Source of the DNA: Peribacillus loiseleuriae
GTDB taxonomy: Bacteria; Bacillota; Bacilli; Bacillales; DSM-1321
Direction of reading: 5' to 3'
DNA length: 64,000 nucleotides
NCBI RefSeq assembly: GCF_001183985.1
Contig: NZ_LFZW01000001.1
Coordinates: 4,307,621 to 4,371,620 of the forward strand
Below the pieces are notes generated by a model. It worked only from the letters and a program-made list of their open reading frames with translations, did no database searches and was not told the DNA's origin. This document shows, one piece after another, positions 1-64,000 of the stretch. The translations under genes and the position numbers were made by a program. Within the stretch, counting starts at the first letter, position 1. Each line of letters opens with the position of its first letter.

Positions 1-189
1 GATTGCTTTTGGCACATTGTACGTTTTTGCACGCTCAAGTACTACTTTTAAAGCCTGATTGGATTCTGGATCTGGCTCACCTTGCTTGGCTACTACATAA
101 ATCTCACGCCCGAACTTTGCATATATACGACTCGTATTTGCATCCTTTGACGCTTTTTTTTCTTTAATATTGTTCCATTTACGGCCCAT
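1..189 (-). CDS. yeeI: YebC/TACO1-family protein (YeeI-like), 5' part only
   Basis: Reading the minus strand from an ATG at 187-189 gives 63 codons without a stop up to the window edge. The protein begins [16 protein letters not shown] and continues with [17 protein letters not shown], which is the N-terminal signature of the YebC/TACO1 family and particularly of B. subtilis YeeI. Family members are DNA-binding regulators or ribosome-associated factors that help translation of polyproline stretches; which role applies here cannot be read from the fragment. A GAGAG-type ribosome binding site lies just upstream of the start. About three quarters of the protein is outside the window. Confidence 0.9.
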
Positions 190-669
190 AATGAACACTC
201 TCTTTCTACTTTGAATCTATACAAAATTATACGTATGAAATAAGCGATTTCTTCAACACTTTTACAAAAAACAATAAGGAGTTCGTTACGCTGATTATTG
301 TTGACGAACCACCCTAATAGAAGTTTATGACTCATTACTAGCATATATTATACAACAATTATATAAGCTGTTTCGAGTTTTAAATAAAAAAAGCAAGTGG
401 TTCTTATATAATAATATAGGTTTTTAAATTGGTTTATTATTGATCGATTAACCGCAATTCAAAACGGATCAATTCGCAACTTTATGACCAAGCAAAATTT
501 CATATCCACTTTTCATTCTGAGTCCAAACCCAATAGGCCATGGATAGCTATTATCTTAGTATTTGGTCCCTACTCTGAAATATAGACGAAAACTGAACAT
601 ATTAACCTGTTTTGCTTGCAAATGATCAATCATCTAGATCATTGAAGAAAACGTGACACTTTATCGCTG
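190..669. other. Intergenic stretch without a recognisable gene
   Basis: AT-rich stretch between the YeeI-like start and the broken HTH gene. An open frame across 93-344 is the reverse-frame shadow of the YeeI-like gene extended into non-coding DNA. It must hold the promoter of the YeeI-like gene, but no clear -35/-10 pair could be assigned. No repeat family member was seen. Confidence 0.5.
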
Positions 670-963
670 CTATATCATTAGCTCGACTTCCTTGCAAAGC
701 TCAACTAACTGTTCAAGCTTTTTAACGGCTCGTATGACTGTTCTGCGACTTAATTGCACATTTGTTGCGATGTAGTCATATTTAGTAAAACTTACGCCAA
801 TTACTTTTACCGAATGTCGCCAAATGAACGTTAAGACTTTGTTGGTGCCTTCTGATAACTCAGCTTTTCGCTTGTATAAAAATCCCCGAACAGATTGATC
901 CATTTCTTCAATCGTCTCGAATGATTGATAATGTTTAATCGTTTCAAAATTTAATTTCTCCAT
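670..963 (-). pseudogene. Truncated helix-turn-helix protein remnant
   Basis: A 97-residue frame starting MEKLNFETIKHYQSFETIEE and containing an HTH-like segment near the C-terminus (VQLSRRTVIRAVKKLEQ, about residues 68-84). It resembles the N-terminal half of Bacillus HTH proteins that are normally longer. The sequence becomes unlike a protein after the recognition helix and stops about 13 residues later. No continuation was found in the other frames downstream. A GGGGCG-containing ribosome binding site precedes the ATG, so the fragment could be translated. I read it as a frameshifted or deleted gene; a short functional DNA-binding protein cannot be excluded. Confidence 0.5.
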
Positions 964-1233
964 TATTCTCGCCCCTTTTTATGTTGTCACTCTCTTTATA
1001 AGGGCAAAAACAAAAAAAGTAGCATCGTCTAAAAATTTTTCTAATATGAACGAATTACAAATAGCCAAGGCTATTATAAAGCGCTTGGCTAAGGTTCAAA
1101 TACGCTATTGTCTGACCATTGCTCCGGATTATTGAGATAGAGTTTAGCTTCGTCCATCTGTGTAAGCCTGTCCAAAATTTAGTAGTATGTTGGCGATTAC
1201 ATAAATGATTGGCACGCTTCCTACATGAAGATT

Positions 1234-1854
1234 TTAGATTTCACTGACAAAAATCATGTTTTGAATGATTAGATTAAGGTTGCCAGCACCGATCATCCAT
1301 AACGTTAGTTTGCTCATAGTAAAATTTGATTTCTCAATTAGATTTAAAACCCATTGACACCAAGAAATCTCCTCTTTGTCCATCATGTTCCGTCGATTAA
1401 AGAGTAGATAGCGACCAAAATGCTTAGACATCGTATCTCCCCGATGCTTTTGTTCCAGCTCTGTTAGTGTATCCGTTCGAAAAGCAACTTTTTGTTCAAG
1501 ATTCAAAATTCGATCCTGAATTAACTTTTTCGCATTTTCCTCATCCGATAACCAAATGGAATTTACCTTAATCAGAAACTCATCTCTCATAATTGGATCA
1601 GATGGAGATTCTGCGACCCATTTTTCTAACGTTTCTCTACCTTTATCTGTAATCGAAAATATTTTTTTATCCGGTTTGCCAGTTTGGATAACTTCTTCAA
1701 ATACAAGAAGCCCATTTTGTTCCATTTTGGTTAAACGAGGATAAATTTGACTATGTTTCGCTGGCCATACCGCATCCAAATATTGTGCTAATTCATATCC
1801 TGAGCATGGTTTTCTACCGAGTGCACTAAGAATTGCATATCCAAGAGTATTCAT
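1234..1854 (-). CDS. PadR-family transcriptional regulator
   Basis: A 206-residue protein with the PadR winged-helix domain at residues 1-80 (MNTLGYAILSALGRKPCSGY, then AKHSQIYPRLTKMEQNGLL and a DKKIFSITDKG wing), followed by the helical PadR C-terminal dimerisation region. The ATG at 1854 is chosen because a GGGGG-rich ribosome binding site lies just upstream and family members start with this motif; an upstream in-frame start would add ten unrelated residues. PadR proteins repress exporters or phenolic-acid and stress genes in response to small ligands. The target here is unknown. The last 35 residues are more hydrophobic than usual for the family. Confidence 0.85.
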   Translation of the reverse strand: MNTLGYAILSALGRKPCSGYELAQYLDAVWPAKHSQIYPRLTKMEQNGLLVFEEVIQTGKPDKKIFSITDKGRETLEKWVAESPSDPIMRDEFLIKVNSIWLSDEENAKKLIQDRILNLEQKVAFRTDTLTELEQKHRGDTMSKHFGRYLLFNRRNMMDKEEISWCQWVLNLIEKSNFTMSKLTLWMIGAGNLNLIIQNMIFVSEI

Positions 1855-2352
1855 AAATATCCCCCATCCATAAAATAGGAGCAACCTAAAGTTGCATAAT
1901 ACAAATGTCCCTTTTATTAAATCCAGAGATTATACAAGTCTTCTTTAATCCCTATATTATACATATAGTATATACTAAATAAAGTACGAATAATAGCTGT
2001 TATCCATCTGCTTGTTCGAGTCCTCATCATACGTATCATGCCTTACACAATGTAAATCTCAATAATTACCAAAACTAACTAACAAATGTTCCTTCACCAA
2101 ATATAAAGTTGTAAACTGTCGCTTCCCCAACCATTTTCACTGTACTCATCGTTCGTAGACCTTGAACAGAACCAAACTTCACTCATGAGTATTCGTATGG
2201 AATTACGATCAAGTCCATAACTCTTTTAGAAAGTATCGTTTTCCCGTCTAGGTAAACAAGCATTATTTATAATGGCTATGTTAAACAATATTGTTGTTAA
2301 AAAAATTTTGGGCTCATTCGTGTAAAACCTTGGTTTCACACGCCTTTATAAT
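1855..2352. other. Intergenic stretch between the padR gene and the urease terminator
   Basis: About 500 bases with no convincing coding frame, repeat or RNA motif. It contains the promoter region of the minus-strand padR gene at its left side (several AT-rich -10-like hexamers around 1960-1980, none decisive). Confidence 0.5.
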
Positions 2353-2382
2353 AAAAATTCGGCAACCTTGACGATTGCCGAA
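2353..2382 (-). terminator. Rho-independent terminator of the urease operon
   Basis: Arms TTCGGCAA (2358-2365) and TTGCCGAA (2375-2382) form a perfect stem. On the minus strand the stem is followed by a run of five T residues at 2357-2353. It lies ten bases past the ureD stop codon. Confidence 0.85.
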
Positions 2383-2391
2383 ATCTAGAAA

Positions 2392-3216
2392 TTAGTACTT
2401 CCTTAGAAAAGATGGTTTCGTGTTAAACCAAGCTTCACTAATGATTTGATGGCACTCCGTAAATAGTCTTTCAATTGTTTGCGTCTTGTTCGCGAGCACA
2501 CGAATCGTAAATCCCTTGACTGGTAGCATAGATAGTCCCATTCTATATTCGTTTTCATCATGACTCATCGAATTATATAATCGGTCAAGGAGATCAGCAT
2601 TCGTTTGTTCACCAATCACAATCATCGAACCTAAATGCGTATACCCTTCCATAAAGCCGATTGCTTTCATATCTTGTTCAGCTGGATTCAATTTAATATG
2701 ATCATACATCACTAACTCATCATCCATATAGACTTCATTCATTAATTGAAGCTGATCATAGCTAAATTGTTCGCCATCAGGTGACCATCCTGGTGTAATA
2801 ATATCTGAATAAATGAGCGTAGCACCTTGCTCCATCCGAATCACATTTTTTTGTTTATATCGAGCATTGCGATACATGATAAGTGGATCCGGAATATATT
2901 CTAGATAACTGCCTTTTTTCAGAATAAATTCTGTTTCCTGATAGGCATGTTGATTCGGCGTTTTATAAACCTTTGTTGCTGATTGTGTGGTCAAGGTTAG
3001 TTTGGTTTTTTCTTTCAATGAAAACTGCAAGTTATAGCGATCACCGTCTAAATAGCCGCCGCCCGGATTTAAAATATAATAACAGGCTTGCCCAGAATCA
3101 TCATGGTATACCGGGCGCATGACTTTCAATGCGCCTTGGAAATACACATTTTTAGCAACGGTCTTACCTTGACGTTCTTCCACATCTAAACGCAAAGTTC
3201 CTGTCCAGTTTTCCAT
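2392..3216 (-). CDS. ureD: Urease accessory protein UreD
   Basis: A 274-residue protein of the UreD/UreH family, the scaffold that binds apo-urease together with UreF and UreG during nickel insertion. Recognisable family segments are YYILNPGGGYLDGDRY (about 46-61), a following TLTTQSATKVYKTP stretch, and YIPDPLIMYRNARY. The ATG follows the ureG TAA stop directly, with an AAAAGGATTGG ribosome binding site inside the end of ureG. It is the last gene of ureABCEFGD and is followed by a terminator. UreD is cytoplasmic and has no catalytic activity of its own. Confidence 0.95.
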   Translation of the reverse strand: MENWTGTLRLDVEERQGKTVAKNVYFQGALKVMRPVYHDDSGQACYYILNPGGGYLDGDRYNLQFSLKEKTKLTLTTQSATKVYKTPNQHAYQETEFILKKGSYLEYIPDPLIMYRNARYKQKNVIRMEQGATLIYSDIITPGWSPDGEQFSYDQLQLMNEVYMDDELVMYDHIKLNPAEQDMKAIGFMEGYTHLGSMIVIGEQTNADLLDRLYNSMSHDENEYRMGLSMLPVKGFTIRVLANKTQTIERLFTECHQIISEAWFNTKPSFLRKY

Positions 3217-3828
3217 TTATTCCAATCCTTTTAAAAGTGCATTCTTCTTAATCCAATCGATCACTTCGTCAAGACCAGAATTATCTTTTAAATTGGTGAA
3301 AACAAACGGTTTATCCCCACGGTTAACCTTCGTGTCTGACGCCATAACATCAAGGCTTGCACCAACGTACGGCGCTAAATCTGTTTTATTAATGATGAAT
3401 AAATCAGATTTAATCATACCTTGTCCGCCTTTACGCGGAATTTTTTCCCCTTGAGCCACATCAATAATATAAATAGAGAAATCAACCAGTTCAGGGCTGA
3501 ACGTCGCTGCAAGATTATCGCCGCCACTTTCAACAAAAATAAGTTCAACATCTGGATGTTTCTCTTTTAATTCATCGATTGCTGCAAAGTTCATCGATGC
3601 ATCTTCACGAATCGCTGTATGCGGACATCCGCCTGTTTCAACGCCAATGATCCGATCTTGTGGCAGGACTCCATTATTCATTAAGAATTTAGCATCTTCT
3701 TTTGTATAGATGTCATTCGTCACAACCGCCATGCTAATTTCACCATCTAAATGTCGAGTCAGCTTTTCCACTAACATCGTTTTCCCTGCTCCAACAGGTC
3801 CGCCTACACCAATTTTAATGGGTTCCAT
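3217..3828 (-). CDS. ureG: Urease accessory GTPase UreG
   Basis: A 203-residue SIMIBI-class GTPase that powers delivery of nickel to the urease active site. The P-loop [11 protein letters not shown] occupies residues 8-18. The metal-binding Cys-Pro-His motif is present in [17 protein letters not shown]. The guanine-specificity motif [11 protein letters not shown] lies near residue 147. Length matches the family. The start has an AAGGAAGTG ribosome binding site. It sits between ureF (26 bases away) and ureD (directly adjacent), so translation of the accessory genes is probably coupled. Confidence 0.97.
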
Positions 3829-3854
3829 TAAAATACACTTCCTTTTGTCAATAA

Positions 3855-4541
3855 TTAAGACATGAAAATACGAATATTTACACGTTCATGTTTCATTTGA
3901 GCTAATTCTAAACCTGGTGACGTAATACCAAAATCCGCTTCATCTAGATCCTGAATTTTCTCAGTTGCCCTCACTAACTCTTGTTGAAACTCTTGAATCG
4001 TTTTCTGACCTGCAGTCTGGCCTAAGGGAATGGCCCGAACCGCATTTTGAATCAGGCTTGAAATAGCAGAATATAAATAATAGAGAGTAGTCGTAGACTT
4101 GGGAACACCAAGATGATGACCGATTATCGTAAAGACAATGCTAGAATGCCCAAAGGATTTCTTCTCCTTAATCCGCTTTCTATATTCGGCTAGTACAGGC
4201 ACATCATATAAAGCTTCCACAAGACTTAACATACGTTCACCCATTCTTTGGGTACCTTCCCTCGTTTCACGCGGCAAACTTTGAACGGTCAGCATTCGGT
4301 CTAACTTCCATATTTTTTGGAAGTCATTATTCTCTAGAGCCTCATATACGAGGTGAGAAGCAAGCCCATCAGAATAGATGAGCTGCTCATTCAAGTAGAC
4401 ACGAAGCCATTTTGCAAACGTTGCTTGATCATGTACTTGACCTTCTTGAATATAAGTCTCCAAACCATACGAATGACTAAAACCACCGGTTGGAAGGTTT
4501 GAATCGCATAATTGAAATAAAGAAAGAATATTAGGATTCAT
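3855..4541 (-). CDS. ureF: Urease accessory protein UreF
   Basis: A 228-residue UreF-family protein, the part of the UreDFG complex that gates GTP hydrolysis by UreG. The diagnostic N-terminus [21 protein letters not shown] (two overlapping family motifs) and the [10 protein letters not shown] segment near residue 170 are present. I place the start at the ATG encoding MNPNIL because homologues begin there. A second ATG four codons earlier (4553) is possible. Either start lies inside the end of ureE, so the two genes overlap and are probably translationally coupled. Confidence 0.93.
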
Positions 4542-4989
4542 GGCTATGTCCAATATGACGAAATGCCTGTTTCACTTTCCGGTCTTCCCGTCTGAAAGGA
4601 ATTTGCAGTTCTTGTAGCAATTCTTCTACAAGATAATCGTATTGTACGAGCATCTCATCCTCTTCAAATTGGGCAGGTAAGTGACGATTCCCTAGTTGAT
4701 GAGCAATTGTTCCCATTTCTTGCAATGAACGTGGGCTAATAATGATTAAGTCATCCGATAAGACGTCGATGATAATCATGTTTTTATCATCCATAAATAA
4801 AACATCACCCGCAACAAGATCACGAGGGTCTTTTAAACGAATCCCAATTTCCGTGCCATGATCTGTTGTCACTCTTTGAATTCTTTTCACTAAATGAGCA
4901 CTTTCAAGATAGACCTTTTCTTTATGGCGCTTGTCTAAATCTTCTTTTGCCATTTGTTCAATATTGGTCACAATTTTTTCGATAATCAA
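4531..4989 (-). CDS. ureE: Urease accessory nickel chaperone UreE
   Basis: A 152-residue UreE protein, the dimeric metallochaperone that hands Ni2+ to UreG. Family segments include [37 protein letters not shown] and DEMLVQYDY. The C-terminal tail has several histidines ([10 protein letters not shown]) but no long polyhistidine tract. A longer frame reaches 5064, but the extra residues overlap ureC. I choose a TTG start at 4989 because GAGGTGA lies five bases before it and UreE proteins begin LIIEKI or MIITKI. The stop is overlapped by ureF. Confidence 0.9.
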
Positions 4990-4999
4990 TGCTTTCACC

Positions 5000-6715
5000 T
5001 CAGAATAGGAAATATCGTTGCCCCATCGGTACAGTGTCAACTGGTTCACAAGTAATAAGTTCACCGTTTACGGTTACCTCATATGTTTGTGGGTCAACAG
5101 TGATAGTAGGCGTTTCAGAATTATGTTTCATATCTTTTTTCGTTAAATTTCGGATACCGTGAACTGGAAGAACCATTTTTTCCAAGCCAAGTTTCTCATG
5201 CACTTTATCATCAAATGCTGCTTGAGAAATGAATGTGATCGAGCTTTTCGCTAATGCTTTTCCAACCTGTGCATACATCGGACGGTAAATCACCGGTTCC
5301 GGTGTTGGAATGGATGCATTCGCATCTCCCATTAAGCTCTCTACAGCAAAGCCATTTTTCAGGATCATTTCAGGCTTCACACCGAAAAATGCTGGGGACC
5401 AAAGAACTAGATCGGCAATTTTTCCGACTTCAATTGAACCAACATATTCAGAGATTCCGTGTGTAATGGCAGGATTGATCGTATATTTAGCCACATAACG
5501 TTTGGCACGGTTGTTATCAGAAAACTCACTATCGCCTTCCAAGATTCCGCGTTGTTTTTTCATTTTGTCTGCTACTTGCCATGTACGTAAAACAACCTCG
5601 CCAATTCGTCCCATCGCTTGTGCATCTGAGCTGACCATACTAATGATCCCCATGTCATGAAGAATATCCTCTGCTGCAATCGTTTCTTTTCTAATCCGTG
5701 AATCAGCAAATGCAAGATCTTCAGGAATTGATGGATTTAAATGATGGCAAACCATTAACATATCTAAATGCTCGTCAACCGTATTAACTGTATATGGTAA
5801 AGTCGGATTTGTAGAAGATGGAAGAACATTTTCATAGCCTGCTGATTTGATTAAATCTGGAGCATGTCCGCCACCTGCACCTTCCGTATGGTACATATGA
5901 ATCACTCGATCTTTAATGGCAGCCATCGTCGTTTCCATGAAGCCACCTTCATTCAACGTATCTGCATGAACCGCTACTTGAATATCATATTTATCGGCTA
6001 CGCGTAATGCATAGTCAAGGGCTGAAGCTGTTGCTCCCCAGTCTTCGTGCACTTTTAAGCCAATTGCGCCAGCGCGAACTTGCTCAATAAGAGGCTCTTC
6101 CGATGCTGCTTGTCCTTTACCTGTGAACCCAACGTTAATTGGCATTCCTTCCGCTGCAAGAAGCATACGGTGCATATTCCATTCTCCTGGAGTAACAGTT
6201 GTCGCTTTTGACCCTGCCGCCGGACCTGTTCCGCCACCAATTAATGTCGTCGTACCAGAAGATAATGCCGTTTCAATTTGCGTTGGATTAATAAAGTGAA
6301 CATGAGTATCGATCGCACCAGCTGTAACAATCAAACCTTCTCCAGCGATGATTTCTGTAGAAGCACCAATGACGATATCCACATTATCCTGTACTAAAGG
6401 ATTTCCCGCTTTTCCGATTCCAGCGATTTTCCCGTCACGAATGGCAATGTCTGCTTTAACGATCCCTGTATAGTCCAAGATTACCGCATTTGTAATTACG
6501 ACATCTGGAACGTTATCATCTTTTCGAGTGGCAAGTGGATGTTGTCCCATCCCGTCACGAATTACTTTTCCGCCGCCAAACACGACTTCTTCCCCATATG
6601 TTGTATAATCTTTCTCAATTTGAATCAAGATATCTGTATCTGCTAAACGAATTGAGTCCCCTGTAGTCGGACCGTACATTTGTGAATATTGCTGTCTTGA
6701 CATTTTGTAACTCAT
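5000..6715 (-). CDS. ureC: Urease alpha (catalytic) subunit UreC
   Basis: A 571-residue urease large subunit that hydrolyses urea to ammonia and carbamate. Nickel-site residues are visible: the DTHVHF pair of histidines, the carbamylated lysine in [30 protein letters not shown] and SSDAQAMGR. The flap histidine is in MVCHHLNP. A longer frame begins at 6724, but GGAGG lies nine bases before the ATG at 6715 and the TAA of ureB overlaps that ATG by one base (TAATG), so 6715 is the better start. ureE starts 10 bases after the stop. Confidence 0.97.
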
Positions 6716-7035
6716 TACTTGCATCCTCCCTCAACAGATCCATCAACTTTATTGTTAAATCCATATACGCGTTGTTCTCCAGCAAAAGAAAGCAATTCTA
6801 CTTCTTTTTCATCGCCAGGTTCAAAACGAACCGCTGCACCTGCCGGAATGTTCAAACGTTTTCCAAATGCTTCTTCTCGATTGAATTGAAGGGCTTCATT
6901 CACTTCATAAAAATGAAAGTGAGATCCAATTTGGACTGGACGATCGCCTGTGTTGATGACTGAAAGTTTGTTTAACGTTTTACCTTCATTGATTATAATT
7001 TCTTCTTCTTTTAAAATGTATTGTCCTGGTACCAT
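6715..7035 (-). CDS. ureB: Urease beta subunit UreB
   Basis: A 106-residue structural subunit of urease, which forms the (ABC)3 trimer with UreA and UreC. The start [13 protein letters not shown] and the core motif [16 protein letters not shown], followed by [15 protein letters not shown], are diagnostic. The gene is 18 bases downstream of ureA, with a GGGAGG ribosome binding site in the gap. It overlaps ureC by one base. Confidence 0.97.
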
Positions 7036-7053
7036 GTAATGATGCCTCCCTTT

Positions 7054-7356
7054 TTATCTAATCGGATTATGAACTGTCACCAGTTTTGTTCCATCTGGAA
7101 AAGTCGCTTCTACTTGAATATCGTGAATCATCTCCGGGATGCCTTCCATCACATCTTCGCGTGACAAAATCGTTGCGCCATATTCCATCAATTGAGCAAC
7201 CGTTTTTCCATCTCTCGCTCCTTCTAACACTTCATATGTGATAAGGGCTACGGATTCAGGATGATTTAATTTTAATCCTCTATCTTTTCGTTTCTTGGCA
7301 AGATCTCCTGCCACCACAATCATGAGCTTGTCTATCTCACGTGGTAATAATTTCAT
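7054..7356 (-). CDS. ureA: Urease gamma subunit UreA
   Basis: A 100-residue small subunit of urease, first gene of the operon. It begins [11 protein letters not shown] and contains [21 protein letters not shown] and the closing [14 protein letters not shown], all standard for the family. The frame is open for another 69 codons upstream to 7563, but a perfect AAGGAGG lies before the ATG at 7356 and the family length is 100, so the upstream codons are treated as leader. Confidence 0.97.
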
Positions 7357-8140
7357 AGTAAAACCTCCTTGATAGTATGTAGTGACTCCTCCTAGGGCAA
7401 AGCTCCCCTTAATAAAGACCCACTTTTGTTCTGATGCAAAAAAAGGGAATCGAACATCCTTAATAGTGTTGTCCGATAATTCTGTGTTCTCATTGTTGAA
7501 ACCCTTAGATTTTCCATCTTTTACTATATTTTCAAATGTAATAAAAAACCAAATACCATACATTTTTCGTTAAAAAAAGTAAAACATTCGGAAATTATCT
7601 GATTATTTTGTCGTTCGTTGTCGATAAATGTTTGATTCCCTTGATGCAATCATATATCATAATTTATATATATATCAAGTTTCATATATTTTTTTTATGT
7701 ATTTTTAATTTCTCACACTAGCAATCACTCATTAGACTGAGAGGGAAGAACAGGCGAATAAATACTAGACAAGTAAGGAACTTAGTCATTCTTAGACGCT
7801 TGCGCTTTTATTGATTATTCATATGAAAAATCATGGACTTTGGTTAGGAGGGATTGAAGAAAAATGGAAGATTTTTTAACTCGAAAATTTTTCAAATGGA
7901 AGATTGTTAGATTATTTTTCTGATATAATGATAAAATCTCAGAAAAAAATTTTTAAAATGAGATTTATCAATCGTTTTTATGTAGGTTCGTACTTTTTTA
8001 CATTAGCCCTCTCTTTGAATCGATATTGATACATGACAGAAACATGTTATGTGTCAGAGGAGAATGGTTTTTCTTAAAGTTTATGAAAAAGATTCAAGTG
8101 GATTTAAAACGATCAAAAATTCCAGCGAGAGGTGAGCATT
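7357..8140. promoter_or_regulatory. Divergent control region between ureABCEFGD and the urea transporter
   Basis: About 780 bases separate the two divergent transcription units. The stretch is very AT-rich around 7650-7720 (ATATATAT tracts) and 7900-7990. No exact TnrA/GlnR box (TGTNAN7TNACA) or CodY box was found by eye. An open frame upstream of ureA (7357-7563) looks like fortuitous read-through, not coding sequence. The arrangement suggests joint regulation of urea uptake and hydrolysis, but no specific operator can be assigned. Confidence 0.4.
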
Positions 8141-9085
8141 ATGCAAAAGAACAACAATGCTACATTAACAGAGGGAACGTTTCTTTCCCTAATTTCGGCA
8201 TCACTGAAAGGAATTTCTCAAGTTATCTTGATTGAGAATGTCATTACTGGATTAATCATTCTACTATCCCTTACAATTTATTCGTATTATTTGGGGGTAA
8301 TTGCTCTAATATCCTCCATTATTGGTACTCTGATTGGCAAATTGGGAGGAGCCGATGAGGATAGTGTGAATCAAGGTTTGTTTGGCTATAATTCTGTGCT
8401 AACTGGAATTGCATTAACATTGTTTTTAACGGGGCCTTCACGGTTCGTCATTGCATTAGTTGGAGCTGCCGTAGCGGCCATTTTAACAGCTGCTTTAATG
8501 CATGTTATGAAAAACATAGCAATTCCAATTCTTACATTTCCCTTTATCGTAGTGACTTGGTTTACGCTACTTGTTTCTTATCGATTAGAAGCGTTCCAAT
8601 TAACGACTGGATTGGTGCCACAAGATTTAGCAAACTGGGAACTTAATATAGCAGGGGCAACAAATTGGTTGGAAGGGACTTTTACCGGTATTGGACAAAT
8701 CTTTTTCCTAGATAATCCATATTGCGGTGCTCTTTTATTTATTGCTGTTTTCTGGGCTGGTTGGAAGTTTGGCTTATTTGCCATTTTAGGAAACGGAGTT
8801 GCATTGCTTACATCATACGGATTAGGTGGAGAACACTCCTTAATATTCATGGGTCTATATGGATATAATGCGATCTTAACTTGTATAGCTGTAGCACTTG
8901 TCTTTCGTGAAGATCGTCATTCTTTTGCTCCTATATCAGGAATCATTGCAGCTTGTGTGACTGTCCCAGTTACTGCTGGCGTAACGACATGGCTATTACC
9001 TTATGGTCTACCAGCACTGACAATGCCTTTCGTTCTCACTACTTGGATGTTCTTAGGAGCAAGGAAAGTTTTACCTAAATTATAG
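8141..9085 (+). CDS. UT-family urea transporter
   Basis: A 314-residue, strongly hydrophobic protein of the UT (SLC14-type) urea channel family, with about ten membrane segments in two homologous halves. The internal duplication is visible: NQGLFGYNSVLTGIALTLF near residue 80 and MGLYGYNAILTCIAVALVF in the second half are the paired UT signature loops. It would let urea cross the cytoplasmic membrane for the divergent urease. The ATG at 8141 has a GAGAGGTGAG ribosome binding site; a GTG three codons earlier is part of that site. A family B palindrome follows about 45 bases after the stop and may act as terminator. Confidence 0.93.
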   Translation: MQKNNNATLTEGTFLSLISASLKGISQVILIENVITGLIILLSLTIYSYYLGVIALISSIIGTLIGKLGGADEDSVNQGLFGYNSVLTGIALTLFLTGPSRFVIALVGAAVAAILTAALMHVMKNIAIPILTFPFIVVTWFTLLVSYRLEAFQLTTGLVPQDLANWELNIAGATNWLEGTFTGIGQIFFLDNPYCGALLFIAVFWAGWKFGLFAILGNGVALLTSYGLGGEHSLIFMGLYGYNAILTCIAVALVFREDRHSFAPISGIIAACVTVPVTAGVTTWLLPYGLPALTMPFVLTTWMFLGARKVLPKL

Positions 9086-9127
9086 TAAAAAAGAATTCTA
9101 TCCCTACATTCATTTATCTAAAATAGT

Positions 9128-9242
9128 TTGTCCCAAAAGGGTCTAACCTCACACTCTATACATCGTTTATTAGGTCATATTTACATCCATATAAACGATA
9201 TATAGTAGATGTTGGGGTCTGACCCTTTCGTTATGGGACAAC
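9128..9242. repeat. Family B palindromic element, copy 1
   Basis: Imperfect palindrome of about 115 bases. Outer arms TTGTCCCA / TGGGACAA, next AAAGGGTC / GACCCTTT, and inner ATCGTTTAT / ATAAACGAT. Copies 2 (20083-20190) and 3 (43220-43315) match its reverse complement. It is probably a MITE- or REP-like element that can serve as a bidirectional terminator between the convergent urea transporter and PepSY genes. Confidence 0.75.
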
Positions 9243-9372
9243 CTCTTTTTGGAGAAATTCATATCTATTCTGTTGGCTAGCCCTCATATTTCTTCTAGTT
9301 GGGGGAGCCTCACAATATACTCACTCTTTACCATTCCTCCAAATTGTTTTCCTCATTTAACATATCAATCGA

Positions 9373-10149
9373 TTAATCATCCAATTCAACTTTCAAAACT
9401 TTTCCAGTCGTTGCATCCACTTTCACTTCTGCTTCACGGCCTTGATCGGTTATTAATTTGAATTCATAAACTAAGCGATTGTGATCGCTATCTAATTCGG
9501 TTTTAGTTATCGTTCCTTTCACTCTTGCTAATGCTACTTTTTTTGCATTTTCTACTGACACTGTTGGCGATACATTTTGGAGTGCGCTACTATCTTCACC
9601 TTCAATTTCAACTTTGACCACTTTTCCAGTTGTTGCATCTACTTTCACTTCTGCTTCACTGCCGTTGTCTGTCATTAGTTTAATTTCGTAAACTAAGCGG
9701 TTGTGATCGTTATCCAATTTTGTTTTGGTTACAGTCCCTTTCACATTTGCTAACGCTGTTTTCTTTGCATTTTCTACTGATATGGTTGGCGATACATTCT
9801 TGAGTGTGCTGATGTCTTCATCATCCATATCGCCTTGATCCCGAACATCTTGTTCAACTTTTAATATGTTGCCTGTCGATGCATCAATATCCACGTCATA
9901 TTCTGTATCTTGATTCACAATCTCTACTTCGTATTGTTTAATTCCGTGATCTTGATCTAAGTGAATTTTCGTTACTTGACCACCTTTAGATACGCCTAAA
10001 GCTATCTCTTTTGCTCTATCAACACTAATTGTTTTGGATATTATATTCATAGTTTTAGTCGACGGTTGGTTTGCTGCCATTGCATAAGCACCCACTCCTA
10101 ATCCACCAACAACTAAAACTCCTGTTAATACTATTGCTGCTAATTTCAT
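9373..10149 (-). CDS. Secreted or membrane-anchored protein with three PepSY repeats
   Basis: A 258-residue protein with an N-terminal hydrophobic segment (residues 3-24, VVGGLGVGAYAMAA) that is a signal peptide or anchor. Three PepSY units of about 70 residues follow, each starting with a (T/S)ISV(E/D)(N/R)AK segment and ending in DA(S/T)TGK or DASTGN. Units 2 and 3 (about 115-185 and 189-258) are nearly identical, including the nucleotide sequence, indicating a recent internal duplication. PepSY domains are proposed to inhibit peptidases or sense cell-envelope conditions. It lies downstream of a second PepSY gene and a two-component system, as YkoJ/YkoI lie with YkoGH in B. subtilis. Confidence 0.88.
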   Translation of the reverse strand: MKLAAIVLTGVLVVGGLGVGAYAMAANQPSTKTMNIISKTISVDRAKEIALGVSKGGQVTKIHLDQDHGIKQYEVEIVNQDTEYDVDIDASTGNILKVEQDVRDQGDMDDEDISTLKNVSPTISVENAKKTALANVKGTVTKTKLDNDHNRLVYEIKLMTDNGSEAEVKVDATTGKVVKVEIEGEDSSALQNVSPTVSVENAKKVALARVKGTITKTELDSDHNRLVYEFKLITDQGREAEVKVDATTGKVLKVELDD

Positions 10150-10250
10150 CGTTTACAGCCTCCTGCTTGTTTGATAGTTATATCATAACGTCTCAAGTTT
10201 AAAGATTATGAAAAAGAATCTTAGAATTCCCTTAGAAAAGAATTTTTTTT

Positions 10251-10392
10251 ATAAAGTGAAACTTCAATCAGTGGGGGTTTCTTCATCTCCACTGATTGTT
10301 CGTCCCTTTCTACTAAACCTCTGCTCATTTATCGGCAAGTTTCACTGTATCTCACCAATCGGGCTTTTACGTGCAGTTATCCCCCATCTATC
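10251..10392 (+). repeat. Family C hairpin element, copy 1 (3' end missing)
   Basis: Begins ATAAAGTGAAACTTCAATCA and forms the hairpin AATCAGTGG...CCACTGATT. It continues through GTTTCACTGTATCTCACCAA and TCGGGCTTTTACG to CAGTTATCCCCC, matching the full copy at 44077-44345 except for a deletion of the middle part. The conserved right end (CCCGTTAATGCGGGATAAA type) is not present. An open frame across 10208-10459 is not a gene. Confidence 0.75.
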
Positions 10393-10548
10393 ATTCATAG
10401 TTTTTATTATCAATGGTCTAATAGTTGCCATACTGCTACTGAAGAACATCTTTATATAAAATCAATGAAGTTATAGATTGAGAAACCATACCATCTGCAG
10501 ACCCTTAAAACAAAAGAATTTAACAGAAAGAGTATTTTTCTTTATCGC

Positions 10549-10578
10549 AAAAAAAGTGTAGCAAAACGCTACACTTTT
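10549..10578 (-). terminator. Terminator after the YkoI-like PepSY gene
   Basis: Arms AAAAGTGTAGC (10552-10562) and GCTACACTTTT (10568-10578) form a strong stem that overlaps the stop codon. On the minus strand it is followed by a run of seven T residues. This separates the two PepSY genes into different transcription units. Confidence 0.85.
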
Positions 10579-11200
10579 AATCATCCTTATCCTTATCATT
10601 GTGCGTATCAACTGAAATGGACTCAATTTTCCCAGAGTAAGGATTAATTATAACTTCTGCTTTCTTGTTCTCCGATTGCTTGATTTCAACTTCGTAAACA
10701 AGCTGGCCATCTTCTTCCCCTAATTCGACTTCATGAATCGTTCCATGAAATTTATTTAAAGCGATCTCTATCGCTTGATCCATTGTAATTTGAACCGCAT
10801 CGCTTGAAAAAGGACTTGTTTGATTGTTTTTATTTGATTTAGCTATTGGTGCCTGCTGATTTATTTTTGGTGTTGCAGGTTCTTGTGCTACAGGCGTTTG
10901 CTCTGTAGGAATTTGTGAAGTCGATTGTTTTACCATTGCAAGTACTTCACCTGTCTGTCCATTGACAATTACCTGATATGGAATCTGATCTTTTAGCAAT
11001 TTAACGGAATAATTGAGCTTATCCTTTTCTTGAAAAACACTAATATTCTCAATTGTTCCTCCATATTTCTGTTGGATCATCTGACTGACATTCTCTTCTG
11101 GAAGGATAGAACTCGGAGTAGTAAATGCTTCTTTAACACCGTACCAGCCACCTAAACCAATGATTAGAATGAAGGATATTATCAATGCGATCTTCTTCAT
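10577..11200 (-). CDS. PepSY-domain protein (YkoI-like)
   Basis: A 207-residue protein with an N-terminal membrane segment (KKIALIISFILIIGLGGWYG), two PepSY units (about 30-90 and 140-200) and a Pro/Gln/Thr-rich linker between them. The ATG at 11200 is preceded by AGGTGAAAGA; an upstream in-frame start adds 13 residues before the signal segment and is unlikely. The gene follows the histidine kinase gene by 77 bases in the same direction. Known YkoI-type proteins accompany such two-component systems, so an extracytoplasmic sensing or modulating role is inferred. It ends in a strong terminator. Confidence 0.85.
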   Translation of the reverse strand: MKKIALIISFILIIGLGGWYGVKEAFTTPSSILPEENVSQMIQQKYGGTIENISVFQEKDKLNYSVKLLKDQIPYQVIVNGQTGEVLAMVKQSTSQIPTEQTPVAQEPATPKINQQAPIAKSNKNNQTSPFSSDAVQITMDQAIEIALNKFHGTIHEVELGEEDGQLVYEVEIKQSENKKAEVIINPYSGKIESISVDTHNDKDKDD

Positions 11201-11277
11201 TCTTTCACCTCCACATGTTATTGAAACATAGTGTAGCATAGCATTCTTAGAGAAGTCTGAGAATCCCCTTAAAAAAT

Positions 11278-12627
11278 TTAAAGTGGTAATTCAATTGTGA
11301 CTGTTGTACCTTGTCCTTCTTCACTATCCATATGAATCTTCCCGTTATGAGCAGCGACAATTCTTGTTGCAATAGGCAATCCCAATCCTGTTCCGCCTGT
11401 TTCTCTCGTCCTTGCTTTATCTACTCGAAAAAATCGTTCATATACATGTGCTAGATTTTCTTTCGGAATCCCAATACCATAATCCCTAATAGCGATGAAT
11501 AAGGAAGAAGCACGGCGAGTAATCGTAATGTCAATGGATTTTTCGCTATATTTAATTGCATTATCTACTAAAATATAGAGTAACTGTTTGACCTTTTTTT
11601 CATCTGCACGAATGATCGGATTATTTGTTTGTACATCAATCGAAATCGTTCTCTTAAAGGCAAACTGTAGATGCTTTGCTGTATCACTGCAGACTAAACT
11701 TATATCCACTTCCTCTATATGCATCTCCCATTGTTCATCGCCTTTAGCAAGGAGTAACATTTGTTCCGTTAGCTGCTTCATTCGAATGGCCTCGGAATGA
11801 ATGGCTTCGATTGCTTCTTCCAAAATATCAGGGCGCTTCATTCCCCAACGCTTTAACATATTGGCATAACTTTCTACAACAGTAAGTGGCGTTTTTAATT
11901 CATGGGAGGCATCTGATACGAATTGCTCCTGTTTTTTATAATTTTCCTCCAATAAATCCATCATATTGTTAAATGTATTCGCCATTTTATCTAGTTCGTC
12001 ATTTGACTTTGTATCACGTTTGATTTTTTTGAAAGTCCGTGATGCCTGAATCTCTTCCATTGTCTGAATAAGTGATTTAATCGGCCGTAAGATGACTTGA
12101 CTTAATACACGACCACCCAAGATAGTTGGGATTAAAATAACAAGGGAAGCGACAAATAAAATGAATTTTAAAATTTGTAAAGAATCCTCAACATCTTCTA
12201 ATGGCTCCGTCACTTCAAGTGACACGACATCGCCATTTGTCCAAATAATCGGTGAGTGTGAAACGGCGTATAAATGATTACCAAAGTTTTCTACGGTCGT
12301 TTGTTCAAATGACTTGTACGAATATGGCAGAGTATTCAGTTCAGTTTGGTCTCTAATAACGATAAGCAACGGTTTACCTTTTGGAGGAAGTATACGAACC
12401 ATTCCATTAGGAGGTAAATACGCTCGTAATAAAGTGGCTGGATTACTCGCTGGATTACTTGCTGGTTTTAATCCCTCTACAATATTTTTACTTTCTACTT
12501 GAAGCCGTTCAATGGCGTTATCAGTCATCGTTTTTTTAAAAATAAAATAAACCGAGCTATTAGCAACGACCAAAAGAATAAAAATTAAAAGGGTTGATGT
12601 AAAAACAATTTTCGTTTGTAACTTCAT
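11278..12627 (-). CDS. Membrane sensor histidine kinase (YkoH/ArlS-like)
   Basis: A 449-residue sensor kinase. Transmembrane segments lie near residues 8-30 and 150-172, with an extracellular loop between them, then HAMP (about 173-230). The dimerisation/phosphoacceptor motif SDASHELKTPL carries the histidine at about 242. The catalytic domain has N (LYILVDNAIKYS), G1 (RDYGIGIP) and G2 (GGTGLGL) boxes. The start lies 3 bases beyond the response-regulator stop, so the pair is co-translated. The extracellular domain has a small tandem repeat (SNPASNPA) encoded by near-identical 12-base units, which could vary in length. The ligand is unknown. Confidence 0.93.
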   Translation of the reverse strand: MKLQTKIVFTSTLLIFILLVVANSSVYFIFKKTMTDNAIERLQVESKNIVEGLKPASNPASNPATLLRAYLPPNGMVRILPPKGKPLLIVIRDQTELNTLPYSYKSFEQTTVENFGNHLYAVSHSPIIWTNGDVVSLEVTEPLEDVEDSLQILKFILFVASLVILIPTILGGRVLSQVILRPIKSLIQTMEEIQASRTFKKIKRDTKSNDELDKMANTFNNMMDLLEENYKKQEQFVSDASHELKTPLTVVESYANMLKRWGMKRPDILEEAIEAIHSEAIRMKQLTEQMLLLAKGDEQWEMHIEEVDISLVCSDTAKHLQFAFKRTISIDVQTNNPIIRADEKKVKQLLYILVDNAIKYSEKSIDITITRRASSLFIAIRDYGIGIPKENLAHVYERFFRVDKARTRETGGTGLGLPIATRIVAAHNGKIHMDSEEGQGTTVTIELPL

Positions 12628-12630
12628 ATA

Positions 12631-13320
12631 TTATTCCTTTAGCATATATCCAACACCACGAACTGTGTGAATATAAGGAGTTAGAAATGGTGTGTCAATC
12701 TTCTTTCGTAAATACCGAATGTATACATAGACAACATTGGAATCACCGAAATAATCAAATCCCCATACATTCGTTAACAATTGATCAAATGTTAAAACTT
12801 GATTCTGATTTTCCATTAAATACATTAGTAAATCATATTCTTTAGGCGTCAACTCAATTGATTGATTCTCTCGTCGCACTTCACGCGTCTTTGGGTCTAT
12901 CGTTAAATCGCCAATTTTAAGAGAGGACGAAGTCATGTCTTCTGGTGATGCTGATGGAAGACGTAGCCATACGCGAATACGCGCAAGTAATTCTTCAATT
13001 TCAAATGGCTTTGTAATGTAATCATTGGCACCTAAATCTAATCCACTTACTTTATCGGGCAGTGCATCACGTGCCGTTAATAGAATAATGGGCATTTGGT
13101 CATCCGTTGAACGAATACGCCTTAACACTTCGAGTCCATTTAATTCAGGTAACATCACATCTAATAAAAGAAGGTCCCATTTCTCTTGTTGAAACATATT
13201 GAACCCTTCTAACCCTGTACGCGCTGTTCCTGTTTCATATCCTTCATACTCAAGTTCTAATTGAATGAGACGGGCAATTTTACTTTCATCTTCGACGATC
13301 AATACCTTCCCTTTACTCAT
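12631..13320 (-). CDS. OmpR-family response regulator (YkoG/ArlR-like)
   Basis: A 229-residue regulator. The receiver domain (1-120) has the acidic pair VEDES, phosphoacceptor aspartate in LLLDVMLPELNG, the switch threonine in LLTARD and the lysine in ITKPF. A winged-helix DNA-binding domain follows (about 135-228, ending in VRGVGYMLKE). The ATG at 13320 has an AAGGAGG ribosome binding site eight bases upstream; an upstream frame to 13371 is ignored. It is the first gene of a unit with the histidine kinase and a PepSY gene. Confidence 0.95.
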   Translation of the reverse strand: MSKGKVLIVEDESKIARLIQLELEYEGYETGTARTGLEGFNMFQQEKWDLLLLDVMLPELNGLEVLRRIRSTDDQMPIILLTARDALPDKVSGLDLGANDYITKPFEIEELLARIRVWLRLPSASPEDMTSSSLKIGDLTIDPKTREVRRENQSIELTPKEYDLLMYLMENQNQVLTFDQLLTNVWGFDYFGDSNVVYVYIRYLRKKIDTPFLTPYIHTVRGVGYMLKE

Positions 13321-13512
13321 TGATATCCTCCTTGCGCTCAAAAGGTTTGTATGGTTGAAAAATAATTCCAATCGTTGTAATACCTTTGATCATTAGTATT
13401 TCTTAATGAATCATGAATTATTAACTGAAACATAGATAGGTAAAGGAACTTACCAAGATTCACCTTAAGAATCGTGACGAATTTTTGATAAATGAATTAG
13501 ACATTTTTTGTA

Positions 13513-13636
13513 GAAAAGGAGCGGGGCTTCGCAAAATTAGCTCCGCACCACCACCTTCATAAGGTGATACAATTTGAGAACCTGAACCTTTTTTATCGCT
13601 GGGCTTTAGGTCAGATACTCATGGATGTGTTCTGTG
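13513..13636 (+). repeat. Family A structured element, copy 1
   Basis: Shares GCGGGGCTTCGCAAAAT, CACCACCACCTTCATAAGG, TGATACAA and GAGAACCTGAAC with the copy at 14307-14434. Pairs GGAGC / GCTCC, CACCTT / AAGGTG and an outer AGAAAAGG / CCTTTTTT stem can form. See the finding on compensatory changes. Confidence 0.75.
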
Positions 13637-13698
13637 TTAAAATGTGAAGTATAACATAGAGACTGGAAAGTTACATGAGAAATATGGAGGAAATCGTG

Positions 13699-14115
13699 AT
13701 GAAAACAAGGTTTGAAACGATTGAAGAGTTTTGGGTGACAGGCTATAAATACGTGGGTTCTACGGCTGAAATCCCACAAATATGGGACAAGTTGAATGCG
13801 ACATTAACGACCGAGAACATTTCTGTTGAAACGTTTTATGGTGTCTGCGTAGATTTTGATCGTGAAGGGAAACTCCACTATATTGCAGGCATCCAAGATT
13901 TAGCAGAAGGTTCTGATAGGGAAAAAGTGAAAATAGAGGCGGGACGCTATATCGTTGCTACAGTGGAGGGCGGCATTCCAGGAATCAAACCCACATTCCA
14001 AGCTTTGCATGAGAGATCAGATATCCAATTTAGATTTTCACCCAACTTTGAGAAGTATATTTATCCAGTAGGAGCAACAGAAGATGTGATTGAGGTTTGG
14101 ATGCCGATTGAATAG
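13699..14115 (+). CDS. GyrI-like / AraC effector-binding domain protein
   Basis: A 138-residue stand-alone effector-binding domain of the GyrI/SOUL superfamily (also the C-terminal ligand-binding part of BmrR and Rob). The fold is suggested by the order of segments: FWVTGYKYVG at the first strand, IPQIWDKLN helix, YGVCVDFDREGKLHYIAGIQ, then AGRYIVATVEGG and the final VIEVWMPIE strand. No DNA-binding domain is attached. The ATG at 13699 is preceded by GGAGG at eight bases; an earlier in-frame ATG at 13675 contains that site. Such proteins may hydrolyse or sequester small cytotoxic compounds or inhibit gyrase; its ligand here is unknown. Confidence 0.8.
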   Translation: MKTRFETIEEFWVTGYKYVGSTAEIPQIWDKLNATLTTENISVETFYGVCVDFDREGKLHYIAGIQDLAEGSDREKVKIEAGRYIVATVEGGIPGIKPTFQALHERSDIQFRFSPNFEKYIYPVGATEDVIEVWMPIE

Positions 14116-14306
14116 TCTTGTCAATTTTATGAAACCGATACGCACTATAAGATAAAAATCTCATCTTATTTATATCTTCATTCTTAATTAGCTACCAGAT
14201 GATAACCTTCACACTTTAAATCCAAGGTTATCACTTTATGAAAAAACGCTTAAAACATTCCTTTAGAAAGCATTCCGTTCACTTCTATTACGGGATACTT
14301 TTTTCT

Positions 14307-14434
14307 GTGAAAAAGGGGCGGGGCTTCGCAAAATCCGCTTCCCACCACCACCTTCATAAGGTGATACAATGTGAGAACCTGAACTTTTTTCATCGTTTTA
14401 GTTTTAGAGCAGATGCTCATGGATGTTTTTTATG
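14307..14434 (+). repeat. Family A structured element, copy 2
   Basis: Second copy, same orientation, on the other side of the GyrI-like gene. Possible stems are GGGGCGG / CCGCTTCC, CACCTT / AAGGTG, TGAAAAA / TTTTTTCA and GAGCA / TGCTC. The copy ends near TATGCCCC. A spurious frame at 14238-14459 crosses it. Confidence 0.75.
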
Positions 14435-14480
14435 CCCCCTTAAGAAAAACCAGCACTGATGATTTAATCATATAAAAAAC

Positions 14481-14528
14481 AAAAAAAACGACTCACCCAG
14501 ACTAATTACGGTCTGAAAGTGAGTCAGT
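14481..14528 (-). terminator. Terminator of leuS
   Basis: Arms ACTCACCCAGAC (14491-14502) and GTCTGAAAGTGAGT (14511-14524) pair with a small bulge. The minus strand continues into eight T residues. It lies six bases beyond the leuS stop. Confidence 0.85.
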
Positions 14529-14534
14529 TTTTAC

Positions 14535-16949
14535 TTAATTCGCAACGATATTAACAAGTTTACCCGGTACCGCAATGACTTTACGTACAGTTTTTCCATC
14601 GATTTGTTCTTTAATTGCGTCTTCGCCCATGGCGATTTCTTCTAGTTTTTCTTTCGTTGTGTCTGTTGGCACCATTAGTTTTGCTTTTACTTTGCCGTTA
14701 ATTTGGATCACGATTTCGACTTCGTTATCAATCATTTTTGCTTCGTCATAAGCGGGCCATGTGCCGTATGTGATTGTTTCTGTATGCCCTAGTCTTTCCC
14801 AAAGCTCTTCAGCGATATGTGGTGCAACCGGTGATAACATTTTCACGAAGCCATCAATATATGGTCTCGGAAGTGTGTCCGCTTTGTATGCATCATTAAT
14901 GAAGACCATTAATTGTGAAATAGCTGTGTTGAATTTCAAATCCTCGTAGTTTTCCGTAACTTTCTTCACCGTTTGATGATACACTTTCTCAAGCTTACCG
15001 CTGTCATCTGTATCGACAATTTTGTCGGTGATTGTGTCGTCATCATTAACAAGCAAACGCCAAATACGATCAAGGAAACGACGGGCGCCATCAAGTCCAT
15101 TCTCAGACCAAGCAATCGATGATTCCAAAGGTCCCATAAACATTTCATATAGACGGAGTGTATCAGCACCGTGGCTATCGACGATATCATCTGGGTTTAC
15201 TACGTTTCCTTTTGATTTACTCATTTTTTCGTTATTTTCTCCAAGAATCATTCCTTGGTTGAAAAGGTTTTGGAACGGTTCAGATGTTGGAACAACACCA
15301 ATGTCGTACAAGAATTTATGCCAGAAACGAGCGTATAATAAGTGAAGGACCGCATGCTCGGCTCCACCAATATACATATCGACTGGCATCCATTCTTTTA
15401 ATTTTTCTGGATCAGCAATCGCTTCTGTATTGTTTGGATCGATATAACGTAGGAAGTACCAGCTGCTACCTGCCCATTGTGGCATCGTGTTTGTTTCACG
15501 ACGACCTTTTCTGCCATTTTCATCGGTTACATTCACCCAATCATGGATGTTTGCAAGTGGTGATTCACCTGTACCGGATGGCTTAATGTCTGTCGTTTTC
15601 GGTAAAAGAACCGGAAGCTCAGATTCTTTTACCGCTTCAGTTGTACCATCTTCCCAATGGATGATCGGAATCGGTTCTCCCCAGTAACGTTGACGGCTAA
15701 ATAACCAGTCACGAAGACGGAATGTTACTTTCTTCGTACCGATTTCTTTATCCTCCAACCACTTAATCATCGTGGAAATACCGTCTTCTTTATTCAAGCC
15801 GTTTAGGAATTCAGAATTCACATGCGGACCATCACCTGTGTACGGTTCTTTCGTCACGTTCCCACCCGCTACGACTTCTTTAATTGGCAAGTCGAATTTA
15901 ACTGCGAATTCATAGTCACGCTCATCATGAGCCGGTACTGCCATAATAGCACCTGTTCCATAGCTCATTAATACATAATCTGCAATCCAGATTGGCATTT
16001 TTTCACCATTAACGGGGTTAATTGCATAAGCACCTGTAAAGGCACCTGTTTTGTCCTTTGCTAACTCAGTACGTTCAAGGTCGGTTTTATTTTTCACTTC
16101 TGAGATATATTGTTCAACTGCAGCTTTTTGCTCAGGCGTAGTAATCGTATCAACAAACGGATGCTCCGGTGATAAGACTGCATAGGTTGCACCGAAAAGA
16201 GTATCCGGACGAGTCGTGAAGACTGTAAACGTATCATCATGACCGTCAATATTAAATGTCACTTCAGCTCCTTTGGAACGGCCGATCCAGTTGCGCTGCA
16301 TATCTTTAATATTTTCTGGCCAATCGACCGTTTCAAGATCGTCAAGTAATCGGTCTGCATAGGCTGTGATTTTTAAGACCCATTGCCTCATCGGGCGGCG
16401 TTCAACTGGATGTCCTCCACGTTCACTTAATCCGTCAATGACTTCTTCATTCGCCAATACCGTGCCAAGCGCCGGACACCAGTTTACCGCTACTTCGTCA
16501 ATGTACGCCAATCCTTTTTCAAAAAGCTTCGTAAAAATCCATTGTGTCCATTTATAATAGTCTGGGTCTGTTGTATTAATTTCACGATCCCAATCGTAAG
16601 AAAAACCTAATGCCTTAATTTGGCGGCGGAATGTGTTGATGTTATGCTCCGTGAATTCTGCCGGGTCATTCCCTGTATCAAGTGCATACTGCTCTGCCGG
16701 GAGACCAAATGCATCCCAACCGATTGGATGAAGCACATTATAGCCTTGCATCCGTTTCATCCGTGCTAAAATATCGCTCGCTGTGTAGCCTTCTGGGTGA
16801 CCAACATGAAGACCTGCCCCAGATGGATACGGGAACATATCAAGCGAGTAAAATTTCCGTTTGCCGGTTTCTTCACCCGTTTTAAACGTTTTATTTTCTT
16901 CCCAATACTTTTGCCACTTCTTCTCAATCGACCTATGTTTAAAACTCAT
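14535..16949 (-). CDS. leuS: Leucyl-tRNA synthetase
   Basis: An 804-residue class I aminoacyl-tRNA synthetase that charges tRNA-Leu. The HIGH-type motif [16 protein letters not shown] is at residues 41-56 and the KMSKS motif is intact in [16 protein letters not shown]. The CP1 editing domain ([19 protein letters not shown]) and the anticodon-binding and C-terminal domains are present; length fits bacterial LeuRS. The ATG is preceded by GAGGAGG. Transcription is controlled by a leucine T-box leader at 17012-17255. The gene is monocistronic, with a terminator directly after it. Confidence 0.98.
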
Positions 16950-17011
16950 TGTGTTTCCTCCTCATTTTTAAAAAAACCTCATCGGTCCTCAATTTCATAA
17001 TAAAAGTCCAT

Positions 17012-17255
17012 AAAAAAAACCCTCATCCCTATAAAAAGGGACGAGAGGATTATGTATCTAATCGACCCGCGGTACCACCCAAATTGGCGACTTGTAACCA
17101 TCGCCCCGCTCCAAATCCGTAACGTGGATGAACGTCAGGCATTACTAATCCTTCATGCCTGAAACTCAAAAGGCGAGTTCGCGATCACTCCTGGTTGACT
17201 TGCACCATCCGTCAACTCTCTACACAGGTTCTAATCGGTACTACTCCTCATCACT
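17012..17255 (-). promoter_or_regulatory. T-box riboswitch leader of leuS with CUC specifier
   Basis: Minus-strand leader with the diagnostic T-box sequence GGGTGGTACCGCGGGTCG (17063-17080), which pairs with the free acceptor end of uncharged tRNA. The specifier triplet CTC (Leu) can be placed at 17175-17177 in the context GAACTCGCC. The intrinsic terminator arms lie at 17037-17048 and 17020-17030, followed by eight T residues at 17019-17012. Uncharged tRNA-Leu would stabilise the antiterminator and switch on leuS. The 5' boundary is approximate. Confidence 0.93.
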
Positions 17256-17376
17256 GTCTATATTAGAATATTTAGTTATATAGTCATTCTAGTGAATTTC
17301 TATAGGAAAAGCAAGCGCTCATTCCTATTATGATCATGTTTTTCTTTATATATGCATGTCATATGGAAAATGTTCC

Positions 17377-18579
17377 TTATTTCAGGGGAACAATTGCGCC
17401 TTTTCCTTCATTTACTTTTTTTTGCATTTTATCAAACACGAAGACAGTTCCAATCCCTAATACGACAAATATGGTTAATACAGCAAACATCATATCCATT
17501 CCTTTCGTATCAACGAGGAATCCTCCTAGCAGCGGTCCAATCATTCGACCACCTGTAGCCGTACTGTTGACAATCCCTTGATAAAGACCCACTTTCCCTT
17601 TTGTCGCAATCTCACCTGCTACAGCAGGAACCGCTGGCCAAACGAACATTTCACCAATTGTTAATATCACCATAGCCGTCATAAATCCAGCAAAGCTGCT
17701 TGACCTAGCTGCCACTGCAAACGAAAGAATGAAAATGATCATGCCGACAATTAGCTGTACTTTCAATGTTTTCGCAAACCATTTAATAACAAGTGCCAAG
17801 AGCGGCTGCGCAAGTACAATAAACGCACCGTTGACTGTCCACAGCAAACTGTACTGCTTGAGTGAAATCCCTATTTCCTGTGTATATGCTGCAATTGTGG
17901 ACTGCCATTGAACATAGCCAATCCAACACAAGAAATAGCCAAGACATAAAACAAGCAACGGAATGAGCATTTTATTAGAAGTGGTTTTCGATTGTTTTTC
18001 GTGAAGGATGGACGTTTGTGACGCTGCATCCCCTTGAATCCCTCTAAAACCAATCCATGCAACTAGGAAAAATAATACGTACATCACAGTATTGGCAATA
18101 AAGACATATTCAAAAGAATAAGAAGCAATTACACCGCCAAGAGCTGAACCTACTGCAACACCAAAGTTTTGGGCAACATAGACAGCATTAAATGATTTTC
18201 TACCGCCTTCCTTCCAAACGGTACCAGCCATTGCGAAAATAGCTGGAAACACGATACCTGTCCCAAATCCTGAAATCGTTAAAAAGATCACGTATGGCAG
18301 AAATTCATGATTCCAAGCCATTCCAATCGAAGACAATAATGTTATAATCACGCCAGCCATCGCAGTCCGGTACCCGCCAATCTTATCAAACAGTCCACCA
18401 CCACAAAGATTGCCGACAACACTTGCAAGGGCATTCGCAAGCAAGATAAGCCCTGCCATCGATAGCGTTTTTCCTAAATGATCATGAAGATAGATTGTAT
18501 TTAAAGGCCATAAAAACGAAGAAGCAGTCACATTCAGGGTCATTCCAATAATTAAAACCCATAAAGCACGCGGCATCAT
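17377..18579 (-). CDS. MFS transporter (YttB-like)
   Basis: A 400-residue major-facilitator protein with about twelve hydrophobic segments. The N-terminal MFS motif A-like loop GGGLFDKIGGYRTAMAG follows TM2, and GRMIGPLLGGFLVD resembles the drug/sugar porter motif of the C-terminal half. Two adjacent ATGs open the frame; AGGTG lies seven bases before the second (18576), which may be the real start. The protein resembles B. subtilis YttB, which I recall as lying near leuS there too, with substrate unknown. It is transcribed toward leuS but separated from it by the T-box leader. Confidence 0.85.
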   Translation of the reverse strand: MMPRALWVLIIGMTLNVTASSFLWPLNTIYLHDHLGKTLSMAGLILLANALASVVGNLCGGGLFDKIGGYRTAMAGVIITLLSSIGMAWNHEFLPYVIFLTISGFGTGIVFPAIFAMAGTVWKEGGRKSFNAVYVAQNFGVAVGSALGGVIASYSFEYVFIANTVMYVLFFLVAWIGFRGIQGDAASQTSILHEKQSKTTSNKMLIPLLVLCLGYFLCWIGYVQWQSTIAAYTQEIGISLKQYSLLWTVNGAFIVLAQPLLALVIKWFAKTLKVQLIVGMIIFILSFAVAARSSSFAGFMTAMVILTIGEMFVWPAVPAVAGEIATKGKVGLYQGIVNSTATGGRMIGPLLGGFLVDTKGMDMMFAVLTIFVVLGIGTVFVFDKMQKKVNEGKGAIVPLK

Positions 18580-18745
18580 TATGCACCTGATTTCTATATA
18601 TATTTCAACAACTACCCTAGTTTAGAGGTTTTCTTCGGGGCGCGCAATACTTTTTTAGGTGGATGTACATTTACATAATTGACTGTTAATTCGGCTAAGT
18701 TGCTCCTTCTTTCTTCAATTTATTGGCACTTACTTACCTCCTTGC

Positions 18746-18860
18746 AATAAAGTGAAACTTCCATCAGCGGGGGGTTTCCTCATCCCCCACCTATCTTCTT
18801 TTGCATACTCAGAATCTTGAGATGGGGGTCTTACTGTCCGTTAAGAGTGGGTCAAATTAA
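18746..18860 (+). repeat. Family C hairpin element, copy 2 (internally deleted)
   Basis: Begins GCAATAAAGTGAAACTTCCA with hairpin segments GGGGGG and CCCCCA. It then jumps to the right-end stem ATCCCCCACCT ... AGATGGGGGT and TTACTGTCCGTTAA. The middle part of the full element is missing. It occupies most of the interval between the MFS and shikimate kinase genes (18580-18978), together with a stretch at 18610-18740 in which I see nothing. Confidence 0.65.
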
Positions 18861-18978
18861 AATTATTCAAGATTCTCAAAATACAGTGTTATCCATTAAA
18901 CAAATCCTTTACAATAGTGACATGTAGTTTTGTCGAACAATGATCTAAAAAAGGAAGAGTTGAAATGAGGGCAGTGGA

Positions 18979-19533
18979 ATGAATCTTAACAATAGTAGAC
19001 TTAGAGAAAAAAGCATTGTGTTGATTGGGTTTATGGGCGTTGGTAAAACAACGATCGGTGAAATGGTTGCTAAGAAATTGTATCGGGATTTTATTGATAT
19101 AGATCAAGAAATTGAAAAAGAATACAACATGGCAACTTCTGAAATTTTCCAAAATATTGGCGAAAAAGCATTTCGTGAAAAAGAGAAAAATGTAATCAGC
19201 GCATTCAGTAAACAAAGCCTGAAAATCATCTCTGTAGGTGGAGGGGCTTTTTTACAAGAAGAGATACGAAAAGTTTGTTTAGAACATTGTATTGTGATTT
19301 ATCTAGACTTATCTTGGGAATCGTGGAAGGAAAGAATCAGCCTGATCATCGATAGTCGTCCAGTATTGCAAGGGCGTTCAATTGAAGAAATTGAAGAGCT
19401 TTTCTATTCTAGGAAACCAATCTATTCGCTGCACAATTCCAAGGTAGAAACAGACAATCTTGAGGCTTGCGAAGTTGCCGATTATATTGTCGATTCATTA
19501 AAATTAGCCTGGGATCTTCATGAACCACAGTAA
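18979..19533 (+). CDS. aroK: Shikimate kinase
   Basis: A 184-residue P-loop kinase that phosphorylates shikimate at O3 in chorismate synthesis. The Walker A motif GFMGVGKTT is at residues 17-25. The substrate-binding aspartates in DFIDIDQEIE, the arginine in AFREKEK, the glycine triplet in SVGGGAF and the lid region SRPVLQGRS are all visible. The ATG at 18979 has a GAGGGCAG ribosome binding site. The gene stands alone, converging on the YtzC gene across a bidirectional terminator. Confidence 0.93.
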   Translation: MNLNNSRLREKSIVLIGFMGVGKTTIGEMVAKKLYRDFIDIDQEIEKEYNMATSEIFQNIGEKAFREKEKNVISAFSKQSLKIISVGGGAFLQEEIRKVCLEHCIVIYLDLSWESWKERISLIIDSRPVLQGRSIEEIEELFYSRKPIYSLHNSKVETDNLEACEVADYIVDSLKLAWDLHEPQ

Positions 19534-19607
19534 AAAAAGACTCAGAAAGAGGTCTGACTGCCACTACTTATTGTGGGTCGGACCTCTTTCGTTTTGAGTC
19601 AGCCTTG
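19532..19607. terminator. Bidirectional terminator between aroK and the YtzC gene
   Basis: Long hairpin with arms GACTCA / TGAGTC, AAAGAGGTC / GACCTCTTT between 19539 and 19600. An A-run at 19532-19538 provides T residues for the minus-strand gene, and a TTTCGTTTT stretch lies inside the right arm. It resembles family B elements in its GGTCTGAC / GTCGGACC core but lacks their outer arms. Confidence 0.75.
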
Positions 19608-19616
19608 TCTCATATT

Positions 19617-19880
19617 TTAGCGATTCAACACAATCATATTGTGTTGCATTTGTTGAATTTGGTTTCTCATGAGTTTCAATTGCTCTCTTTGCTGAAGATT
19701 TCCACTAGCAACAAGAGTTTCAATCTCATTAGCAGCAGTCTGTAGTAAACCTTGAGCTTCTATATACGACTCATCATTATAATGCTCTTGCTTGGCACCT
19801 TGTGTGTACTCGTCAGATGCAATCCGAAGAACCTCTTCACATTGCTGCAGGCAATTTTCTACTGATTGTCTCGTCGCCAT
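19617..19880 (-). CDS. ytzC: YtzC-like protein (DUF2524)
   Basis: An 87-residue, highly charged and glutamine-rich helical protein starting MATRQSVENCLQQCEEVLR, which matches the Bacillus DUF2524/YtzC family along its length (EHYNDESYIEAQ, QQREQLKLMRNQIQQMQ). No function is known. The ATG at 19880 follows AGGGGGA; an upstream start adds six residues without its own ribosome binding site. Confidence 0.88.
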   Translation of the reverse strand: MATRQSVENCLQQCEEVLRIASDEYTQGAKQEHYNDESYIEAQGLLQTAANEIETLVASGNLQQREQLKLMRNQIQQMQHNMIVLNR

Positions 19881-20082
19881 TTTTTTCCCCCTACACAACC
19901 AATTTGATGACTTTCACCATCCTTTATATTTTGGACCTTCTCACCAATGATTATCATCGGTAAGAAAAGGAATTTACACAATGAATAAAATGAAGCTTCT
20001 TTTAGGGGGGATTACAGCCTATTGAACCAGGATAATTACATAAGGAATATCAAATAATTTCTTTTATGTGTAGATTAAAAGG

Positions 20083-20190
20083 TGGTGTCCCATAACACAG
20101 ACCCCACGTCCCTTATATATAGTTTATATAACGGATTTAAGACACAATAAACCGTATTTAGAGTGTGAGGTCTGACCCTTTTGGCATCCC
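20083..20190. repeat. Family B palindromic element, copy 2
   Basis: Opposite orientation to copy 1: TGTCCCATAAC, CAGACCCCAC, TATATAGTTTATATAACGG, TAAACCGT, GAGTGTGAGGTCTGACCC and TTTTGGCA. It lies immediately downstream of the stop of the MerR gene and probably serves as its terminator. The remaining interval (19881-20082) shows no gene; it includes the AT-rich promoter region of ytzC. Confidence 0.75.
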
Positions 20191-20200
20191 CTTCATTTTA

Positions 20201-20938
20201 TTATTTATTCGTGTCTGCATAGACAGCCATTGCATCACGCATAAATATAGCTAAGCCTTCGCCAAATTGGTCGATATTTTTTGTGAACCGCTCATCGTCG
20301 ACATACATTTGGCCAAGTCCTTTGAAAGCTTCAAGAGAGTAGTTCCCCATTTTATTTAGAATGTTATACCACTCTTTAACAGCTGCTTGTGACTCCGGTG
20401 ATGCAGGTGATTCATGTCTAAGTGAAGCAAGATTGCGGTAGATTTCGTTCATTTTTTTACCCCATTCTGCTTGTTCAGCTTTTGACATTTTGCCTAGTTT
20501 TGTCTTGGATTGATCAACGGATTCATCGCCCCAACGTTCACGCGCTTCTTGCTCATACGGATTTTGACTAAAGTCAAAGCCCGCGAATTTTTCTTGATTC
20601 GACATTTGAATTTCTCCTTTTGTATAAGAAATGGTTTTATCAATTGTCCTAATCATCGCATCCAGCCGACTACGCTTCTCAAGCAGCAGTTTTCGATGCA
20701 TGGCAAGTGCCTCTTCTCGTTTAAATGAGGGACTGCTGATAATTTCTTTAATTTTCTTTAAAGGGAAGTCGAGCTCTTTGAAAAACAAAATTTGCTGCAG
20801 CGTGAGAAGATTATCATTGGAATACAATCGATAACCCGATTCTGTTATCGCATCAGGGGATAATAACCCCATTTCATCATAATGATGGAGTGTGCGCACA
20901 CTAATTCCAACTAAATCAGCTACCTCTTTTATTTTCAT
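20201..20938 (-). CDS. MerR-family regulator with TipAS domain (Mta-like)
   Basis: A 245-residue regulator. The MerR winged helix (residues 1-70: MKIKEVADLVGISVRTLHHY, then SGYRLYS) is followed by a coiled-coil dimerisation helix (75-110). A TipAS-type ligand-binding domain (about 115-245) carries the typical NPYEQEARERWGD and MYVDDERFTKNID segments. Mta/TipA proteins activate multidrug transporter genes and their own gene when a drug binds the TipAS domain. No transporter gene is adjacent, so the target is elsewhere or is autoregulatory. Confidence 0.92.
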   Translation of the reverse strand: MKIKEVADLVGISVRTLHHYDEMGLLSPDAITESGYRLYSNDNLLTLQQILFFKELDFPLKKIKEIISSPSFKREEALAMHRKLLLEKRSRLDAMIRTIDKTISYTKGEIQMSNQEKFAGFDFSQNPYEQEARERWGDESVDQSKTKLGKMSKAEQAEWGKKMNEIYRNLASLRHESPASPESQAAVKEWYNILNKMGNYSLEAFKGLGQMYVDDERFTKNIDQFGEGLAIFMRDAMAVYADTNK

Positions 20939-21041
20939 CGTCTGTTTTTCCCTCCCTCTGATCTTGACTATAAGGTATCACGTAACGTTAGAGTCAACAG
21001 ATTTTAAAAAAAATGATGAACAAATTGAATGTTCCATTGGA

Positions 21042-22727
21042 TTATACTTTAAATCTTGATGTCAACTCTTCAAGTTCTTCAGATAAAGAGGATAGGGATA
21101 ATGCGGCAGATAAGATTTCCTCCATCGCCGCTAACTGTTCTTCTGTCGCTTTTGCAATTTCATCTGTATGACCAGCGGATTCCTTTGTTGTATTAGAAAT
21201 TTCTTCAATTGAACGAGAAACAATTCCAAATCCAGCACTCAATTGTTGTGAGGCCGATGCAATTTCTTGAATTTGCGAAGAGACTTGATCAATGAAGTCG
21301 ATGATCTCTTTAAATTGGCTTTCAGCTTCGGTGGATAATTCCAAGCCTGATAAAACATTTTGTTTAACGGTCTTAATATTATCAACAGTTACTCTAGTTT
21401 CCTGCTGAATGCTTTGAACAACGTCATTAATTTGATTCGCTGAGTCATTGGATTGTTCAGCTAGTTTTCGTACCTCCTGAGCGACCACTGCAAATCCCTT
21501 ACCAGACTCACCTGCTCTGGCAGATTCAATAGCAGCATTTAACGCAAGTAGGTTCGTTTGATTGGCAATGTCATTAATGATCGAAGTGAAATTGTTAATT
21601 TCCAGTGCACGATTTGAAAGTGAATGAACCCCTTCACCTGCTAAGTCGACTGATTGGTGAATATTTTCCATTTGTTCTGCTACCAGCCTTACAGATCGAG
21701 AACCATTTTCTGCTTGTTTTTTCATCCTTAATGATGCCTCTGCTACCGTACTCGTATTCGAACTAATCATTTCAATTCCTAACAAGGCTGATTTAACAGA
21801 GTCCAAACCTTTTTCAGTCATACTTGATTGATGATTGCTGCTATCTGATATTTCCTGCATCGCAGTCGAAATGATTTCTGAAGTAGCTTTGGATTCTTCA
21901 GCATTGGCAGTGAACTCATATGATGAAGTGGCCACCTGCTCAGAAGACCTGCCAATGTGTTGGATGATTTCGCGAAGTGAAGTAATAAATTGATTAAATG
22001 TTGCGGCAAACTCACCGAACTCATCATTATTTTTAATCCTGATCACTTTCGTTAAGTCTGCTTCACCTTGAGCAATGTCTCGCATCTGTTCATTTAAGAT
22101 CGTTAATGGTTTTATAATAGAAAATAATAGGATGATTCCAAGTGTAGACCCCACTAAGCATGAAAGGATTGTTATCACTAAAATAATCATTTTACTAAAC
22201 TGTGAAGTGTGATCATTTTCTTCTGTTAAATAAGCAACTTCTGTTTCTAATTGATCGACATATTGATTAATGGATGGGTCTAATGTGTTTTTCCTTAGTG
22301 TTCTTTCTTCTCCAAAATGGGTTTCTTTTGCTGCTTGCGCATGATTCGCATAAGACTGGATGACTTTCTGATTCAGCGTCCAGTATTGAGTGAAATTTTT
22401 TGCTAAATTCTCTATTGATTGCTGATACTTTTGATCCGTATCCAAACCCTTTAACTTTTTTATTTTCTTCTCGATATCTTCTGCTTTCACCTTCATACCT
22501 TCATAATAATCATTCTCCCCCGACAGCAAAAATGCCCGCTCATCATTTGACAGGCCTGCTATCCGATATTGAATAGATATGATTGTCTTTTGCATCTCCA
22601 TTTTATTTCTAATATCTTCATTTTTCGCTACTGTTCTATTCGTAATCGTACTAGAGATTCCCCCAACTGTTAGAATCGATAACACTAGTATGATTAGAAT
22701 AAGAATTAATTTGCTTTTAATTTTCAT
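21042..22727 (-). CDS. Methyl-accepting chemotaxis protein
   Basis: A 561-residue transmembrane chemoreceptor. TM1 at about 5-26 and TM2 at about 182-206 flank a helical extracytoplasmic domain (likely a four-helix-bundle type, since it is mostly charged helix). HAMP follows (about 207-260). The cytoplasmic signalling tip is intact: [25 protein letters not shown] (in two overlapping motifs) and [11 protein letters not shown]. It would couple to CheW/CheA. The ATG has an AAGGAGAA ribosome binding site. No other chemotaxis gene is nearby; ligand unknown. Confidence 0.93.
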
Positions 22728-23102
22728 CGTTGTTCTCCTTTTTTGAGTATCTCATCAGCTGTAAAAAAAACCGAATGACGTTAAAACGCCACCAGTTACT
22801 ATGAAGGATCTATCATTAAGCACGCTACACCCGCCTAATCACAATGGTGGCGGTGCGGATTCAGAATTTTGGATGCTTTCCGATAAACGAAGTATAGCTG
22901 ATAAGTAGATTGACTATTTTAGTAAGTCGCAAAGCCCAGTCCCCATGTCCTTCATACAAAAAGGACTAAAAAGAATCTAGCTCCTTTACTTATATCGTTT
23001 ATTCAATCCATTATTTTAGTAAGTGAAAGGATATTATTTTTAGACTTAAACTGTTCATGTTATTCTGAAGTTATAGAAAATAAAATAAAGGGGTTTTTAA
23101 AC
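22728..23102. other. Intergenic stretch, possible degraded family A copy
   Basis: Contains GGTGGCGGTGCGGATT at 22843-22861 and TCGCAAAGCCC at 22927-22937 on the plus strand. These faintly match the reverse complement of family A (GGTGGTGG...GCGGATTTTGCGAAGCCC) split by about 65 unrelated bases. The match is weak. No gene or RNA was otherwise seen. Confidence 0.3.
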
Positions 23103-24257
23103 GTGACAGTTTTCAAATTAAACGAAAACCAATTGAAAGAAGCCATGAAGCTTTCAGAGTATGCCTTTCAATTTCAAATAGCGGAGGATCAGATAGAGGA
23201 ACGGATCGAAACGATGAAACAACATCATCAAGTTTATGGGATTAACGAAAATGATCAGCTTGCTGCTAAATTCCATCTTCTCCCCCTTTCGATTTATCTA
23301 GGGAACAATCAGCTGAAAATGGGTGGGATTGCCGGTGTGGCTACTTATCCAGAATATCGTCGCAAAGGTTTCGTAAAAGAATTGTTAAAAGAAGCCTTAT
23401 TCCAAATCAAGGATCAAGGCATGAGCGTTTCCTTACTTCACCCTTTTTCCGTTCCCTTTTATCGAAAATTTGGCTGGGAACTGTTCAGTAACCGAATGAA
23501 ATACATATTGAATAAATCAGACCTTATTATGAAAAATCACCCTAACGGTACAGTAAAACGACTGACGAAAGAGGATCATTCTGCTGAAATAGAAAGAGTC
23601 TATGAACAATATGCAGAGCAATTTAACGGCATGCTTGTTAGGGAAAGGTCATGGTGGCAAAATAGTGCATATGGTAATCAGTTCATCGCGATTTATTATG
23701 ATGATAACGGAAATGCTAGCGGATATTTCATGTACAGTGTCCATAATAGGAAAATGAATGTAACTGAATTTATCGCACTAACTAGCAATGCCAGAATCAG
23801 TCTTTGGAACTTTATTTGCCAGCATGATTCTATGGTCGAGCAAGTTGAAATGACCATTTTTGAAAGAGACCCGCTGCATTTTATGCTAAAAGAACCCCGA
23901 ATCAAAGCCGAGCTAACCCCTTATTTCATGGCTCGAATTGTTGATTTAGATGCCTTTTTAGCCCAATACGATTTCCAGTGGAATCATATTGATCAAGGCT
24001 TGATCCTACATATCGAGGACGACTTGCTGTTAGACAATCAAAAGTCGGTCCAGCTACATGCGGGGCAAATCCTGAATGCTCATGATACTGATGCTGGGAT
24101 TCATTTATCTATTAATACGTTAACAGCCGTATTATTTGGCTATCAACGCCCTCGTGAGCTCGTTTTAGCAGGGCTAATTGCAGGCAGTGAAGCGTGCATT
24201 GAACAGCTTGAAGCGCTTATTCCGAATCGACCTCCATTTTTTTCTGATTTCTTCTAA
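23103..24257 (+). CDS. Eis-like GNAT N-acetyltransferase
   Basis: A 384-residue protein of the Eis type: two GNAT folds followed by a sterol-carrier-like C-terminal domain. The acetyl-CoA binding loop GIAGVATYPEYRRKGFVKELL lies at about residues 78-98 (conserved YRRKG). HPFSVPFYRKFGWE is the typical Eis segment, and a second GNAT half lies at about 140-270. The start is GTG with an AAAGGGG ribosome binding site nine bases upstream. Eis enzymes acetylate amines such as aminoglycosides or peptides; substrate here is unknown. Confidence 0.88.
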   Translation: MTVFKLNENQLKEAMKLSEYAFQFQIAEDQIEERIETMKQHHQVYGINENDQLAAKFHLLPLSIYLGNNQLKMGGIAGVATYPEYRRKGFVKELLKEALFQIKDQGMSVSLLHPFSVPFYRKFGWELFSNRMKYILNKSDLIMKNHPNGTVKRLTKEDHSAEIERVYEQYAEQFNGMLVRERSWWQNSAYGNQFIAIYYDDNGNASGYFMYSVHNRKMNVTEFIALTSNARISLWNFICQHDSMVEQVEMTIFERDPLHFMLKEPRIKAELTPYFMARIVDLDAFLAQYDFQWNHIDQGLILHIEDDLLLDNQKSVQLHAGQILNAHDTDAGIHLSINTLTAVLFGYQRPRELVLAGLIAGSEACIEQLEALIPNRPPFFSDFF

Positions 24258-24326
24258 ATTGATCTGATAGCGTCTAACAAAAACATCACAATTCGTGCCC
24301 TTTTATCAATAAAAAAATATACAATA

Positions 24327-24366
24327 GCTAACAAGCCGGGAAGGTTTCTCTTCCCGACTTGTTAGC
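24327..24366. terminator. Bidirectional hairpin between the GNAT and MCP genes
   Basis: Arms GCTAACAAGCCGGGAA (24327-24342) and TTCCCGACTTGTTAGC (24351-24366) pair with one mismatch around an eight-base loop. The genes on either side converge here. No long T-run follows on either side. Confidence 0.7.
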
Positions 24367-24376
24367 TTGATGGCTA

Positions 24377-24396
24377 TGGGGTCTGACCCTTTTACT
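24377..24396. repeat. Family B end fragment
   Basis: GGGGTCTGACCCTTTTACTT, the conserved right end of family B without the rest of the element, just beyond the GNAT/MCP terminator. Confidence 0.5.
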
Positions 24397-24468
24397 TTTG
24401 AGAAGCCCCCTTCCTATGTGTTCTTGGCCATAAAAGATCTTTCAGCTTCTCATAGTAGGGGGATTCAT

Positions 24469-26436
24469 TTAATACTTAAACACTGCAATTAATGCTTTTA
24501 ACTCCTCAGCCATATAAGATAGTGACTTCGCAGATGCAGAAATCTCTTCCATAGAAGCCAACTGTTCCTCTGTTGAGGCGGCCACTTCTTCTGAAGTTTC
24601 CGCATTTCCTTTTGCTAAGAAAGCAAGTTCATTCGCTATTGAGCTAACCTCTTGGACTCCGGCAGACATCTGCTCTGCCGTAGAGGAAACTTCCTCCATA
24701 TAGGGCGTTATTTCTTTCATACTATTTAAAATGACTTCGAATTTCTCAAAAGCTTCGTCTGATATAGTTAATCCATTTCCTACATCATTTGTAACCTGAG
24801 CCATCTTGTGAACCGAATCCAATGTATCCATTTGAATATCTTGGATTAAGTCAGATATTTGTTTCGCAGAGCTTTGAGATTGATTAGCAAGCTTCTTCAC
24901 TTCATCAGCTACTACTGCAAATCCTTTGCCATGTTCCCCGGCTCTCGCCGATTCAATGGCTGCATTTAAAGAAAGGAGATTTGTCTGATCGGCAATTTCT
25001 GTAATGACATCCAAAATGGACGAAATTTCTTGAGAGCGTTCATACAGGGATTGTATCATTGCATTTGATTCCATAACCGATTGATGAATCGATTTCATTT
25101 GTTCCTTGGTATTTTGAACAGCTTTCCCACCTTCCTCTGCTTGCATGGTTGTTTGTAAGGACAGCTCGGCAACGTTGGATGAACTTTCGGCAATATTCGC
25201 TATTCCTTGCGTGAGCTCATTTAAGGATTCAGCATTTCTATCCACGCCATTTGTTTGTTTCTCTGCACTGCTTGAGACTTCTTGAATCGAAATGGCGACT
25301 TGTTCGGTAGCTATCCCCGTTTGTTCCGCATTTGCCGTTAATTCTTCTGCAGATGCAGCAAGCTGTTCTGAGCTAAGCTCGACTTTTTGTATGAGGGTTC
25401 GAAGGCTTTCCTGCATTTCATTAAATGCATTTCCTAATTGCCCTATTTCATCATTGGACTTTATTTTAATCTGCTCCGTTAAATCCCCTTTACTTACAGT
25501 TATCACGCTTTCCTTTAATGTTTTAATTGGTCTGATAATCGATTGTACGATAAAATAAACAACTACCGCCCCAATAATGATGGCGATTATTAAAACGGTT
25601 AAGGTAGATTTAAAAATTGGAGAAGCTGAATCATCCACCTCTGATGCAAGTATAGTACCGCCCAGTTTCCATCCTGTCACTTTATTGGTGGTAAAGGCCA
25701 TTTTTTTTGCCTGACCGTCGAATTGATATTCAAAAGTACCCGTTTCACTTTTATACATGGTATCAAAGAAACTTTCTTTTGTTTCTGATCCACTTTCTTT
25801 CGTAGGGTGTGCAATATAATGCTTATTCCCATCTAGCAGAAAAGCATACCCTTCTTTCCCGATTTTGATTTCATTCGTTACCTTTTGTAAATAGTTTATC
25901 TTTAAGTCAATTGCCACGACGCCGGAACCATCTTTTAGCACCTTGGCAACGGTTACTATCGGATCATTTGTGCCAGCATCCATATATGGCTCGGTAATAA
26001 GAACTTCCCCTTTACGTTCTATGGCATCTTTATACCAATCTCTTTTTCTGGGATCATAATCCGAGGCCGTAGTTACTTGTGGTTCCTGAACAAACAATCC
26101 ATCATTTGCCCCAATATAGATGCTTATAACTTCCGGATGCAAGTTAGCATATTGAGTAAATTTTTCTCTTAATTTCTGACTGCTTGCTCCCTCAAAAAAT
26201 CTTGAAGTAATAGATTCTGAAAAAGTTTGAGCATCATGTATTTTGGGATTAATCGTACTATCTATGATTGAATCCAATAGATTAATATTCTCAGCAGCAC
26301 TGTTCATAATATCTCCTTGAAGTGCCTTGCTAGCCGATAAATAAGCTAATGATCCTACAATTAAAGCTGGAATGATTAAAATAACAGCAAAGAAAAAGAA
26401 TAACCTAGTCTTGAAATTCCTAAAAAAATTACGCAT
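24469..26436 (-). CDS. Methyl-accepting chemotaxis protein with dCache sensor domain
   Basis: A 655-residue chemoreceptor. TM1 (about 12-33) and TM2 (about 280-302) enclose a double-Cache domain; the Cache hallmark segments [30 protein letters not shown] and [19 protein letters not shown] are present. HAMP (303-356) and a cytoplasmic signalling domain follow, with [20 protein letters not shown] and [15 protein letters not shown]. dCache receptors of this type usually bind amino acids or other small metabolites directly. It is unlinked to other chemotaxis genes. Confidence 0.95.
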
Positions 26437-26697
26437 TGCATAGCCTCTTTCTACTCATTTTTTGTAATGTTGTCTGGAAATAGTATCTATTTACAAGAAT
26501 CTGAAGTCGATACTTTTACAAAATATTTGAATGAACGAATGTTCACCTAATTTATCACTAGTCTATTTATCGGTTCATTTCAATTAAATTGAAGAATTGT
26601 CACTCTATTTCTTTACGGCAAAAACAAAAGAGCCTACATTGCAGACTCCTAAGAACTCACATTTCGCACCCTTTGAGGTGAAATGTAAGATATAAGA

Positions 26698-26830
26698 ATA
26701 AAGTGAAACTTCAATCAGTGGGGGTTTTCTTCATCCCCCACTGATTGTTAGTCCCGTTCTACTGTCGCTAAGATCGCAGCAAACGCTTCGATCAATCGAC
26801 AGTCCGAACTAAGGTTCAAACGAAGTGCAG
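26698..26830 (+). repeat. Family C hairpin element, copy 3 (3' part missing)
   Basis: ATAAAGTGAAACTTCAATCA, then the perfect hairpin AATCAGTGGGGG...CCCCCACTGATT, then GTTAGTCCCGTTCTA. It continues with TCGCTAAGATC and a GTCCGAACTAAGGTTCAA segment that parallels the full copy at 44077-44345. It is the largest recognisable object in the 668-base gap 26437-27104. Confidence 0.75.
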
Positions 26831-26844
26831 GTTACTGAATAAGA

Positions 26845-26874
26845 AAAAAGCGACCTTCTTTATTGAAGAATCGC
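26845..26874 (-). terminator. Orphan intrinsic terminator
   Basis: Hairpin GCGACCTTCTT ... GAAGAATCGC (26850-26874) followed on the minus strand by six T residues. No minus-strand gene lies immediately to its right, since the nearest gene (27105-27305) is on the plus strand. It may be the leftover of a deleted gene. The stretch 26875-27090 otherwise holds only the promoter region of the small membrane protein. Confidence 0.6.
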
Positions 26875-27104
26875 GCTCGATAGTTGAACAAGGAAAAGGC
26901 TATAATTAGAATTAAAGCTAAAAATGGGATAGTTATAAAATCAATAGTATATCTGATATTAAGCTGACTCAATCAAATGTCAGTAGCGTTGAGGGGGACC
27001 GTTATTCAGTTACCCCGTCAGCGCCACTGGCAAAATAACCGACATCGAAGGTAGCTACGGACAAGGAGGAATGTGATACAATACTGGATAAAAGAGGTGG
27101 CATT

Positions 27105-27305
27105 ATGAAACGATTCAACATCGTTATACTGGTTATGATTGGTGTTACGATCTTAGCGACTTGGAAACTTGGAAAAGATTATTCAGCGATACAACTTCAA
27201 ACGCGTATACTGATTATCGCAGGAGGGGCAATCTTATCAGGCGTCCTGACATACTTTCTTTCGAAACGTGATGTTGATCGTGTGGATCCAAAACCAGATA
27301 AGTGA
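27105..27305 (+). CDS. Small membrane protein, two predicted helices
   Basis: A 66-residue protein with hydrophobic segments at about 4-20 (IVILVMIGVTILATW) and 34-51 (ILIIAGGAILSGVLTYFL), and a charged C-terminus (KRDVDRVDPKPDK). A good ribosome binding site (AAAGAGGTGG) precedes the ATG. It is not recognised as a named family. The hairpin topology with both ends probably cytoplasmic is an inference from the positive charges. Confidence 0.7.
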   Translation: MKRFNIVILVMIGVTILATWKLGKDYSAIQLQTRILIIAGGAILSGVLTYFLSKRDVDRVDPKPDK

Positions 27306-27638
27306 AAAATATTGAACTGCTAAAAATCCACTTCAGACCATTGCCGAGGTGGGTTTTGCAGCACTAGTAATTTGCAGAGAGCAAACACGGGGACATTACG
27401 ACTATCCTTTCACTTGTACTTGTTCTTCCCAGCACAAGCGAAGGAGCCAGAACACGATTGGAATGTCTAGCACGGCGACCGACAGAGTATACTTTAAAAT
27501 GAACACACTAACCATAGATTCCAAATATTTATCATATTAAAAATCTCTGTTTAGGTGATAATCCGAAATAACATTAGCCCTTTCTTACCGTAATAAGAAA
27601 TAACTGTTTATTAATTAAACCTTTTGCTGCTTCTTTCA
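27306..27638. other. Intergenic stretch without a recognisable gene
   Basis: About 330 bases. A 63-codon frame on the plus strand (27349-27540) has no ribosome binding site, and its composition is not protein-like. Nothing else was seen. Confidence 0.5.
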
Positions 27639-28113
27639 TCATTCACTCTCCTCTAACTCTTGGTCTATAAGGATTTTAATTTTTTCATAGTCAAAAGAAT
27701 CTTCTAACATCGTACCATTCACCATGATACTAGGTATAAATTGTACTTTAAACTCTTTTACTAAATTTGAGTCTTTCTCTACTTCTTCCAGCCCCGTTTG
27801 TTTCTCCTTGTAATTGTTGTACATCAATGTCAGGAATAGTATTTGCTATTTCCAAAATTCTCTCATTTGTTATCCACAATACATCGTGGTTTTCACTAGG
27901 GTGTGCTTTAAATAGCTCTTTATGAAATGCCCAATAACTTTCTGGGCTTTGTTTATATACTGCTTCTGCAGCTAGTGAACTCAACTTTGATTCGTCACCC
28001 TGAAATAACACATTTATAAATGAAATAGTCATTTTACTTCCTTACCCGTTCATGCGAGATAAATCTTTTCCAAGTGGTAATTCTTCCAGATTTGAAACAA
28101 CAATTTCATCCAT
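27639..28113 (-). pseudogene. bdbD: Decayed BdbD-like thiol-disulfide oxidoreductase
   Basis: Three pieces of one DsbA-fold gene in different frames. Piece 1 starts at an ATG at 28113 and reads to LPLGKD, the segment that normally precedes the first thioredoxin strand. Piece 2 (start 28032) reads TISFINVLFQGDESKLSSLA to VQQLQ. Piece 3 (to 27639) reads VEKDSNLVKEFKVQF, then PSIMVNGTML and ends at EELEESE. Pieces 2 and 3 are joined by a frameshift near 27830. Between pieces 1 and 2 the region that carries the CxxC active site is missing and replaced by about 20 bases like the right end of a family C element. No active enzyme can be made. Confidence 0.8.
28042..28063 (+). repeat. Family C right-end fragment
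   Basis: TTACCCGTTCATGCGAGATA followed by AA, compared with TGCCCGTTAATGCGGGATAA in the full copy. It sits exactly at the deletion in the bdbD-like pseudogene. Confidence 0.5.
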
Positions 28114-28186
28114 ATATTAAACCAAACCATTTTTAAAAAATATCCAATGACATTCGATATGAATGAAAATGAGGAGGGCGACTCAT

Positions 28187-28208
28187 TGGGTTCTGACCCT
28201 TTTGAGAC
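28187..28208. repeat. Family B end fragment
   Basis: TGGGTTCTGACCCTTTTGAG, the family B right-end motif with one base changed, flanked by GGAGGG upstream and CTCTCCTCC downstream that could pair. It lies downstream of the nitroreductase gene, where it may act as part of a terminator. Confidence 0.45.
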
Positions 28209-28310
28209 ACTCTCCTCCACCTATTGCGTGTACATACTTTAATAAATCTATACACCAAGTAGCTTATTTTATCCGACAATGATAGTCTTTATTTTGAAAA
28301 CATCTTCCAG

Positions 28311-28925
28311 TCATGCATTTTTAGTTCCTTCAAAAATAACCTCTTGTAACGGCTTTCTACTACTAGGGTTTTCACGTTCTTGTAATTTCTCATCAAGCGC
28401 TTCTTTTTCGCCACGATAGCCTACTGAAATGACGGCTTGAATATCTAATTCTTCTGGAACATTTAACAATTGCCGAGCTTTTTCTTTATCAAACCCTGTC
28501 ATTGCATGTGTGCTCAATCCAAGCATTGTTGCTTGGATTGCTAAATTTCCCCAAGCTGCACCTGCATCGAATGCATGAGATCCATTTGGATCGCCGTTGT
28601 CTCTATTTTTCATTGATGCAATCAATATAAGTACCGGAGCCTTTTCTGCCCAGATGCGATTGAATGGTGATAAAAATTCATGAAAGGCTTTCAATTGTGA
28701 TTCCGTTTTCGCTACAAAAAAACGCCAAGGCTGATCGTTAAAGGCGGATGGTGCCCAACGTGCTGCCTCAAGAATACTTGTCAAATCCTCATCTGAAACT
28801 TTACGTTCAGAATATGATCTTGGTGACCAACGATTTAAGAATAAGGGACTAACAGAATGTTCTGCTTTACGGTGCTCTTCAACTTCAGTTGTGAGATTCT
28901 CAACAGGATTAACAGTTAAACTCAT
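28311..28925 (-). CDS. Nitroreductase-family flavoprotein
   Basis: A 204-residue protein of the FMN-dependent nitroreductase family. The FMN-binding N-terminal segment NRWSPRSYSERKVSDEDL, then EAARWAPSAFNDQPWRFFV, and the C-terminal GYRGEKEALDEKL motif are typical. Such enzymes reduce nitro compounds, quinones or flavins with NAD(P)H. It lies last in a long same-strand run after the dipeptide-type ABC genes (112 bases away). In this context it could supply reduced flavin to the two LLM monooxygenases encoded upstream, or process the imported substrate; neither is shown by the sequence. Confidence 0.9.
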   Translation of the reverse strand: MSLTVNPVENLTTEVEEHRKAEHSVSPLFLNRWSPRSYSERKVSDEDLTSILEAARWAPSAFNDQPWRFFVAKTESQLKAFHEFLSPFNRIWAEKAPVLILIASMKNRDNGDPNGSHAFDAGAAWGNLAIQATMLGLSTHAMTGFDKEKARQLLNVPEELDIQAVISVGYRGEKEALDEKLQERENPSSRKPLQEVIFEGTKNA

Positions 28926-29036
28926 TACATAACCTCATTTCCATAAATAATTTACTAACTATTCCATCATAATCTATTTTTAGTCACTTTTTAAATGGAA
29001 TAGCTCTGCTATTTTCCATTTGTCTCTGTATCTTGA

Positions 29037-31049
29037 TTACGCAGGATGATGACAGGCTGCCCAATGCCCACTATCTATTTCACGGAATAAGGGCTGTTCT
29101 TCCCGACAACGAGCCGTTGCTGCAGGACAACGCGTATGAAAACGGCAGCCTGACGGAGGGTTTGCAGGGGATGGAATTTCCCCATGTATAGAAATTATCT
29201 CTCTTTGATGCCTTGGATCAGCAATCGGGATTGAACCTATAAGCCCCCTCGTATAATGATGAGCAGGATGTTTAAATAACTCTTCACTCGGAGCAATTTC
29301 AACCAACTGACCTAAATACATAACCCCAATACGATCTGAAATATGACGGACAATATTTAAGCCGTGCGCAATAAATAAATAGGTTAAATCAAGGTCATTT
29401 TGTAACTCCTGCATCAAGTTTACAATTTGTGCCTGAACAGATACGTCTAGTGCAGAAACAGCTTCATCCGCTAAAATAAATTGAGGATTGAGCGCAATTG
29501 CCCTTGCAATCGCAACCCGCTGCCGCTGACCGCCTGAAAACTCATGTGGATAGCGCTCCGAGCTGTTTTTATTTAATCCAACAGCCTCTAGGAGCTCTTG
29601 CACTCTAATCCGTTTTTCCTTTTTAGTTAGCGATTGATGGACTTGCAGTGGTTCACCAATAATGTCGCCAACTTTCCAACGTGGATTGACAGAACCATAT
29701 GGATCCTGATAAATCATTTGCATATGCTTTCGCGTCTCTCGCAATTCTTTATTACTTAACTTCGAAAGATCTTGATCCTGAAATAAGACTTTCCCACCGG
29801 ACGCTTTCTCTAACTGTAAAAGAACACGTCCTAATGTCGATTTCCCACTTCCAGATTCACCTACAAGACCAAATGTTTCCCCTTTTTCAATTGTAAAAGA
29901 CACGTTGTCCACCGCTCTAACGAAGGATGAAGTTCCTGAAAATGTACGATTACCTAGTGGATAAAATTTACTAAGTTCTTGAATCGTAAACAACTTTTCA
30001 CGAGGCTGCTCTTTTTTCCGAGGACGCTGTAGGTCAGATGTAGTCTGCAAAGTAGGCTTCTTCCAGCTATCATTCTTTACTAATTCTTCTGAATACCAGC
30101 AAGCCGACTTCCGATTATTTACATCCAATAAGGGAGGTGCTTCATTTAAGCAGCGCTCTGTCGCATACGGGCAGCGAGGATGGAACCGGCATCCGGATGG
30201 CAAATCCGATAACCCTGGAATCGAGCCTTCAATTGAAAAAAGCTTTTTACTCCGATCACTGTCGATTGTTGTAACAGACTGAAGCAGTCCATGTGTATAT
30301 GGATGATGTGGCGACTCAAATAGTTGTAATGTCGTTGCCTGTTCAACAATGCCACCTGCATACATCACAATAATTCGGTCTGCCACCTCAGCTGCAATTC
30401 CCATATCATGGGTAATCAATAAGATCGACATGCCAAACTCTGTTTTTAATTCTTGAAGTAATTGCAAGATCTGGGATTGAATCGTAACATCTAGTGCGGT
30501 TGTTGGCTCATCCGCAATAAGTAAATCAGGTCCCAAAGCAAGTGCCATCGCAATCATTGCACGTTGTAGCATGCCTCCAGATAACTCATTCGGATATTGC
30601 TTTAACCGTAATTCTGCGTCCGATATGCCGACCCGCTGTAGTAAATAAATGGCACGTTTTCTGGCTTTTTCCGTGCTCGATTGTTTGTGCGCTAGGATCG
30701 TTTCAATAATTTGGTTGCCTATCGTAAACACGGGATCGAAAGCCGCCATCGGTTCTTGAAAAATCATCGCCATCTTTTTACCACGTATGGCACGTAACTC
30801 TCTTTGAGATAGTTGCGTCAAGTCAACATCATTCAGTCTAATATCCCCATCTGCTATTTTCCCATTTTCGTAATCAATCAATCGCATAATTGATTTGGAT
30901 GCGACCGTTTTTCCACTTCCAGATTCTCCAACAATGCAGACCGTTTCCCCAGCTTTAATTTGAAAAGAAACATCCCGTATAGCTGTTAAATAGCCGTCTT
31001 TTGTTGTAAAGTCGACTTTCAGCTGCTGTATGTCTAGCAATTGTGACAT
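29037..31049 (-). CDS. Fused double ATP-binding protein of a dipeptide-type ABC importer
   Basis: A 670-residue protein joining two ABC ATPases (OppD/DppD-like then OppF/DppF-like). The first has Walker A GESGSGKT, signature LSGGMLQR and Walker [10 protein letters not shown]; the second has [17 protein letters not shown] and FILADEAVS. Each half ends in the peptide-transporter Cys motif ([12 protein letters not shown] and [12 protein letters not shown]), which can bind an Fe-S cluster in some members. The start at 31049 is preferred because AAAGGAGGG lies six bases before it. It forms an importer with the two permeases and the lipoprotein upstream. A degenerate family C element fills the gap before it. 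Confidence 0.93.
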
Positions 31050-31063
31050 CTGCATCCCTCCTT

Positions 31064-31131
31064 TTATCCCAATGTAACGAACCTTCAGCGAGGGATGAAG
31101 AGCCCCCTTACTGATGCTAGATTCACTTCAT
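31064..31131 (-). repeat. Family C element, degenerate short copy on the minus strand
   Basis: On the minus strand the sequence runs GAAGTGAATCTAGCATCAGT, AAGGGGGCTCTTCATCCCTC, GCTGAAGG, then TTCGTTACATTGGGATAAAA. This follows the order of the family (AAGTGAAACTTCAATCAGT, hairpin, CGTTAATGCGGGATAAA) with many changes. It lies between dppC-like and dppDF-like genes and ends directly against the AAAGGAGGG ribosome binding site. Confidence 0.5.
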
Positions 31132-31135
31132 CAAT

Positions 31136-32017
31136 CTACTTCGTTTTCGGGTCATACATATCCCGAAGTTTGTCACCAATTATATTTACGGAAAGGACAA
31201 AAAGTGTAATAGCGAGACCAGGAAATGTCGAAATCCACCATCCTGTTGTTAAATAGCCTCTTCCTTGAGCGAGCAATGCTCCCCAGTCCGGAATTTCCTT
31301 AATCACACCTAATCCAAGAAAGCTTAAACCTGAACCAACCAATATGGAAGTACCTAGGCCAATCGTTGCCATGACAAGTAATGGGGACCAAGAATTCGGC
31401 AGGATATGCCAGATTAGAATGCGCCAATTGGGAGTACCGATGGAACGGGATGCCACCACAAATTGCCGTTTTTTTATACTCATCATTTGTCCCCGCATTA
31501 CCCGCGTATATCCCGGAATAGAAGAGACCGCAACCGCTAAGACAACGTTCATTAAACTCGGTCCAAGAGCAGCCGCAATGGCTAAGGCGAGCAGGATACC
31601 CGGAATCGTCATCAATATGTCAGTAAAGCGCATGAAGATCATATCCACCACACCTCCAACATAACCGGCTAACGCGCCCAGTCCTCCGCCAATCCCCCCT
31701 CCAATCAAAACGGACACAACGCCAATAATTAAAGAATCTCGGCTTCCATACACAACAAGACTAAGCACATCTCTGCCAAAATAATCTGTCCCTAGTAAGT
31801 GCAATGCACTAGGAGGACTTAAAATAAATTCTGTATGCATATGCGTAGGCGAATATGGTGCGATCCATTGCGGAAATAGCGCGCACGCCACGATAAACAG
31901 CACAATCATTCCTGCTACATAAACGAATAAATTCGAAGCCGACAAGTTTATTTTAAGCTTGATTAAATTCCATTTCGGGGCGCTCCATATAGTTTTGGAA
32001 TTAATTGCCTCTTTCAT
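31136..32017 (-). CDS. Dipeptide-type ABC transporter permease (DppC-like)
   Basis: A 293-residue inner-membrane permease with about six membrane segments. After an N-terminal cytoplasmic part it has TM1 (LFVYVAGMIVLFIVACALF), the DppC hallmark HLLGTDYFGRDVLS, and the EAA-like coupling loop ASRSIGTPNWRILIWHILPN. The ATG at 32017 has AAAGGAG at the right distance. An upstream start would add eleven residues spanning that site. The gene pairs with the DppB-like permease; the two are separated by a 50-base family C element. Confidence 0.93.
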   Translation of the reverse strand: MKEAINSKTIWSAPKWNLIKLKINLSASNLFVYVAGMIVLFIVACALFPQWIAPYSPTHMHTEFILSPPSALHLLGTDYFGRDVLSLVVYGSRDSLIIGVVSVLIGGGIGGGLGALAGYVGGVVDMIFMRFTDILMTIPGILLALAIAAALGPSLMNVVLAVAVSSIPGYTRVMRGQMMSIKKRQFVVASRSIGTPNWRILIWHILPNSWSPLLVMATIGLGTSILVGSGLSFLGLGVIKEIPDWGALLAQGRGYLTTGWWISTFPGLAITLFVLSVNIIGDKLRDMYDPKTK

Positions 32018-32033
32018 CCAATGCCACTCCTTT

Positions 32034-32088
32034 ATAAAGTAAAACTTCAATCAGTGGGGGTTTACTACCCGTTAATGCGGGATAAACG
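32034..32088 (+). repeat. Family C minimal element (about 50 bp) inside the operon
   Basis: ATAAAGTAAAACTTCAATCA and GTGGGGGTTT are joined directly to ACTACCCGTTAATGCGGGAT followed by AAA. Only the extreme left and right ends of the family remain. The left end abuts the ribosome binding site of the DppC-like gene (which reads on the other strand). Confidence 0.75.
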
Positions 32089-32103
32089 CGCACTTTCAAG
32101 GAT

Positions 32104-33036
32104 TTAATGAGATCTTCGTACCCTTGGATCGATGACTGAGTACGATAAATCAACTAAAAGATTAATAATGACGTAGACAATCGCACTGAAAAATATCACC
32201 CCTTGAATAACAGGTAAATCTTTTGCCATAATCGCATCCGCAATAATTCGCCCAATTCCCTGTCTCGAAAAGACCGTTTCAATTACGACTGTGCCAGCCA
32301 TCATCTCGCCAATATTCATGCCAATAATCGTAATGGCTGGAATGAGCGCATTTCGGAGTGCATGACGATACATGACCACCCGTTCCGACAGCCCTTTGGC
32401 ACGAAGAGTAACGATAAACTGCTCATTCACCACTTCTAGCATACTGGTTCGTACCATTCGGATTATTAAACCCGCACCAACAAAACCAAGAGCAAGAGAA
32501 GGCAAGATAAGGGTTTTCCAGTCATCAGATCCCATCGCGGGAAGCCAGTTCAAATTCACAGAAAAAATCAGTATAAGTAAAATTCCAGACCAAAATGTTG
32601 GCATCGAAATACCAAACAACCCAACTAAACGAGCCAAAATATCAATCCATTTATTACGATAAATGGCGGATAGAACACCTAATGTTACCCCAATCACTAT
32701 CGAAAAAATGGTACTTGTCAGTGTCAAAATAAGTGTAGCCGAAAAATGCATTAAAATTTTAGGTAAGACTGGATCACTATTGATTAAGGATTGACCAAAG
32801 TCTCCATGTAAAATGGCAGTGAAGTATTCAACAAATTGCACATAAAACGGTTGATCTAGCCCTAATTCCCTACGCAAATTTTCGATCATTTCAGGTGTTG
32901 CGACAGATGGATCTATCATTGAAAGTACAGGATCCCCCGGAAGCAAATAGATGATACAAAATACAAGGATTAAGGAGCCTAAAACCGATACGAATGAATT
33001 TGCAATTCTCACCAGCGCTTTGCTGATTAATGTCAT
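32104..33036 (-). CDS. Dipeptide-type ABC transporter permease (DppB-like)
   Basis: A 310-residue permease with an N-terminal membrane segment (VLGSLILVFCIIYLLPGDPV), followed by the DppB family region ELGLDQPFYVQFVEYF and five further membrane segments. The coupling loop TLRAKGLSERVVMYRHALRN, matching the EAA motif, is present. The start lies 24 bases from the substrate-binding protein stop with an AAAGGAGCTGG ribosome binding site. With the DppC-like partner it forms the channel of the importer. Confidence 0.95.
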   Translation of the reverse strand: MTLISKALVRIANSFVSVLGSLILVFCIIYLLPGDPVLSMIDPSVATPEMIENLRRELGLDQPFYVQFVEYFTAILHGDFGQSLINSDPVLPKILMHFSATLILTLTSTIFSIVIGVTLGVLSAIYRNKWIDILARLVGLFGISMPTFWSGILLILIFSVNLNWLPAMGSDDWKTLILPSLALGFVGAGLIIRMVRTSMLEVVNEQFIVTLRAKGLSERVVMYRHALRNALIPAITIIGMNIGEMMAGTVVIETVFSRQGIGRIIADAIMAKDLPVIQGVIFFSAIVYVIINLLVDLSYSVIDPRVRRSH

Positions 33037-33060
33037 ACATACCAGCTCCTTTCCATTCTC

Positions 33061-34698
33061 TTATTGTCCAATACGTACATCATTGAATAGCGGATAGCCT
33101 AATGAATCGAATGTTATGCCATTTACCTTTTTAGATGCTGCTACCGTATATGGAAATACGTAAATTGGGATAATTACTGCTTTTTCAATGATGATTTGTT
33201 GCGCTTTTTTATAAATTTCTTCACGTTTTGCCGGCTCATGTTCGATTGTACCTTGCTCTAGCAATTTATCTAATTCTGGATCAGAGCCTCCACCTAACAT
33301 TCTTCGCGCGGCTTCCTTTTCCGGATCTGATGTATGGTATATATCAAGCAGCGAATTTGGATCACTATTTACTTGACTGTTTCCATACAAATCGTAATCC
33401 GCATTCTGATAGATAACCGTAGCTGTATCTTTTGTAATATTAATGTCCACTGCGATTCCGATCTCTTTTAACTGTTGCTGAATGATAACGGCTATATCAT
33501 TCCTTTTTTCACGGTTAGGAGAACCATCGACATAATTCAAAGTAAGTTTTTTACCATCTTTTTCGCGAATGCCATCCGAGCCTTTTTTATAGCCGAGTTC
33601 ATCTAGTCGTTTATTTGCTTCATCTAGGTCCGGCTTTACACTATTTTCAAGTGATTCATCGTATCCTAACATGCCCGGTGAAAGAGGCGACCACGCTCGT
33701 TCGTAAGTCCCCATATACAATGTTTTAACAATCGCATCAACATCGATCGCAAGCTGGACTGCTTTTCGAACGTTTACATCATTCCATGGTTTATTTCTTT
33801 GATTAAAAAAGAGTGTATACGGTAAGCCGAGTGTATTTACTTGAAGCAATTGAGTTTTGGGATCATCTTTTAAAGACACAATATTTTGTGGTGGGACTGT
33901 TTCCGCTGCAAGGACCTGGCCGCTTTGTACACTGCCGATTCGCGTTGCTTCTTCTGGAATGATTTTAAATGTAATTTTATCTAGATATGGAGCTCCATCA
34001 TTTTCTACAATGGAAGGTGCCCATTTGTAATCATTATTTTTTTCGACTTGAATATCTGCATTTTCTATCCAGCTGACAAACTTATAAGGTCCCGTACCTA
34101 CTGGATGTTTGCCGAACTGATCTCCATCCTTCTTTGCTGCTGTTGGTGATACTATTCCAAGCAATGCCTGGCTCAAATTGCTCAGAAAAGCAGCAGAAGG
34201 TGTTTCAAGATTAATTTTGATCGTGTATTCATCAATGACTTCTGACGATTTATACGGACGAATAAGTGCCAACGCGTTTGCTGCTTTCGTTTCCGGATCT
34301 ATAATTCGGTCATAGTTATACTTCACTGCTTCCGCATTAAATGGTGTCCCATCGTGGAAGGTTACATCTTCACGTAATTTGAAGGTATAACTTTTTCCAT
34401 CTTCTGAAACCGTCCATTCTGTCGCAAGCCAAGGCTGAATCGTATTATCAGCTGTTTGCACAACGAGACTATCAAAAATCGTTCTAAATGCGCGGACAGA
34501 CACCGCGAGTCCACTTCGATGTGGATCCAATGTATCCGGTGATGTAGCCAACGCATATGTTAGCTCACCACCTGTTGATTCCTTCCCGCTTGTATCTTCA
34601 CTGTTACTCGTGCTTGCTCCATTGGAACATCCCGCTAAAAGAAGCAAAAAAGCTGTGGCAACCGTTAATGTTTTTGTCCAATTAGGCCATTTCTTCAC
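33061..34698 (-). CDS. Lipoprotein substrate-binding protein of a dipeptide-type ABC importer
   Basis: A 545-residue SBP_bac_5 (OppA/DppA-like) protein. The lipobox LLLAGCSNG places the lipidated cysteine at about residue 24. The family signature KSYTFKLREDVTFHDGTPFN and the later segment DVNVRKAVQLAIDVDAIV are present. Such proteins bind peptides, glutathione, nickel chelates or other ligands; the ligand cannot be told from sequence. Its position directly after a YtnJ-type monooxygenase (15 bases) and before both permeases suggests that the ligand is a sulfur-containing conjugate handled by the neighbouring enzymes. Confidence 0.93.
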   Translation of the reverse strand: MKKWPNWTKTLTVATAFLLLLAGCSNGASTSNSEDTSGKESTGGELTYALATSPDTLDPHRSGLAVSVRAFRTIFDSLVVQTADNTIQPWLATEWTVSEDGKSYTFKLREDVTFHDGTPFNAEAVKYNYDRIIDPETKAANALALIRPYKSSEVIDEYTIKINLETPSAAFLSNLSQALLGIVSPTAAKKDGDQFGKHPVGTGPYKFVSWIENADIQVEKNNDYKWAPSIVENDGAPYLDKITFKIIPEEATRIGSVQSGQVLAAETVPPQNIVSLKDDPKTQLLQVNTLGLPYTLFFNQRNKPWNDVNVRKAVQLAIDVDAIVKTLYMGTYERAWSPLSPGMLGYDESLENSVKPDLDEANKRLDELGYKKGSDGIREKDGKKLTLNYVDGSPNREKRNDIAVIIQQQLKEIGIAVDINITKDTATVIYQNADYDLYGNSQVNSDPNSLLDIYHTSDPEKEAARRMLGGGSDPELDKLLEQGTIEHEPAKREEIYKKAQQIIIEKAVIIPIYVFPYTVAASKKVNGITFDSLGYPLFNDVRIGQ

Positions 34699-34713
34699 TT
34701 AAATCCACCCCCA

Positions 34714-36048
34714 TCATTTTTTTACTGATTCTTGTACATACCTATTGATCGGGAATGGCAAACCGAGATTACCTCGTAATGTATCGGCCTCATATTCCGT
34801 CCGGAACAGTCCTCGTTTTTGCAGAATAGGCACAACATGATCAGTAAAATCTGTCAGATTGCTTGGAATGCTAGAAGAGATAATAAATCCATCCGCCCCG
34901 CAGGCCTCAAACCACTCTTGAATAAGATCTGCTACTTTGGACGGAGTTCCAATAAACGGAGTACGCGGTGTCGCTTCCCTTAGTGCAACTTGACGAAGTG
35001 TCAGATTCTGCTCTTTCGCCTCTTGTTTAATTCGATCTGTACCACTTTTAAAGCTATTTTGTCCTAATGCACCCAATTCCGGGAACGGTTCATCTAATGG
35101 ATATTGAGAGAAATCGTGATGTTCAAAATATCTTCCCAAATAGGCAAGTGCTTTATCGATTGTCATCAAGTTCGCAATTTCTTGGTATTTTTGTTCCGCT
35201 TCTTCCTCCGTTTTACCGACGATCGGTCCGATCCCTGGCAAAATTAGAATCTCATCTGGATTCCGTCCGAAAGCAGTAGCCCTGCTTTTAACATCTTGAT
35301 AAAATTCTTTAGCCTCTTCTAATGAAGGATGGTGTGTAAATATAGCATCCGCTTCTTTTGCTGCAAGATTTTTACCATCTTCTGAAGAACCTGCTTGAAA
35401 AATGATTGGGCGCCCTTGTTGTGAACGAGCAATATTAAGCGGGCCTTCCACAGAGAAGAATTCTCCTTTATGATCCAGTTGATGGAGCTTTTCAGGATCA
35501 AAAAATACACCGGTTTCTTTGTCTCTGACAAATGCATCATCTTCCCATGAATCCCATAAGCCTTTCGTGACTTGAATATATTCAGCAGCGATTTTGTAAC
35601 GTTTTGCGTGATATGGGTGTTCTTCAATCGATTTACTGAAGTTTAATGCCGTTTTCTCAAGAGGAGATGTTACGACATTCCATCCCGCACGTCCCTTACT
35701 AATATGATCAAGTGAAGAAAACTGACGTGCAACATTGAACGGTTCGCTATATGATGTAGACAGGGTTCCGGCAAGACCAATTCGTGAAGTAACAGCAGCA
35801 AGAGCCGATAGAATAGAAATGGGTTCAAAACGATTTAAGAAATGGGGAATCGATTGCTCATTAATATGCAATCCATCTGCTATAAAAACAAAATCAAATT
35901 TCGCTTCTTCTGACTTTTGTGCTTGATACTTATAAAATTCAAAATTTACACTCGCATCTCCTTGAACTTCTGGATGTCTCCATCCTGAAATATTGCCACC
36001 AACGCCATGTATGATCGTTCCCAATTTCAATTTTCTTTGTTCGGACAT
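34714..36048 (-). CDS. LLM-class flavin monooxygenase (YtnJ/NtaA/SnaA/DszA type)
   Basis: A 444-residue member of the NtaA/SnaA/DszA branch of luciferase-like monooxygenases, which use reduced FMN and O2 to cleave C-S or C-N bonds. Diagnostic segments are [18 protein letters not shown], the [18 protein letters not shown] motif, [21 protein letters not shown] and [18 protein letters not shown]. The start at 36048 has GAGGGG eight bases upstream; an earlier ATG overlaps that site. The gene follows a YtnI-like glutaredoxin by 66 bases, the order found for ytnI-ytnJ in the B. subtilis ytmI sulfur operon. A paralogue is encoded at 48811-50145. Confidence 0.93.
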
Positions 36049-36114
36049 TTTCATTTCCCCTCTCACTAATTATGATTATTCATATGAAATTAGTATGTTT
36101 TATTTATAAAAAAA

Positions 36115-36384
36115 TTAGTTAGTTTGTAAATATGGAGCAAGCACCTTTTCAAGATGACTAATTCCAATTTCTGTAACCCCTTCATACATACCGTTCTGAC
36201 CAATTTCAACTACAGGTACATGACGAATACCATATTTAGCTTCTAAAATATCGCGTCGTTCATCGTGATTTGTCACATCAATGGTTTGATAATCCACCTG
36301 TTTTTCTTCTAAAAATTGTTTGACCTCTGCACAATAGTGACATCCTTCTTTTGACCATACAACTACATTTAATGATTTTGACAT
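36115..36384 (-). CDS. ytnI: Glutaredoxin-family protein (YtnI-like)
   Basis: An 89-residue glutaredoxin fold with the redox-active CxxC as EGCHYCAEV at about residues 13-21, the cis-proline in RHVPVVEIG and the closing GLSH-like EIGISHLEK. It resembles YtnI of the B. subtilis ytmI operon, where it sits between YtmO and YtnJ exactly as here. A thiol-disulfide role in reducing sulfur intermediates is inferred. A strong GAGGAGG ribosome binding site precedes the start. Confidence 0.88.
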   Translation of the reverse strand: MSKSLNVVVWSKEGCHYCAEVKQFLEEKQVDYQTIDVTNHDERRDILEAKYGIRHVPVVEIGQNGMYEGVTEIGISHLEKVLAPYLQTN

Positions 36385-36453
36385 AATAAATTCCTCCTCT
36401 AACTTTAAATTCTTGATTTCTTAAATGAGCTTTCGGGCTATCAAACAGCTTTG

Positions 36454-37473
36454 TTACAAAATATACTCTTCTTCATTCTTTTTCTCTTCAGAATATGTCG
36501 GACTTAATAATTGAAACGTCCGGAATCGTTCTTCTTTTGTTTGAACCGGTGAATGCAAAATAAACTCATCCACTTGATATGTGTTATGAAGATGTGCTAA
36601 CTCTTCTTTAATAAATACCGGTGTTCCGGCAATGATGTTAGCCTCTTGTTCAGACACTTCATATGGCTCACCTGCTTGACTACCAAACGTCTCCGCTTGT
36701 TTTGCCGACTGAACGGTTACCGTGCGGCCGCTTTTGAGATGAACTTTAAACAGTTTGTGATCCAAAGCAAGCTGTTCGGCTTCTTGCTTGGAAGGGGCAG
36801 CTATAACTGCAACCGATACTAGAAGACGCCCTCGTTCGTTTCTAGCATGAAACGCATTGGCAGCTTCTTCAAGAACGGAAATGTCGCTGTTAATGAAGCG
36901 AGCAAACACAAAATTCCAACCATATTTAGCGGCTAATTTAGCGCTCTCTACACTTGCACCAAGCAAATAATTTTCCGGTTTTTCCGGCGGAACCGGTAAA
37001 GCTTGAATGCCAGAAAGTGAATGGTTTTCGTCGACTGAATTTTCAAGCAATTGGTTCAAAAAAGAGAGCCGTTCTTCAAAATCTTCACCATCATTCACGG
37101 TTCCAAACTGAAGTGCTTTTGACGATAACGGCAGGCCGCCTGGTCCTTTTCCGATTCCGAGATCTACCCGTCCTGGAGCTAGTGTAGAAAGGACATGAAA
37201 GTTTTCAGCTACTTTATACGAGCTGTAATGCTGAAGCATAACTCCTCCTGACCCAATACGGATCGCATTTGTTCGAGCAAGAAGATAGGAGATTAATACT
37301 TCCGGTGATGAACCTGCCAACTGTTCCGTGTGATGATGCTCCGATACCCAAAAACGCGAGTAGCCCCATTCTTCCGCTTTTTGAGCGAGATGTACAGTTT
37401 GCTGGAGTGCTTCAAACGGTGATGCTCCTTTTTGGATTGGACTTTGATCTAGCAAACCAAGCTGATACCCCAT
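36454..37473 (-). CDS. ytmO: LLM-class flavin-dependent oxidoreductase (YtmO-like)
   Basis: A 339-residue protein of the alkanal monooxygenase-like (MsnO8) group of the luciferase family, starting MGYQLGLLDQSPIQKG. Typical segments are EEWGYSRFWVSEHHHTEQLA, GSGGVMLQHYSSYKVAENFH and LAPGRVDLGIGKGPGG. The frame is open 44 codons upstream, but GGAGGAAAG precedes the ATG at 37473 and homologues start there. It is first of the YtmO-YtnI-YtnJ trio found in the ytmI sulfur operon of B. subtilis. Confidence 0.9.
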   Translation of the reverse strand: MGYQLGLLDQSPIQKGASPFEALQQTVHLAQKAEEWGYSRFWVSEHHHTEQLAGSSPEVLISYLLARTNAIRIGSGGVMLQHYSSYKVAENFHVLSTLAPGRVDLGIGKGPGGLPLSSKALQFGTVNDGEDFEERLSFLNQLLENSVDENHSLSGIQALPVPPEKPENYLLGASVESAKLAAKYGWNFVFARFINSDISVLEEAANAFHARNERGRLLVSVAVIAAPSKQEAEQLALDHKLFKVHLKSGRTVTVQSAKQAETFGSQAGEPYEVSEQEANIIAGTPVFIKEELAHLHNTYQVDEFILHSPVQTKEERFRTFQLLSPTYSEEKKNEEEYIL

Positions 37474-37617
37474 ATGCACTTTCCTCCTATTTCCAATCCA
37501 TACTTTTCCGGTACGAATAATCAATTTCAATTCTGAACTATATCCTACCACCCCAAACAGCCAAAAGGCAATACTTCCAGTGATAGAAAGATTTATTCGA
37601 TTCATTCAAAAAATCTA

Positions 37618-38523
37618 TCAATCTGGTTGAAGTACTCGTTTAGATTCGTTCTCTTTGAACTTTTTGATAGATAAAAGAATGTCTTCCCACAAAAAAGGAA
37701 TGTCCGCCCCATAGTATGTTCCGTGAATATGTTGTTTTAGCATCAGCAAGTGATCAACATTAATTTCTACAAGTTGACCGGACTCCAGCTCCCTTTTAAT
37801 ACATAAGTAAGGTAAAAAACCAATCCCACTGCCAGATTGAATCAGTGATTTTGCTACTTCAAGATGACCGACCTGAAATTCGATGCGCGGTTCAATATTC
37901 GCTACTTCAAACATTTTATGAACAAGGTTCCAGTTAAACGCACCACATTCAAAAAATACCATTGGTTCACCTGCTAATTGCTGTACGGACAATTTCGAAG
38001 CCGATTGAAGCGGATGGCCCGGTTTTACAACGAGTCTTACGGAATTATCAAGAAGGGGTTCTTGCTGTAGCGCATTGTGTGCGATTTCTTTCATAAACGC
38101 CACATCAATTTGTTTCCGGAGCAGCTGATCCATCAAGGCATCATTAGACGCTGAAATGAATTTAAAGCGAATATCGGGATTAGCCTTTTTCCAGAGTGGC
38201 AGTGCAAATGGAATAAAATATTGGGACGTAATAAGATTAGCGCCAATAACGACCTCATCCTGATCCGTTTCTTTTTTCAATTTCTTCTTCCCTTGTTGCA
38301 ATGTATGGATAATCTGCTCGGCGAACGGAACGAATTCTTTCCCTTTTTCCGTCAACACAATCCCTCGCCCTTGTCGTTCAAATAATTCGATGTCTAATTC
38401 TCGCTCCAATGTTTTAATCCGTGCTGTAACCGTTGGCTGTGACAAAAACAACGCCTCTGCTGCTTTATGAATACTACTGAAATGGACAACATACATGAAA
38501 GATTCAATGTGGTCAATGTTCAT
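37618..38523 (-). CDS. LysR-family regulator (YtlI/CysL-like)
   Basis: A 301-residue LysR regulator. The N-terminal winged helix (residues 1-65) has the FSSIHKAAEALFLSQPTVTA recognition region; the effector-binding periplasmic-binding-like domain covers about 90-295. It is encoded upstream and in the same direction as the YtmO-like gene, with a 144-base gap in which its operator may lie. In B. subtilis the LysR protein YtlI activates the ytmI operon, so an equivalent role is inferred. The gene may be cotranscribed with the operon it controls. Confidence 0.9.
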   Translation of the reverse strand: MNIDHIESFMYVVHFSSIHKAAEALFLSQPTVTARIKTLERELDIELFERQGRGIVLTEKGKEFVPFAEQIIHTLQQGKKKLKKETDQDEVVIGANLITSQYFIPFALPLWKKANPDIRFKFISASNDALMDQLLRKQIDVAFMKEIAHNALQQEPLLDNSVRLVVKPGHPLQSASKLSVQQLAGEPMVFFECGAFNWNLVHKMFEVANIEPRIEFQVGHLEVAKSLIQSGSGIGFLPYLCIKRELESGQLVEINVDHLLMLKQHIHGTYYGADIPFLWEDILLSIKKFKENESKRVLQPD

Positions 38524-38852
38524 TTTCTAAGCTCCTTTCCCCGAAGTACAGACAAAAAAGATGCCATACTCTTATAGCGTTTAGAAAAGCCAATGCGGAT
38601 TCATCATTTTTGGTGAAGTGAGGTTGGGTAAATTGTCCATATTACCCCTTCCCTTTTTGCATTACTATCTAAATCGTCTGTTCTTTTCTAGGCATATAAT
38701 TTCCTAAAATCCTCATATTCTAGCTTTTTAGTACATATACCCGTTTATCTATGCAAACAGCGATTGAATATCCAGCTATCCTCTACACGTGAACTATCCA
38801 CCACTTAATTTCATACAAAATTTGAAGTGGGAGTCTTCACGCCTGAAATGAT
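38524..38852. other. Upstream region of the LysR-led sulfur operon
   Basis: About 330 bases between the LysR start and the terminator of the met operon. No gene is seen. It must contain the promoter for LysR and perhaps the whole operon; no convincing CymR or LysR (T-N11-A) box could be chosen by eye. Confidence 0.45.
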
Positions 38853-38898
38853 AAAAGACTTTGACTCCTTGCATATATGCAGCTAAGGAGCAAAGTCT
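38853..38898 (-). terminator. Terminator of the metNIQ-amidohydrolase operon
   Basis: Arms AGACTTTGACTCCTT (38856-38870) and AAGGAGCAAAGTCT (38885-38898) pair with one bulged base around a GCATATATGC inner palindrome. The minus strand continues into TTTTAT. It lies 135 bases beyond the amidohydrolase stop. Confidence 0.8.
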
Positions 38899-39032
38899 CT
38901 GGTGGTCTAGTAGTAAACGCAAATAAAAAGTCTACTTGTATTTATATTATTCCGATTAAACCCATTAATCAAGTTCGAATTTAAAAAAACAACTATTATC
39001 TTATAAAGTTGAGCTTCCTTTCCGTTTCAGAT

Positions 39033-40238
39033 TTATGCTTGCTCTTGTTGCTTTGCTTCAAGAAAAGCAATTTTTACTTTGTTCAGTAATTCTTGATCAG
39101 TAAGTAACTTATACCCAGCAAATGCCAAGGCTTTAGCACCGGTAAGGATGGCATGATTCCCCTGATCTGACTTCGCACATTCACGGAATTCATTGGTGTG
39201 AGCAATTAGATCATCCGGGCCAATTTTAATAAACGGATGAGCAGTCGGCACAACATGGCTGACATTTCCAGCGTCTGTTGAGCCATACCCAGTTGTTTTT
39301 CGAGGAATTACCGTCTCTCCCAATTGGGTTAACTCTTCTGCCAATAAGTCATCTAAAACCGGATTGATGATAAAATTAAAAATTTCATTTTGAAATCGTT
39401 CAATTTTGACGGTGCTACCAGTAGAAAGGGCTGCACCTTTAGCGATATTTTGAATTTTTTCAGATACGTTCTTGCACTTTTTCCATGTTTCAGCTCGAAT
39501 AAAGAAGCGGGCTGATGCATATTCAGGGATAATATTGGGGGCATCGCCACCGTTTGTAATAATGCCATGAATTTTTACATCGGAGGGCAATTGCTGCCTG
39601 AGAGCCCCAATGCCATTAAACAATTGAATGACGCTATCGAGCGCATTGATTCCTTGATCCGGTGAAGCCGCTGCATGGGCTGCTTTTCCGTAAAAATGAA
39701 ATTCAAGCGGATCGACAGCAAGAAATGGGTTCGTCACACCTGTTTGTCCTGACGGATGAATAATGATGGCTGCATCGACGCCATCAAACAATCCTTGTTT
39801 GACATAGCTTCCTTTTGCACTTCCATTTGGCCCGCCTTCTTCTGCCGGGGTACCAAATACAATCACTTCCCCACCTGTCTCCTCGAGAACCTTTGCAAGT
39901 GAAATTCCGGCTGCGACACTTGTTGTACCAATAATATTATGACCGCAAGCATGGCCGAGCCCTGGCAATGCATCATACTCGGCTAGAAAAGCGATTGTTG
40001 GGCCTTCTTTTGATGACCTTTTTCTCGCGATAAAACCCGTCTCATGGCCAGCAATATCACGTTCCACATCAAAGCCCGCTTCAACTAGTAAAGCCGTTAG
40101 CGTATTAGAAGCAAAATATTCTTGGTTGCCGATTTCAGGATTCGCATGAATTTTTTGACTTGTTTCAACATACTTATTTGCTCGTAATTCAAGATCTTCT
40201 TCAATGATTTGCAAGTGAACTTCCTTAACAATAGTCAC
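39033..40238 (-). CDS. M20-family amidohydrolase (N-acyl amino acid deacylase type)
   Basis: A 401-residue metallopeptidase-like amidohydrolase of the M20D group (HipO/YtnL, YxeP, AbgB). Metal ligands are visible in ACGHNIIGT (Cys/His), PAEEGG (Glu-Glu) and IIHPSG, and the dimerisation-domain motif GKAAHAAASPDQGINALD is intact. The start is GTG with AAGGGGG upstream. It follows metQ by 83 bases under the same SAM riboswitch. Related enzymes remove acyl groups from cysteine or other amino acids (SndA/SndB roles in S-(2-succino)cysteine breakdown); here an N-acyl methionine or cysteine derivative is the likely substrate. Confidence 0.9.
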   Translation of the reverse strand: MTIVKEVHLQIIEEDLELRANKYVETSQKIHANPEIGNQEYFASNTLTALLVEAGFDVERDIAGHETGFIARKRSSKEGPTIAFLAEYDALPGLGHACGHNIIGTTSVAAGISLAKVLEETGGEVIVFGTPAEEGGPNGSAKGSYVKQGLFDGVDAAIIIHPSGQTGVTNPFLAVDPLEFHFYGKAAHAAASPDQGINALDSVIQLFNGIGALRQQLPSDVKIHGIITNGGDAPNIIPEYASARFFIRAETWKKCKNVSEKIQNIAKGAALSTGSTVKIERFQNEIFNFIINPVLDDLLAEELTQLGETVIPRKTTGYGSTDAGNVSHVVPTAHPFIKIGPDDLIAHTNEFRECAKSDQGNHAILTGAKALAFAGYKLLTDQELLNKVKIAFLEAKQQEQA

Positions 40239-40321
40239 AGTTTCTTGCCCCCTTCTAATTAGAAAGAAGCCAGATAAAGTTTCGTTATCTCTATTTGGCT
40301 TCGACTTTATTTTGTATCAGT

Positions 40322-41185
40322 TTATTTAGCAGCAGGTTTCGTCCAAGCATCTTTATAATTAACCAGCTCGTCTACTGAAACGTATGCCGGAATCTGGCTT
40401 CCTTTAAACGTATCATCTATGAATTGTTCTACCTTTTTGGATTGATAAAGCTCCACTAATTTCTGTAATTCCGGACGGTCTGCATTCCCTTTTTTCACAG
40501 CAATAATATTAATATATGGTTTAGCTGTAGCATTTTCATGGAATAAAGAATCCTCTAATTTTAAGCCTGCCTCCACGGCAAAGTTATTATTAATAACAGA
40601 CGCTTCCACATCATCTAAGAATCGCGGTGTATTGCCAGCTGCCACTGCTTCAAACTTCAAATTCTTCGGATTGGTTGCAATTTTATTTAATGCACCGTTT
40701 CCATCAAAATCCTCAACTAACGTAATCAAACCCGCTTCTTGTAAAAGTAATAAGGCACGTCCAAAGTTCGTTCCTTCATTTGGTACAGCAATTGTTGCAC
40801 CTTCTGGCAGTTCCTCAAGCTTCTTATATTTTTTTGAATACAACCCCATTGGAGCAATAACCGTCGCACCGATTGCTTCTAAATCCAACTTTTGCTTTTT
40901 AATAAATTCGTCAAAATAAGAAACCGTTTGAAAGGAATTTGCATCAATCTCCCCTTCAGCTAATGCTAGATTCGGCTGGATATAATCATTAAATTTAACG
41001 AGCTCAATCTTCAACCCTTCTTCTTTAGCGATACCAACGATATAATCCCATGTTCTTGTATCCCCACTACTAACGCCGACTTTCACTGTTTTTTCACCAT
41101 CTGCATTGCCTTTTACTTCATTTTTTCCACATGCTGACAAGACAGCAAGTGCCAGTATTAAGATTGCAATTAATAATTTCTTCAT
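40322..41185 (-). CDS. metQ: Methionine ABC transporter substrate-binding lipoprotein
   Basis: A 287-residue NlpA/MetQ-family lipoprotein. The lipobox LAVLSACGKN places the lipid cysteine at residue 19. Family segments are VKVGVSSGDTRTWDYI, LALAEGEIDANSFQTVSYF and NEGTNFGRALLLLQEAGLI. The ATG at 41185 follows GGGGG; the upstream open frame overlaps metI and is not coding. It is third in metN-metI-metQ. A SAM-I riboswitch upstream of metN supports methionine as ligand. Confidence 0.95.
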   Translation of the reverse strand: MKKLLIAILILALAVLSACGKNEVKGNADGEKTVKVGVSSGDTRTWDYIVGIAKEEGLKIELVKFNDYIQPNLALAEGEIDANSFQTVSYFDEFIKKQKLDLEAIGATVIAPMGLYSKKYKKLEELPEGATIAVPNEGTNFGRALLLLQEAGLITLVEDFDGNGALNKIATNPKNLKFEAVAAGNTPRFLDDVEASVINNNFAVEAGLKLEDSLFHENATAKPYINIIAVKKGNADRPELQKLVELYQSKKVEQFIDDTFKGSQIPAYVSVDELVNYKDAWTKPAAK

Positions 41186-41201
41186 TTTGTTTTTCCCCCA
41201 A

Positions 41202-41873
41202 TTATCTTCTTCTGATTTTTTTTGACACGATATTTCCAGTTGATTGTAGTAATTGAACGATAACGACAAGGGCTGCAACCGTGACAATCATGGTCATCGT
41301 ATCGAAGCGTTGATAGCCATAACTTAAAGCAAGATCACCCACTCCCCCTGCTCCAACTGCTCCGGCCATTGCTGAAGCGCCGACAAGACCGATTGTTGCT
41401 GTTGTAAACGTAAGAACCAACGAGCTAAGTCCTTCTGGAATTAAAAAGCGAAAAATAATCTGCCATGTCGTCGCTCCCATTGCTTCTGCCGCTTCAATAA
41501 TTCCTTTATCTACTTCCAAGAGTGAATTTTCCACAAGGCGAGCGATATAAGGCGCTGCATAAAAAATTAAGGGAACGATTGCTGCATTTGTGCCAATCGC
41601 TGTACCGACTACGAATCTAGTAAACGGAATAAGTGCAACTAGTAAAATAATAAATGGAACAGACCGTAAAATATTAATAACGGGGTTCAAAACATTGAAT
41701 ACCCACTTATTCTCCAAGATATGACCGTTCCTAGTTATGACAAGTAAGATTCCCAGCGGAAGTCCAATCACAACTGAAAATAATAGGGATAAGGCAACCA
41801 TATAAAGCGTATCACCAAAACCAGTTAACAGCTGCTCAGCCGTAATTTCCATGCCCCATAATGTGTTATTCAT
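41202..41873 (-). CDS. metI: Methionine ABC transporter permease
   Basis: A 223-residue permease with five membrane segments. The coupling loop EAAEAMGATTWQIIFRFLIPEGL and the preceding INILRSVPFIILLVALIP are typical for MetI. The start overlaps the end of metN by eight bases, and metQ follows 16 bases after its stop, so the three are translated as a unit. Confidence 0.95.
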   Translation of the reverse strand: MNNTLWGMEITAEQLLTGFGDTLYMVALSLLFSVVIGLPLGILLVITRNGHILENKWVFNVLNPVINILRSVPFIILLVALIPFTRFVVGTAIGTNAAIVPLIFYAAPYIARLVENSLLEVDKGIIEAAEAMGATTWQIIFRFLIPEGLSSLVLTFTTATIGLVGASAMAGAVGAGGVGDLALSYGYQRFDTMTMIVTVAALVVIVQLLQSTGNIVSKKIRRR

Positions 41874-42885
41874 GTATTCTCACCTCCTGTACAAGAATAT
41901 TTTCAGCTTGAATATAATCGTATGCTTTCTTAATCTCGCTTTCTTCTCCTGTCACTTCAATAATCAAATTACCAAAAGGTGTTTCCTGGATTTCCGAAAT
42001 ATTGGCTGACAACACATTTAAATCGACATCAAATTGTTTGGCAACTGTAGATAATAATGGCTTGCCTGAATTTGCTCCAATAAAATTAATTTTCCAGATA
42101 ATCGGATTTCCTGCCGCCTGGCTTTTAAAACTTTTGGGAATTTCATCATGGATTACTGTTCGGACAAAATTTTGGGCAATCTCCGTCTGCGGTTTAGCAA
42201 ATACGTCAAACACAGGACCTTGTTCAACAATCCTGCCACCTTCCATGACCGCCACCTTATTACAAATTTCGCGAATGACCGACATTTCGTGGGTAATTAG
42301 CAAGATGGTGATGTTATATTCCTGGTTCACTTTCTTTAATAGCTGTAAAACAGCACTTGTCGTTTGTGGATCGAGCGCTGATGTTGCTTCATCGCATAAT
42401 AGAATCGAAGGATTGGTTGCTAAAGCACGTGCAATGCCGATTCGCTGCTTTTGACCACCAGACAGTTGCTCTGGATAATTTTTCGCCTTTCCTAAAAGAC
42501 CCACAAATTCCAATAGTTCATTAACTCGTGTCTGAATTTCTTTAACAGGTGTACCTGATAAGATGAGCGGCATCGCTACATTATCAAAAACGGTCTTTGA
42601 GTTCAGTAAATTAAAATGTTGGAAAATCATGCCGATTTTCTTCTTCTCCGCTCGTAAATCTTTCGGCTTTAAAGAGGTCAACGCCTTACCATTTACCAAA
42701 ATTTCCCCTTCTGATGGACGTTCTAGTAAATTGACTAACCGAATCAATGTACTTTTCCCAGCACCGCTATAACCAACAACACCGAAAATATCGCCTTTTT
42801 CCACGATTAGATCGATCCCTTTCAACGCTTCGACCGTTTGTTTCTTCGACTCATACCTCTTTTTTACATTTTGAAATTCAATCAT
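41866..42885 (-). CDS. metN: Methionine ABC transporter ATP-binding protein
   Basis: A 339-residue ATPase with Walker A GYSGAGKST (about 38-46), Q-loop FQHFNLL, signature LSGGQKQR and Walker B LLCDEATS. The C-terminal NIL domain (about 262-339, ending in IQAENILVQEVRI) is the regulatory methionine-binding domain of MetN transporters. A GGGGGAGAG ribosome binding site precedes the ATG. It is the first gene of metNIQ-amidohydrolase and is preceded by a SAM-I riboswitch and its terminator. Confidence 0.97.
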   Translation of the reverse strand: MIEFQNVKKRYESKKQTVEALKGIDLIVEKGDIFGVVGYSGAGKSTLIRLVNLLERPSEGEILVNGKALTSLKPKDLRAEKKKIGMIFQHFNLLNSKTVFDNVAMPLILSGTPVKEIQTRVNELLEFVGLLGKAKNYPEQLSGGQKQRIGIARALATNPSILLCDEATSALDPQTTSAVLQLLKKVNQEYNITILLITHEMSVIREICNKVAVMEGGRIVEQGPVFDVFAKPQTEIAQNFVRTVIHDEIPKSFKSQAAGNPIIWKINFIGANSGKPLLSTVAKQFDVDLNVLSANISEIQETPFGNLIIEVTGEESEIKKAYDYIQAENILVQEVRIHE

Positions 42886-42924
42886 CTACTCTCCCCCATG
42901 TTGTTCCTTTTCAAAGCTGTAATA

Positions 42925-43123
42925 CGAAAAAGCCTCTTCCATCATTAGACAGAAGAGGCTTACTTAGACAAATTAAAAGAATATACTTCTATTAGTTATC
43001 TAGCAAAGGCTTCTTCTTATCTTTCAAACTTTCGTTCGTTGGATTTAGCACAGTATTTTTACAAAAGTAAAAACCTGTTGCCGAGGTTTCATAGGGCCAA
43101 GTCCCTCCACATCTCTTGATAAG
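42925..43123 (-). promoter_or_regulatory. SAM-I (S-box) riboswitch with terminator, upstream of metN
   Basis: On the minus strand the aptamer begins CTTATCAAGAGATGTGGAGG, continues GGACTTGGCCC and AACCTCGGCAACAGG, and closes with GTGCTAAATCCAACG and GAAAGATAAG; these are the conserved S-box elements, with P1 formed by CTTATC / GATAAG (43118-43123 and 43016-43021). The intrinsic terminator has arms AGCCTCTTC (42930-42938) and GAAGAGGCT (42952-42960) plus a T-run. High SAM should stop transcription of metNIQ and the amidohydrolase gene. Confidence 0.95.
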
Positions 43124-43219
43124 AAATATCCATATATAATTTTTATTTTCTCTACTATATAACTTAATATTTAAAATGTCAATTAAATTCTAAAAAATCT
43201 GTTTGTTATGACCGAGAGG

Positions 43220-43315
43220 CTCGCCCATAATGAAAGGGTCAGACCCACATTTACTATAACCGTTTATCTATGACATATTAAACGAGCTATAGAATATGAG
43301 GGCAGACCCTTTTTA
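43220..43315. repeat. Family B palindromic element, copy 3
   Basis: GCCCATAATGAAAGGGTCAG, ACCCACAT, CCGTTTAT, ATTAAACGAGC, AGAATATGAGGGCAGACCC and TTTTT. Same orientation as copy 2. It lies just downstream of the methyltransferase stop (43380, minus strand). Confidence 0.7.
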
Positions 43316-43379
43316 GATAGTCTTGTCTTAATGTAGTTTTTAAAAAAAGAATCGTTAGTTCGGCAATCTTCTATATACA

Positions 43380-43937
43380 CTAGAAACTGCAAGTAAATAC
43401 ATAAGCCGGTGGAACATTCCAATATACCTTTTTAATTTGAATGTTACCAAAAAAGGTACGAAAGAAGTTTTGTTTCATTTTTGAATATTGAAACGTGATA
43501 AATTTACCTTCTTCCCTTAAGACTTTATTCGTCTGTTTTAAAATATTGCGGGATATCATGAGGGGGAGGCTTGTAAATGGTAGTCCTGATACTACATAGT
43601 CCACTTTAGAGATCGCATACTGTTCCTTGATTTGTGCCACATCTTCTGCAGATCCATGAACAATATACACCTTGTCCATTTGTTTATATTTTTCTTTTAG
43701 TATCTTATAAAATGATTCGTTTACCTCAATAACTAAAAGGATGGTTTCTGGATGTTTCTTCTTTATGATCTCTTCTGTAAATACACCCGTTCCCGGTCCA
43801 TACTCAATGATACATGTTGCTTCTTCAAAGCAGATAGGTGCTACCATCTGTTTTGCCAGTTGTTTAGAACTTGGAATCATAGCTCCCACGAAACGCGGAT
43901 GTTTGATATATTGTTGAATGAAACGAAAGGCGTTCAT
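43380..43937 (-). CDS. Class I SAM-dependent methyltransferase (phospholipid N-methyltransferase/KsgA-like)
   Basis: A 185-residue Rossmann-fold methyltransferase. Motif I is IIEYGPGTGVFTEEI (about 43-57), an acidic residue follows in LLVIEVNESF, and motif IV resembles VDYVVSGLPFTSLP, a variant of the NLPY-type motif of rRNA adenine dimethylases and phospholipid N-methyltransferases. The N-terminus FVGAMIPSSKQLAKQM is also typical for the phospholipid-methyltransferase-like group. The substrate is unknown. It is a monocistronic gene between the met operon leader and a family C element. Confidence 0.8.
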   Translation of the reverse strand: MNAFRFIQQYIKHPRFVGAMIPSSKQLAKQMVAPICFEEATCIIEYGPGTGVFTEEIIKKKHPETILLVIEVNESFYKILKEKYKQMDKVYIVHGSAEDVAQIKEQYAISKVDYVVSGLPFTSLPLMISRNILKQTNKVLREEGKFITFQYSKMKQNFFRTFFGNIQIKKVYWNVPPAYVFTCSF

Positions 43938-44076
43938 TTAAATCCCTCTCTTTATATGCCCGTCAAAGTATATTGTGTCCAGAAAATTTGAATATACAGT
44001 GGGAAAATCTTAAGAATTTTTAATAAAGATATAATGAGGCATCTTGTTAGGTATTTAATTACATGACAAAATTCAT

Positions 44077-44345
44077 GATAAAGTGAAATTTCAATCAGTG
44101 GGGGTTTTCTTCATCCCCCACTGATTGTTAGTCCCGTTCTAGTATCGCTAAAATCTCCGCTACCACGTAGATAAGGCCATACTGCGAACCCAATTGGTTC
44201 AACTATACCTTTGAAGATCACAAAGGTAAGTTTCACTGTATCTCACCAATCGGGCTTTTACGAGCAGTTATCCCCCACCTAGATTTACACATTTACACTT
44301 GTACCTTGAGGTGGGGGTCTAACTGCCCGTTAATGCGGGATAAAT
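44077..44345 (+). repeat. Family C hairpin element, apparently full-length copy (about 265 bp)
   Basis: Starts ATAAAGTGAAATTTCAATCA with the hairpin AATCAGTGGGGG...CCCCCACTGATT (44091-44124). The middle includes GTTAGTCCCGTTC and a GGTTCAACTATACCTTTG segment. It continues GTTTCACTGTATCTCACCAA, then a second stem ATCCCCCACCT...AGGTGGGGGT (44270-44319), and ends CCCGTTAATGCGGGATAAA. No open reading frame of useful length lies inside. The other copies are deletion versions of this one. See findings for the HEARO/omega-RNA comparison. The remaining gap bases (43938-44076, 44346-44641) show no gene. Confidence 0.8.
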
Positions 44346-44641
44346 GGTGACGTATTAACGCCAAATTCGTTTTGTATGCAAACTTATTTAATGATCATTA
44401 TTCTTTTATGAAGTTTGTGTACCTCAGGCTTGTGGTTTTCCGATCGGCCACTTCAGATTCTGAGTCACCATGGACAAACTTGCATGAAACCTAATATTTA
44501 TGCCTTCATAGATTGAGATCTACACCTTATAGACTACACCCATGTTGGACCCGCATAAAAAAAGGGCTGATCCTTGTTTGAATCAACTCCTTATAAAGAC
44601 TTTTCCTATTATTTACCGTTTCAAAAATATCAGCTTGTTCT

Positions 44642-45466
44642 TTAGTCTTCTGATCTCAAGCGCGAGTTCTCATCGATTTTCGTCTTGGTCAAGTAGATGA
44701 CCATAACGAGGATGACTACGAGGAAGATTGCGCTAGTTCCCATCGTACCCAGACCAAGACCACCCGCATGGCGAGATTGTGATAGGTAGTCGCCAAGAGA
44801 GGCGCCAAAAGGACGGGTTAAGATGTAGGCAATCCAGAAGGCCAGCACTGCATTCATCTTAAAAACGTAGTAAGCAATGGTCACTACCCCGATTATTGCA
44901 GCGAACATTAGCGCTGAATTCAAGTACCCTAAATTGAGCCCCTCTGCAATGAAGTCACCGGCTGCAGTCCCCAAAGCGAAGGTAAACAGGATGGCTAACC
45001 AGTAGAACGCTTCCCTCTTGGTCGTATAGATAGAGTGAATGGACAAAGTCTTTTCACTCGCGTACCAAGCAGCAAAAGTTGCTAGCATCGCGAGGCCGAA
45101 GATGATAGTGGTCGTCATCAGTGCGACCCCATAGTTATCCACAAGATTGTCTGTGACGAGTGTGCCGACAACGCTTATAAGCACGACTGTAAGCCAGTAG
45201 ATCCCTGGCACATATTTCTTCGCCCTGAACTGAAAAAATAGCGTGATCAGAAAGAGAACAGCCATGATAAATGTCGTGTTTGTCAATCCCCAGTGCAGGT
45301 TAAAATTTAGAAAGTCTGCAGCCGTCTCCCCCACTGTGGTTGCCATAATTTTGATAATCCAGAAGTATATCGTGACTTCTGGAACTTTGCTCAACATTTG
45401 TTGGCCTCTAGAATGGGAAGCCAGGGCTTCATTAGAATTAGATGGGATTTTTGCCAATGGATTCAT
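44642..45466 (-). CDS. COG4705-like multi-pass membrane protein
   Basis: A 274-residue integral membrane protein with about eight hydrophobic segments after a short cytoplasmic N-terminus. A repeated acidic membrane motif is visible: KIMATTVGETAADFLN, TFALGTAAGDFIAEGLNLGY and YILTRPFGASLGDYLSQ, which is characteristic of uncharacterised COG4705-type membrane proteins. No catalytic motif is apparent. The coding sequence is visibly richer in G and C than its surroundings, which suggests transfer. It is monocistronic, with a GGAGA ribosome binding site before the ATG. Confidence 0.75.
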   Translation of the reverse strand: MNPLAKIPSNSNEALASHSRGQQMLSKVPEVTIYFWIIKIMATTVGETAADFLNFNLHWGLTNTTFIMAVLFLITLFFQFRAKKYVPGIYWLTVVLISVVGTLVTDNLVDNYGVALMTTTIIFGLAMLATFAAWYASEKTLSIHSIYTTKREAFYWLAILFTFALGTAAGDFIAEGLNLGYLNSALMFAAIIGVVTIAYYVFKMNAVLAFWIAYILTRPFGASLGDYLSQSRHAGGLGLGTMGTSAIFLVVILVMVIYLTKTKIDENSRLRSED

Positions 45467-46055
45467 CTCCTTTTTTACTTAGAACCGGTAAATAATGTCG
45501 TCAAACTCCCTGCTTTTCATATTCTGTAAGGAAATTCATCATACAATATTCACATGAAAATTTAATGAAAATACGATTAAAATTACTTAAGAACTCCACT
45601 AAAAAATTGGAGTTGAAATAAGCTCATCACGAATGAAGTCCACCTGCACACAATCGATTGTCCCAAATTCTCCAATTATATTGCCCATTTCAATGAATAA
45701 TATAACAATCTAGTTTACAATGTGTTATTGCTGCTAAAAAGGTCGGAATATTCAAAAAATAAAATTTGGATTACAGTATGGATAAATATAACCCTCGTAA
45801 AATAGGCCACACGCTTTAGTACATGGAAAAAAGATTTATGCTAAATCGACTGAAGGCTGTATTAAGCTGATATAAAATGAAGTTGAAAAAGAATGATTTC
45901 TAATTTATAAACAAACATACGTTCAAATTCTCATCGAAAAAAAAGATAATATTTATTTTTTTCACTAGTTTCATAGCTGGCCATCTATTTCCATTGAATA
46001 GAAATATTCAAATACGTAAACAACCATTAAAATGATCTACCTGCATAATCTTCCT
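45467..46055. other. Intergenic stretch without a recognisable gene
   Basis: About 590 AT-rich bases. It should include the promoter of the COG4705-like gene. No repeat family member, hairpin terminator or coding frame stands out. Confidence 0.5.
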
Positions 46056-46598
46056 TTATTTTTTGGCCAGTACTTCTTCGACTAAGTAACTAACCTCATT
46101 TTTGATAAATTGATCAAAGATGTTCAGTGTTTCCCCCTTTTTAAGTTTCTCTTGAAGTGAATGGATAAACATACGATTTCCTTCATCTTGAATTTCATCT
46201 AGCAAGGATTCTAAAAAATTTATGAGTATTGACTTTTGTTTAGTGTTCCATTCTTCATCTAATGTAATCCCTTGTCCCTGTTCCATTGTAAAGGATCCTT
46301 TTCCATACGAAATAGAAGACAAATGATCAATTCCTTCTATCTCTTTTGGATTACTTACTAAAAAAATGCTGGATTTCCCTATGTGTATATCAAAATTACC
46401 ATTTATTTCAGTATTTTATTTGGAAAATAGTGTAACTCTTTCTTGTGAATAACTCATTGTATTTATAAAGTTCACTACGGTTAGATGAACGTTCAACGCA
46501 ACTTCAATGGTTGTGTCGTTCCCAAAATCAACTAGCCTCAATATTCCTTTCTGAATTAGGATTTCTACTCCCTTAATGGATATTTTAAAAATATTCAT
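46056..46598 (-). pseudogene. Unknown gene interrupted by an in-frame stop
   Basis: Two frames on the minus strand, 46598-46416 (60 residues, MNIFKISIKG to RVTLFSK) and 46322-46056 (88 residues, to VLAKK), lie in the same reading frame. Translation through the TAA at 46416-46418 continues as NTEINGNFDIHIGKSSIFLV and SNPKEIEGIDHLSSISYG, giving one 180-residue protein. The first half carries a good GAGGAT ribosome binding site; the second half has helical, acidic character (LESLLDEIQDEGNRMF). I recognise no family. It is most simply a recently inactivated gene. Confidence 0.6.
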
Positions 46599-46681
46599 AG
46601 TTCATCCTCCAAACTACTTTCTCTCAATCTAAGTTAACTGGGTAAATGATACTTTTTCCTAAATACAGCACTTTATATCCC

Positions 46682-46789
46682 TAAAGTGAAACTTCAATCA
46701 GTGGGATTTTGCTCCCATGAGAATAACCATTTTCATCCTTGTAGGTGAAGCGTTGCATCATGGATGGCTGCCCGTTAATGTCGGATAAA
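46682..46789 (+). repeat. Family C hairpin element, copy with variant interior
   Basis: CTAAAGTGAAACTTCAATCA, GTGGGATTTTGCTCCCA, then an interior of about 45 bases not shared with other copies, then GCTGCCCGTTAATGTCGGAT and AAA. The hairpin loop is shortened. The rest of the gap 46599-47028 has no gene. Confidence 0.65.
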
Positions 46790-47028
46790 CCTACAAGCTG
46801 AAATCCACTTAAAATCACATTAAATTTAATGAAAATGAGATTTGATTTTATTAATTATGATATTTAAGCAAGTTTCTCAGAAAAAAGGACCCTACAAACA
46901 TCTACATATTAAACGAATGATATTTCACAAAAAGCAGGGATACCATCGAAACTGAACTTAAAAATTAAGGGTATGATGAATCGATGCCAGTAATCCCTTA
47001 ACCCATTTTTTTGAGTGATTCTTTTAGT

Positions 47029-48330
47029 TTAATGAGCTCCTTTACCCACGCTTCTCATTAATCGAAAAATCTCCAGCAGAAGAATATTAAGCCCTAACCA
47101 TACTCCACCGAACACGTAACCGGCCGCAACATCACTAGGGAGTTGAACTTCCAAAAATAAACGACTGGTCGCAGTGAGAAATAAAATAACGAGTCCAGCT
47201 ATAGGAACAAATGTATGAATCCAAACTTTTCCTGTAGTACGTACTAAAATAAAAAAAACAAACCCGTAAATCACAAAAGTCATTAATGATTGTTCACTTG
47301 GAAAAGAGTAAAATAGCTGATCCGTAAACGAATGATCAAGTGGTGAGAGTTCATGAAAAATTCCCCTTAAACTTTCCTCGTACACTTCACCGCCACCTAC
47401 TACAATCGCAAGGGATAATAACTCAAAGATTTTATCTCTACCTCTCCATAAAATCCAAAATAGAGTGAGGATAATAAGCATTAAAAGAACCTGTCTAGAT
47501 CCCATTAATGAGAATAGTAGCATGACTTTCGTCCAGTCTTTATTAAAAGTTAAAGGTATTAATAAATCTACAACCTCGTTAAAATCCTGAAATTCATTCC
47601 CCAGAAAATCCTGTATCATACCAATCATAAGAATAATGAGTCCCAATGTTAAGATAGCTGTAATTGATATAAGAAGACCCACTTGTTTCCGAGAATGGAA
47701 TACATTCAAAGTCAGATTTATTATCTTAATCGCTGTATCTTTAATCTCTACTTTATACTTTTTGTATATATAAATTGTTGCTAATATAACAGCAATCACA
47801 ATACTTCCTATAATGAGGTACTTTTTAACTGAACTATGAAACTGCTCCCATTGTGGACCCAATATCTTGCCTAGAGTGATAAACACCGTAACCCACAGGA
47901 ACGCCCCGCTATACGCAAACAGTGCATACGTACGAAAGGGTATCTGGGTAATTCCTGAAAAATACCCAGTAATATGTCTGACCCCAGGAATGAAATAGGC
48001 AATAATCAATAACTTATTACCATGCTTACTAAACCATCGGGATGTTTTCTCGATTCGCTCCGGCCCCATATGAAACCGATGTCCGTGTTTCTCGACAAAA
48101 GGAGTTCCTAACTTATAACCTATCCAATAAGCAAGGCTCATTCCAATGGAGGCTCCAATTCCAGCAATTAATATGCTAAGCATCCAGCTTAAATGACCTT
48201 GGTATACAAGAAACCCACTGTACCCCATAAAGACTTCACCAGGTAACGGAAAGGCAATCATTTCTAGCATGAGCGCAATAAATAATACAATGTATCCGAA
48301 CTGGTCAATATAAGTTGTAATATTACCCAC
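47029..48330 (-). CDS. DedA-PAP2 fusion membrane protein with degenerate phosphatase motif
   Basis: A 433-residue protein. Residues 1-200 are a DedA/VTT-family domain (FPLPGEVFMGYSGF; RHITGYFSGITQIPF with the conserved arginine R118), implicated in lipid-carrier flipping and envelope homeostasis. Residues 215-425 have the membrane topology and motif layout of a PAP2 phosphatase, but key residues are replaced: KX6RP reads E315...R322-G323, PSGH reads PSEQ (344-347), and SRX5HX3D reads SRX5QX3D (S389-R390, Q396, D400). Both catalytic histidines are missing, so the C-terminal half is probably a non-catalytic lipid-phosphate-binding module. Confidence 0.85.
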   Translation of the reverse strand: MGNITTYIDQFGYIVLFIALMLEMIAFPLPGEVFMGYSGFLVYQGHLSWMLSILIAGIGASIGMSLAYWIGYKLGTPFVEKHGHRFHMGPERIEKTSRWFSKHGNKLLIIAYFIPGVRHITGYFSGITQIPFRTYALFAYSGAFLWVTVFITLGKILGPQWEQFHSSVKKYLIIGSIVIAVILATIYIYKKYKVEIKDTAIKIINLTLNVFHSRKQVGLLISITAILTLGLIILMIGMIQDFLGNEFQDFNEVVDLLIPLTFNKDWTKVMLLFSLMGSRQVLLMLIILTLFWILWRGRDKIFELLSLAIVVGGGEVYEESLRGIFHELSPLDHSFTDQLFYSFPSEQSLMTFVIYGFVFFILVRTTGKVWIHTFVPIAGLVILFLTATSRLFLEVQLPSDVAAGYVFGGVWLGLNILLLEIFRLMRSVGKGAH

Positions 48331-48354
48331 AGTTCGTCCTCCTTTTTTGTACTA

Positions 48355-48630
48355 TTATGCCCTTGCTACTTGAAATATAGTAGACGGTTCAAATGAGTGT
48401 GACGGAATATTGTTCGTTTTTTGGTCCAGGATCCAAGTCATGACTTCCACCATTTCTTTCGGTACTTCCAACTCTATTTCCTTTTGATAAAGTTGGATGG
48501 ACTGCTCCCAGCGATTCATTTTTTTAGAATCCTTTAAAATAGCGAGCATTTGTTCTTCCAATGATTTTTGCTGGTCAAGTTCAAATATTAGCCCACGTTT
48601 TTTTAAGAATGAAAAAACCTGTATTATCAA
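48355..48630 (-). CDS. Putative uncharacterised short protein, possibly 5'-truncated
   Basis: A frame of up to 91 residues ending FEPSTIFQVARA, with a soluble helical character (QKSLEEQMLAILKDSKKMNR, VPKEMVEVMTWILDQ). No family is recognised. The first codons (from a TTG at 48630) overlap the intrinsic terminator at 48613-48640, so the true start must be further in; internal ATGs lie at residues 28 and 38, neither with a clear ribosome binding site. It is 24 bases upstream of the DedA-PAP2 start and may be the remnant of a longer gene or a leader gene. Confidence 0.4.
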   Translation of the reverse strand: MIIQVFSFLKKRGLIFELDQQKSLEEQMLAILKDSKKMNRWEQSIQLYQKEIELEVPKEMVEVMTWILDQKTNNIPSHSFEPSTIFQVARA

Positions 48631-48640
48631 TACAGGATTT
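48613..48640 (-). terminator. Terminator of the ssu operon
   Basis: Hairpin CCTGTATT / AATACAGG (48619-48637) followed on the minus strand by six T residues. It lies about 170 bases beyond the stop of the monooxygenase gene that ends the operon. Confidence 0.75.
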
Positions 48641-48810
48641 GATCAAACTCTATTCAAAATTATCAATCATTATTATTAACAACCAGACTTTGTTATAAAT
48701 TATCAAACTTTATTTTACATCCACACTTAATTCAATTGTATTCACCATCCTCTACAATGAGAATCAGAGCTTCTATAACGTTAATAGCCAGCAGCATATG
48801 AACGCCATAA

Positions 48811-50145
48811 CTATACTCTGATCTGCCTTTTATCAAATTGGGCTTCAGGTTCAGGCAAACCCAAATTTTCTCGTAATGTTTTACCTTCATACTCTGTTCT
48901 AAACAAACCTCTATGCTGTAATACGGGGACGACTAACTCTACAAAATCATTGAGGCTTGCCGGAAAACTTGGGAGCATAAGATTAAAACCATCAGCTCCT
49001 TTATTCACAACCCACTCCTCTAACTGATCGGCGATTCCTTCCGGGTCGCCAAATATGATCCGATGGCCTCTAGAACCTGCAACATGCAAATAGAGTTCCT
49101 TAATCGTAAGGTTCTCTCTTCTTGCTAGATTGATGAGCAGTTCTCGCCGGCTCCGATTTCCATTCGTTTCTGGGATATTTTCTGGCAATGGCTGATCTAA
49201 CGGATAACCAGAAAGATCAAATCCACCCAAGTATTCAGATAGAAGATCTAGCCCAACTTCGGGGACGATAAGTTCCTGAAGCTTCTGATATTTTTCTCTT
49301 GCTTCCTGTTCTGTGTGCCCGACAAAAGGGGATAGACCCGGCATTATTTTTACATCGTCTGGTGATCTACCGTATTCGATTACTTTTTCTTTTACCGTTT
49401 TATAAAAAGCTTGTGCCTCTTCTAATGTTTGTTGAGCTGTAAATATAACATCAGCTGTCTGTGCCGCTAAGTTCATTCCTTCTTCGGATGACCCTGCCTG
49501 GATGATAATCGGTCGTCCTTGAGGAGATCGAGAAGCATTTAATGGTCCCTTTACAGAAAAATAACTACCTTGATGATGGAGAGTGTGTAATTTATCCGGA
49601 TTAAAGTAGACACCAAATGCCTTGTCTCTGACAAGCGCGTCTTCTTCCCAACTATCCCAGAGTCCTTTAACGACCTCGACAAATTCTTTCGCCCGATCAT
49701 AACGAAGACCATGGCTTAAATGACTTTGCTGATTAAAGTTGCTTGCTTCTGTTTGATAATAAGAGGTTACAACATTCCATGCAGAACGTCCGCCGTTTAT
49801 ATGATCTAGAGAAGCAAATTTCCGTGCTATATGAAACGGTTCATTATAGGTCGTTGTGGCAGTTGCAGCTAGACCAATATGGGTTGTAACCACAGATAGC
49901 GCTGCTAACAAAGTAAGGGGTTCGAATCTAACAAGTTCAGCTGGATGGGATAGACCGTTAAAGGATAGCCCATCACTTAAGAAAAGCATATCCAACTTTC
50001 CTTTTTCTGCAATCTTAGCAATTTCTTGATAATGTCGGAAATCCTCACTGGCATCCGCTTGAACATGGGGATGCCTCCATGATGCAATATGATGGCCAGA
50101 TCCCATAAGGAATACGCCTAATTTTATTTTCTGCCCCATCTCCAA
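48811..50145 (-). CDS. LLM-class flavin monooxygenase (second YtnJ/NtaA-type paralogue)
   Basis: A 444-residue enzyme of the NtaA/SnaA/DszA group, equal in length to the paralogue at 34714-36048. Shared segments include SWRHPHVQADASEDF, SLDHINGGRSAWNVVTSY, GLWDSWEEDALVRDKAFGVY and GRPIIIQAGSSEEGMNLAAQ. It is the last gene of the ssu operon (31 bases after ssuC), so it probably oxidatively cleaves a sulfonate, sulfone or other organosulfur compound brought in by SsuABC. The sequence does not reveal the exact substrate. Confidence 0.92.
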   Translation of the reverse strand: MEMGQKIKLGVFLMGSGHHIASWRHPHVQADASEDFRHYQEIAKIAEKGKLDMLFLSDGLSFNGLSHPAELVRFEPLTLLAALSVVTTHIGLAATATTTYNEPFHIARKFASLDHINGGRSAWNVVTSYYQTEASNFNQQSHLSHGLRYDRAKEFVEVVKGLWDSWEEDALVRDKAFGVYFNPDKLHTLHHQGSYFSVKGPLNASRSPQGRPIIIQAGSSEEGMNLAAQTADVIFTAQQTLEEAQAFYKTVKEKVIEYGRSPDDVKIMPGLSPFVGHTEQEAREKYQKLQELIVPEVGLDLLSEYLGGFDLSGYPLDQPLPENIPETNGNRSRRELLINLARRENLTIKELYLHVAGSRGHRIIFGDPEGIADQLEEWVVNKGADGFNLMLPSFPASLNDFVELVVPVLQHRGLFRTEYEGKTLRENLGLPEPEAQFDKRQIRV

Positions 50146-50176
50146 CTCTCCTTTACTTGTGATGCCTTCATCTTAT

Positions 50177-50959
50177 TTATTTCTTCTGATAAACTGGATT
50201 CCATTTAAGCAAATACTTTTCAAGTAGTTTAGCCAATGAATCGGCAAGTTTACCAAGCAATGCATACAAAACAATGGCTAACACCACAATATCTAATTGC
50301 ATAAATTCGCGGGCATTCATGGCCATATAACCAATTCCAGAACTTGCAGCAACCGTTTCAGCAACAATTAAAGTTAACCACATAACCCCTAAGGCATAGC
50401 GCAGACCTACCAAAATAGAAGGTAATGCTCCTGGAAAAATAATCTTTGAAAATAATTTCCACTTTGAAAGACTGTACACTCTCCCCATCTCAATTAACCC
50501 TCTATCAACAGAGCGAATCCCATGATAGGTATTAATATAAATTGGGAAAAACACACCAATCATCACTAGGAAAATCTTAGCCTCTTCGCCAACTCCAAAC
50601 CATAGAATGACAATCGGTATTAAAGCCAAGTGTGGAATGTTTCGAAACATCTGAATCGTCGCATCTAAATACCTTTCCGCAACCGGAAAAATCCCATTTA
50701 AAAGCCCTAAAAACAAGCCAATTCCTCCGCCGATCATAAAGCCAACAAATGCACGTGTAAAGCTTACGCTAATATTTCCTACAAGCTCTCCGTTTGCAGT
50801 AAGTTGTATTCCTGCTTCTATTACTTCAATGGGCGACGGCAATACTTTTGAAGATATCCAACCGGTAGTTGATAGCCATTGCCATAGTACTAATAATAAG
50901 AATGGTAAGATCCAAGGAGTCGCTTTATCATACGATTTTGCCCAATTATTCTTTTTCAT
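50177..50959 (-). CDS. ssuC: Aliphatic sulfonate ABC transporter permease
   Basis: A 260-residue permease of the SsuC/TauC/NrtB family with six membrane segments. The N-terminal segment ATPWILPFLLLVLWQWLSTTGW and the coupling loop EMGRVYSLSKWKLFSKIIFPGALP are present, as is the FRNIPHLALIPIVILWFG stretch. It lies 29 bases downstream of ssuA in the same direction and completes the transporter with SsuB. Confidence 0.93.
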   Translation of the reverse strand: MKKNNWAKSYDKATPWILPFLLLVLWQWLSTTGWISSKVLPSPIEVIEAGIQLTANGELVGNISVSFTRAFVGFMIGGGIGLFLGLLNGIFPVAERYLDATIQMFRNIPHLALIPIVILWFGVGEEAKIFLVMIGVFFPIYINTYHGIRSVDRGLIEMGRVYSLSKWKLFSKIIFPGALPSILVGLRYALGVMWLTLIVAETVAASSGIGYMAMNAREFMQLDIVVLAIVLYALLGKLADSLAKLLEKYLLKWNPVYQKK

Positions 50960-50988
50960 TTTCTACTCCTTCCCACGTAAGGCTTACT

Positions 50989-51963
50989 TCATTCCTTCTT
51001 ATCCGGATACCATACATGATCTGCAATTTTAACTCCTTGATCGATTAATTTTAGTTTCAATAAGTCATCGGCTTCAGCCTGTAAATCGTTAACGGCTTCT
51101 TGCTCCATAAAATGGACATCAGATTCTTTTCTTCCGAGCACCTTTTCCCACGTTTCTGCGGGAATATTCGTTTCTTTTTCCAATAATGTAGCTGCTTCTA
51201 GCGGGTTTTCATTAATCCCTTTTCCTGTATCCGCAATATGATGGACGATTTTCTTAATGATTTCTGGATGTTTTTCAGCTAGCTTTGAACTGCTAAAATA
51301 AAACGATCTCAAAGGAACGATCCCTTGGGCATCTTGTAAAATAACATTGCCTTTACTTTCAGAGACGGTCATATAAGGATCCCATACGACCCAAGCATCT
51401 ACTTGACCTTGTTCAAATGCAATACTAGCATCAGGTGGATTAAGATACATCGGCTCAATATCATTAAGAGTTAGTTCAACAGATGCTAGAGCTTGATTTA
51501 ACAAATACTGAGCAATTGAAGCTTTATTAAAAGCAATCTTTTTTCCTTTTAGATCCTTTAACGATTTAATCGAAGAGTCCTTACTAACCAAAATCCCCTC
51601 CGTCTTAGGAGAAGAAGGTTCACTGGCAATATATTTGAAATCACTGCCTTTAGAAAGGGCAAAGATCGAAGGGATATCCCCTGCACCTGCAATGTCGATA
51701 CTTCCCGCATTTAATGCTTCTAAAATAGAAGATCCTGTGTTAAATTCAGACCATTCCACTTTATAACCAGACTCCTTCAAATCCTTTTCCAGTAATCCTT
51801 TATTTTTCAACAATAAAGAAGTACCGTTCTTTTGGTACCCAATTCGAAGTTCCTTACTCGTTACATTTGATCCAGTAGCTTTTCCGCATGCCGTTAATAA
51901 CAGCATGGCGATAATAAGGCTGATGAACAAATAAGGTTTTTTCCCTTTTTTTATATATTCCAT
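50989..51963 (-). CDS. ssuA: Aliphatic sulfonate-binding lipoprotein
   Basis: A 324-residue SsuA/TauA-type substrate-binding protein. The lipobox LLLTACGKA gives the lipid cysteine at about residue 26. ELRIGYQKNGTSLLLKNKG and the sulfonate-binding family segments YIASEPSSPKTEGILV and GKKIAFNKASIAQYLL follow. QGQVDAWVVWDPYMTVSE is the typical hinge-region motif. Its ligand is expected to be an alkanesulfonate. The ssuD stop lies 67 bases upstream. Confidence 0.93.
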   Translation of the reverse strand: MEYIKKGKKPYLFISLIIAMLLLTACGKATGSNVTSKELRIGYQKNGTSLLLKNKGLLEKDLKESGYKVEWSEFNTGSSILEALNAGSIDIAGAGDIPSIFALSKGSDFKYIASEPSSPKTEGILVSKDSSIKSLKDLKGKKIAFNKASIAQYLLNQALASVELTLNDIEPMYLNPPDASIAFEQGQVDAWVVWDPYMTVSESKGNVILQDAQGIVPLRSFYFSSSKLAEKHPEIIKKIVHHIADTGKGINENPLEAATLLEKETNIPAETWEKVLGRKESDVHFMEQEAVNDLQAEADDLLKLKLIDQGVKIADHVWYPDKKE

Positions 51964-52030
51964 TTAAATTCTCCAATCATACGTTAGGATTCTATCAATT
52001 TTTTACTTTTCTCTTTTGAACAGTTTTATA

Positions 52031-53149
52031 TTATATTGGCTGTTTTTGAGCTAATCTTGCATGTACTCTCGGTATGACTAATTCTCCCACTTGTTCAATC
52101 GTTTCAAGATGAGGAAATCCTCTTAAAAGAACTTTATCAAAGCCAAGATCAACAAATTCGACGATTCGATCCGCTACTTGGTCAGGGGTCCCAACTAGTG
52201 CAATCGAATTACCAGAAAGAACTTGAGTTAACCCCGCCCACAAATTCGGACCAATTTTGAATTGATTTTCTTTTCCGCTTTTCATCAATTGATGAAGCCG
52301 TTTAACGCCTTCAGAATCTCCGCTCACACTTTGTTCGTTTTTATGTTTCAAAACTTTAGGCGCTACTTTGCTAATCAGTTTATTTGCGTTTTCCCACGCT
52401 TCTTCTTCTGTGTTACCGAGAACAACTTGAAAGGATACACTGTAACTTAAGTCTCGCTGTTTTCTTTTTGTTAATTCCTTTATTTCATCAATCCGATCCT
52501 TCGTATTTTCATATGTTTCTCCCCACATCATATAGACATCGGACTCTTCAGCTGCAACTTGTTTGCCGATTTCTGATGCTCCTCCAAAATATATTTGTGG
52601 TGTTTGTGCCGGTTTTGGGAATAGTGAGGCATTCTCCAACTGATAAAATTCACCTTCGTAATTAAAGTAATCTTCGGTAAATAATTTTTTCAAGACTTGG
52701 ATGAATTCTCTTGTACGTCTATATCTTGTGTCATGATCTAAGAAATCACCATCACTAGCTAAATCTTTAGGGGAACCCCCTGTTACGATATTTATTAAAG
52801 CTCTTCCGCCTGACCAATAATCAACGGTCGCAAACTGTTTCGCAAATGTGGCCGGTGCTGTAAAACCTGGGCGAATAGCAAACAAAAATTTTAAACGTTC
52901 TGTATGTGCAATAAGGTTGGAGGCAACGACTAAAGAATCAAGGCAATTTCCCCCAGTGGGCAGCAGTAATGATGAAAAGCCGCCTTTTTCAGCTGCCTGA
53001 GCTATCGCTTTTATATATTCCAATGTAGGGAGACGTTCTGCACTTTCATCCGTTCCTGTCCAATTGTCTATTCTTTGCGAATTAACATTTGAATTGCCAA
53101 CATACTGTCCGTCTCCTGAAGTCGGAGCCATTGTAATAAATTCAACCAT
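52031..53149 (-). CDS. ssuD: FMNH2-dependent alkanesulfonate monooxygenase
   Basis: A 372-residue SsuD enzyme, which converts alkanesulfonates to aldehyde and sulfite with reduced flavin from a reductase. Family segments include LLLPTGGNCLDSLVVAS (with the conserved cysteine), RPGFTAPATFAKQFATVDYW, SGGRALINIVTGGSP and FPKPAQTPQIYFGGAS. Length fits the family. No dedicated SsuE flavin reductase gene is adjacent; reduced FMN would come from elsewhere, perhaps from the nitroreductase at 28311-28925. Confidence 0.93.
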   Translation of the reverse strand: MVEFITMAPTSGDGQYVGNSNVNSQRIDNWTGTDESAERLPTLEYIKAIAQAAEKGGFSSLLLPTGGNCLDSLVVASNLIAHTERLKFLFAIRPGFTAPATFAKQFATVDYWSGGRALINIVTGGSPKDLASDGDFLDHDTRYRRTREFIQVLKKLFTEDYFNYEGEFYQLENASLFPKPAQTPQIYFGGASEIGKQVAAEESDVYMMWGETYENTKDRIDEIKELTKRKQRDLSYSVSFQVVLGNTEEEAWENANKLISKVAPKVLKHKNEQSVSGDSEGVKRLHQLMKSGKENQFKIGPNLWAGLTQVLSGNSIALVGTPDQVADRIVEFVDLGFDKVLLRGFPHLETIEQVGELVIPRVHARLAQKQPI

Positions 53150-53174
53150 AAAAATTCCCTCCTTTATTCATTCT

Positions 53175-53966
53175 TTATTCATTGGCGACTCTTTTTAATT
53201 GTACGGAATCTTGTTTACCCACCTTCTTACCTAAAACTTCTGCCAGAACTTTTTCTTCCAATTCAGCAAAGGCAGCACTGGAACGATTACGAGGACGAGG
53301 CAGCGGAACTTGAATGTCCATATGCACCTTCCCTTTTTCAATCAGTACGACACGATCCGCTAACATAATGGCTTCACTAACATCATGTGTAACTAAAAGT
53401 GTCGTGAATTGTTTCTGTTGCCATAAATCTGTAATGAGTTCCTGCATATCAATTCTTGTTAACGCATCTAAAGCGCCCAATGGTTCATCAAGCAACAACA
53501 ATCTTGGATGAGCTGCTAAGGCCCTTGCTAAAGCAATTCGCTGTTTTTGCCCGCCAGATAAGATAGATGGCCAATCATTTGCACGTTCCTCTAATCCCAC
53601 CTGTTGCAACGCTTTTTTCGCTTGTTCTTTCCAATTCTTTTTCAATCCTGTTCCTATCCCAACATTGGTTAAAACTGATTCCCAGGGTAATAAGCGTGCA
53701 TCTTGGAACATGATTCTGGCCGTTTGGTTCAATCCATTAATTCGGTGATTGTCTTGTTTTATTTCTCCTGCACTCACTGCTTCTAACCCAGCAATATGCC
53801 TTAGCAATGTACTTTTCCCGCAACCACTCTTTCCAACGATGGCAACAAATTCACCAGGAGCTATGTCTAAATGAATGTCTCGCAAAACCTCTATATCGCC
53901 AAATGATTTTTCTAAATGATGGATACTTATTTGAACCCCATTCTTCTCCCCACTCATGTTATTCAC
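53175..53966 (-). CDS. ssuB: Aliphatic sulfonate ABC transporter ATP-binding protein
   Basis: A 263-residue ATPase with Walker [11 protein letters not shown]-loop [13 protein letters not shown], signature LSGGQKQR and Walker [10 protein letters not shown]. The DARLLPW segment is characteristic of SsuB/TauB/NrtD. A second ATG three codons inside the frame is an alternative start. It is 25 bases upstream of ssuD and 30 bases downstream of the small 127-residue gene. Confidence 0.93.
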
Positions 53967-53996
53967 CCCGTAACGATTTCATTTTTTAACTCTTGA

Positions 53997-54380
53997 CTAT
54001 ATTTCGTTTTGTACTGGAACATAACTGGGAGCAATTTCATCTGCCGGAAGGGCATCCTGCACCTTTAACAATTGATGGATTAATAACTTTTGAAATGTTT
54101 CAAATTTAACGTTGGCTGTTAAATGATAGAATTTCACCTGATCCGCTTGAGCTTTCGTATAGGATAATTCACAAAATGTTTGAGGTGGTGCCACAAATGC
54201 GATCACTCCCTTTTCCTCAGCAAAATGTAAAACCGCTCCCCTCCTGCCTTCCTTTACATCAATGGCGGGATTTCTGAAGTCCTCGTATTTTGCAGTTTCT
54301 GTATCATAAATACGAATCACTGTTCCTTCTATAAACGGGACAATCGTTTCCTCCAAATCAATTACAGCAGCTACTAACAT
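53997..54380 (-). CDS. Small uncharacterised protein heading the ssu genes (possibly AnfO/NifX-like)
   Basis: A 127-residue soluble protein (MLVAAVIDLEETIVPFIEGT, VIRIYDTETAKYEDFRNPA, then KGVIAFVAPPQTFCELSY). The alternation of a short strand, a YDTETAKYEDFRNPA segment and a GVIAFVAPP strand is reminiscent of the NifX/NifB-C-terminal or AnfO-type fold, but no motif is decisive. It lies between a LysR gene and ssuB (30 bases upstream of ssuB), so it is probably part of the sulfonate operon. An accessory or regulatory role is inferred from position only. Confidence 0.65.
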   Translation of the reverse strand: MLVAAVIDLEETIVPFIEGTVIRIYDTETAKYEDFRNPAIDVKEGRRGAVLHFAEEKGVIAFVAPPQTFCELSYTKAQADQVKFYHLTANVKFETFQKLLIHQLLKVQDALPADEIAPSYVPVQNEI

Positions 54381-54520
54381 AATCGTTCTCCTCTCCGACT
54401 TTCATCAATAATTCTTAGTTAACTTATATGATTAATATATATTCAACTATAACGCAGTTAATAATTTTTGTATAATTGAAAAAAATGAAGAGAAAATTCA
54501 AAAATATTGAATAAGCGAGT

Positions 54521-55426
54521 TTAGTTACTGAATAGACTTTTTACAGGCTTTTTTAATCCTTGGTGGAGTAATTCTAATAAATACTCCATAGCTTTTCCTT
54601 GATAGGACCGCTCCTCATTTCTCATGATCCCGACTGTCAATCCCTTATCAAAATCGGTAATTGGCTTAATGACAGTCCCCTCCAATAAAGGTGTTATCGC
54701 AATAACTGGGACAACCGCTATCCCAAAATCCGATTGAACGAAGTGTTTTAATGCCAACATATTACTCACTTCTAGTCCGTAGTTCGGATTAATACCAGCT
54801 TCTATCAGTTGCTTTTCTAAATTCTTCCGAAAAGGACAGAATGAAGAGGTCGCCAACAACTGCTCATTATCTAAGTCTTGTAAACAAATCGTTTCCTTTC
54901 CGCTTAGATAATGAGTACTCGGTGTCAGCAAGGCTACTTCTTCTGTAAAAAGCGGCTCAAATATTGTGCCTAATGCCTGCTCCGGCGCTGTACATATCGC
55001 TATATCCACTTCGTCCTTTTTTACCATTTCGCTTAGAATCTTTACACTATGTATTTGAATGCTCAATTGAATTTTTGGGAATTTTTTCTTAAATGGAGTT
55101 AAGATTTGCGGAAATCGAAAACTGGCTGTTGGTTCCATCACACCGATTCTGATTATGCCTGACTCGCCATTGACCAGGTCTTCCATTGCACTCTGGAGAT
55201 TTTCAAATCCTTTTAATAAGAGATCTCCTTTCTCATTCAATAACTTGCCTGCTTCGGTGAGTTGCAGATTTTTCCCTCTTTCAAGCAGTGTCACACCTAA
55301 AGCGGATTCGAGGTTTTTGATCTGAGTTGTAACAGTGGATTGAGCATATTTTAATTCCTCTGCAGCTCGTTGGAAGCTTCCGTACTTCACAATCGTTTTA
55401 AACGTTTTGATTGTCCTTAAATCCAT
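54521..55426 (-). CDS. LysR-family regulator of the ssu region
   Basis: A 301-residue LysR regulator with the winged helix at residues 1-62 (YGSFQRAAEELKYAQSTVTT) and an effector-binding domain (about 90-290, containing IRIGVMEPTASFRFPQI). It lies between metY and the ssu operon, all on the minus strand. CysB/CysL/Cbl-type LysR proteins control sulfonate and cysteine genes in response to O-acetylserine or sulfate-derived signals, so control of ssu and/or metY is inferred. The 140-base gap downstream, before the small gene, may hold its operator. Confidence 0.88.
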   Translation of the reverse strand: MDLRTIKTFKTIVKYGSFQRAAEELKYAQSTVTTQIKNLESALGVTLLERGKNLQLTEAGKLLNEKGDLLLKGFENLQSAMEDLVNGESGIIRIGVMEPTASFRFPQILTPFKKKFPKIQLSIQIHSVKILSEMVKKDEVDIAICTAPEQALGTIFEPLFTEEVALLTPSTHYLSGKETICLQDLDNEQLLATSSFCPFRKNLEKQLIEAGINPNYGLEVSNMLALKHFVQSDFGIAVVPVIAITPLLEGTVIKPITDFDKGLTVGIMRNEERSYQGKAMEYLLELLHQGLKKPVKSLFSN

Positions 55427-55503
55427 TGCGGCTTTCCCTCCTTACGGCTTTAAAAAAATAGCAGATTGCCTTGTATCAACAAAACAATCCACTATCTTTT
55501 TTC

Positions 55504-56805
55504 TTAATTAACTTGTTTTTCTCTACTTGCCTGTAGGGCCTGATTTATATCGGCAAGGATATCCTCTATATCTTCCAAACCAACAGATAAGCGAATTTGC
55601 TCTGGTGTTACACCAGACTCAAGCTGTTCATCGGTTGACAATCTTGAATGAGTCGTGCTTGCAGGATGAATGACAAGCGTTTTTGAATCGCCAACATTCG
55701 CAACATGCGACAAGAGTTTTACTGAATGAATAAACGCCTTAGCTGATTTTAGACCGCCTTTTATTCCAAACGTAAAAATAGAACCGGCACCTTTAGGAAG
55801 ATAGATTTTTGCGAGTTCATATTGCGGATCATCCTTAAGCGTCGGATAATTCACCCATTCAACTTGCTCATGCTGTGATAAATACTCGGCAACTTTTTCG
55901 GCATTTTTCACATGCTGTTTCACTCGTAAAGACAATGATTCCAGTCCTTGAATAAATAACCAGCTATTGAAAGGGGACAGAGAGGAACCTAGATCATGTC
56001 CAAGTTCAAATCGAGCTTTAGAAATAAACGCTCGCTCTTTTGCCAACTCCACAAAAGAATGGTGATTCAAACTAGCTTTCGTTTTCGTAAATTCTGGAAA
56101 CTTACCGTTATCCCATGGAAATTTCCCTGAGTCTACAATGGCTCCCCCAATAGATGTACCATGGCCTCCTATAAATTTGGTTATAGAATGAACGACAATA
56201 TCAGCGCCAAACTCAAACGGTCTTGCTAAATAAGGAGTCGTAAATGTATTATCAACGACTAGTGGAACACCATGTTCATGAGCGATTCTGCTAAGAACTT
56301 TCAAATCGGCAATTTGTAAACCTGGGTTCCCAATCGTTTCTGTAAATACCGCTTTTGTTTTTTCATTTATTGCTTTCTTCACAGCATGAAAATCTGTTCC
56401 GTCAACAAAACGAACGGTAATCCCAAAGCGCAGAAATGTTTCCGAGAACAAATTGTAGGTTCCTCCATATAAGGCATTGGTCGCAACGATCTCATCGCCT
56501 GTTTTTGCAAGAGTTAATAAAGCAATGGATATAGCCGCTTGTCCAGAAGAGACTGCAAATGCTCCCACCCCACCTTCTAATTGCGCTAATCTTTTTTCCA
56601 ATACTGCATTCGTTGGATTGGCGTTTCTCGAATAGATATACCCTTCTTCCTGCATTTGAAAAAGCGATGCAGCATGATTGGTATCATCAAAAGCGTAAGA
56701 CGTAGTTTGATAGATAGGTACCGCTCTTGAACGGGTAACAGGATCGATTTCTTGGCCTCCATGCAGCGCAATTGTATCGAATTTCAATTCGTTTTCATTT
56801 GTCAT
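55504..56805 (-). CDS. metY: O-acetylhomoserine sulfhydrylase (MetY)
   Basis: A 433-residue PLP enzyme of the Cys/Met metabolism family. The start [20 protein letters not shown], the [20 protein letters not shown] segment and the PLP-lysine motif [17 protein letters not shown] (lysine at about residue 209) are diagnostic for MetY-type enzymes. They condense O-acetylhomoserine with sulfide to homocysteine. It lies at the promoter-proximal side of a LysR-ssu array, so sulfide or sulfite-derived sulfide from sulfonates would be captured here. No SAM riboswitch is seen upstream. Confidence 0.92.
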
Positions 56806-57073
56806 CTCATCTTCCTCTTTTCCTTTACGGATATGGACTTTATTTCTCTTGTTACCTCTCGAACATAATAATTGCTAGATTCGGCATAGTACTTGCAATA
56901 GATTTTTGCCTATTTGAAAAAATATTAAGTATAAATAAAAATTATTCACATTGGATTAGTTGGTATTTAAATTGATTTAACTATACGTTCTATTCCTAAT
57001 ATTGTCAATATCATTCACCTATAGAAATTTGGCATCTAAACAGATACGTTCAGAACTAAACATCCATTTCATC
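56806..57073. promoter_or_regulatory. Promoter region of metY
   Basis: AT-rich region between metY and the cotJC terminator. No S-box, T-box or recognisable CymR site was found. An AGGAAGATGAG ribosome binding site lies directly before metY. A plus-strand frame at 56772-56975 is not coding. Confidence 0.4.
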
Positions 57074-57113
57074 AAAAAAACGACCTTCCTAAATGTGGAA
57101 GAATCGTCTTTTT
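57074..57113 (-). terminator. Terminator of cotJABC
   Basis: Arms ACGACCTTCC (57080-57089) and GGAAGAATCGT (57097-57107) pair with a bulge, followed on the minus strand by seven T residues. It lies immediately after the cotJC stop. The stem sequence is closely related to the orphan terminator at 26845-26874. Confidence 0.85.
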
Positions 57114-57117
57114 CCCT

Positions 57118-57687
57118 TTAAAAAATCTTCTGCCGATCTCGTTCATCTTTCAGTATTTCTACCGCTTCTCTAAACCGCTGGGAATGGACAATCTCTCTTT
57201 CCCTCAAATAACGTAAAGAGTCATTCAAATCTGGATCATCAGACATATCGATGATCCATTGGTAAGTAGCCCTTGCCTTCTCTTCAGCTGCAATATCTTC
57301 ATAAAGATCCGCAATTGGGTCTCCTTTTGCTTGAAAATATGTAGCGGAGAAAGGTACTCCTGCTGCGTTATTATAGAATAGCGCGCTATCATGTTGTACA
57401 TAATGCTCCCCAAGACCTGCTTCCTTTAATGCTTGAGGTTTCGCGTCCTTCGTGAGTTTATAAATCATCGTTGCAATCATTTCAAGATGGGCAAATTCCT
57501 CTGTACCAATGTCTGTTAACAGCCCAATCACTTTATCAGGAATCGTATACCGTTGATTTAAGTAACGGAGGGCAGCGGCAAGCTCACCATCTGCCCCTCC
57601 ATATTGCTCCACTAAATACTTGGCAAGCGTTGGATTACACGTACTTACTTTCACTGGATATTGCAGTTTTTTTTCATAAATCCACAC
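57118..57687 (-). CDS. cotJC: Spore-coat manganese catalase-like protein CotJC
   Basis: A 189-residue protein of the manganese-catalase/ferritin-like superfamily, the third protein of the CotJ spore-coat complex. Metal-binding helices are visible: GADGELAAALRYLNQRY, TDIGTEEFAHLEMIATMIY, IAAEEKARATYQW and REREIVHSQRFREAV, each giving a glutamate or histidine ligand. The start is taken as GTG at 57687 (WIYEKKLQYPV follows), because GAGGTGAGGAAATC precedes it and the family length is 189; an upstream frame reaches into a family A repeat. Confidence 0.95.
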   Translation of the reverse strand: MWIYEKKLQYPVKVSTCNPTLAKYLVEQYGGADGELAAALRYLNQRYTIPDKVIGLLTDIGTEEFAHLEMIATMIYKLTKDAKPQALKEAGLGEHYVQHDSALFYNNAAGVPFSATYFQAKGDPIADLYEDIAAEEKARATYQWIIDMSDDPDLNDSLRYLREREIVHSQRFREAVEILKDERDRQKIF

Positions 57688-57706
57688 GATTTCCTCACCT
57701 CTCTGT

Positions 57707-57831
57707 GGAAAAGGGGCGGGGCTTCGCACGATCAGCGCAGCCCCCCACCTTCATTAGGTAATGCAATTCTAGTACTTGAACTTTTTCCATCGTAGGACTT
57801 TGGAGCAGATGCTTATATATGTTTTCTGCTT
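57707..57831 (+). repeat. Family A structured element, copy 3, inside the cotJ operon
   Basis: GTGGAAAAGGGGCGGGGCTT, TCGCACGATCAGCGCAGCCC, CCACCTTCATTAGGTAATGC, then GTACTTGAACTTTTTCCATC and GGAGCAGATGCTTA. It fills almost the entire gap between the cotJB stop (57830) and the cotJC ribosome binding site. Stems GGGGC / GCCCC and TGGAAAA / TTTTTCCA can form. Confidence 0.75.
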
Positions 57832-58090
57832 AAACTTGCCACGGCCAAGGGCCACTCCAGGCCCAGTAATCTTGTCGAATATTTACACTTCCTTTTTGCA
57901 AGGGACCATAGGACTCTTCAAATTTCTGTTTGATTTGTTTGCTGTACAAGGCAAAGTGATTATATTGTTGAATGGCATTCTGGTCAGTGGGATGGGTATC
58001 TAGGTATAGCACCAATTCATCAATGACAAAATCAACGGCTTGAATCTCTTCTAATTGCTGATAATACTCAATCGGCATCGTATTAGCCAT
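57830..58090 (-). CDS. cotJB: Spore-coat protein CotJB
   Basis: An 86-residue protein. The family segments EYYQQLEEIQAVDFVIDEL, LYLDTHPTDQNAIQQYN and the tryptophan-rich tail YWAWSGPWPW are present. The ATG at 58090 has GGGGAGGAG nine bases upstream and overlaps the end of cotJA by eight bases; a longer frame to 58126 would be translated within cotJA and lacks a ribosome binding site. It interacts with CotJA and CotJC in the inner coat. Confidence 0.93.
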   Translation of the reverse strand: MANTMPIEYYQQLEEIQAVDFVIDELVLYLDTHPTDQNAIQQYNHFALYSKQIKQKFEESYGPLQKGSVNIRQDYWAWSGPWPWQV

Positions 58091-58331
58091 GACCGCTATC
58101 TCCTCCCCGCTTATAAGGATTGTCATAATAATCGTAGAACACCTTCCACAGCGTCCCCTTTCTTAAAGCCTCTTGCGGAGTGAATTGTTCGAGATTTGGT
58201 GACTGAAAACCTACATACAAATTAGGTGGAGTACTGTAATATTTTTCTCCAATTGGCGGACAAGGATCGAATAAGCCGCGAAAAGGAACATATGATTTCA
58301 TCGGCGTAAACCGCTCTCGTTGTTGATCCAT
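58083..58331 (-). CDS. cotJA: Spore-coat associated protein CotJA
   Basis: An 82-residue proline- and tyrosine-rich protein containing LFDPCPPIGEKYYSTPPNLYVGFQ in overlapping segments, the hallmark of CotJA, and a glycine-rich tail. It is the first gene of cotJABC. A GAGGTG ribosome binding site precedes the ATG. The operon should be made in the mother cell under sigma-E. Confidence 0.93.
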   Translation of the reverse strand: MDQQRERFTPMKSYVPFRGLFDPCPPIGEKYYSTPPNLYVGFQSPNLEQFTPQEALRKGTLWKVFYDYYDNPYKRGGDSGHG

Positions 58332-58787
58332 TTCTACACCTCACATTATTTTCTCTATTGAATATATGCACCCTTAGATAAATATATCTTCATTTTTCAA
58401 AATGATTCACACATTGGATTTTAGAAGAACATCGTAGCACCGAGTTAGTGAGATGTGAGATTAAATCAGATATGTTAAAGCGTAACATTAAGGTTAATCG
58501 TTATAACTTGAGATTTAGAGTAAGGTGAATGAAAGTGATGATTCATTTTTCGTATAGGAAATGATCATACGTTCTAATTTCGAATAATCTGATATTTTTA
58601 GTTAATTATGCCATTTTTATAGTATAATAGCGATATATTATGTAAGAGTAATATTCCAACTACCGAGACTGAAGTCATGGATGATCTCGACTTATTATTA
58701 AAGAAATTTACCATATACTTCGGACTAGCGTATGACATTGATATATACAGGGATTAATCCCGAATAGGAAGTTGGAGTTGAATAGGG
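58332..58787. promoter_or_regulatory. Divergent region between cotJABC and the response regulator gene
   Basis: About 456 AT-rich bases. On the minus strand CATATATT (58361-58368) resembles a sigma-E -10 and ATATTT (58380-58385) the -35 core, but the spacer is only about 11 bases, shorter than the usual 14, so this is a weak candidate. Nothing else is recognised in 58390-58787. Confidence 0.3.
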
Positions 58788-59510
58788 GTGTTTAGGTTGG
58801 CAGAAGAAACATTATTACTGGTGGATGATGACGAGGACATTCAAGAAATCCTGAAGCTATATTTAGTGAGGGAGGGATTTCGGCTTCTATTTGCAAAAGA
58901 CGGACAAACGGCAATTAAGCTAACAGAGGAGTATAATCCACATTTAATTATTCTCGATGTCTCTCTTCCTGGAATGGATGGTTTTGAAGTTTGCCAAGCA
59001 TTGCGGGAGATAACAAAAGTTCCTATCCTGTTCTTAAGTGGAAGAGAAGATCATTTCGATCAGATACTTGGTCATAGAATCGGTGGCGATGATTATATCA
59101 CGAAACCCTTTAACCCAGGTCTTCTTGTAGCAAAGGTGAAAGCGCATTTACGACGCTATCGTGATTTAAAAAATCAAACAGAAACACTTGGTGTGTCCAC
59201 TGAAGAGAAGGTTCTCGTATTTGATAACTTGATTATTGAGAAAGAAAACGGCGTCGTGAAGAAGGACGGGGTACCGTTAACGTTGTCGATGAAAGAATTT
59301 CTATTATTATGTTTTTTTGCGGAAAATCCCAATCGTATTCTTAGTTTAGAGCAGATTTTCGAGCGTATTTGGGGTGAAGACCATCTTGGTGATTATCGGA
59401 CGGTCATGGTCCATATCAGCAATCTGCGAAAAAAAATTGAGTGTGATCCTACAAAACCGAAGTTTATCACAACTTCAAGGGGATTAGGATATAAGTTTAA
59501 TGTTCAATAG
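58788..59510 (+). CDS. OmpR-family response regulator
   Basis: A 240-residue regulator. The receiver domain has the acidic cluster LVDDDEDIQ, the phosphoacceptor aspartate in LIILDVSLPGMDG (about residue 57) and the switch lysine in ITKPFN. The winged-helix output domain (about 140-238) ends in TSRGLGYKFN. A GTG at 58788 opens the frame; a TTG three codons later has AGGGGTG six bases before it and may be the real start. No ordinary histidine kinase follows. The SinI-like gene overlaps its end on the other strand, and the large sensor gene follows 387 bases downstream. Confidence 0.92.
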   Translation: MFRLAEETLLLVDDDEDIQEILKLYLVREGFRLLFAKDGQTAIKLTEEYNPHLIILDVSLPGMDGFEVCQALREITKVPILFLSGREDHFDQILGHRIGGDDYITKPFNPGLLVAKVKAHLRRYRDLKNQTETLGVSTEEKVLVFDNLIIEKENGVVKKDGVPLTLSMKEFLLLCFFAENPNRILSLEQIFERIWGEDHLGDYRTVMVHISNLRKKIECDPTKPKFITTSRGLGYKFNVQ

Positions 59511-59649
59511 AGTTCTTAAAATTGCGAAAAAAATTGTGAACCTCTTCTAGGGTCAAGCCAATTTTTTTTGCTTCCTTGAGTAGGTTCACCCATTCATCAA
59601 CATCCTCAGTCATAGGAATGTTCTCAACATCCTTTCCGTACTTGTTCAT
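59497..59649 (-). CDS. SinI-like antirepressor, 50 residues
   Basis: A 50-residue protein whose segment DVDEWVNLLKEAKKIGLTLEEVHNFF (two overlapping motifs, about residues 17-42) matches the SinI/SinR dimerisation helices. It would bind SinR or a SinR-like protein and free biofilm or sporulation genes from repression. The ATG at 59649 has GGAGG eight bases upstream; longer frames starting upstream lack a ribosome binding site. Its last 14 bases overlap the end of the convergent response regulator gene. Confidence 0.85.
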   Translation of the reverse strand: MNKYGKDVENIPMTEDVDEWVNLLKEAKKIGLTLEEVHNFFRNFKNSIEH

Positions 59650-59897
59650 CTTATTATCCTCCATATGAAATCGACACCCTTCTCTCTTGCATAAAACAAC
59701 GAAACAAAAAATCGACGCGGCAAGCGAATCCTTTGATAGTCTTCTTATCGGTGTAAGATTAGTCAACACTATTTGTAATTTGCGACCTTAATTGTCCCAC
59801 TATTCAAATATTAACAAGTTATCTGTATTGTAAATGACAAACTTAAAGTTTTGTTAAAGTCATATTAAAGTTTTCATTAAACATGGAGGCGAACGAA

Positions 59898-62800
59898 ATG
59901 ATTCAACACCAGTTCTTGCCAGGCTATAAACTGATTGAAATCGAAGCAGCGAATGATTCAGACTTTTTCTATAAAGCGTACTCCTCTGAATTAAATAAGC
60001 TGGTGCTAATCAAAGCAGCAAAAAATAGAGAATTGACAGCATCTGAAGCTGCATCGTATATCCACGATTTCCATCTTAGTGATTCCATACAGTCCAACGC
60101 AGTCCTCAAGCCTATCAAAATGATTCACCATTTGCAGGACCATTACTTCGTGTATGAATACGTTGAGGGTGTTACTTTAGAGGGATTTTTACGAAAACAG
60201 TACCCACTATCCATCAATGATTCATTAAAAATTGCAAAGAATCTTGCTACGGCTATTTCCCAAATACATCAAAAGCAGGTGATACATAAAAATATTAACC
60301 CTGCTCATCTGTTCATTATGCCGCAGACCTTTACGATAAAAGTAACTGGCTTCAATCATGCTACTTTTTTAAAACAGGAAAATCACCTGGCAACGACTCG
60401 GCCTCATGCAATTGATGGGGATTTATCCTATATTTCACCCGAGCAGACAGGTCGGATGAACCAAACTCTCGACTTTCGGACCGATTTATATTCCCTTGGC
60501 GTCACCTTTTATCGTTTGTTTACAGGCACCCTTCCGTTTATGAGCAAAGATCCCGTTCAGCTCGTTTATGCTCATTTGGCCATGACACCGCAAGTTCCTT
60601 GGGAACTAAGGAAAGAACTCCCAGAAACTATTTCAGCAATCATCATAAAGTTATTATCTAAATCGCCCGAAGCCCGATATAACAGTGCCTGGGGTGTCCG
60701 GGAAGACCTTGTCAAAGCCCTCAGTCAGCTTGAGGCATTCGGCAGCATAGAATCGTTTCCATTAGGGCAAAACGATAACAAAACGATCTTTGAAACGGCA
60801 CGGAAGCTTTATGGACGCGATTCAGAATTACATCAAATCCAATCGATTTTCTCAAAAGTTTGTCATGGCGATTTAGGCTTTGTTTTGATTCCAGGCCGCT
60901 CCGGGATTGGAAAAACGGCGCTTGTCAACGAAATCCATAAGCCGCTTGTCAAAGAGAAAGGTTATTTCATCTCTGGTAAATTCAATCAAATGCAACGCCA
61001 GGTTCCATTTGCACCGATCATTGCTGCCTTTCAATCGCTAATCCGCCAAATCATGACTGAAGATGCCGAGCAAATTGAGCAATGGAAAAATGTGCTTCAA
61101 CGGGAACTAACCGTAAACACCGCTGTGATTACAGGTATCATCCCTGAGCTGAAATGGCTGCTCGGTGATCAAGACCTTGCACAGGATGGCTCATCGGCTG
61201 ATTCTCAAAAACGCTTTTTGTTTATTTTTCAAAAATTTGTTAATGTTTTTGCAACAAAGATGCATCCGCTCGTTCTCTTTCTCGATGACATGCAGTGGGC
61301 AGATATTGCCTCATTAGAAATGATTGAATATCTGCTCTCGCAAACGAATTGTCAATATTTGATGGTGATTGCCGCCTATCGGGATAATGAAGTCGGTCCA
61401 AATCATCCATTTGTCAGTACTATGAAAAAAATCAAGGATACTAACGTTTCCATCGAAGAAATTCCGTTACATAACCTCCCAAAGGATACAGTTCATAAAT
61501 GGCTCCAGGATTCATTTAGGAACAGAAGTAACGGGATTGAAAAACTTTCCTTATTGATGCATCGTATTACACAAGGAAACCCTTTTCACGTGAAACAGTT
61601 ACTTCAATCGTATTATGAGGATGGCCATATTATCTCACAGCCTATACAAGGCTCGTGGATTCCTAGTCTGAAGCAAATTGCCGGGAAGCCAGTGGAAGGT
61701 GACATCATCCAGTTTTTAACAGAAAGAATTTCACTCCTTCCTGAACCGACTCAGGATATGCTAAAGCTCGCCTCCTGCATTGGCAACCGCTTCGACTTAC
61801 AGACATTAGCCATTATCTCTGAAAAAACCTATAAAGAAGCAGCCGATGATCTATGGACAGCACTTGATGCTGGATTGATTCTCCCAAATGATATGCTGTA
61901 TAAATGGATCTATCCGGATGAGGAAAAACGCTTCCTTGAAAGCGAACCACCTGTATATACCTTCCTTCATGATCGCGTCCAGCAAGCTGTCTATTCCACC
62001 ATGACTAAGAATGAACAAGAGCAAGCTCACTTAACAATCGGACGCCTCCTGGTGAAATTTACAAATAATCTGGAGGATAATTTATTTACGATTGTGAATC
62101 ATCTTAATGTTAGTAGCCCGCACTTAAACAAAGAAGAAGTCATCCAATTGACTGAATGGAATATCCGTGCTGGTGAAAAGGCACAAGCCTCTGCTGCCTT
62201 CAGTGAAGCACTGAAATATTTTCAAAATGCTTATTTGTTGGCAGGGGAAAATTGGAGGGAACAATACGAATTAACGATCCGGATGATGAAAGGAATCGGT
62301 GAATGTCAGTATGTAACAAGTAGCTTTAAGGAGTCCGAGGCAACTATAAACCACATTCTCGAGTATGCCCAATCTCAATCTGACAAACTAGATCTTTATC
62401 AAATGAAAATGACGCTCTACACCCATGTCCACAGAGTAGAGGAAGCTGTGGACGCAGGCATCAAAGGCTTGAAGCAATATGGGATCCATTTATCAAGAAA
62501 CCCTGGAAAACTGGCCATTTTGAAGGAACTAGCATTAGTTAAGAAAACGCTTTATGGAAAAACCAAAGAGGATCTACTCAATCTACCAAAAATGACTGAT
62601 CCTACTAAGCGGCAGATTCTTCAAACTATGATCAATATGAATGGACCTACCTTTCATGCAGATCAAGACCTGGCGACTCTACTCATGCTTCGAGCTATAC
62701 GATTCACGCTAAAACATGGACTCGCAGACATCAGTGCATTAGTTTTCAACAATTACGCACTGATTCTAAGTGCCGGCTTTAACGATTTTAAAGGTAGCTA

Positions 62801-64000
62801 CGAATTTGGCAATCTCGCCGTTGAGCTTTCTGAACGCTTCGATGTCATTGGAATTAAAGGCAGGATTCAATTTGTTTACGGCAGCTTTGTTAATCACTGG
62901 GCTCATCCTATTAGCAAAAGTCTAGAATACTTTGAAAAATCTCAAGCGTATTGCTTAGATGCAGGGAATATTCATCTGGCTGGAGCGAACGTATCATTTA
63001 TTGTCATTGCCTCTTTTATCAAAGGTACACCCATCAATGAGGCGCTCGAAGGGGTAGAAAGTCAGATGCAGTTTGTCCACCAGATTCAGTATCAGATTTC
63101 AACGGGATTCCTTGAGGAAATGCACCAATGGCTGCACTTTCTGAACGGTACTAGCCCCCATCATTCCTGGGAATTCGAGACTGTTCTGGATGATGATTCA
63201 GCAAAAATCATCCATTATACAATTAGGCTGCAAATGGCCTATTTATTCAATAAAGCGGAATATGCGAAGTACCTGCTGGACCAGCTCGACCAGCTAATTA
63301 ATGACCGGCTGACTCTTATCATCGTACCAGAGTATTATTTTTATCACGCCCTCTGGCTTGCCCGCTTTTATCCAGAGGCTAACAGTGCATTTGAGAAAAA
63401 GATGATTTTGAAGCGTTTACGGAAGCGATTGAAAAAACTAAGGAAATGGGCCAAGTTAGCTCCAGACAATTATCTACATAAATATTTGCTGATAATGGCT
63501 GAACTTGCACGCATCGAAGAAAATCAAACAGCAGCTCTTCGATTCTATCAAGATGCCATCGAATCTGCAGAACAGCATGGCTATATCCAGGACTCGGCAC
63601 TTGGAAACGAATGTGCCGCTTACTACTTTGCTACAATCGGCTATACAAAGCTTGCGAAAGCATTTTTCAGTGAGGCGTATAAATTGTACGTCAAATGGGG
63701 GGCAACAAATAAGGCGGAGCAATTGCTGTTAGAGCAAAATCTCATCAACCCTACAAATCAGATTCCTAATTTAGCAAGAAGACATCAGGATTCCCAGTCG
63801 TTTTTCGATGTCAACACTGCGCTGGAAGCGACCCAAAGCCTTTCAAAAGAAATCATTGTGGAGGCTTTATTGAATAAACTGATGGATATTACGATGCAAT
63901 ACGGCGGTGCAGATAGGGGATTTCTTTTATACAAAGAAGACACTGAACTGTTGATAGTTGAGCAGAAAAGCTTAGATAAAGGGAAACAAGAATTGGTGAG
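59898..64000 (+). CDS. Very large multidomain sensor (pseudokinase - STAND ATPase - TPR - GAF), C-terminus outside window
   Basis: An uninterrupted frame of 1367 codons from an ATG with GGAGG eight bases upstream to the window edge. Residues about 8-275 have a Ser/Thr-kinase fold, but HRD is HKN (130-132) and DFG is GFN (151-153); SPE (180-182) and DLYSLG are kept. A STAND/AAA_16 ATPase follows with Walker A GRSGIGKT (333-340) and Walker B LVLFLDDMQWAD. A long helical TPR-like region covers about 700-1280, and a GAF domain begins near 1310 (YGGADRGFLLY). Homologues usually end in a histidine kinase or diguanylate cyclase. Likely partner: the response regulator at 58788-59510. Confidence 0.88.
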   Translation, partial: MIQHQFLPGYKLIEIEAANDSDFFYKAYSSELNKLVLIKAAKNRELTASEAASYIHDFHLSDSIQSNAVLKPIKMIHHLQDHYFVYEYVEGVTLEGFLRKQYPLSINDSLKIAKNLATAISQIHQKQVIHKNINPAHLFIMPQTFTIKVTGFNHATFLKQENHLATTRPHAIDGDLSYISPEQTGRMNQTLDFRTDLYSLGVTFYRLFTGTLPFMSKDPVQLVYAHLAMTPQVPWELRKELPETISAIIIKLLSKSPEARYNSAWGVREDLVKALSQLEAFGSIESFPLGQNDNKTIFETARKLYGRDSELHQIQSIFSKVCHGDLGFVLIPGRSGIGKTALVNEIHKPLVKEKGYFISGKFNQMQRQVPFAPIIAAFQSLIRQIMTEDAEQIEQWKNVLQRELTVNTAVITGIIPELKWLLGDQDLAQDGSSADSQKRFLFIFQKFVNVFATKMHPLVLFLDDMQWADIASLEMIEYLLSQTNCQYLMVIAAYRDNEVGPNHPFVSTMKKIKDTNVSIEEIPLHNLPKDTVHKWLQDSFRNRSNGIEKLSLLMHRITQGNPFHVKQLLQSYYEDGHIISQPIQGSWIPSLKQIAGKPVEGDIIQFLTERISLLPEPTQDMLKLASCIGNRFDLQTLAIISEKTYKEAADDLWTALDAGLILPNDMLYKWIYPDEEKRFLESEPPVYTFLHDRVQQAVYSTMTKNEQEQAHLTIGRLLVKFTNNLEDNLFTIVNHLNVSSPHLNKEEVIQLTEWNIRAGEKAQASAAFSEALKYFQNAYLLAGENWREQYELTIRMMKGIGECQYVTSSFKESEATINHILEYAQSQSDKLDLYQMKMTLYTHVHRVEEAVDAGIKGLKQYGIHLSRNPGKLAILKELALVKKTLYGKTKEDLLNLPKMTDPTKRQILQTMINMNGPTFHADQDLATLLMLRAIRFTLKHGLADISALVFNNYALILSAGFNDFKGSYEFGNLAVELSERFDVIGIKGRIQFVYGSFVNHWAHPISKSLEYFEKSQAYCLDAGNIHLAGANVSFIVIASFIKGTPINEALEGVESQMQFVHQIQYQISTGFLEEMHQWLHFLNGTSPHHSWEFETVLDDDSAKIIHYTIRLQMAYLFNKAEYAKYLLDQLDQLINDRLTLIIVPEYYFYHALWLARFYPEANSAFEKKMILKRLRKRLKKLRKWAKLAPDNYLHKYLLIMAELARIEENQTAALRFYQDAIESAEQHGYIQDSALGNECAAYYFATIGYTKLAKAFFSEAYKLYVKWGATNKAEQLLLEQNLINPTNQIPNLARRHQDSQSFFDVNTALEATQSLSKEIIVEALLNKLMDITMQYGGADRGFLLYKEDTELLIVEQKSLDKGKQELV

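Follow-up and report, generated by a model that had tools for sequence, protein, structure and literature searches.

A putative cysteine-salvage operon of Peribacillus loiseleuriae combines CmoO-, CmoI- and CmoJ-like enzymes with its own family-5 ABC importer

We propose, at chances close to even, that the soil-type bacterium Peribacillus loiseleuriae carries a LysR-controlled cysteine-salvage operon in which a family-5 ABC importer of their own supplies CmoO, CmoI and CmoJ, the imported substrate being probably an N-acylated S-alkylcysteine. The operon was found in a 64,000-nt stretch of genomic DNA, hereafter the window (assembly GCF_001183985.1, contig NZ_LFZW01000001.1, positions 4,307,621-4,371,620, forward strand). 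Judged by its sequence, the enzyme trio is the CmoO/CmoI/CmoJ (YtmO/YtnI/YtnJ) S-alkylcysteine salvage set, paired here with a peptide-type importer.

Organization of the operon

As originally predicted, nine ORFs covering positions 28311-38523 all lie on the minus strand, and their gene families are backed by Pfam and NCBIfam profile matches. The first encodes a LysR-family regulator (37618-38523, minus; HTH_1 and LysR_substrate domains) that is YtlI-like by position and 67-72% identical to the LysR proteins of Tcy-type operons in sister species. Between lysR and cmoO lies a promoter/operator region (37474-37617, minus; 130-144 nt) that can be aligned with its counterpart in the Tcy-type operons found in the genus or in sister species; the regulator and this alignable region are common to the window operon and the sister-species Tcy-type operons. 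The region contains a promoter-like TTGGCT-16-TATAGT at 37564-37537, a kind of site whose number is not above chance. We infer that the operon is regulated by LysR and co-transcribed.

The putative sulfoxidation enzyme, a CmoO/YtmO-like flavin monooxygenase (36454-37473, minus), was assigned from its match to the MsnO8 family (TIGR03558, 332 bits) and from its place, which is the same as in sister-species Tcy-type operons. Its identity to the YtmO proteins from Tcy-type operons within the genus is 66-71%. The gene had been recognized correctly, but its true start is near 37473, giving 339 aa as in relatives and a gap of 144 nt to lysR. It is followed by a CmoI/YtnI-like glutaredoxin (36115-36384, minus; PF00462) with a CHYC motif, a CxxC-type motif being present in 71 of 75 YtnI-labelled ORFs, and by a CmoJ/YtnJ-like flavin monooxygenase predicted to cleave C-S bonds (34714-36066, minus; TIGR03860), which matches the solved B. 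subtilis YtnJ (1tvl) with 596 bits over residues 12-444.

The importer has the make-up of family 5. Its substrate-binding protein (SBP) is an SBP_bac_5 lipoprotein (33061-34698, minus; PF00496) with an invariant lipobox Cys24 (alignment of five sequences) and a mean pLDDT of 90.4 in its AlphaFold model. The two permeases are of DppB type (32104-33036, minus; PF00528, PF19300) and DppC type (31136-32050, minus; PF00528), and a fused DppD-DppF ATPase (29037-31055, minus) contains two ABC_tran and two oligo_HPY stretches. The gaps described as short are 69, 48, 15, 24, 53 and 80 nt downstream of cmoO; the last one, before a nitroreductase gene, reaches 111 nt.

Comparison with known systems

The operon contains a CmoJ homologue, a CmoO homologue beside it and a CxxC glutaredoxin, all features of S-alkylcysteine salvage, and lacks three others, an in-operon TcyJKLMN-type importer, a GNAT acetyltransferase and a YtnL/ScmP-like M20 deacetylase. 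The B. subtilis ytmI (cmo) operon, which we take to encode YtmI, TcyJKLMN, YtmO/CmoO, YtnI, YtnJ/CmoJ, RibR and YtnL, shares CmoO, the glutaredoxin and CmoJ with the window operon, whereas the latter has an SBP_bac_5/DppBC-DppDF importer and neither an acetyltransferase nor a YtnL-type deacetylase. The fused two-domain ATPase and the family-5 SBP are similar to those of E. coli GsiABCD, but the window SBP reaches 188 bits where the GsiB model demands 594, and its importer is linked to CmoJ. The names of the models TIGR04028 (SBP_KPN_01854) and TIGR04027 (LLM_KPN_01858) suggest, from their locus tags, a luciferase-like gene neighbouring that SBP as well; the window SBP is however below the cut-off and its luciferase-like family is different. 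According to two reports (PMC9706529, PMC12757645), the scm (yxe) operon for S-(2-succino)cysteine resembles the scheme proposed here in that an acetylated cysteine adduct is cut by a luciferase-like enzyme, with an N-acetylcysteine (NAC) deacetylase and an ABC importer, and differs in its YxeMNO importer, its ScmK enzyme and its acetyltransferase ScmL encoded in cis.

Conservation of the CmoJ-importer pairing

The predicted tie between CmoO-CmoI-CmoJ and a peptide-type importer is supported. Of 57 loci with a close SBP, mostly from Paenibacillus, 50 have cmoJ on the same strand at a distance of at most 8 kb, and in 43 it is the gene directly upstream; none of 23 loci with a distant SBP has it in that range. 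The pairing turns up in Paenibacillus as well as in several genera of the Bacillaceae and Planococcaceae. Lack of conservation in relatives had been named beforehand as a result that would refute the idea; gene order proved conserved across genera at the level of the pair, although the exact order of nine genes was not. Mapped onto the CmoJ tree, the label "importer-only" has to change 15 times (13 or more when judged by starred branches), a number inflated by label noise such as that of L070; so many changes mean that more than one inherited event lies behind the pairing. Its recurrence points to an uptake route dedicated to cysteine conjugates that are already modified. The census found the CmoO/CmoJ core with Tcy, Dpp-type and MetNPQ-type importers, and the importer type beside the core may set the substrate range.

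Second operon, acetyltransferases and deacetylases

The same genome contains a second CmoO-CmoJ operon, with TcyJLMN and a YtmI-type acetyltransferase (L148, 10653-11192). YtmI is thus absent from the window operon, as had been noted, but not from the genome; a "genome without acetyltransferase" was rejected on this ground and on that of two matches in G000. The idea that the peptide-type importer replaces Tcy was likewise abandoned, because this genome has both in separate operons and some Paenibacillus have both in one. Among 50 named loci, 11 runs combine the two importers, those of L069, L075, L079, L094 and L097 included.

Operon runs were taken from 80 CmoJ-centred loci and acetyltransferases were found by iterated HMM. 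A search with a single subfamily misses the YtmI type. Acetyltransferase genes were present in 0/12 and 2/38 importer-only operons versus 26/32 Tcy operons, and M20 genes in 11/12 importer-only and 11/32 Tcy runs of the 80 loci. When a 9-kb range was used instead of runs (84 loci), acetyltransferases were found in 2/15 importer-only and 32/44 Tcy loci (phylogeny-blind Fisher p 1.2e-4). The pooled Fisher p of 9e-12 is also phylogeny-blind and counts some genomes twice (e.g. L053/L105, L059/L176, L063/L174, L067/L179). These values are not relied on. The tree-based test yields a median p of 0.06: of 8 independent pairs, 4-6 show the acetyltransferase going with Tcy and none shows the opposite. 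Moreover, a single genus supplies 10 of the 12 importer-only runs, an acetyltransferase lies inside an importer-only run in L089 and L108 of the named set, and in L051 an acetyltransferase, an M20 and a YtnI gene lie beside the run on the other strand. In 27 of 28 importer-bearing genomes, acetyltransferase homologues are encoded at other places, and their absence in cis is therefore weak evidence.

Importer-only operons often keep a YxeP-type deacetylase, as in P. amylolyticus-type operons (426 bits in L060). The YxeP family has been shown to deacetylate N-acetylcysteine in B. subtilis (PMC12757645). No such NAC deacetylase (YtnL/ScmP-like M20) was found in the window operon, the nearest M20 being HmrA-like; 11 YxeP-like M20 matches occur elsewhere in the genome, the best at 48%.

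The substrate-binding protein

The best solved folds for the SBP are 5u4o and then 1uqw (GsiB), which places it near glutathione-binding GsiB and the opine/metal binders. The NCBIfam models for GsiB, NikA, CntA and DppA all match below their cut-offs, and the best model, TIGR04028, reaches 288 bits for a cut-off of 468.5. The aspartate that presumably binds the peptide amine (DppA D408, OppA D419) aligns with an aspartate in none of 41 close SBPs (V in 35, F in 3, M, A and I in one each). As this residue is also missing in GsiB, NikA and 8/8 distant SBPs, lacking it is no specific sign of an N-acyl ligand.

Taken together, the rarity of acetyltransferases, the retention of a deacetylase in importer-only operons and the missing aspartate give moderate support to a pre-acylated substrate, against which stand the acetyltransferase homologues of the 27 genomes and those of L089 and L108, the origin of most importer-only runs in one genus and the tree-corrected p of 0.06. 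The lack of a YxeP-type deacylase in the window operon, the fold of the SBP near GsiB and the opine/metal binders, and the opine-metallophore genes that come after the operon in several Paenibacillus also count against it.

Upstream genes

Four further co-directional genes (39033-42885) lie upstream of the nine-gene interval initially considered. They encode an HmrA/PM20D2-like M20 hydrolase (39033-40238, minus), whose best solved match is HmrA (3ram; 421 bits versus 52 bits to YxeP), and a MetN-MetP-MetQ importer (40322-42885, minus). A SAM riboswitch at 43014-43125 heads these genes, which for this reason probably form an S-box unit separate from the salvage operon. The M20 hydrolase is disfavoured as the operon's deacylase because it belongs to that unit.

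Proposed pathway and alternative substrates

N-acyl-S-alkylcysteines are the substrate that we tentatively favour, at somewhat below even chances. The lipoprotein would capture an S-alkylated cysteine derivative, most likely already N-acylated (a mercapturate, e.g. N-acetyl-S-alkylcysteine), for import through DppB/DppC powered by the fused ATPase. CmoO would convert it to the sulfoxide, and CmoJ with reduced flavin would cleave the C-S bond to yield an aldehyde and N-acylcysteine sulfenate; the proposed role of CmoI is the reduction of the sulfenate to the thiol, and an M20 deacylase encoded elsewhere would free cysteine. CmoO/CmoJ chemistry is known from B. subtilis, and that of CmoJ was described on N-acetyl-S-alkylcysteine sulfoxides (PMC10863075). 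The second operon (CmoO-CmoJ-YtmI-TcyJLMN) would handle free S-alkylcysteine, which needs acetylation first. It is possible, although we consider it rather doubtful, that the window operon contains a dedicated bacterial mercapturate importer with which the acetylation step is skipped. Mercapturates are the form in which thiol detoxification reportedly discards its waste, and their export has been described for Firmicutes (PMC4360819); no report of a mercapturate importer in a CmoO-CmoJ operon was found in the open full-text literature, a scope that leaves out most subscription papers. If correct, pre-acylated delivery would spare the cell its own acetylation and would link one organism's detoxification waste to another's sulfur nutrition. 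The presence of two operons in one genome makes this directly testable.

Among the alternatives, an unlikely but substantial one is that the importer serves for S-conjugates of peptides or of glutathione (adducts of gamma-glutamyl or cysteinylglycine type), which would be cut inside to S-alkylcysteine, acetylated in trans by YtmI of the second operon and passed to CmoO/CmoJ. The importer is indeed of peptide type with GsiB as second-best solved fold, acetyltransferase homologues occur in trans in nearly all genomes as indicated above, and the M20 gene next upstream is HmrA-like and has a relative in Xaa-Arg dipeptidase. However, Pfam assignments of 23 of the 58 unlabelled ORF groups from importer-only runs included no peptidase except M20 and no gamma-glutamyltransferase, the hydrolase that recurs is an M20 of YxeP type, and the HmrA-like gene, apart from its S-box setting, adjoins the importer in no examined locus other than those of the window and the closest relative.

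We regard as improbable that the substrate is another organosulfur compound, with its C-S bond cut by accompanying luciferase-like enzymes and the substrate of CmoJ shifted. Such a gene is found near the importer in 56/57 loci, including six of the seven loci without cmoJ nearby, but the predominant partner is CmoJ, and the one in the window closely resembles B. subtilis YtnJ. There is also little likelihood that free S-alkylcysteines or the corresponding sulfoxides, e.g. those of plants, enter through this importer in parallel to Tcy and with acetylation in trans. The operons holding both importers would fit this, but the function would duplicate Tcy, and family-5 SBPs usually take larger ligands. 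A chance neighbourhood of sulfur genes and an ordinary dipeptide, nickel or opine-metallophore importer is very improbable. It could draw on the sub-threshold NikA, CntA and DppA matches and on several Paenibacillus in which genes for an opine metallophore come right after the operon (five loci in that group; the L059 gene at 20006-21292 encodes a staphylopine dehydrogenase). Nevertheless, most loci have no metallophore genes, and in L061, L062 and L111 these genes precede an SBP of their own; CmoJ pairing is kept across genera with close SBPs and is seen in none of the 23 distant-SBP loci.

The nitroreductase gene

The nitroreductase (28311-28925, minus; PF00881) is probably not part of the module, and its membership is not supported. 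A nitroreductase gene lies within 10 kb of the importer in only 1/57 related loci, that of the nearest relative (L028), where DppDF and the nitroreductase gene are separated by an extra 1.8 kb that includes another luciferase-like gene. This stretch is missing in the window, with a deletion junction at 28995/28996 that brought the gene closer, and the role originally suggested, supply of reduced flavin or processing of a side chain, was dropped for these reasons. Homologues with 94% (G017) and 74% (G035) identity lie on contigs other than those of their YtnI. An ORF labelled by similarity to FMN reductase is present in 24/57 loci, and the one checked, in L060, is of SsuE type.

Organization of the operon

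The original prediction described nine genes running in one direction, and they are present on the minus strand from 38523 to 28311: LysR, CmoO (YtmO), CmoI (YtnI), CmoJ (YtnJ), an SBP_bac_5 lipoprotein (SBP), DppB, DppC, a fused DppD-DppF ATPase (DppDF) and a nitroreductase. Gene calls relied on simple ORF scans and homology labels. With the CmoO start corrected, the intergenic gaps from LysR to the nitroreductase are 144, 69, 48, 15, 24, 53, 80 and 111 nt, and CmoJ matches B. subtilis YtnJ, whose structure is solved (1tvl), with a score of 596 bits. According to PMC10863075, B. subtilis CmoO performs the sulfoxidation of N-acetylated S-alkylcysteine, while CmoJ cleaves the C-S bond to yield a sulfenic acid, which is followed by reduction and deacetylation; CmoI/YtnI is unnamed in the text of that paper and its role is an inferred one.

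CmoJ and the importer occur together

In 299 genomes sampled from the order, scored on the four best first-look candidates per genome, four SBP matches with an E of 1e-90 or better were obtained besides the window's own. The three of 49-57% identity each shared their stretch with CmoJ, the gene order being different in all three, and the fourth, of 36% identity, had no CmoJ in its stretch. The best 80 SBP matches of a scan of named genomes comprised 57 loci with an SBP of at least 44% identity and 23 with a more distant one. Of the 57 listed close-SBP loci, 50 had a same-strand CmoJ no more than 8 kb away, and in 43 it was immediately upstream; these loci are not independent, being mostly from Paenibacillus and including a block of near-identical operons. 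A CmoJ of at least 53% identity was found in none of the 23 distant-SBP loci listed, which form an imperfect control (many belong to other phyla, and contigs shorter than 5 kb are among them). Because each locus extends about 10 kb from its match, more distant genes were missed; the listed close-SBP loci without CmoJ nearby are L090, L100, L101, L104, L106, L107 and L110. Within 10 kb on the same strand, the 57 listed loci carried a CmoO label in 36 cases, YtnI in 21, an FMN reductase in 24, an M20-family hydrolase in 30 and a nitroreductase in one. The expected conservation of YtmO-YtnI-YtnJ next to SBP_bac_5/DppBC holds for the pairing of CmoJ with the importer, but not for the exact order of the nine genes. 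In the Bacillus methanolicus PB1 loci L052/L108, a transposase gene splits the CmoO ORF and the DppDF reading frame is in three pieces.

A quick tree built from 115 CmoJ proteins requires 15 changes of the label "importer-only" (importer without the Tcy transporter), or at least 13 by starred branches; some of these changes are label noise: L070 was scored "none" though the importer is present in its locus, and L091 and L098 were scored importer-only despite nearby Tcy genes.

Relation to the Tcy-type operons

The proposal that the peptide-type importer replaces Tcy does not hold in general. The window's genome has both, with a second operon, CmoO-CmoJ-YtmI-TcyJLMN, at about 1366278-1372278 of G000:C1 (8278-14278 of locus L148), in which no glutaredoxin was seen. 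Both importers also share one run in 11 of the 50 named loci with a CmoJ run, among the loci listed (e.g. L069, L075, L079, L094 and L097). A third importer class for the CmoO/CmoJ pathway is the MetNPQ type, which adjoins CmoJ, CmoO and YtnI in L168, L178, L180, L198, L204 and L205.

YtnI was detected at E 1e-10 or better in 18 of 43 same-family genomes, the window's included (19 matches). Leaving aside the window's own match, stretches were cut around the other 18, and 16 of them (L028-L043) entered the operon count, L044 and L045 being left out; L039 has no CmoJ of at least 53% identity. Fourteen of the 15 remaining loci are of the Tcy type and include acetyltransferase and M20 genes, the usual order being LysR-CmoO-CmoJ-CmoI-acetyltransferase-Tcy-acetyltransferase-M20. 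The other, in genome G029, has the window's version of the operon, with DNA 95% identical over 14.3 kb and an extra 1.8 kb between DppDF and the nitroreductase that carries another luciferase-like gene. Since L058, L104 and L107 likewise have a luciferase-like gene after DppDF, we infer that a 1.8-kb deletion relative to G029, with its junction at 28995/28996, removed this gene and brought the nitroreductase nearer. The LysR-CmoO gap of the window can be aligned with that of the Tcy-type operons, which suggests similar regulation with a different importer.

A proposed pre-acylated substrate

The original prediction held that the substrate is a larger or pre-acylated S-conjugate (peptide-, glutathione- or N-acyl-cysteine-like) for which acetylation after import is unnecessary. 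From 152 rows, 80 CmoJ-centred stretches were picked non-randomly, runs being defined by the same strand and gaps up to 300 nt, and acetyltransferases were called with an HMM built in this analysis. Acetyltransferase and M20 genes occurred in 0/12 and 11/12 of the importer-only runs and in 26/32 and 11/32 of the Tcy-only runs, respectively; the other 36 runs had neither importer, both, or a Met-type one. In the named set, among the loci listed, importer-only runs had an acetyltransferase in 2/38 and M20 in 14/38, and runs with both importers had an acetyltransferase in 6/11. The P. amylolyticus-type operon has the order CmoJ-SBP-DppB-DppC-FMN reductase-LysR-CmoO-M20, its M20 being YxeP-like (L060, 426 bits), and would provide import, oxidation, cleavage and deacetylation, the acetylation step being absent. 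ScmP (YxeP), YhaA and YtnL are described as deacetylating N-acetylcysteine in PMC12757645.

The AlphaFold model of the window's SBP has a mean pLDDT of 90.4. Its best solved fold neighbours are 5u4o (B. anthracis; the listing names no ligand), then GsiB (1uqw), AgaA, H. pylori DppA, NikA and CntA. Because of these neighbours, "dipeptide-type", as the importer had been called, is too narrow a name. The Asp of DppA/OppA, which we take to bind the peptide amine, is missing in 41/41 close SBP sequences (taken from the 74 close SBP ORFs listed, or from fewer after removal of repeats). Residues R69, N395 and K398 are found in all 41 and R396, E397 and R399 in 40; R69 together with N395-R399 may form a candidate carboxylate site.

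The rarity of the acetyltransferase in importer-only runs, the retained M20 and the missing Asp favour, but do not establish, the pre-acylated reading. Several observations count against it. Ten of the 12 importer-only runs come from one genus, and among 8 independent pairs from the tree, 4-6 show the acetyltransferase going with Tcy and none the reverse, with a median p of 0.06 (range 0.03-0.125). Among the 28 genomes chosen, 27 encode acetyltransferase homologues in trans; an acetyltransferase lies inside the importer-only run in L089 and L108, and beside the run on the opposite strand in L051. GsiB, NikA and 8/8 distant SBPs likewise lack the amine-binding Asp.

Other genes of the importer operons

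The 54 importer-only runs contain 113 unlabelled ORFs in 58 groups. Representatives of 23 groups were searched against Pfam: no peptidase or gamma-glutamyltransferase was found among them, and at 1e-8 five groups matched nothing. The ORF group to which L059 20006-21292 belongs (5 loci) is staphylopine dehydrogenase, therefore an opine-metallophore cluster follows the importer operon in those loci; in L061, L062 and L111 the cluster is followed by another SBP (36-41%). Paenibacillus runs L059-L065, L067, L068, L093, L169, L170, L172-L177 and L179 encode the SBP and the two permeases yet lack a DppDF gene, so that their importer must use an ATPase from outside the run; in some of them the opine-metallophore importer that comes next may supply it. 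The neighbouring cluster may explain how these operons work, which we consider likelier than that it hints at an opine-like ligand.

An unlabelled family recurs at 16 of the 57 importer loci listed (L069, L077, L078, L083, L089, L091, L096 and others), its representative from L096 hitting the DinB_2 superfamily; L104 and L107 have ORFs with matches to both DinB_2 and a mycothiol-transferase model. According to a review (PMC4360819), bacillithiol conjugates are cut to CysSR and mercapturic acids, the latter being exported. The recurrent DinB-superfamily (thiol-transferase-like) gene and mercapturate export fit thiol S-conjugates as a theme but are no proof of it.

Other features of the window

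A MetN-MetP-MetQ importer with an HmrA/PM20D2-like M20 hydrolase (39033-43125, minus strand) lies behind a SAM riboswitch (43014-43125), with a terminator-like 14-pair stem at 42961-42930. The unit is methionine-regulated, and a dipeptidase-type gene is unexpected in it. A second organosulfur island (48811-56805, minus strand) encodes a MetY-like sulfhydrylase, LysR, SsuB, an SsuD-like protein, SsuA, SsuC and an NtaA/DmoA-type luciferase-like enzyme. The Rfam 5_ureB_sRNA match at 6268-6560 (plus strand) is antisense to a 574-aa ORF (5000-6724), perhaps a urease, and may merely mirror conserved coding sequence. Finally, a T-box leader (17034-17263, minus strand) lies upstream of an 804-aa ORF (14535-16949).
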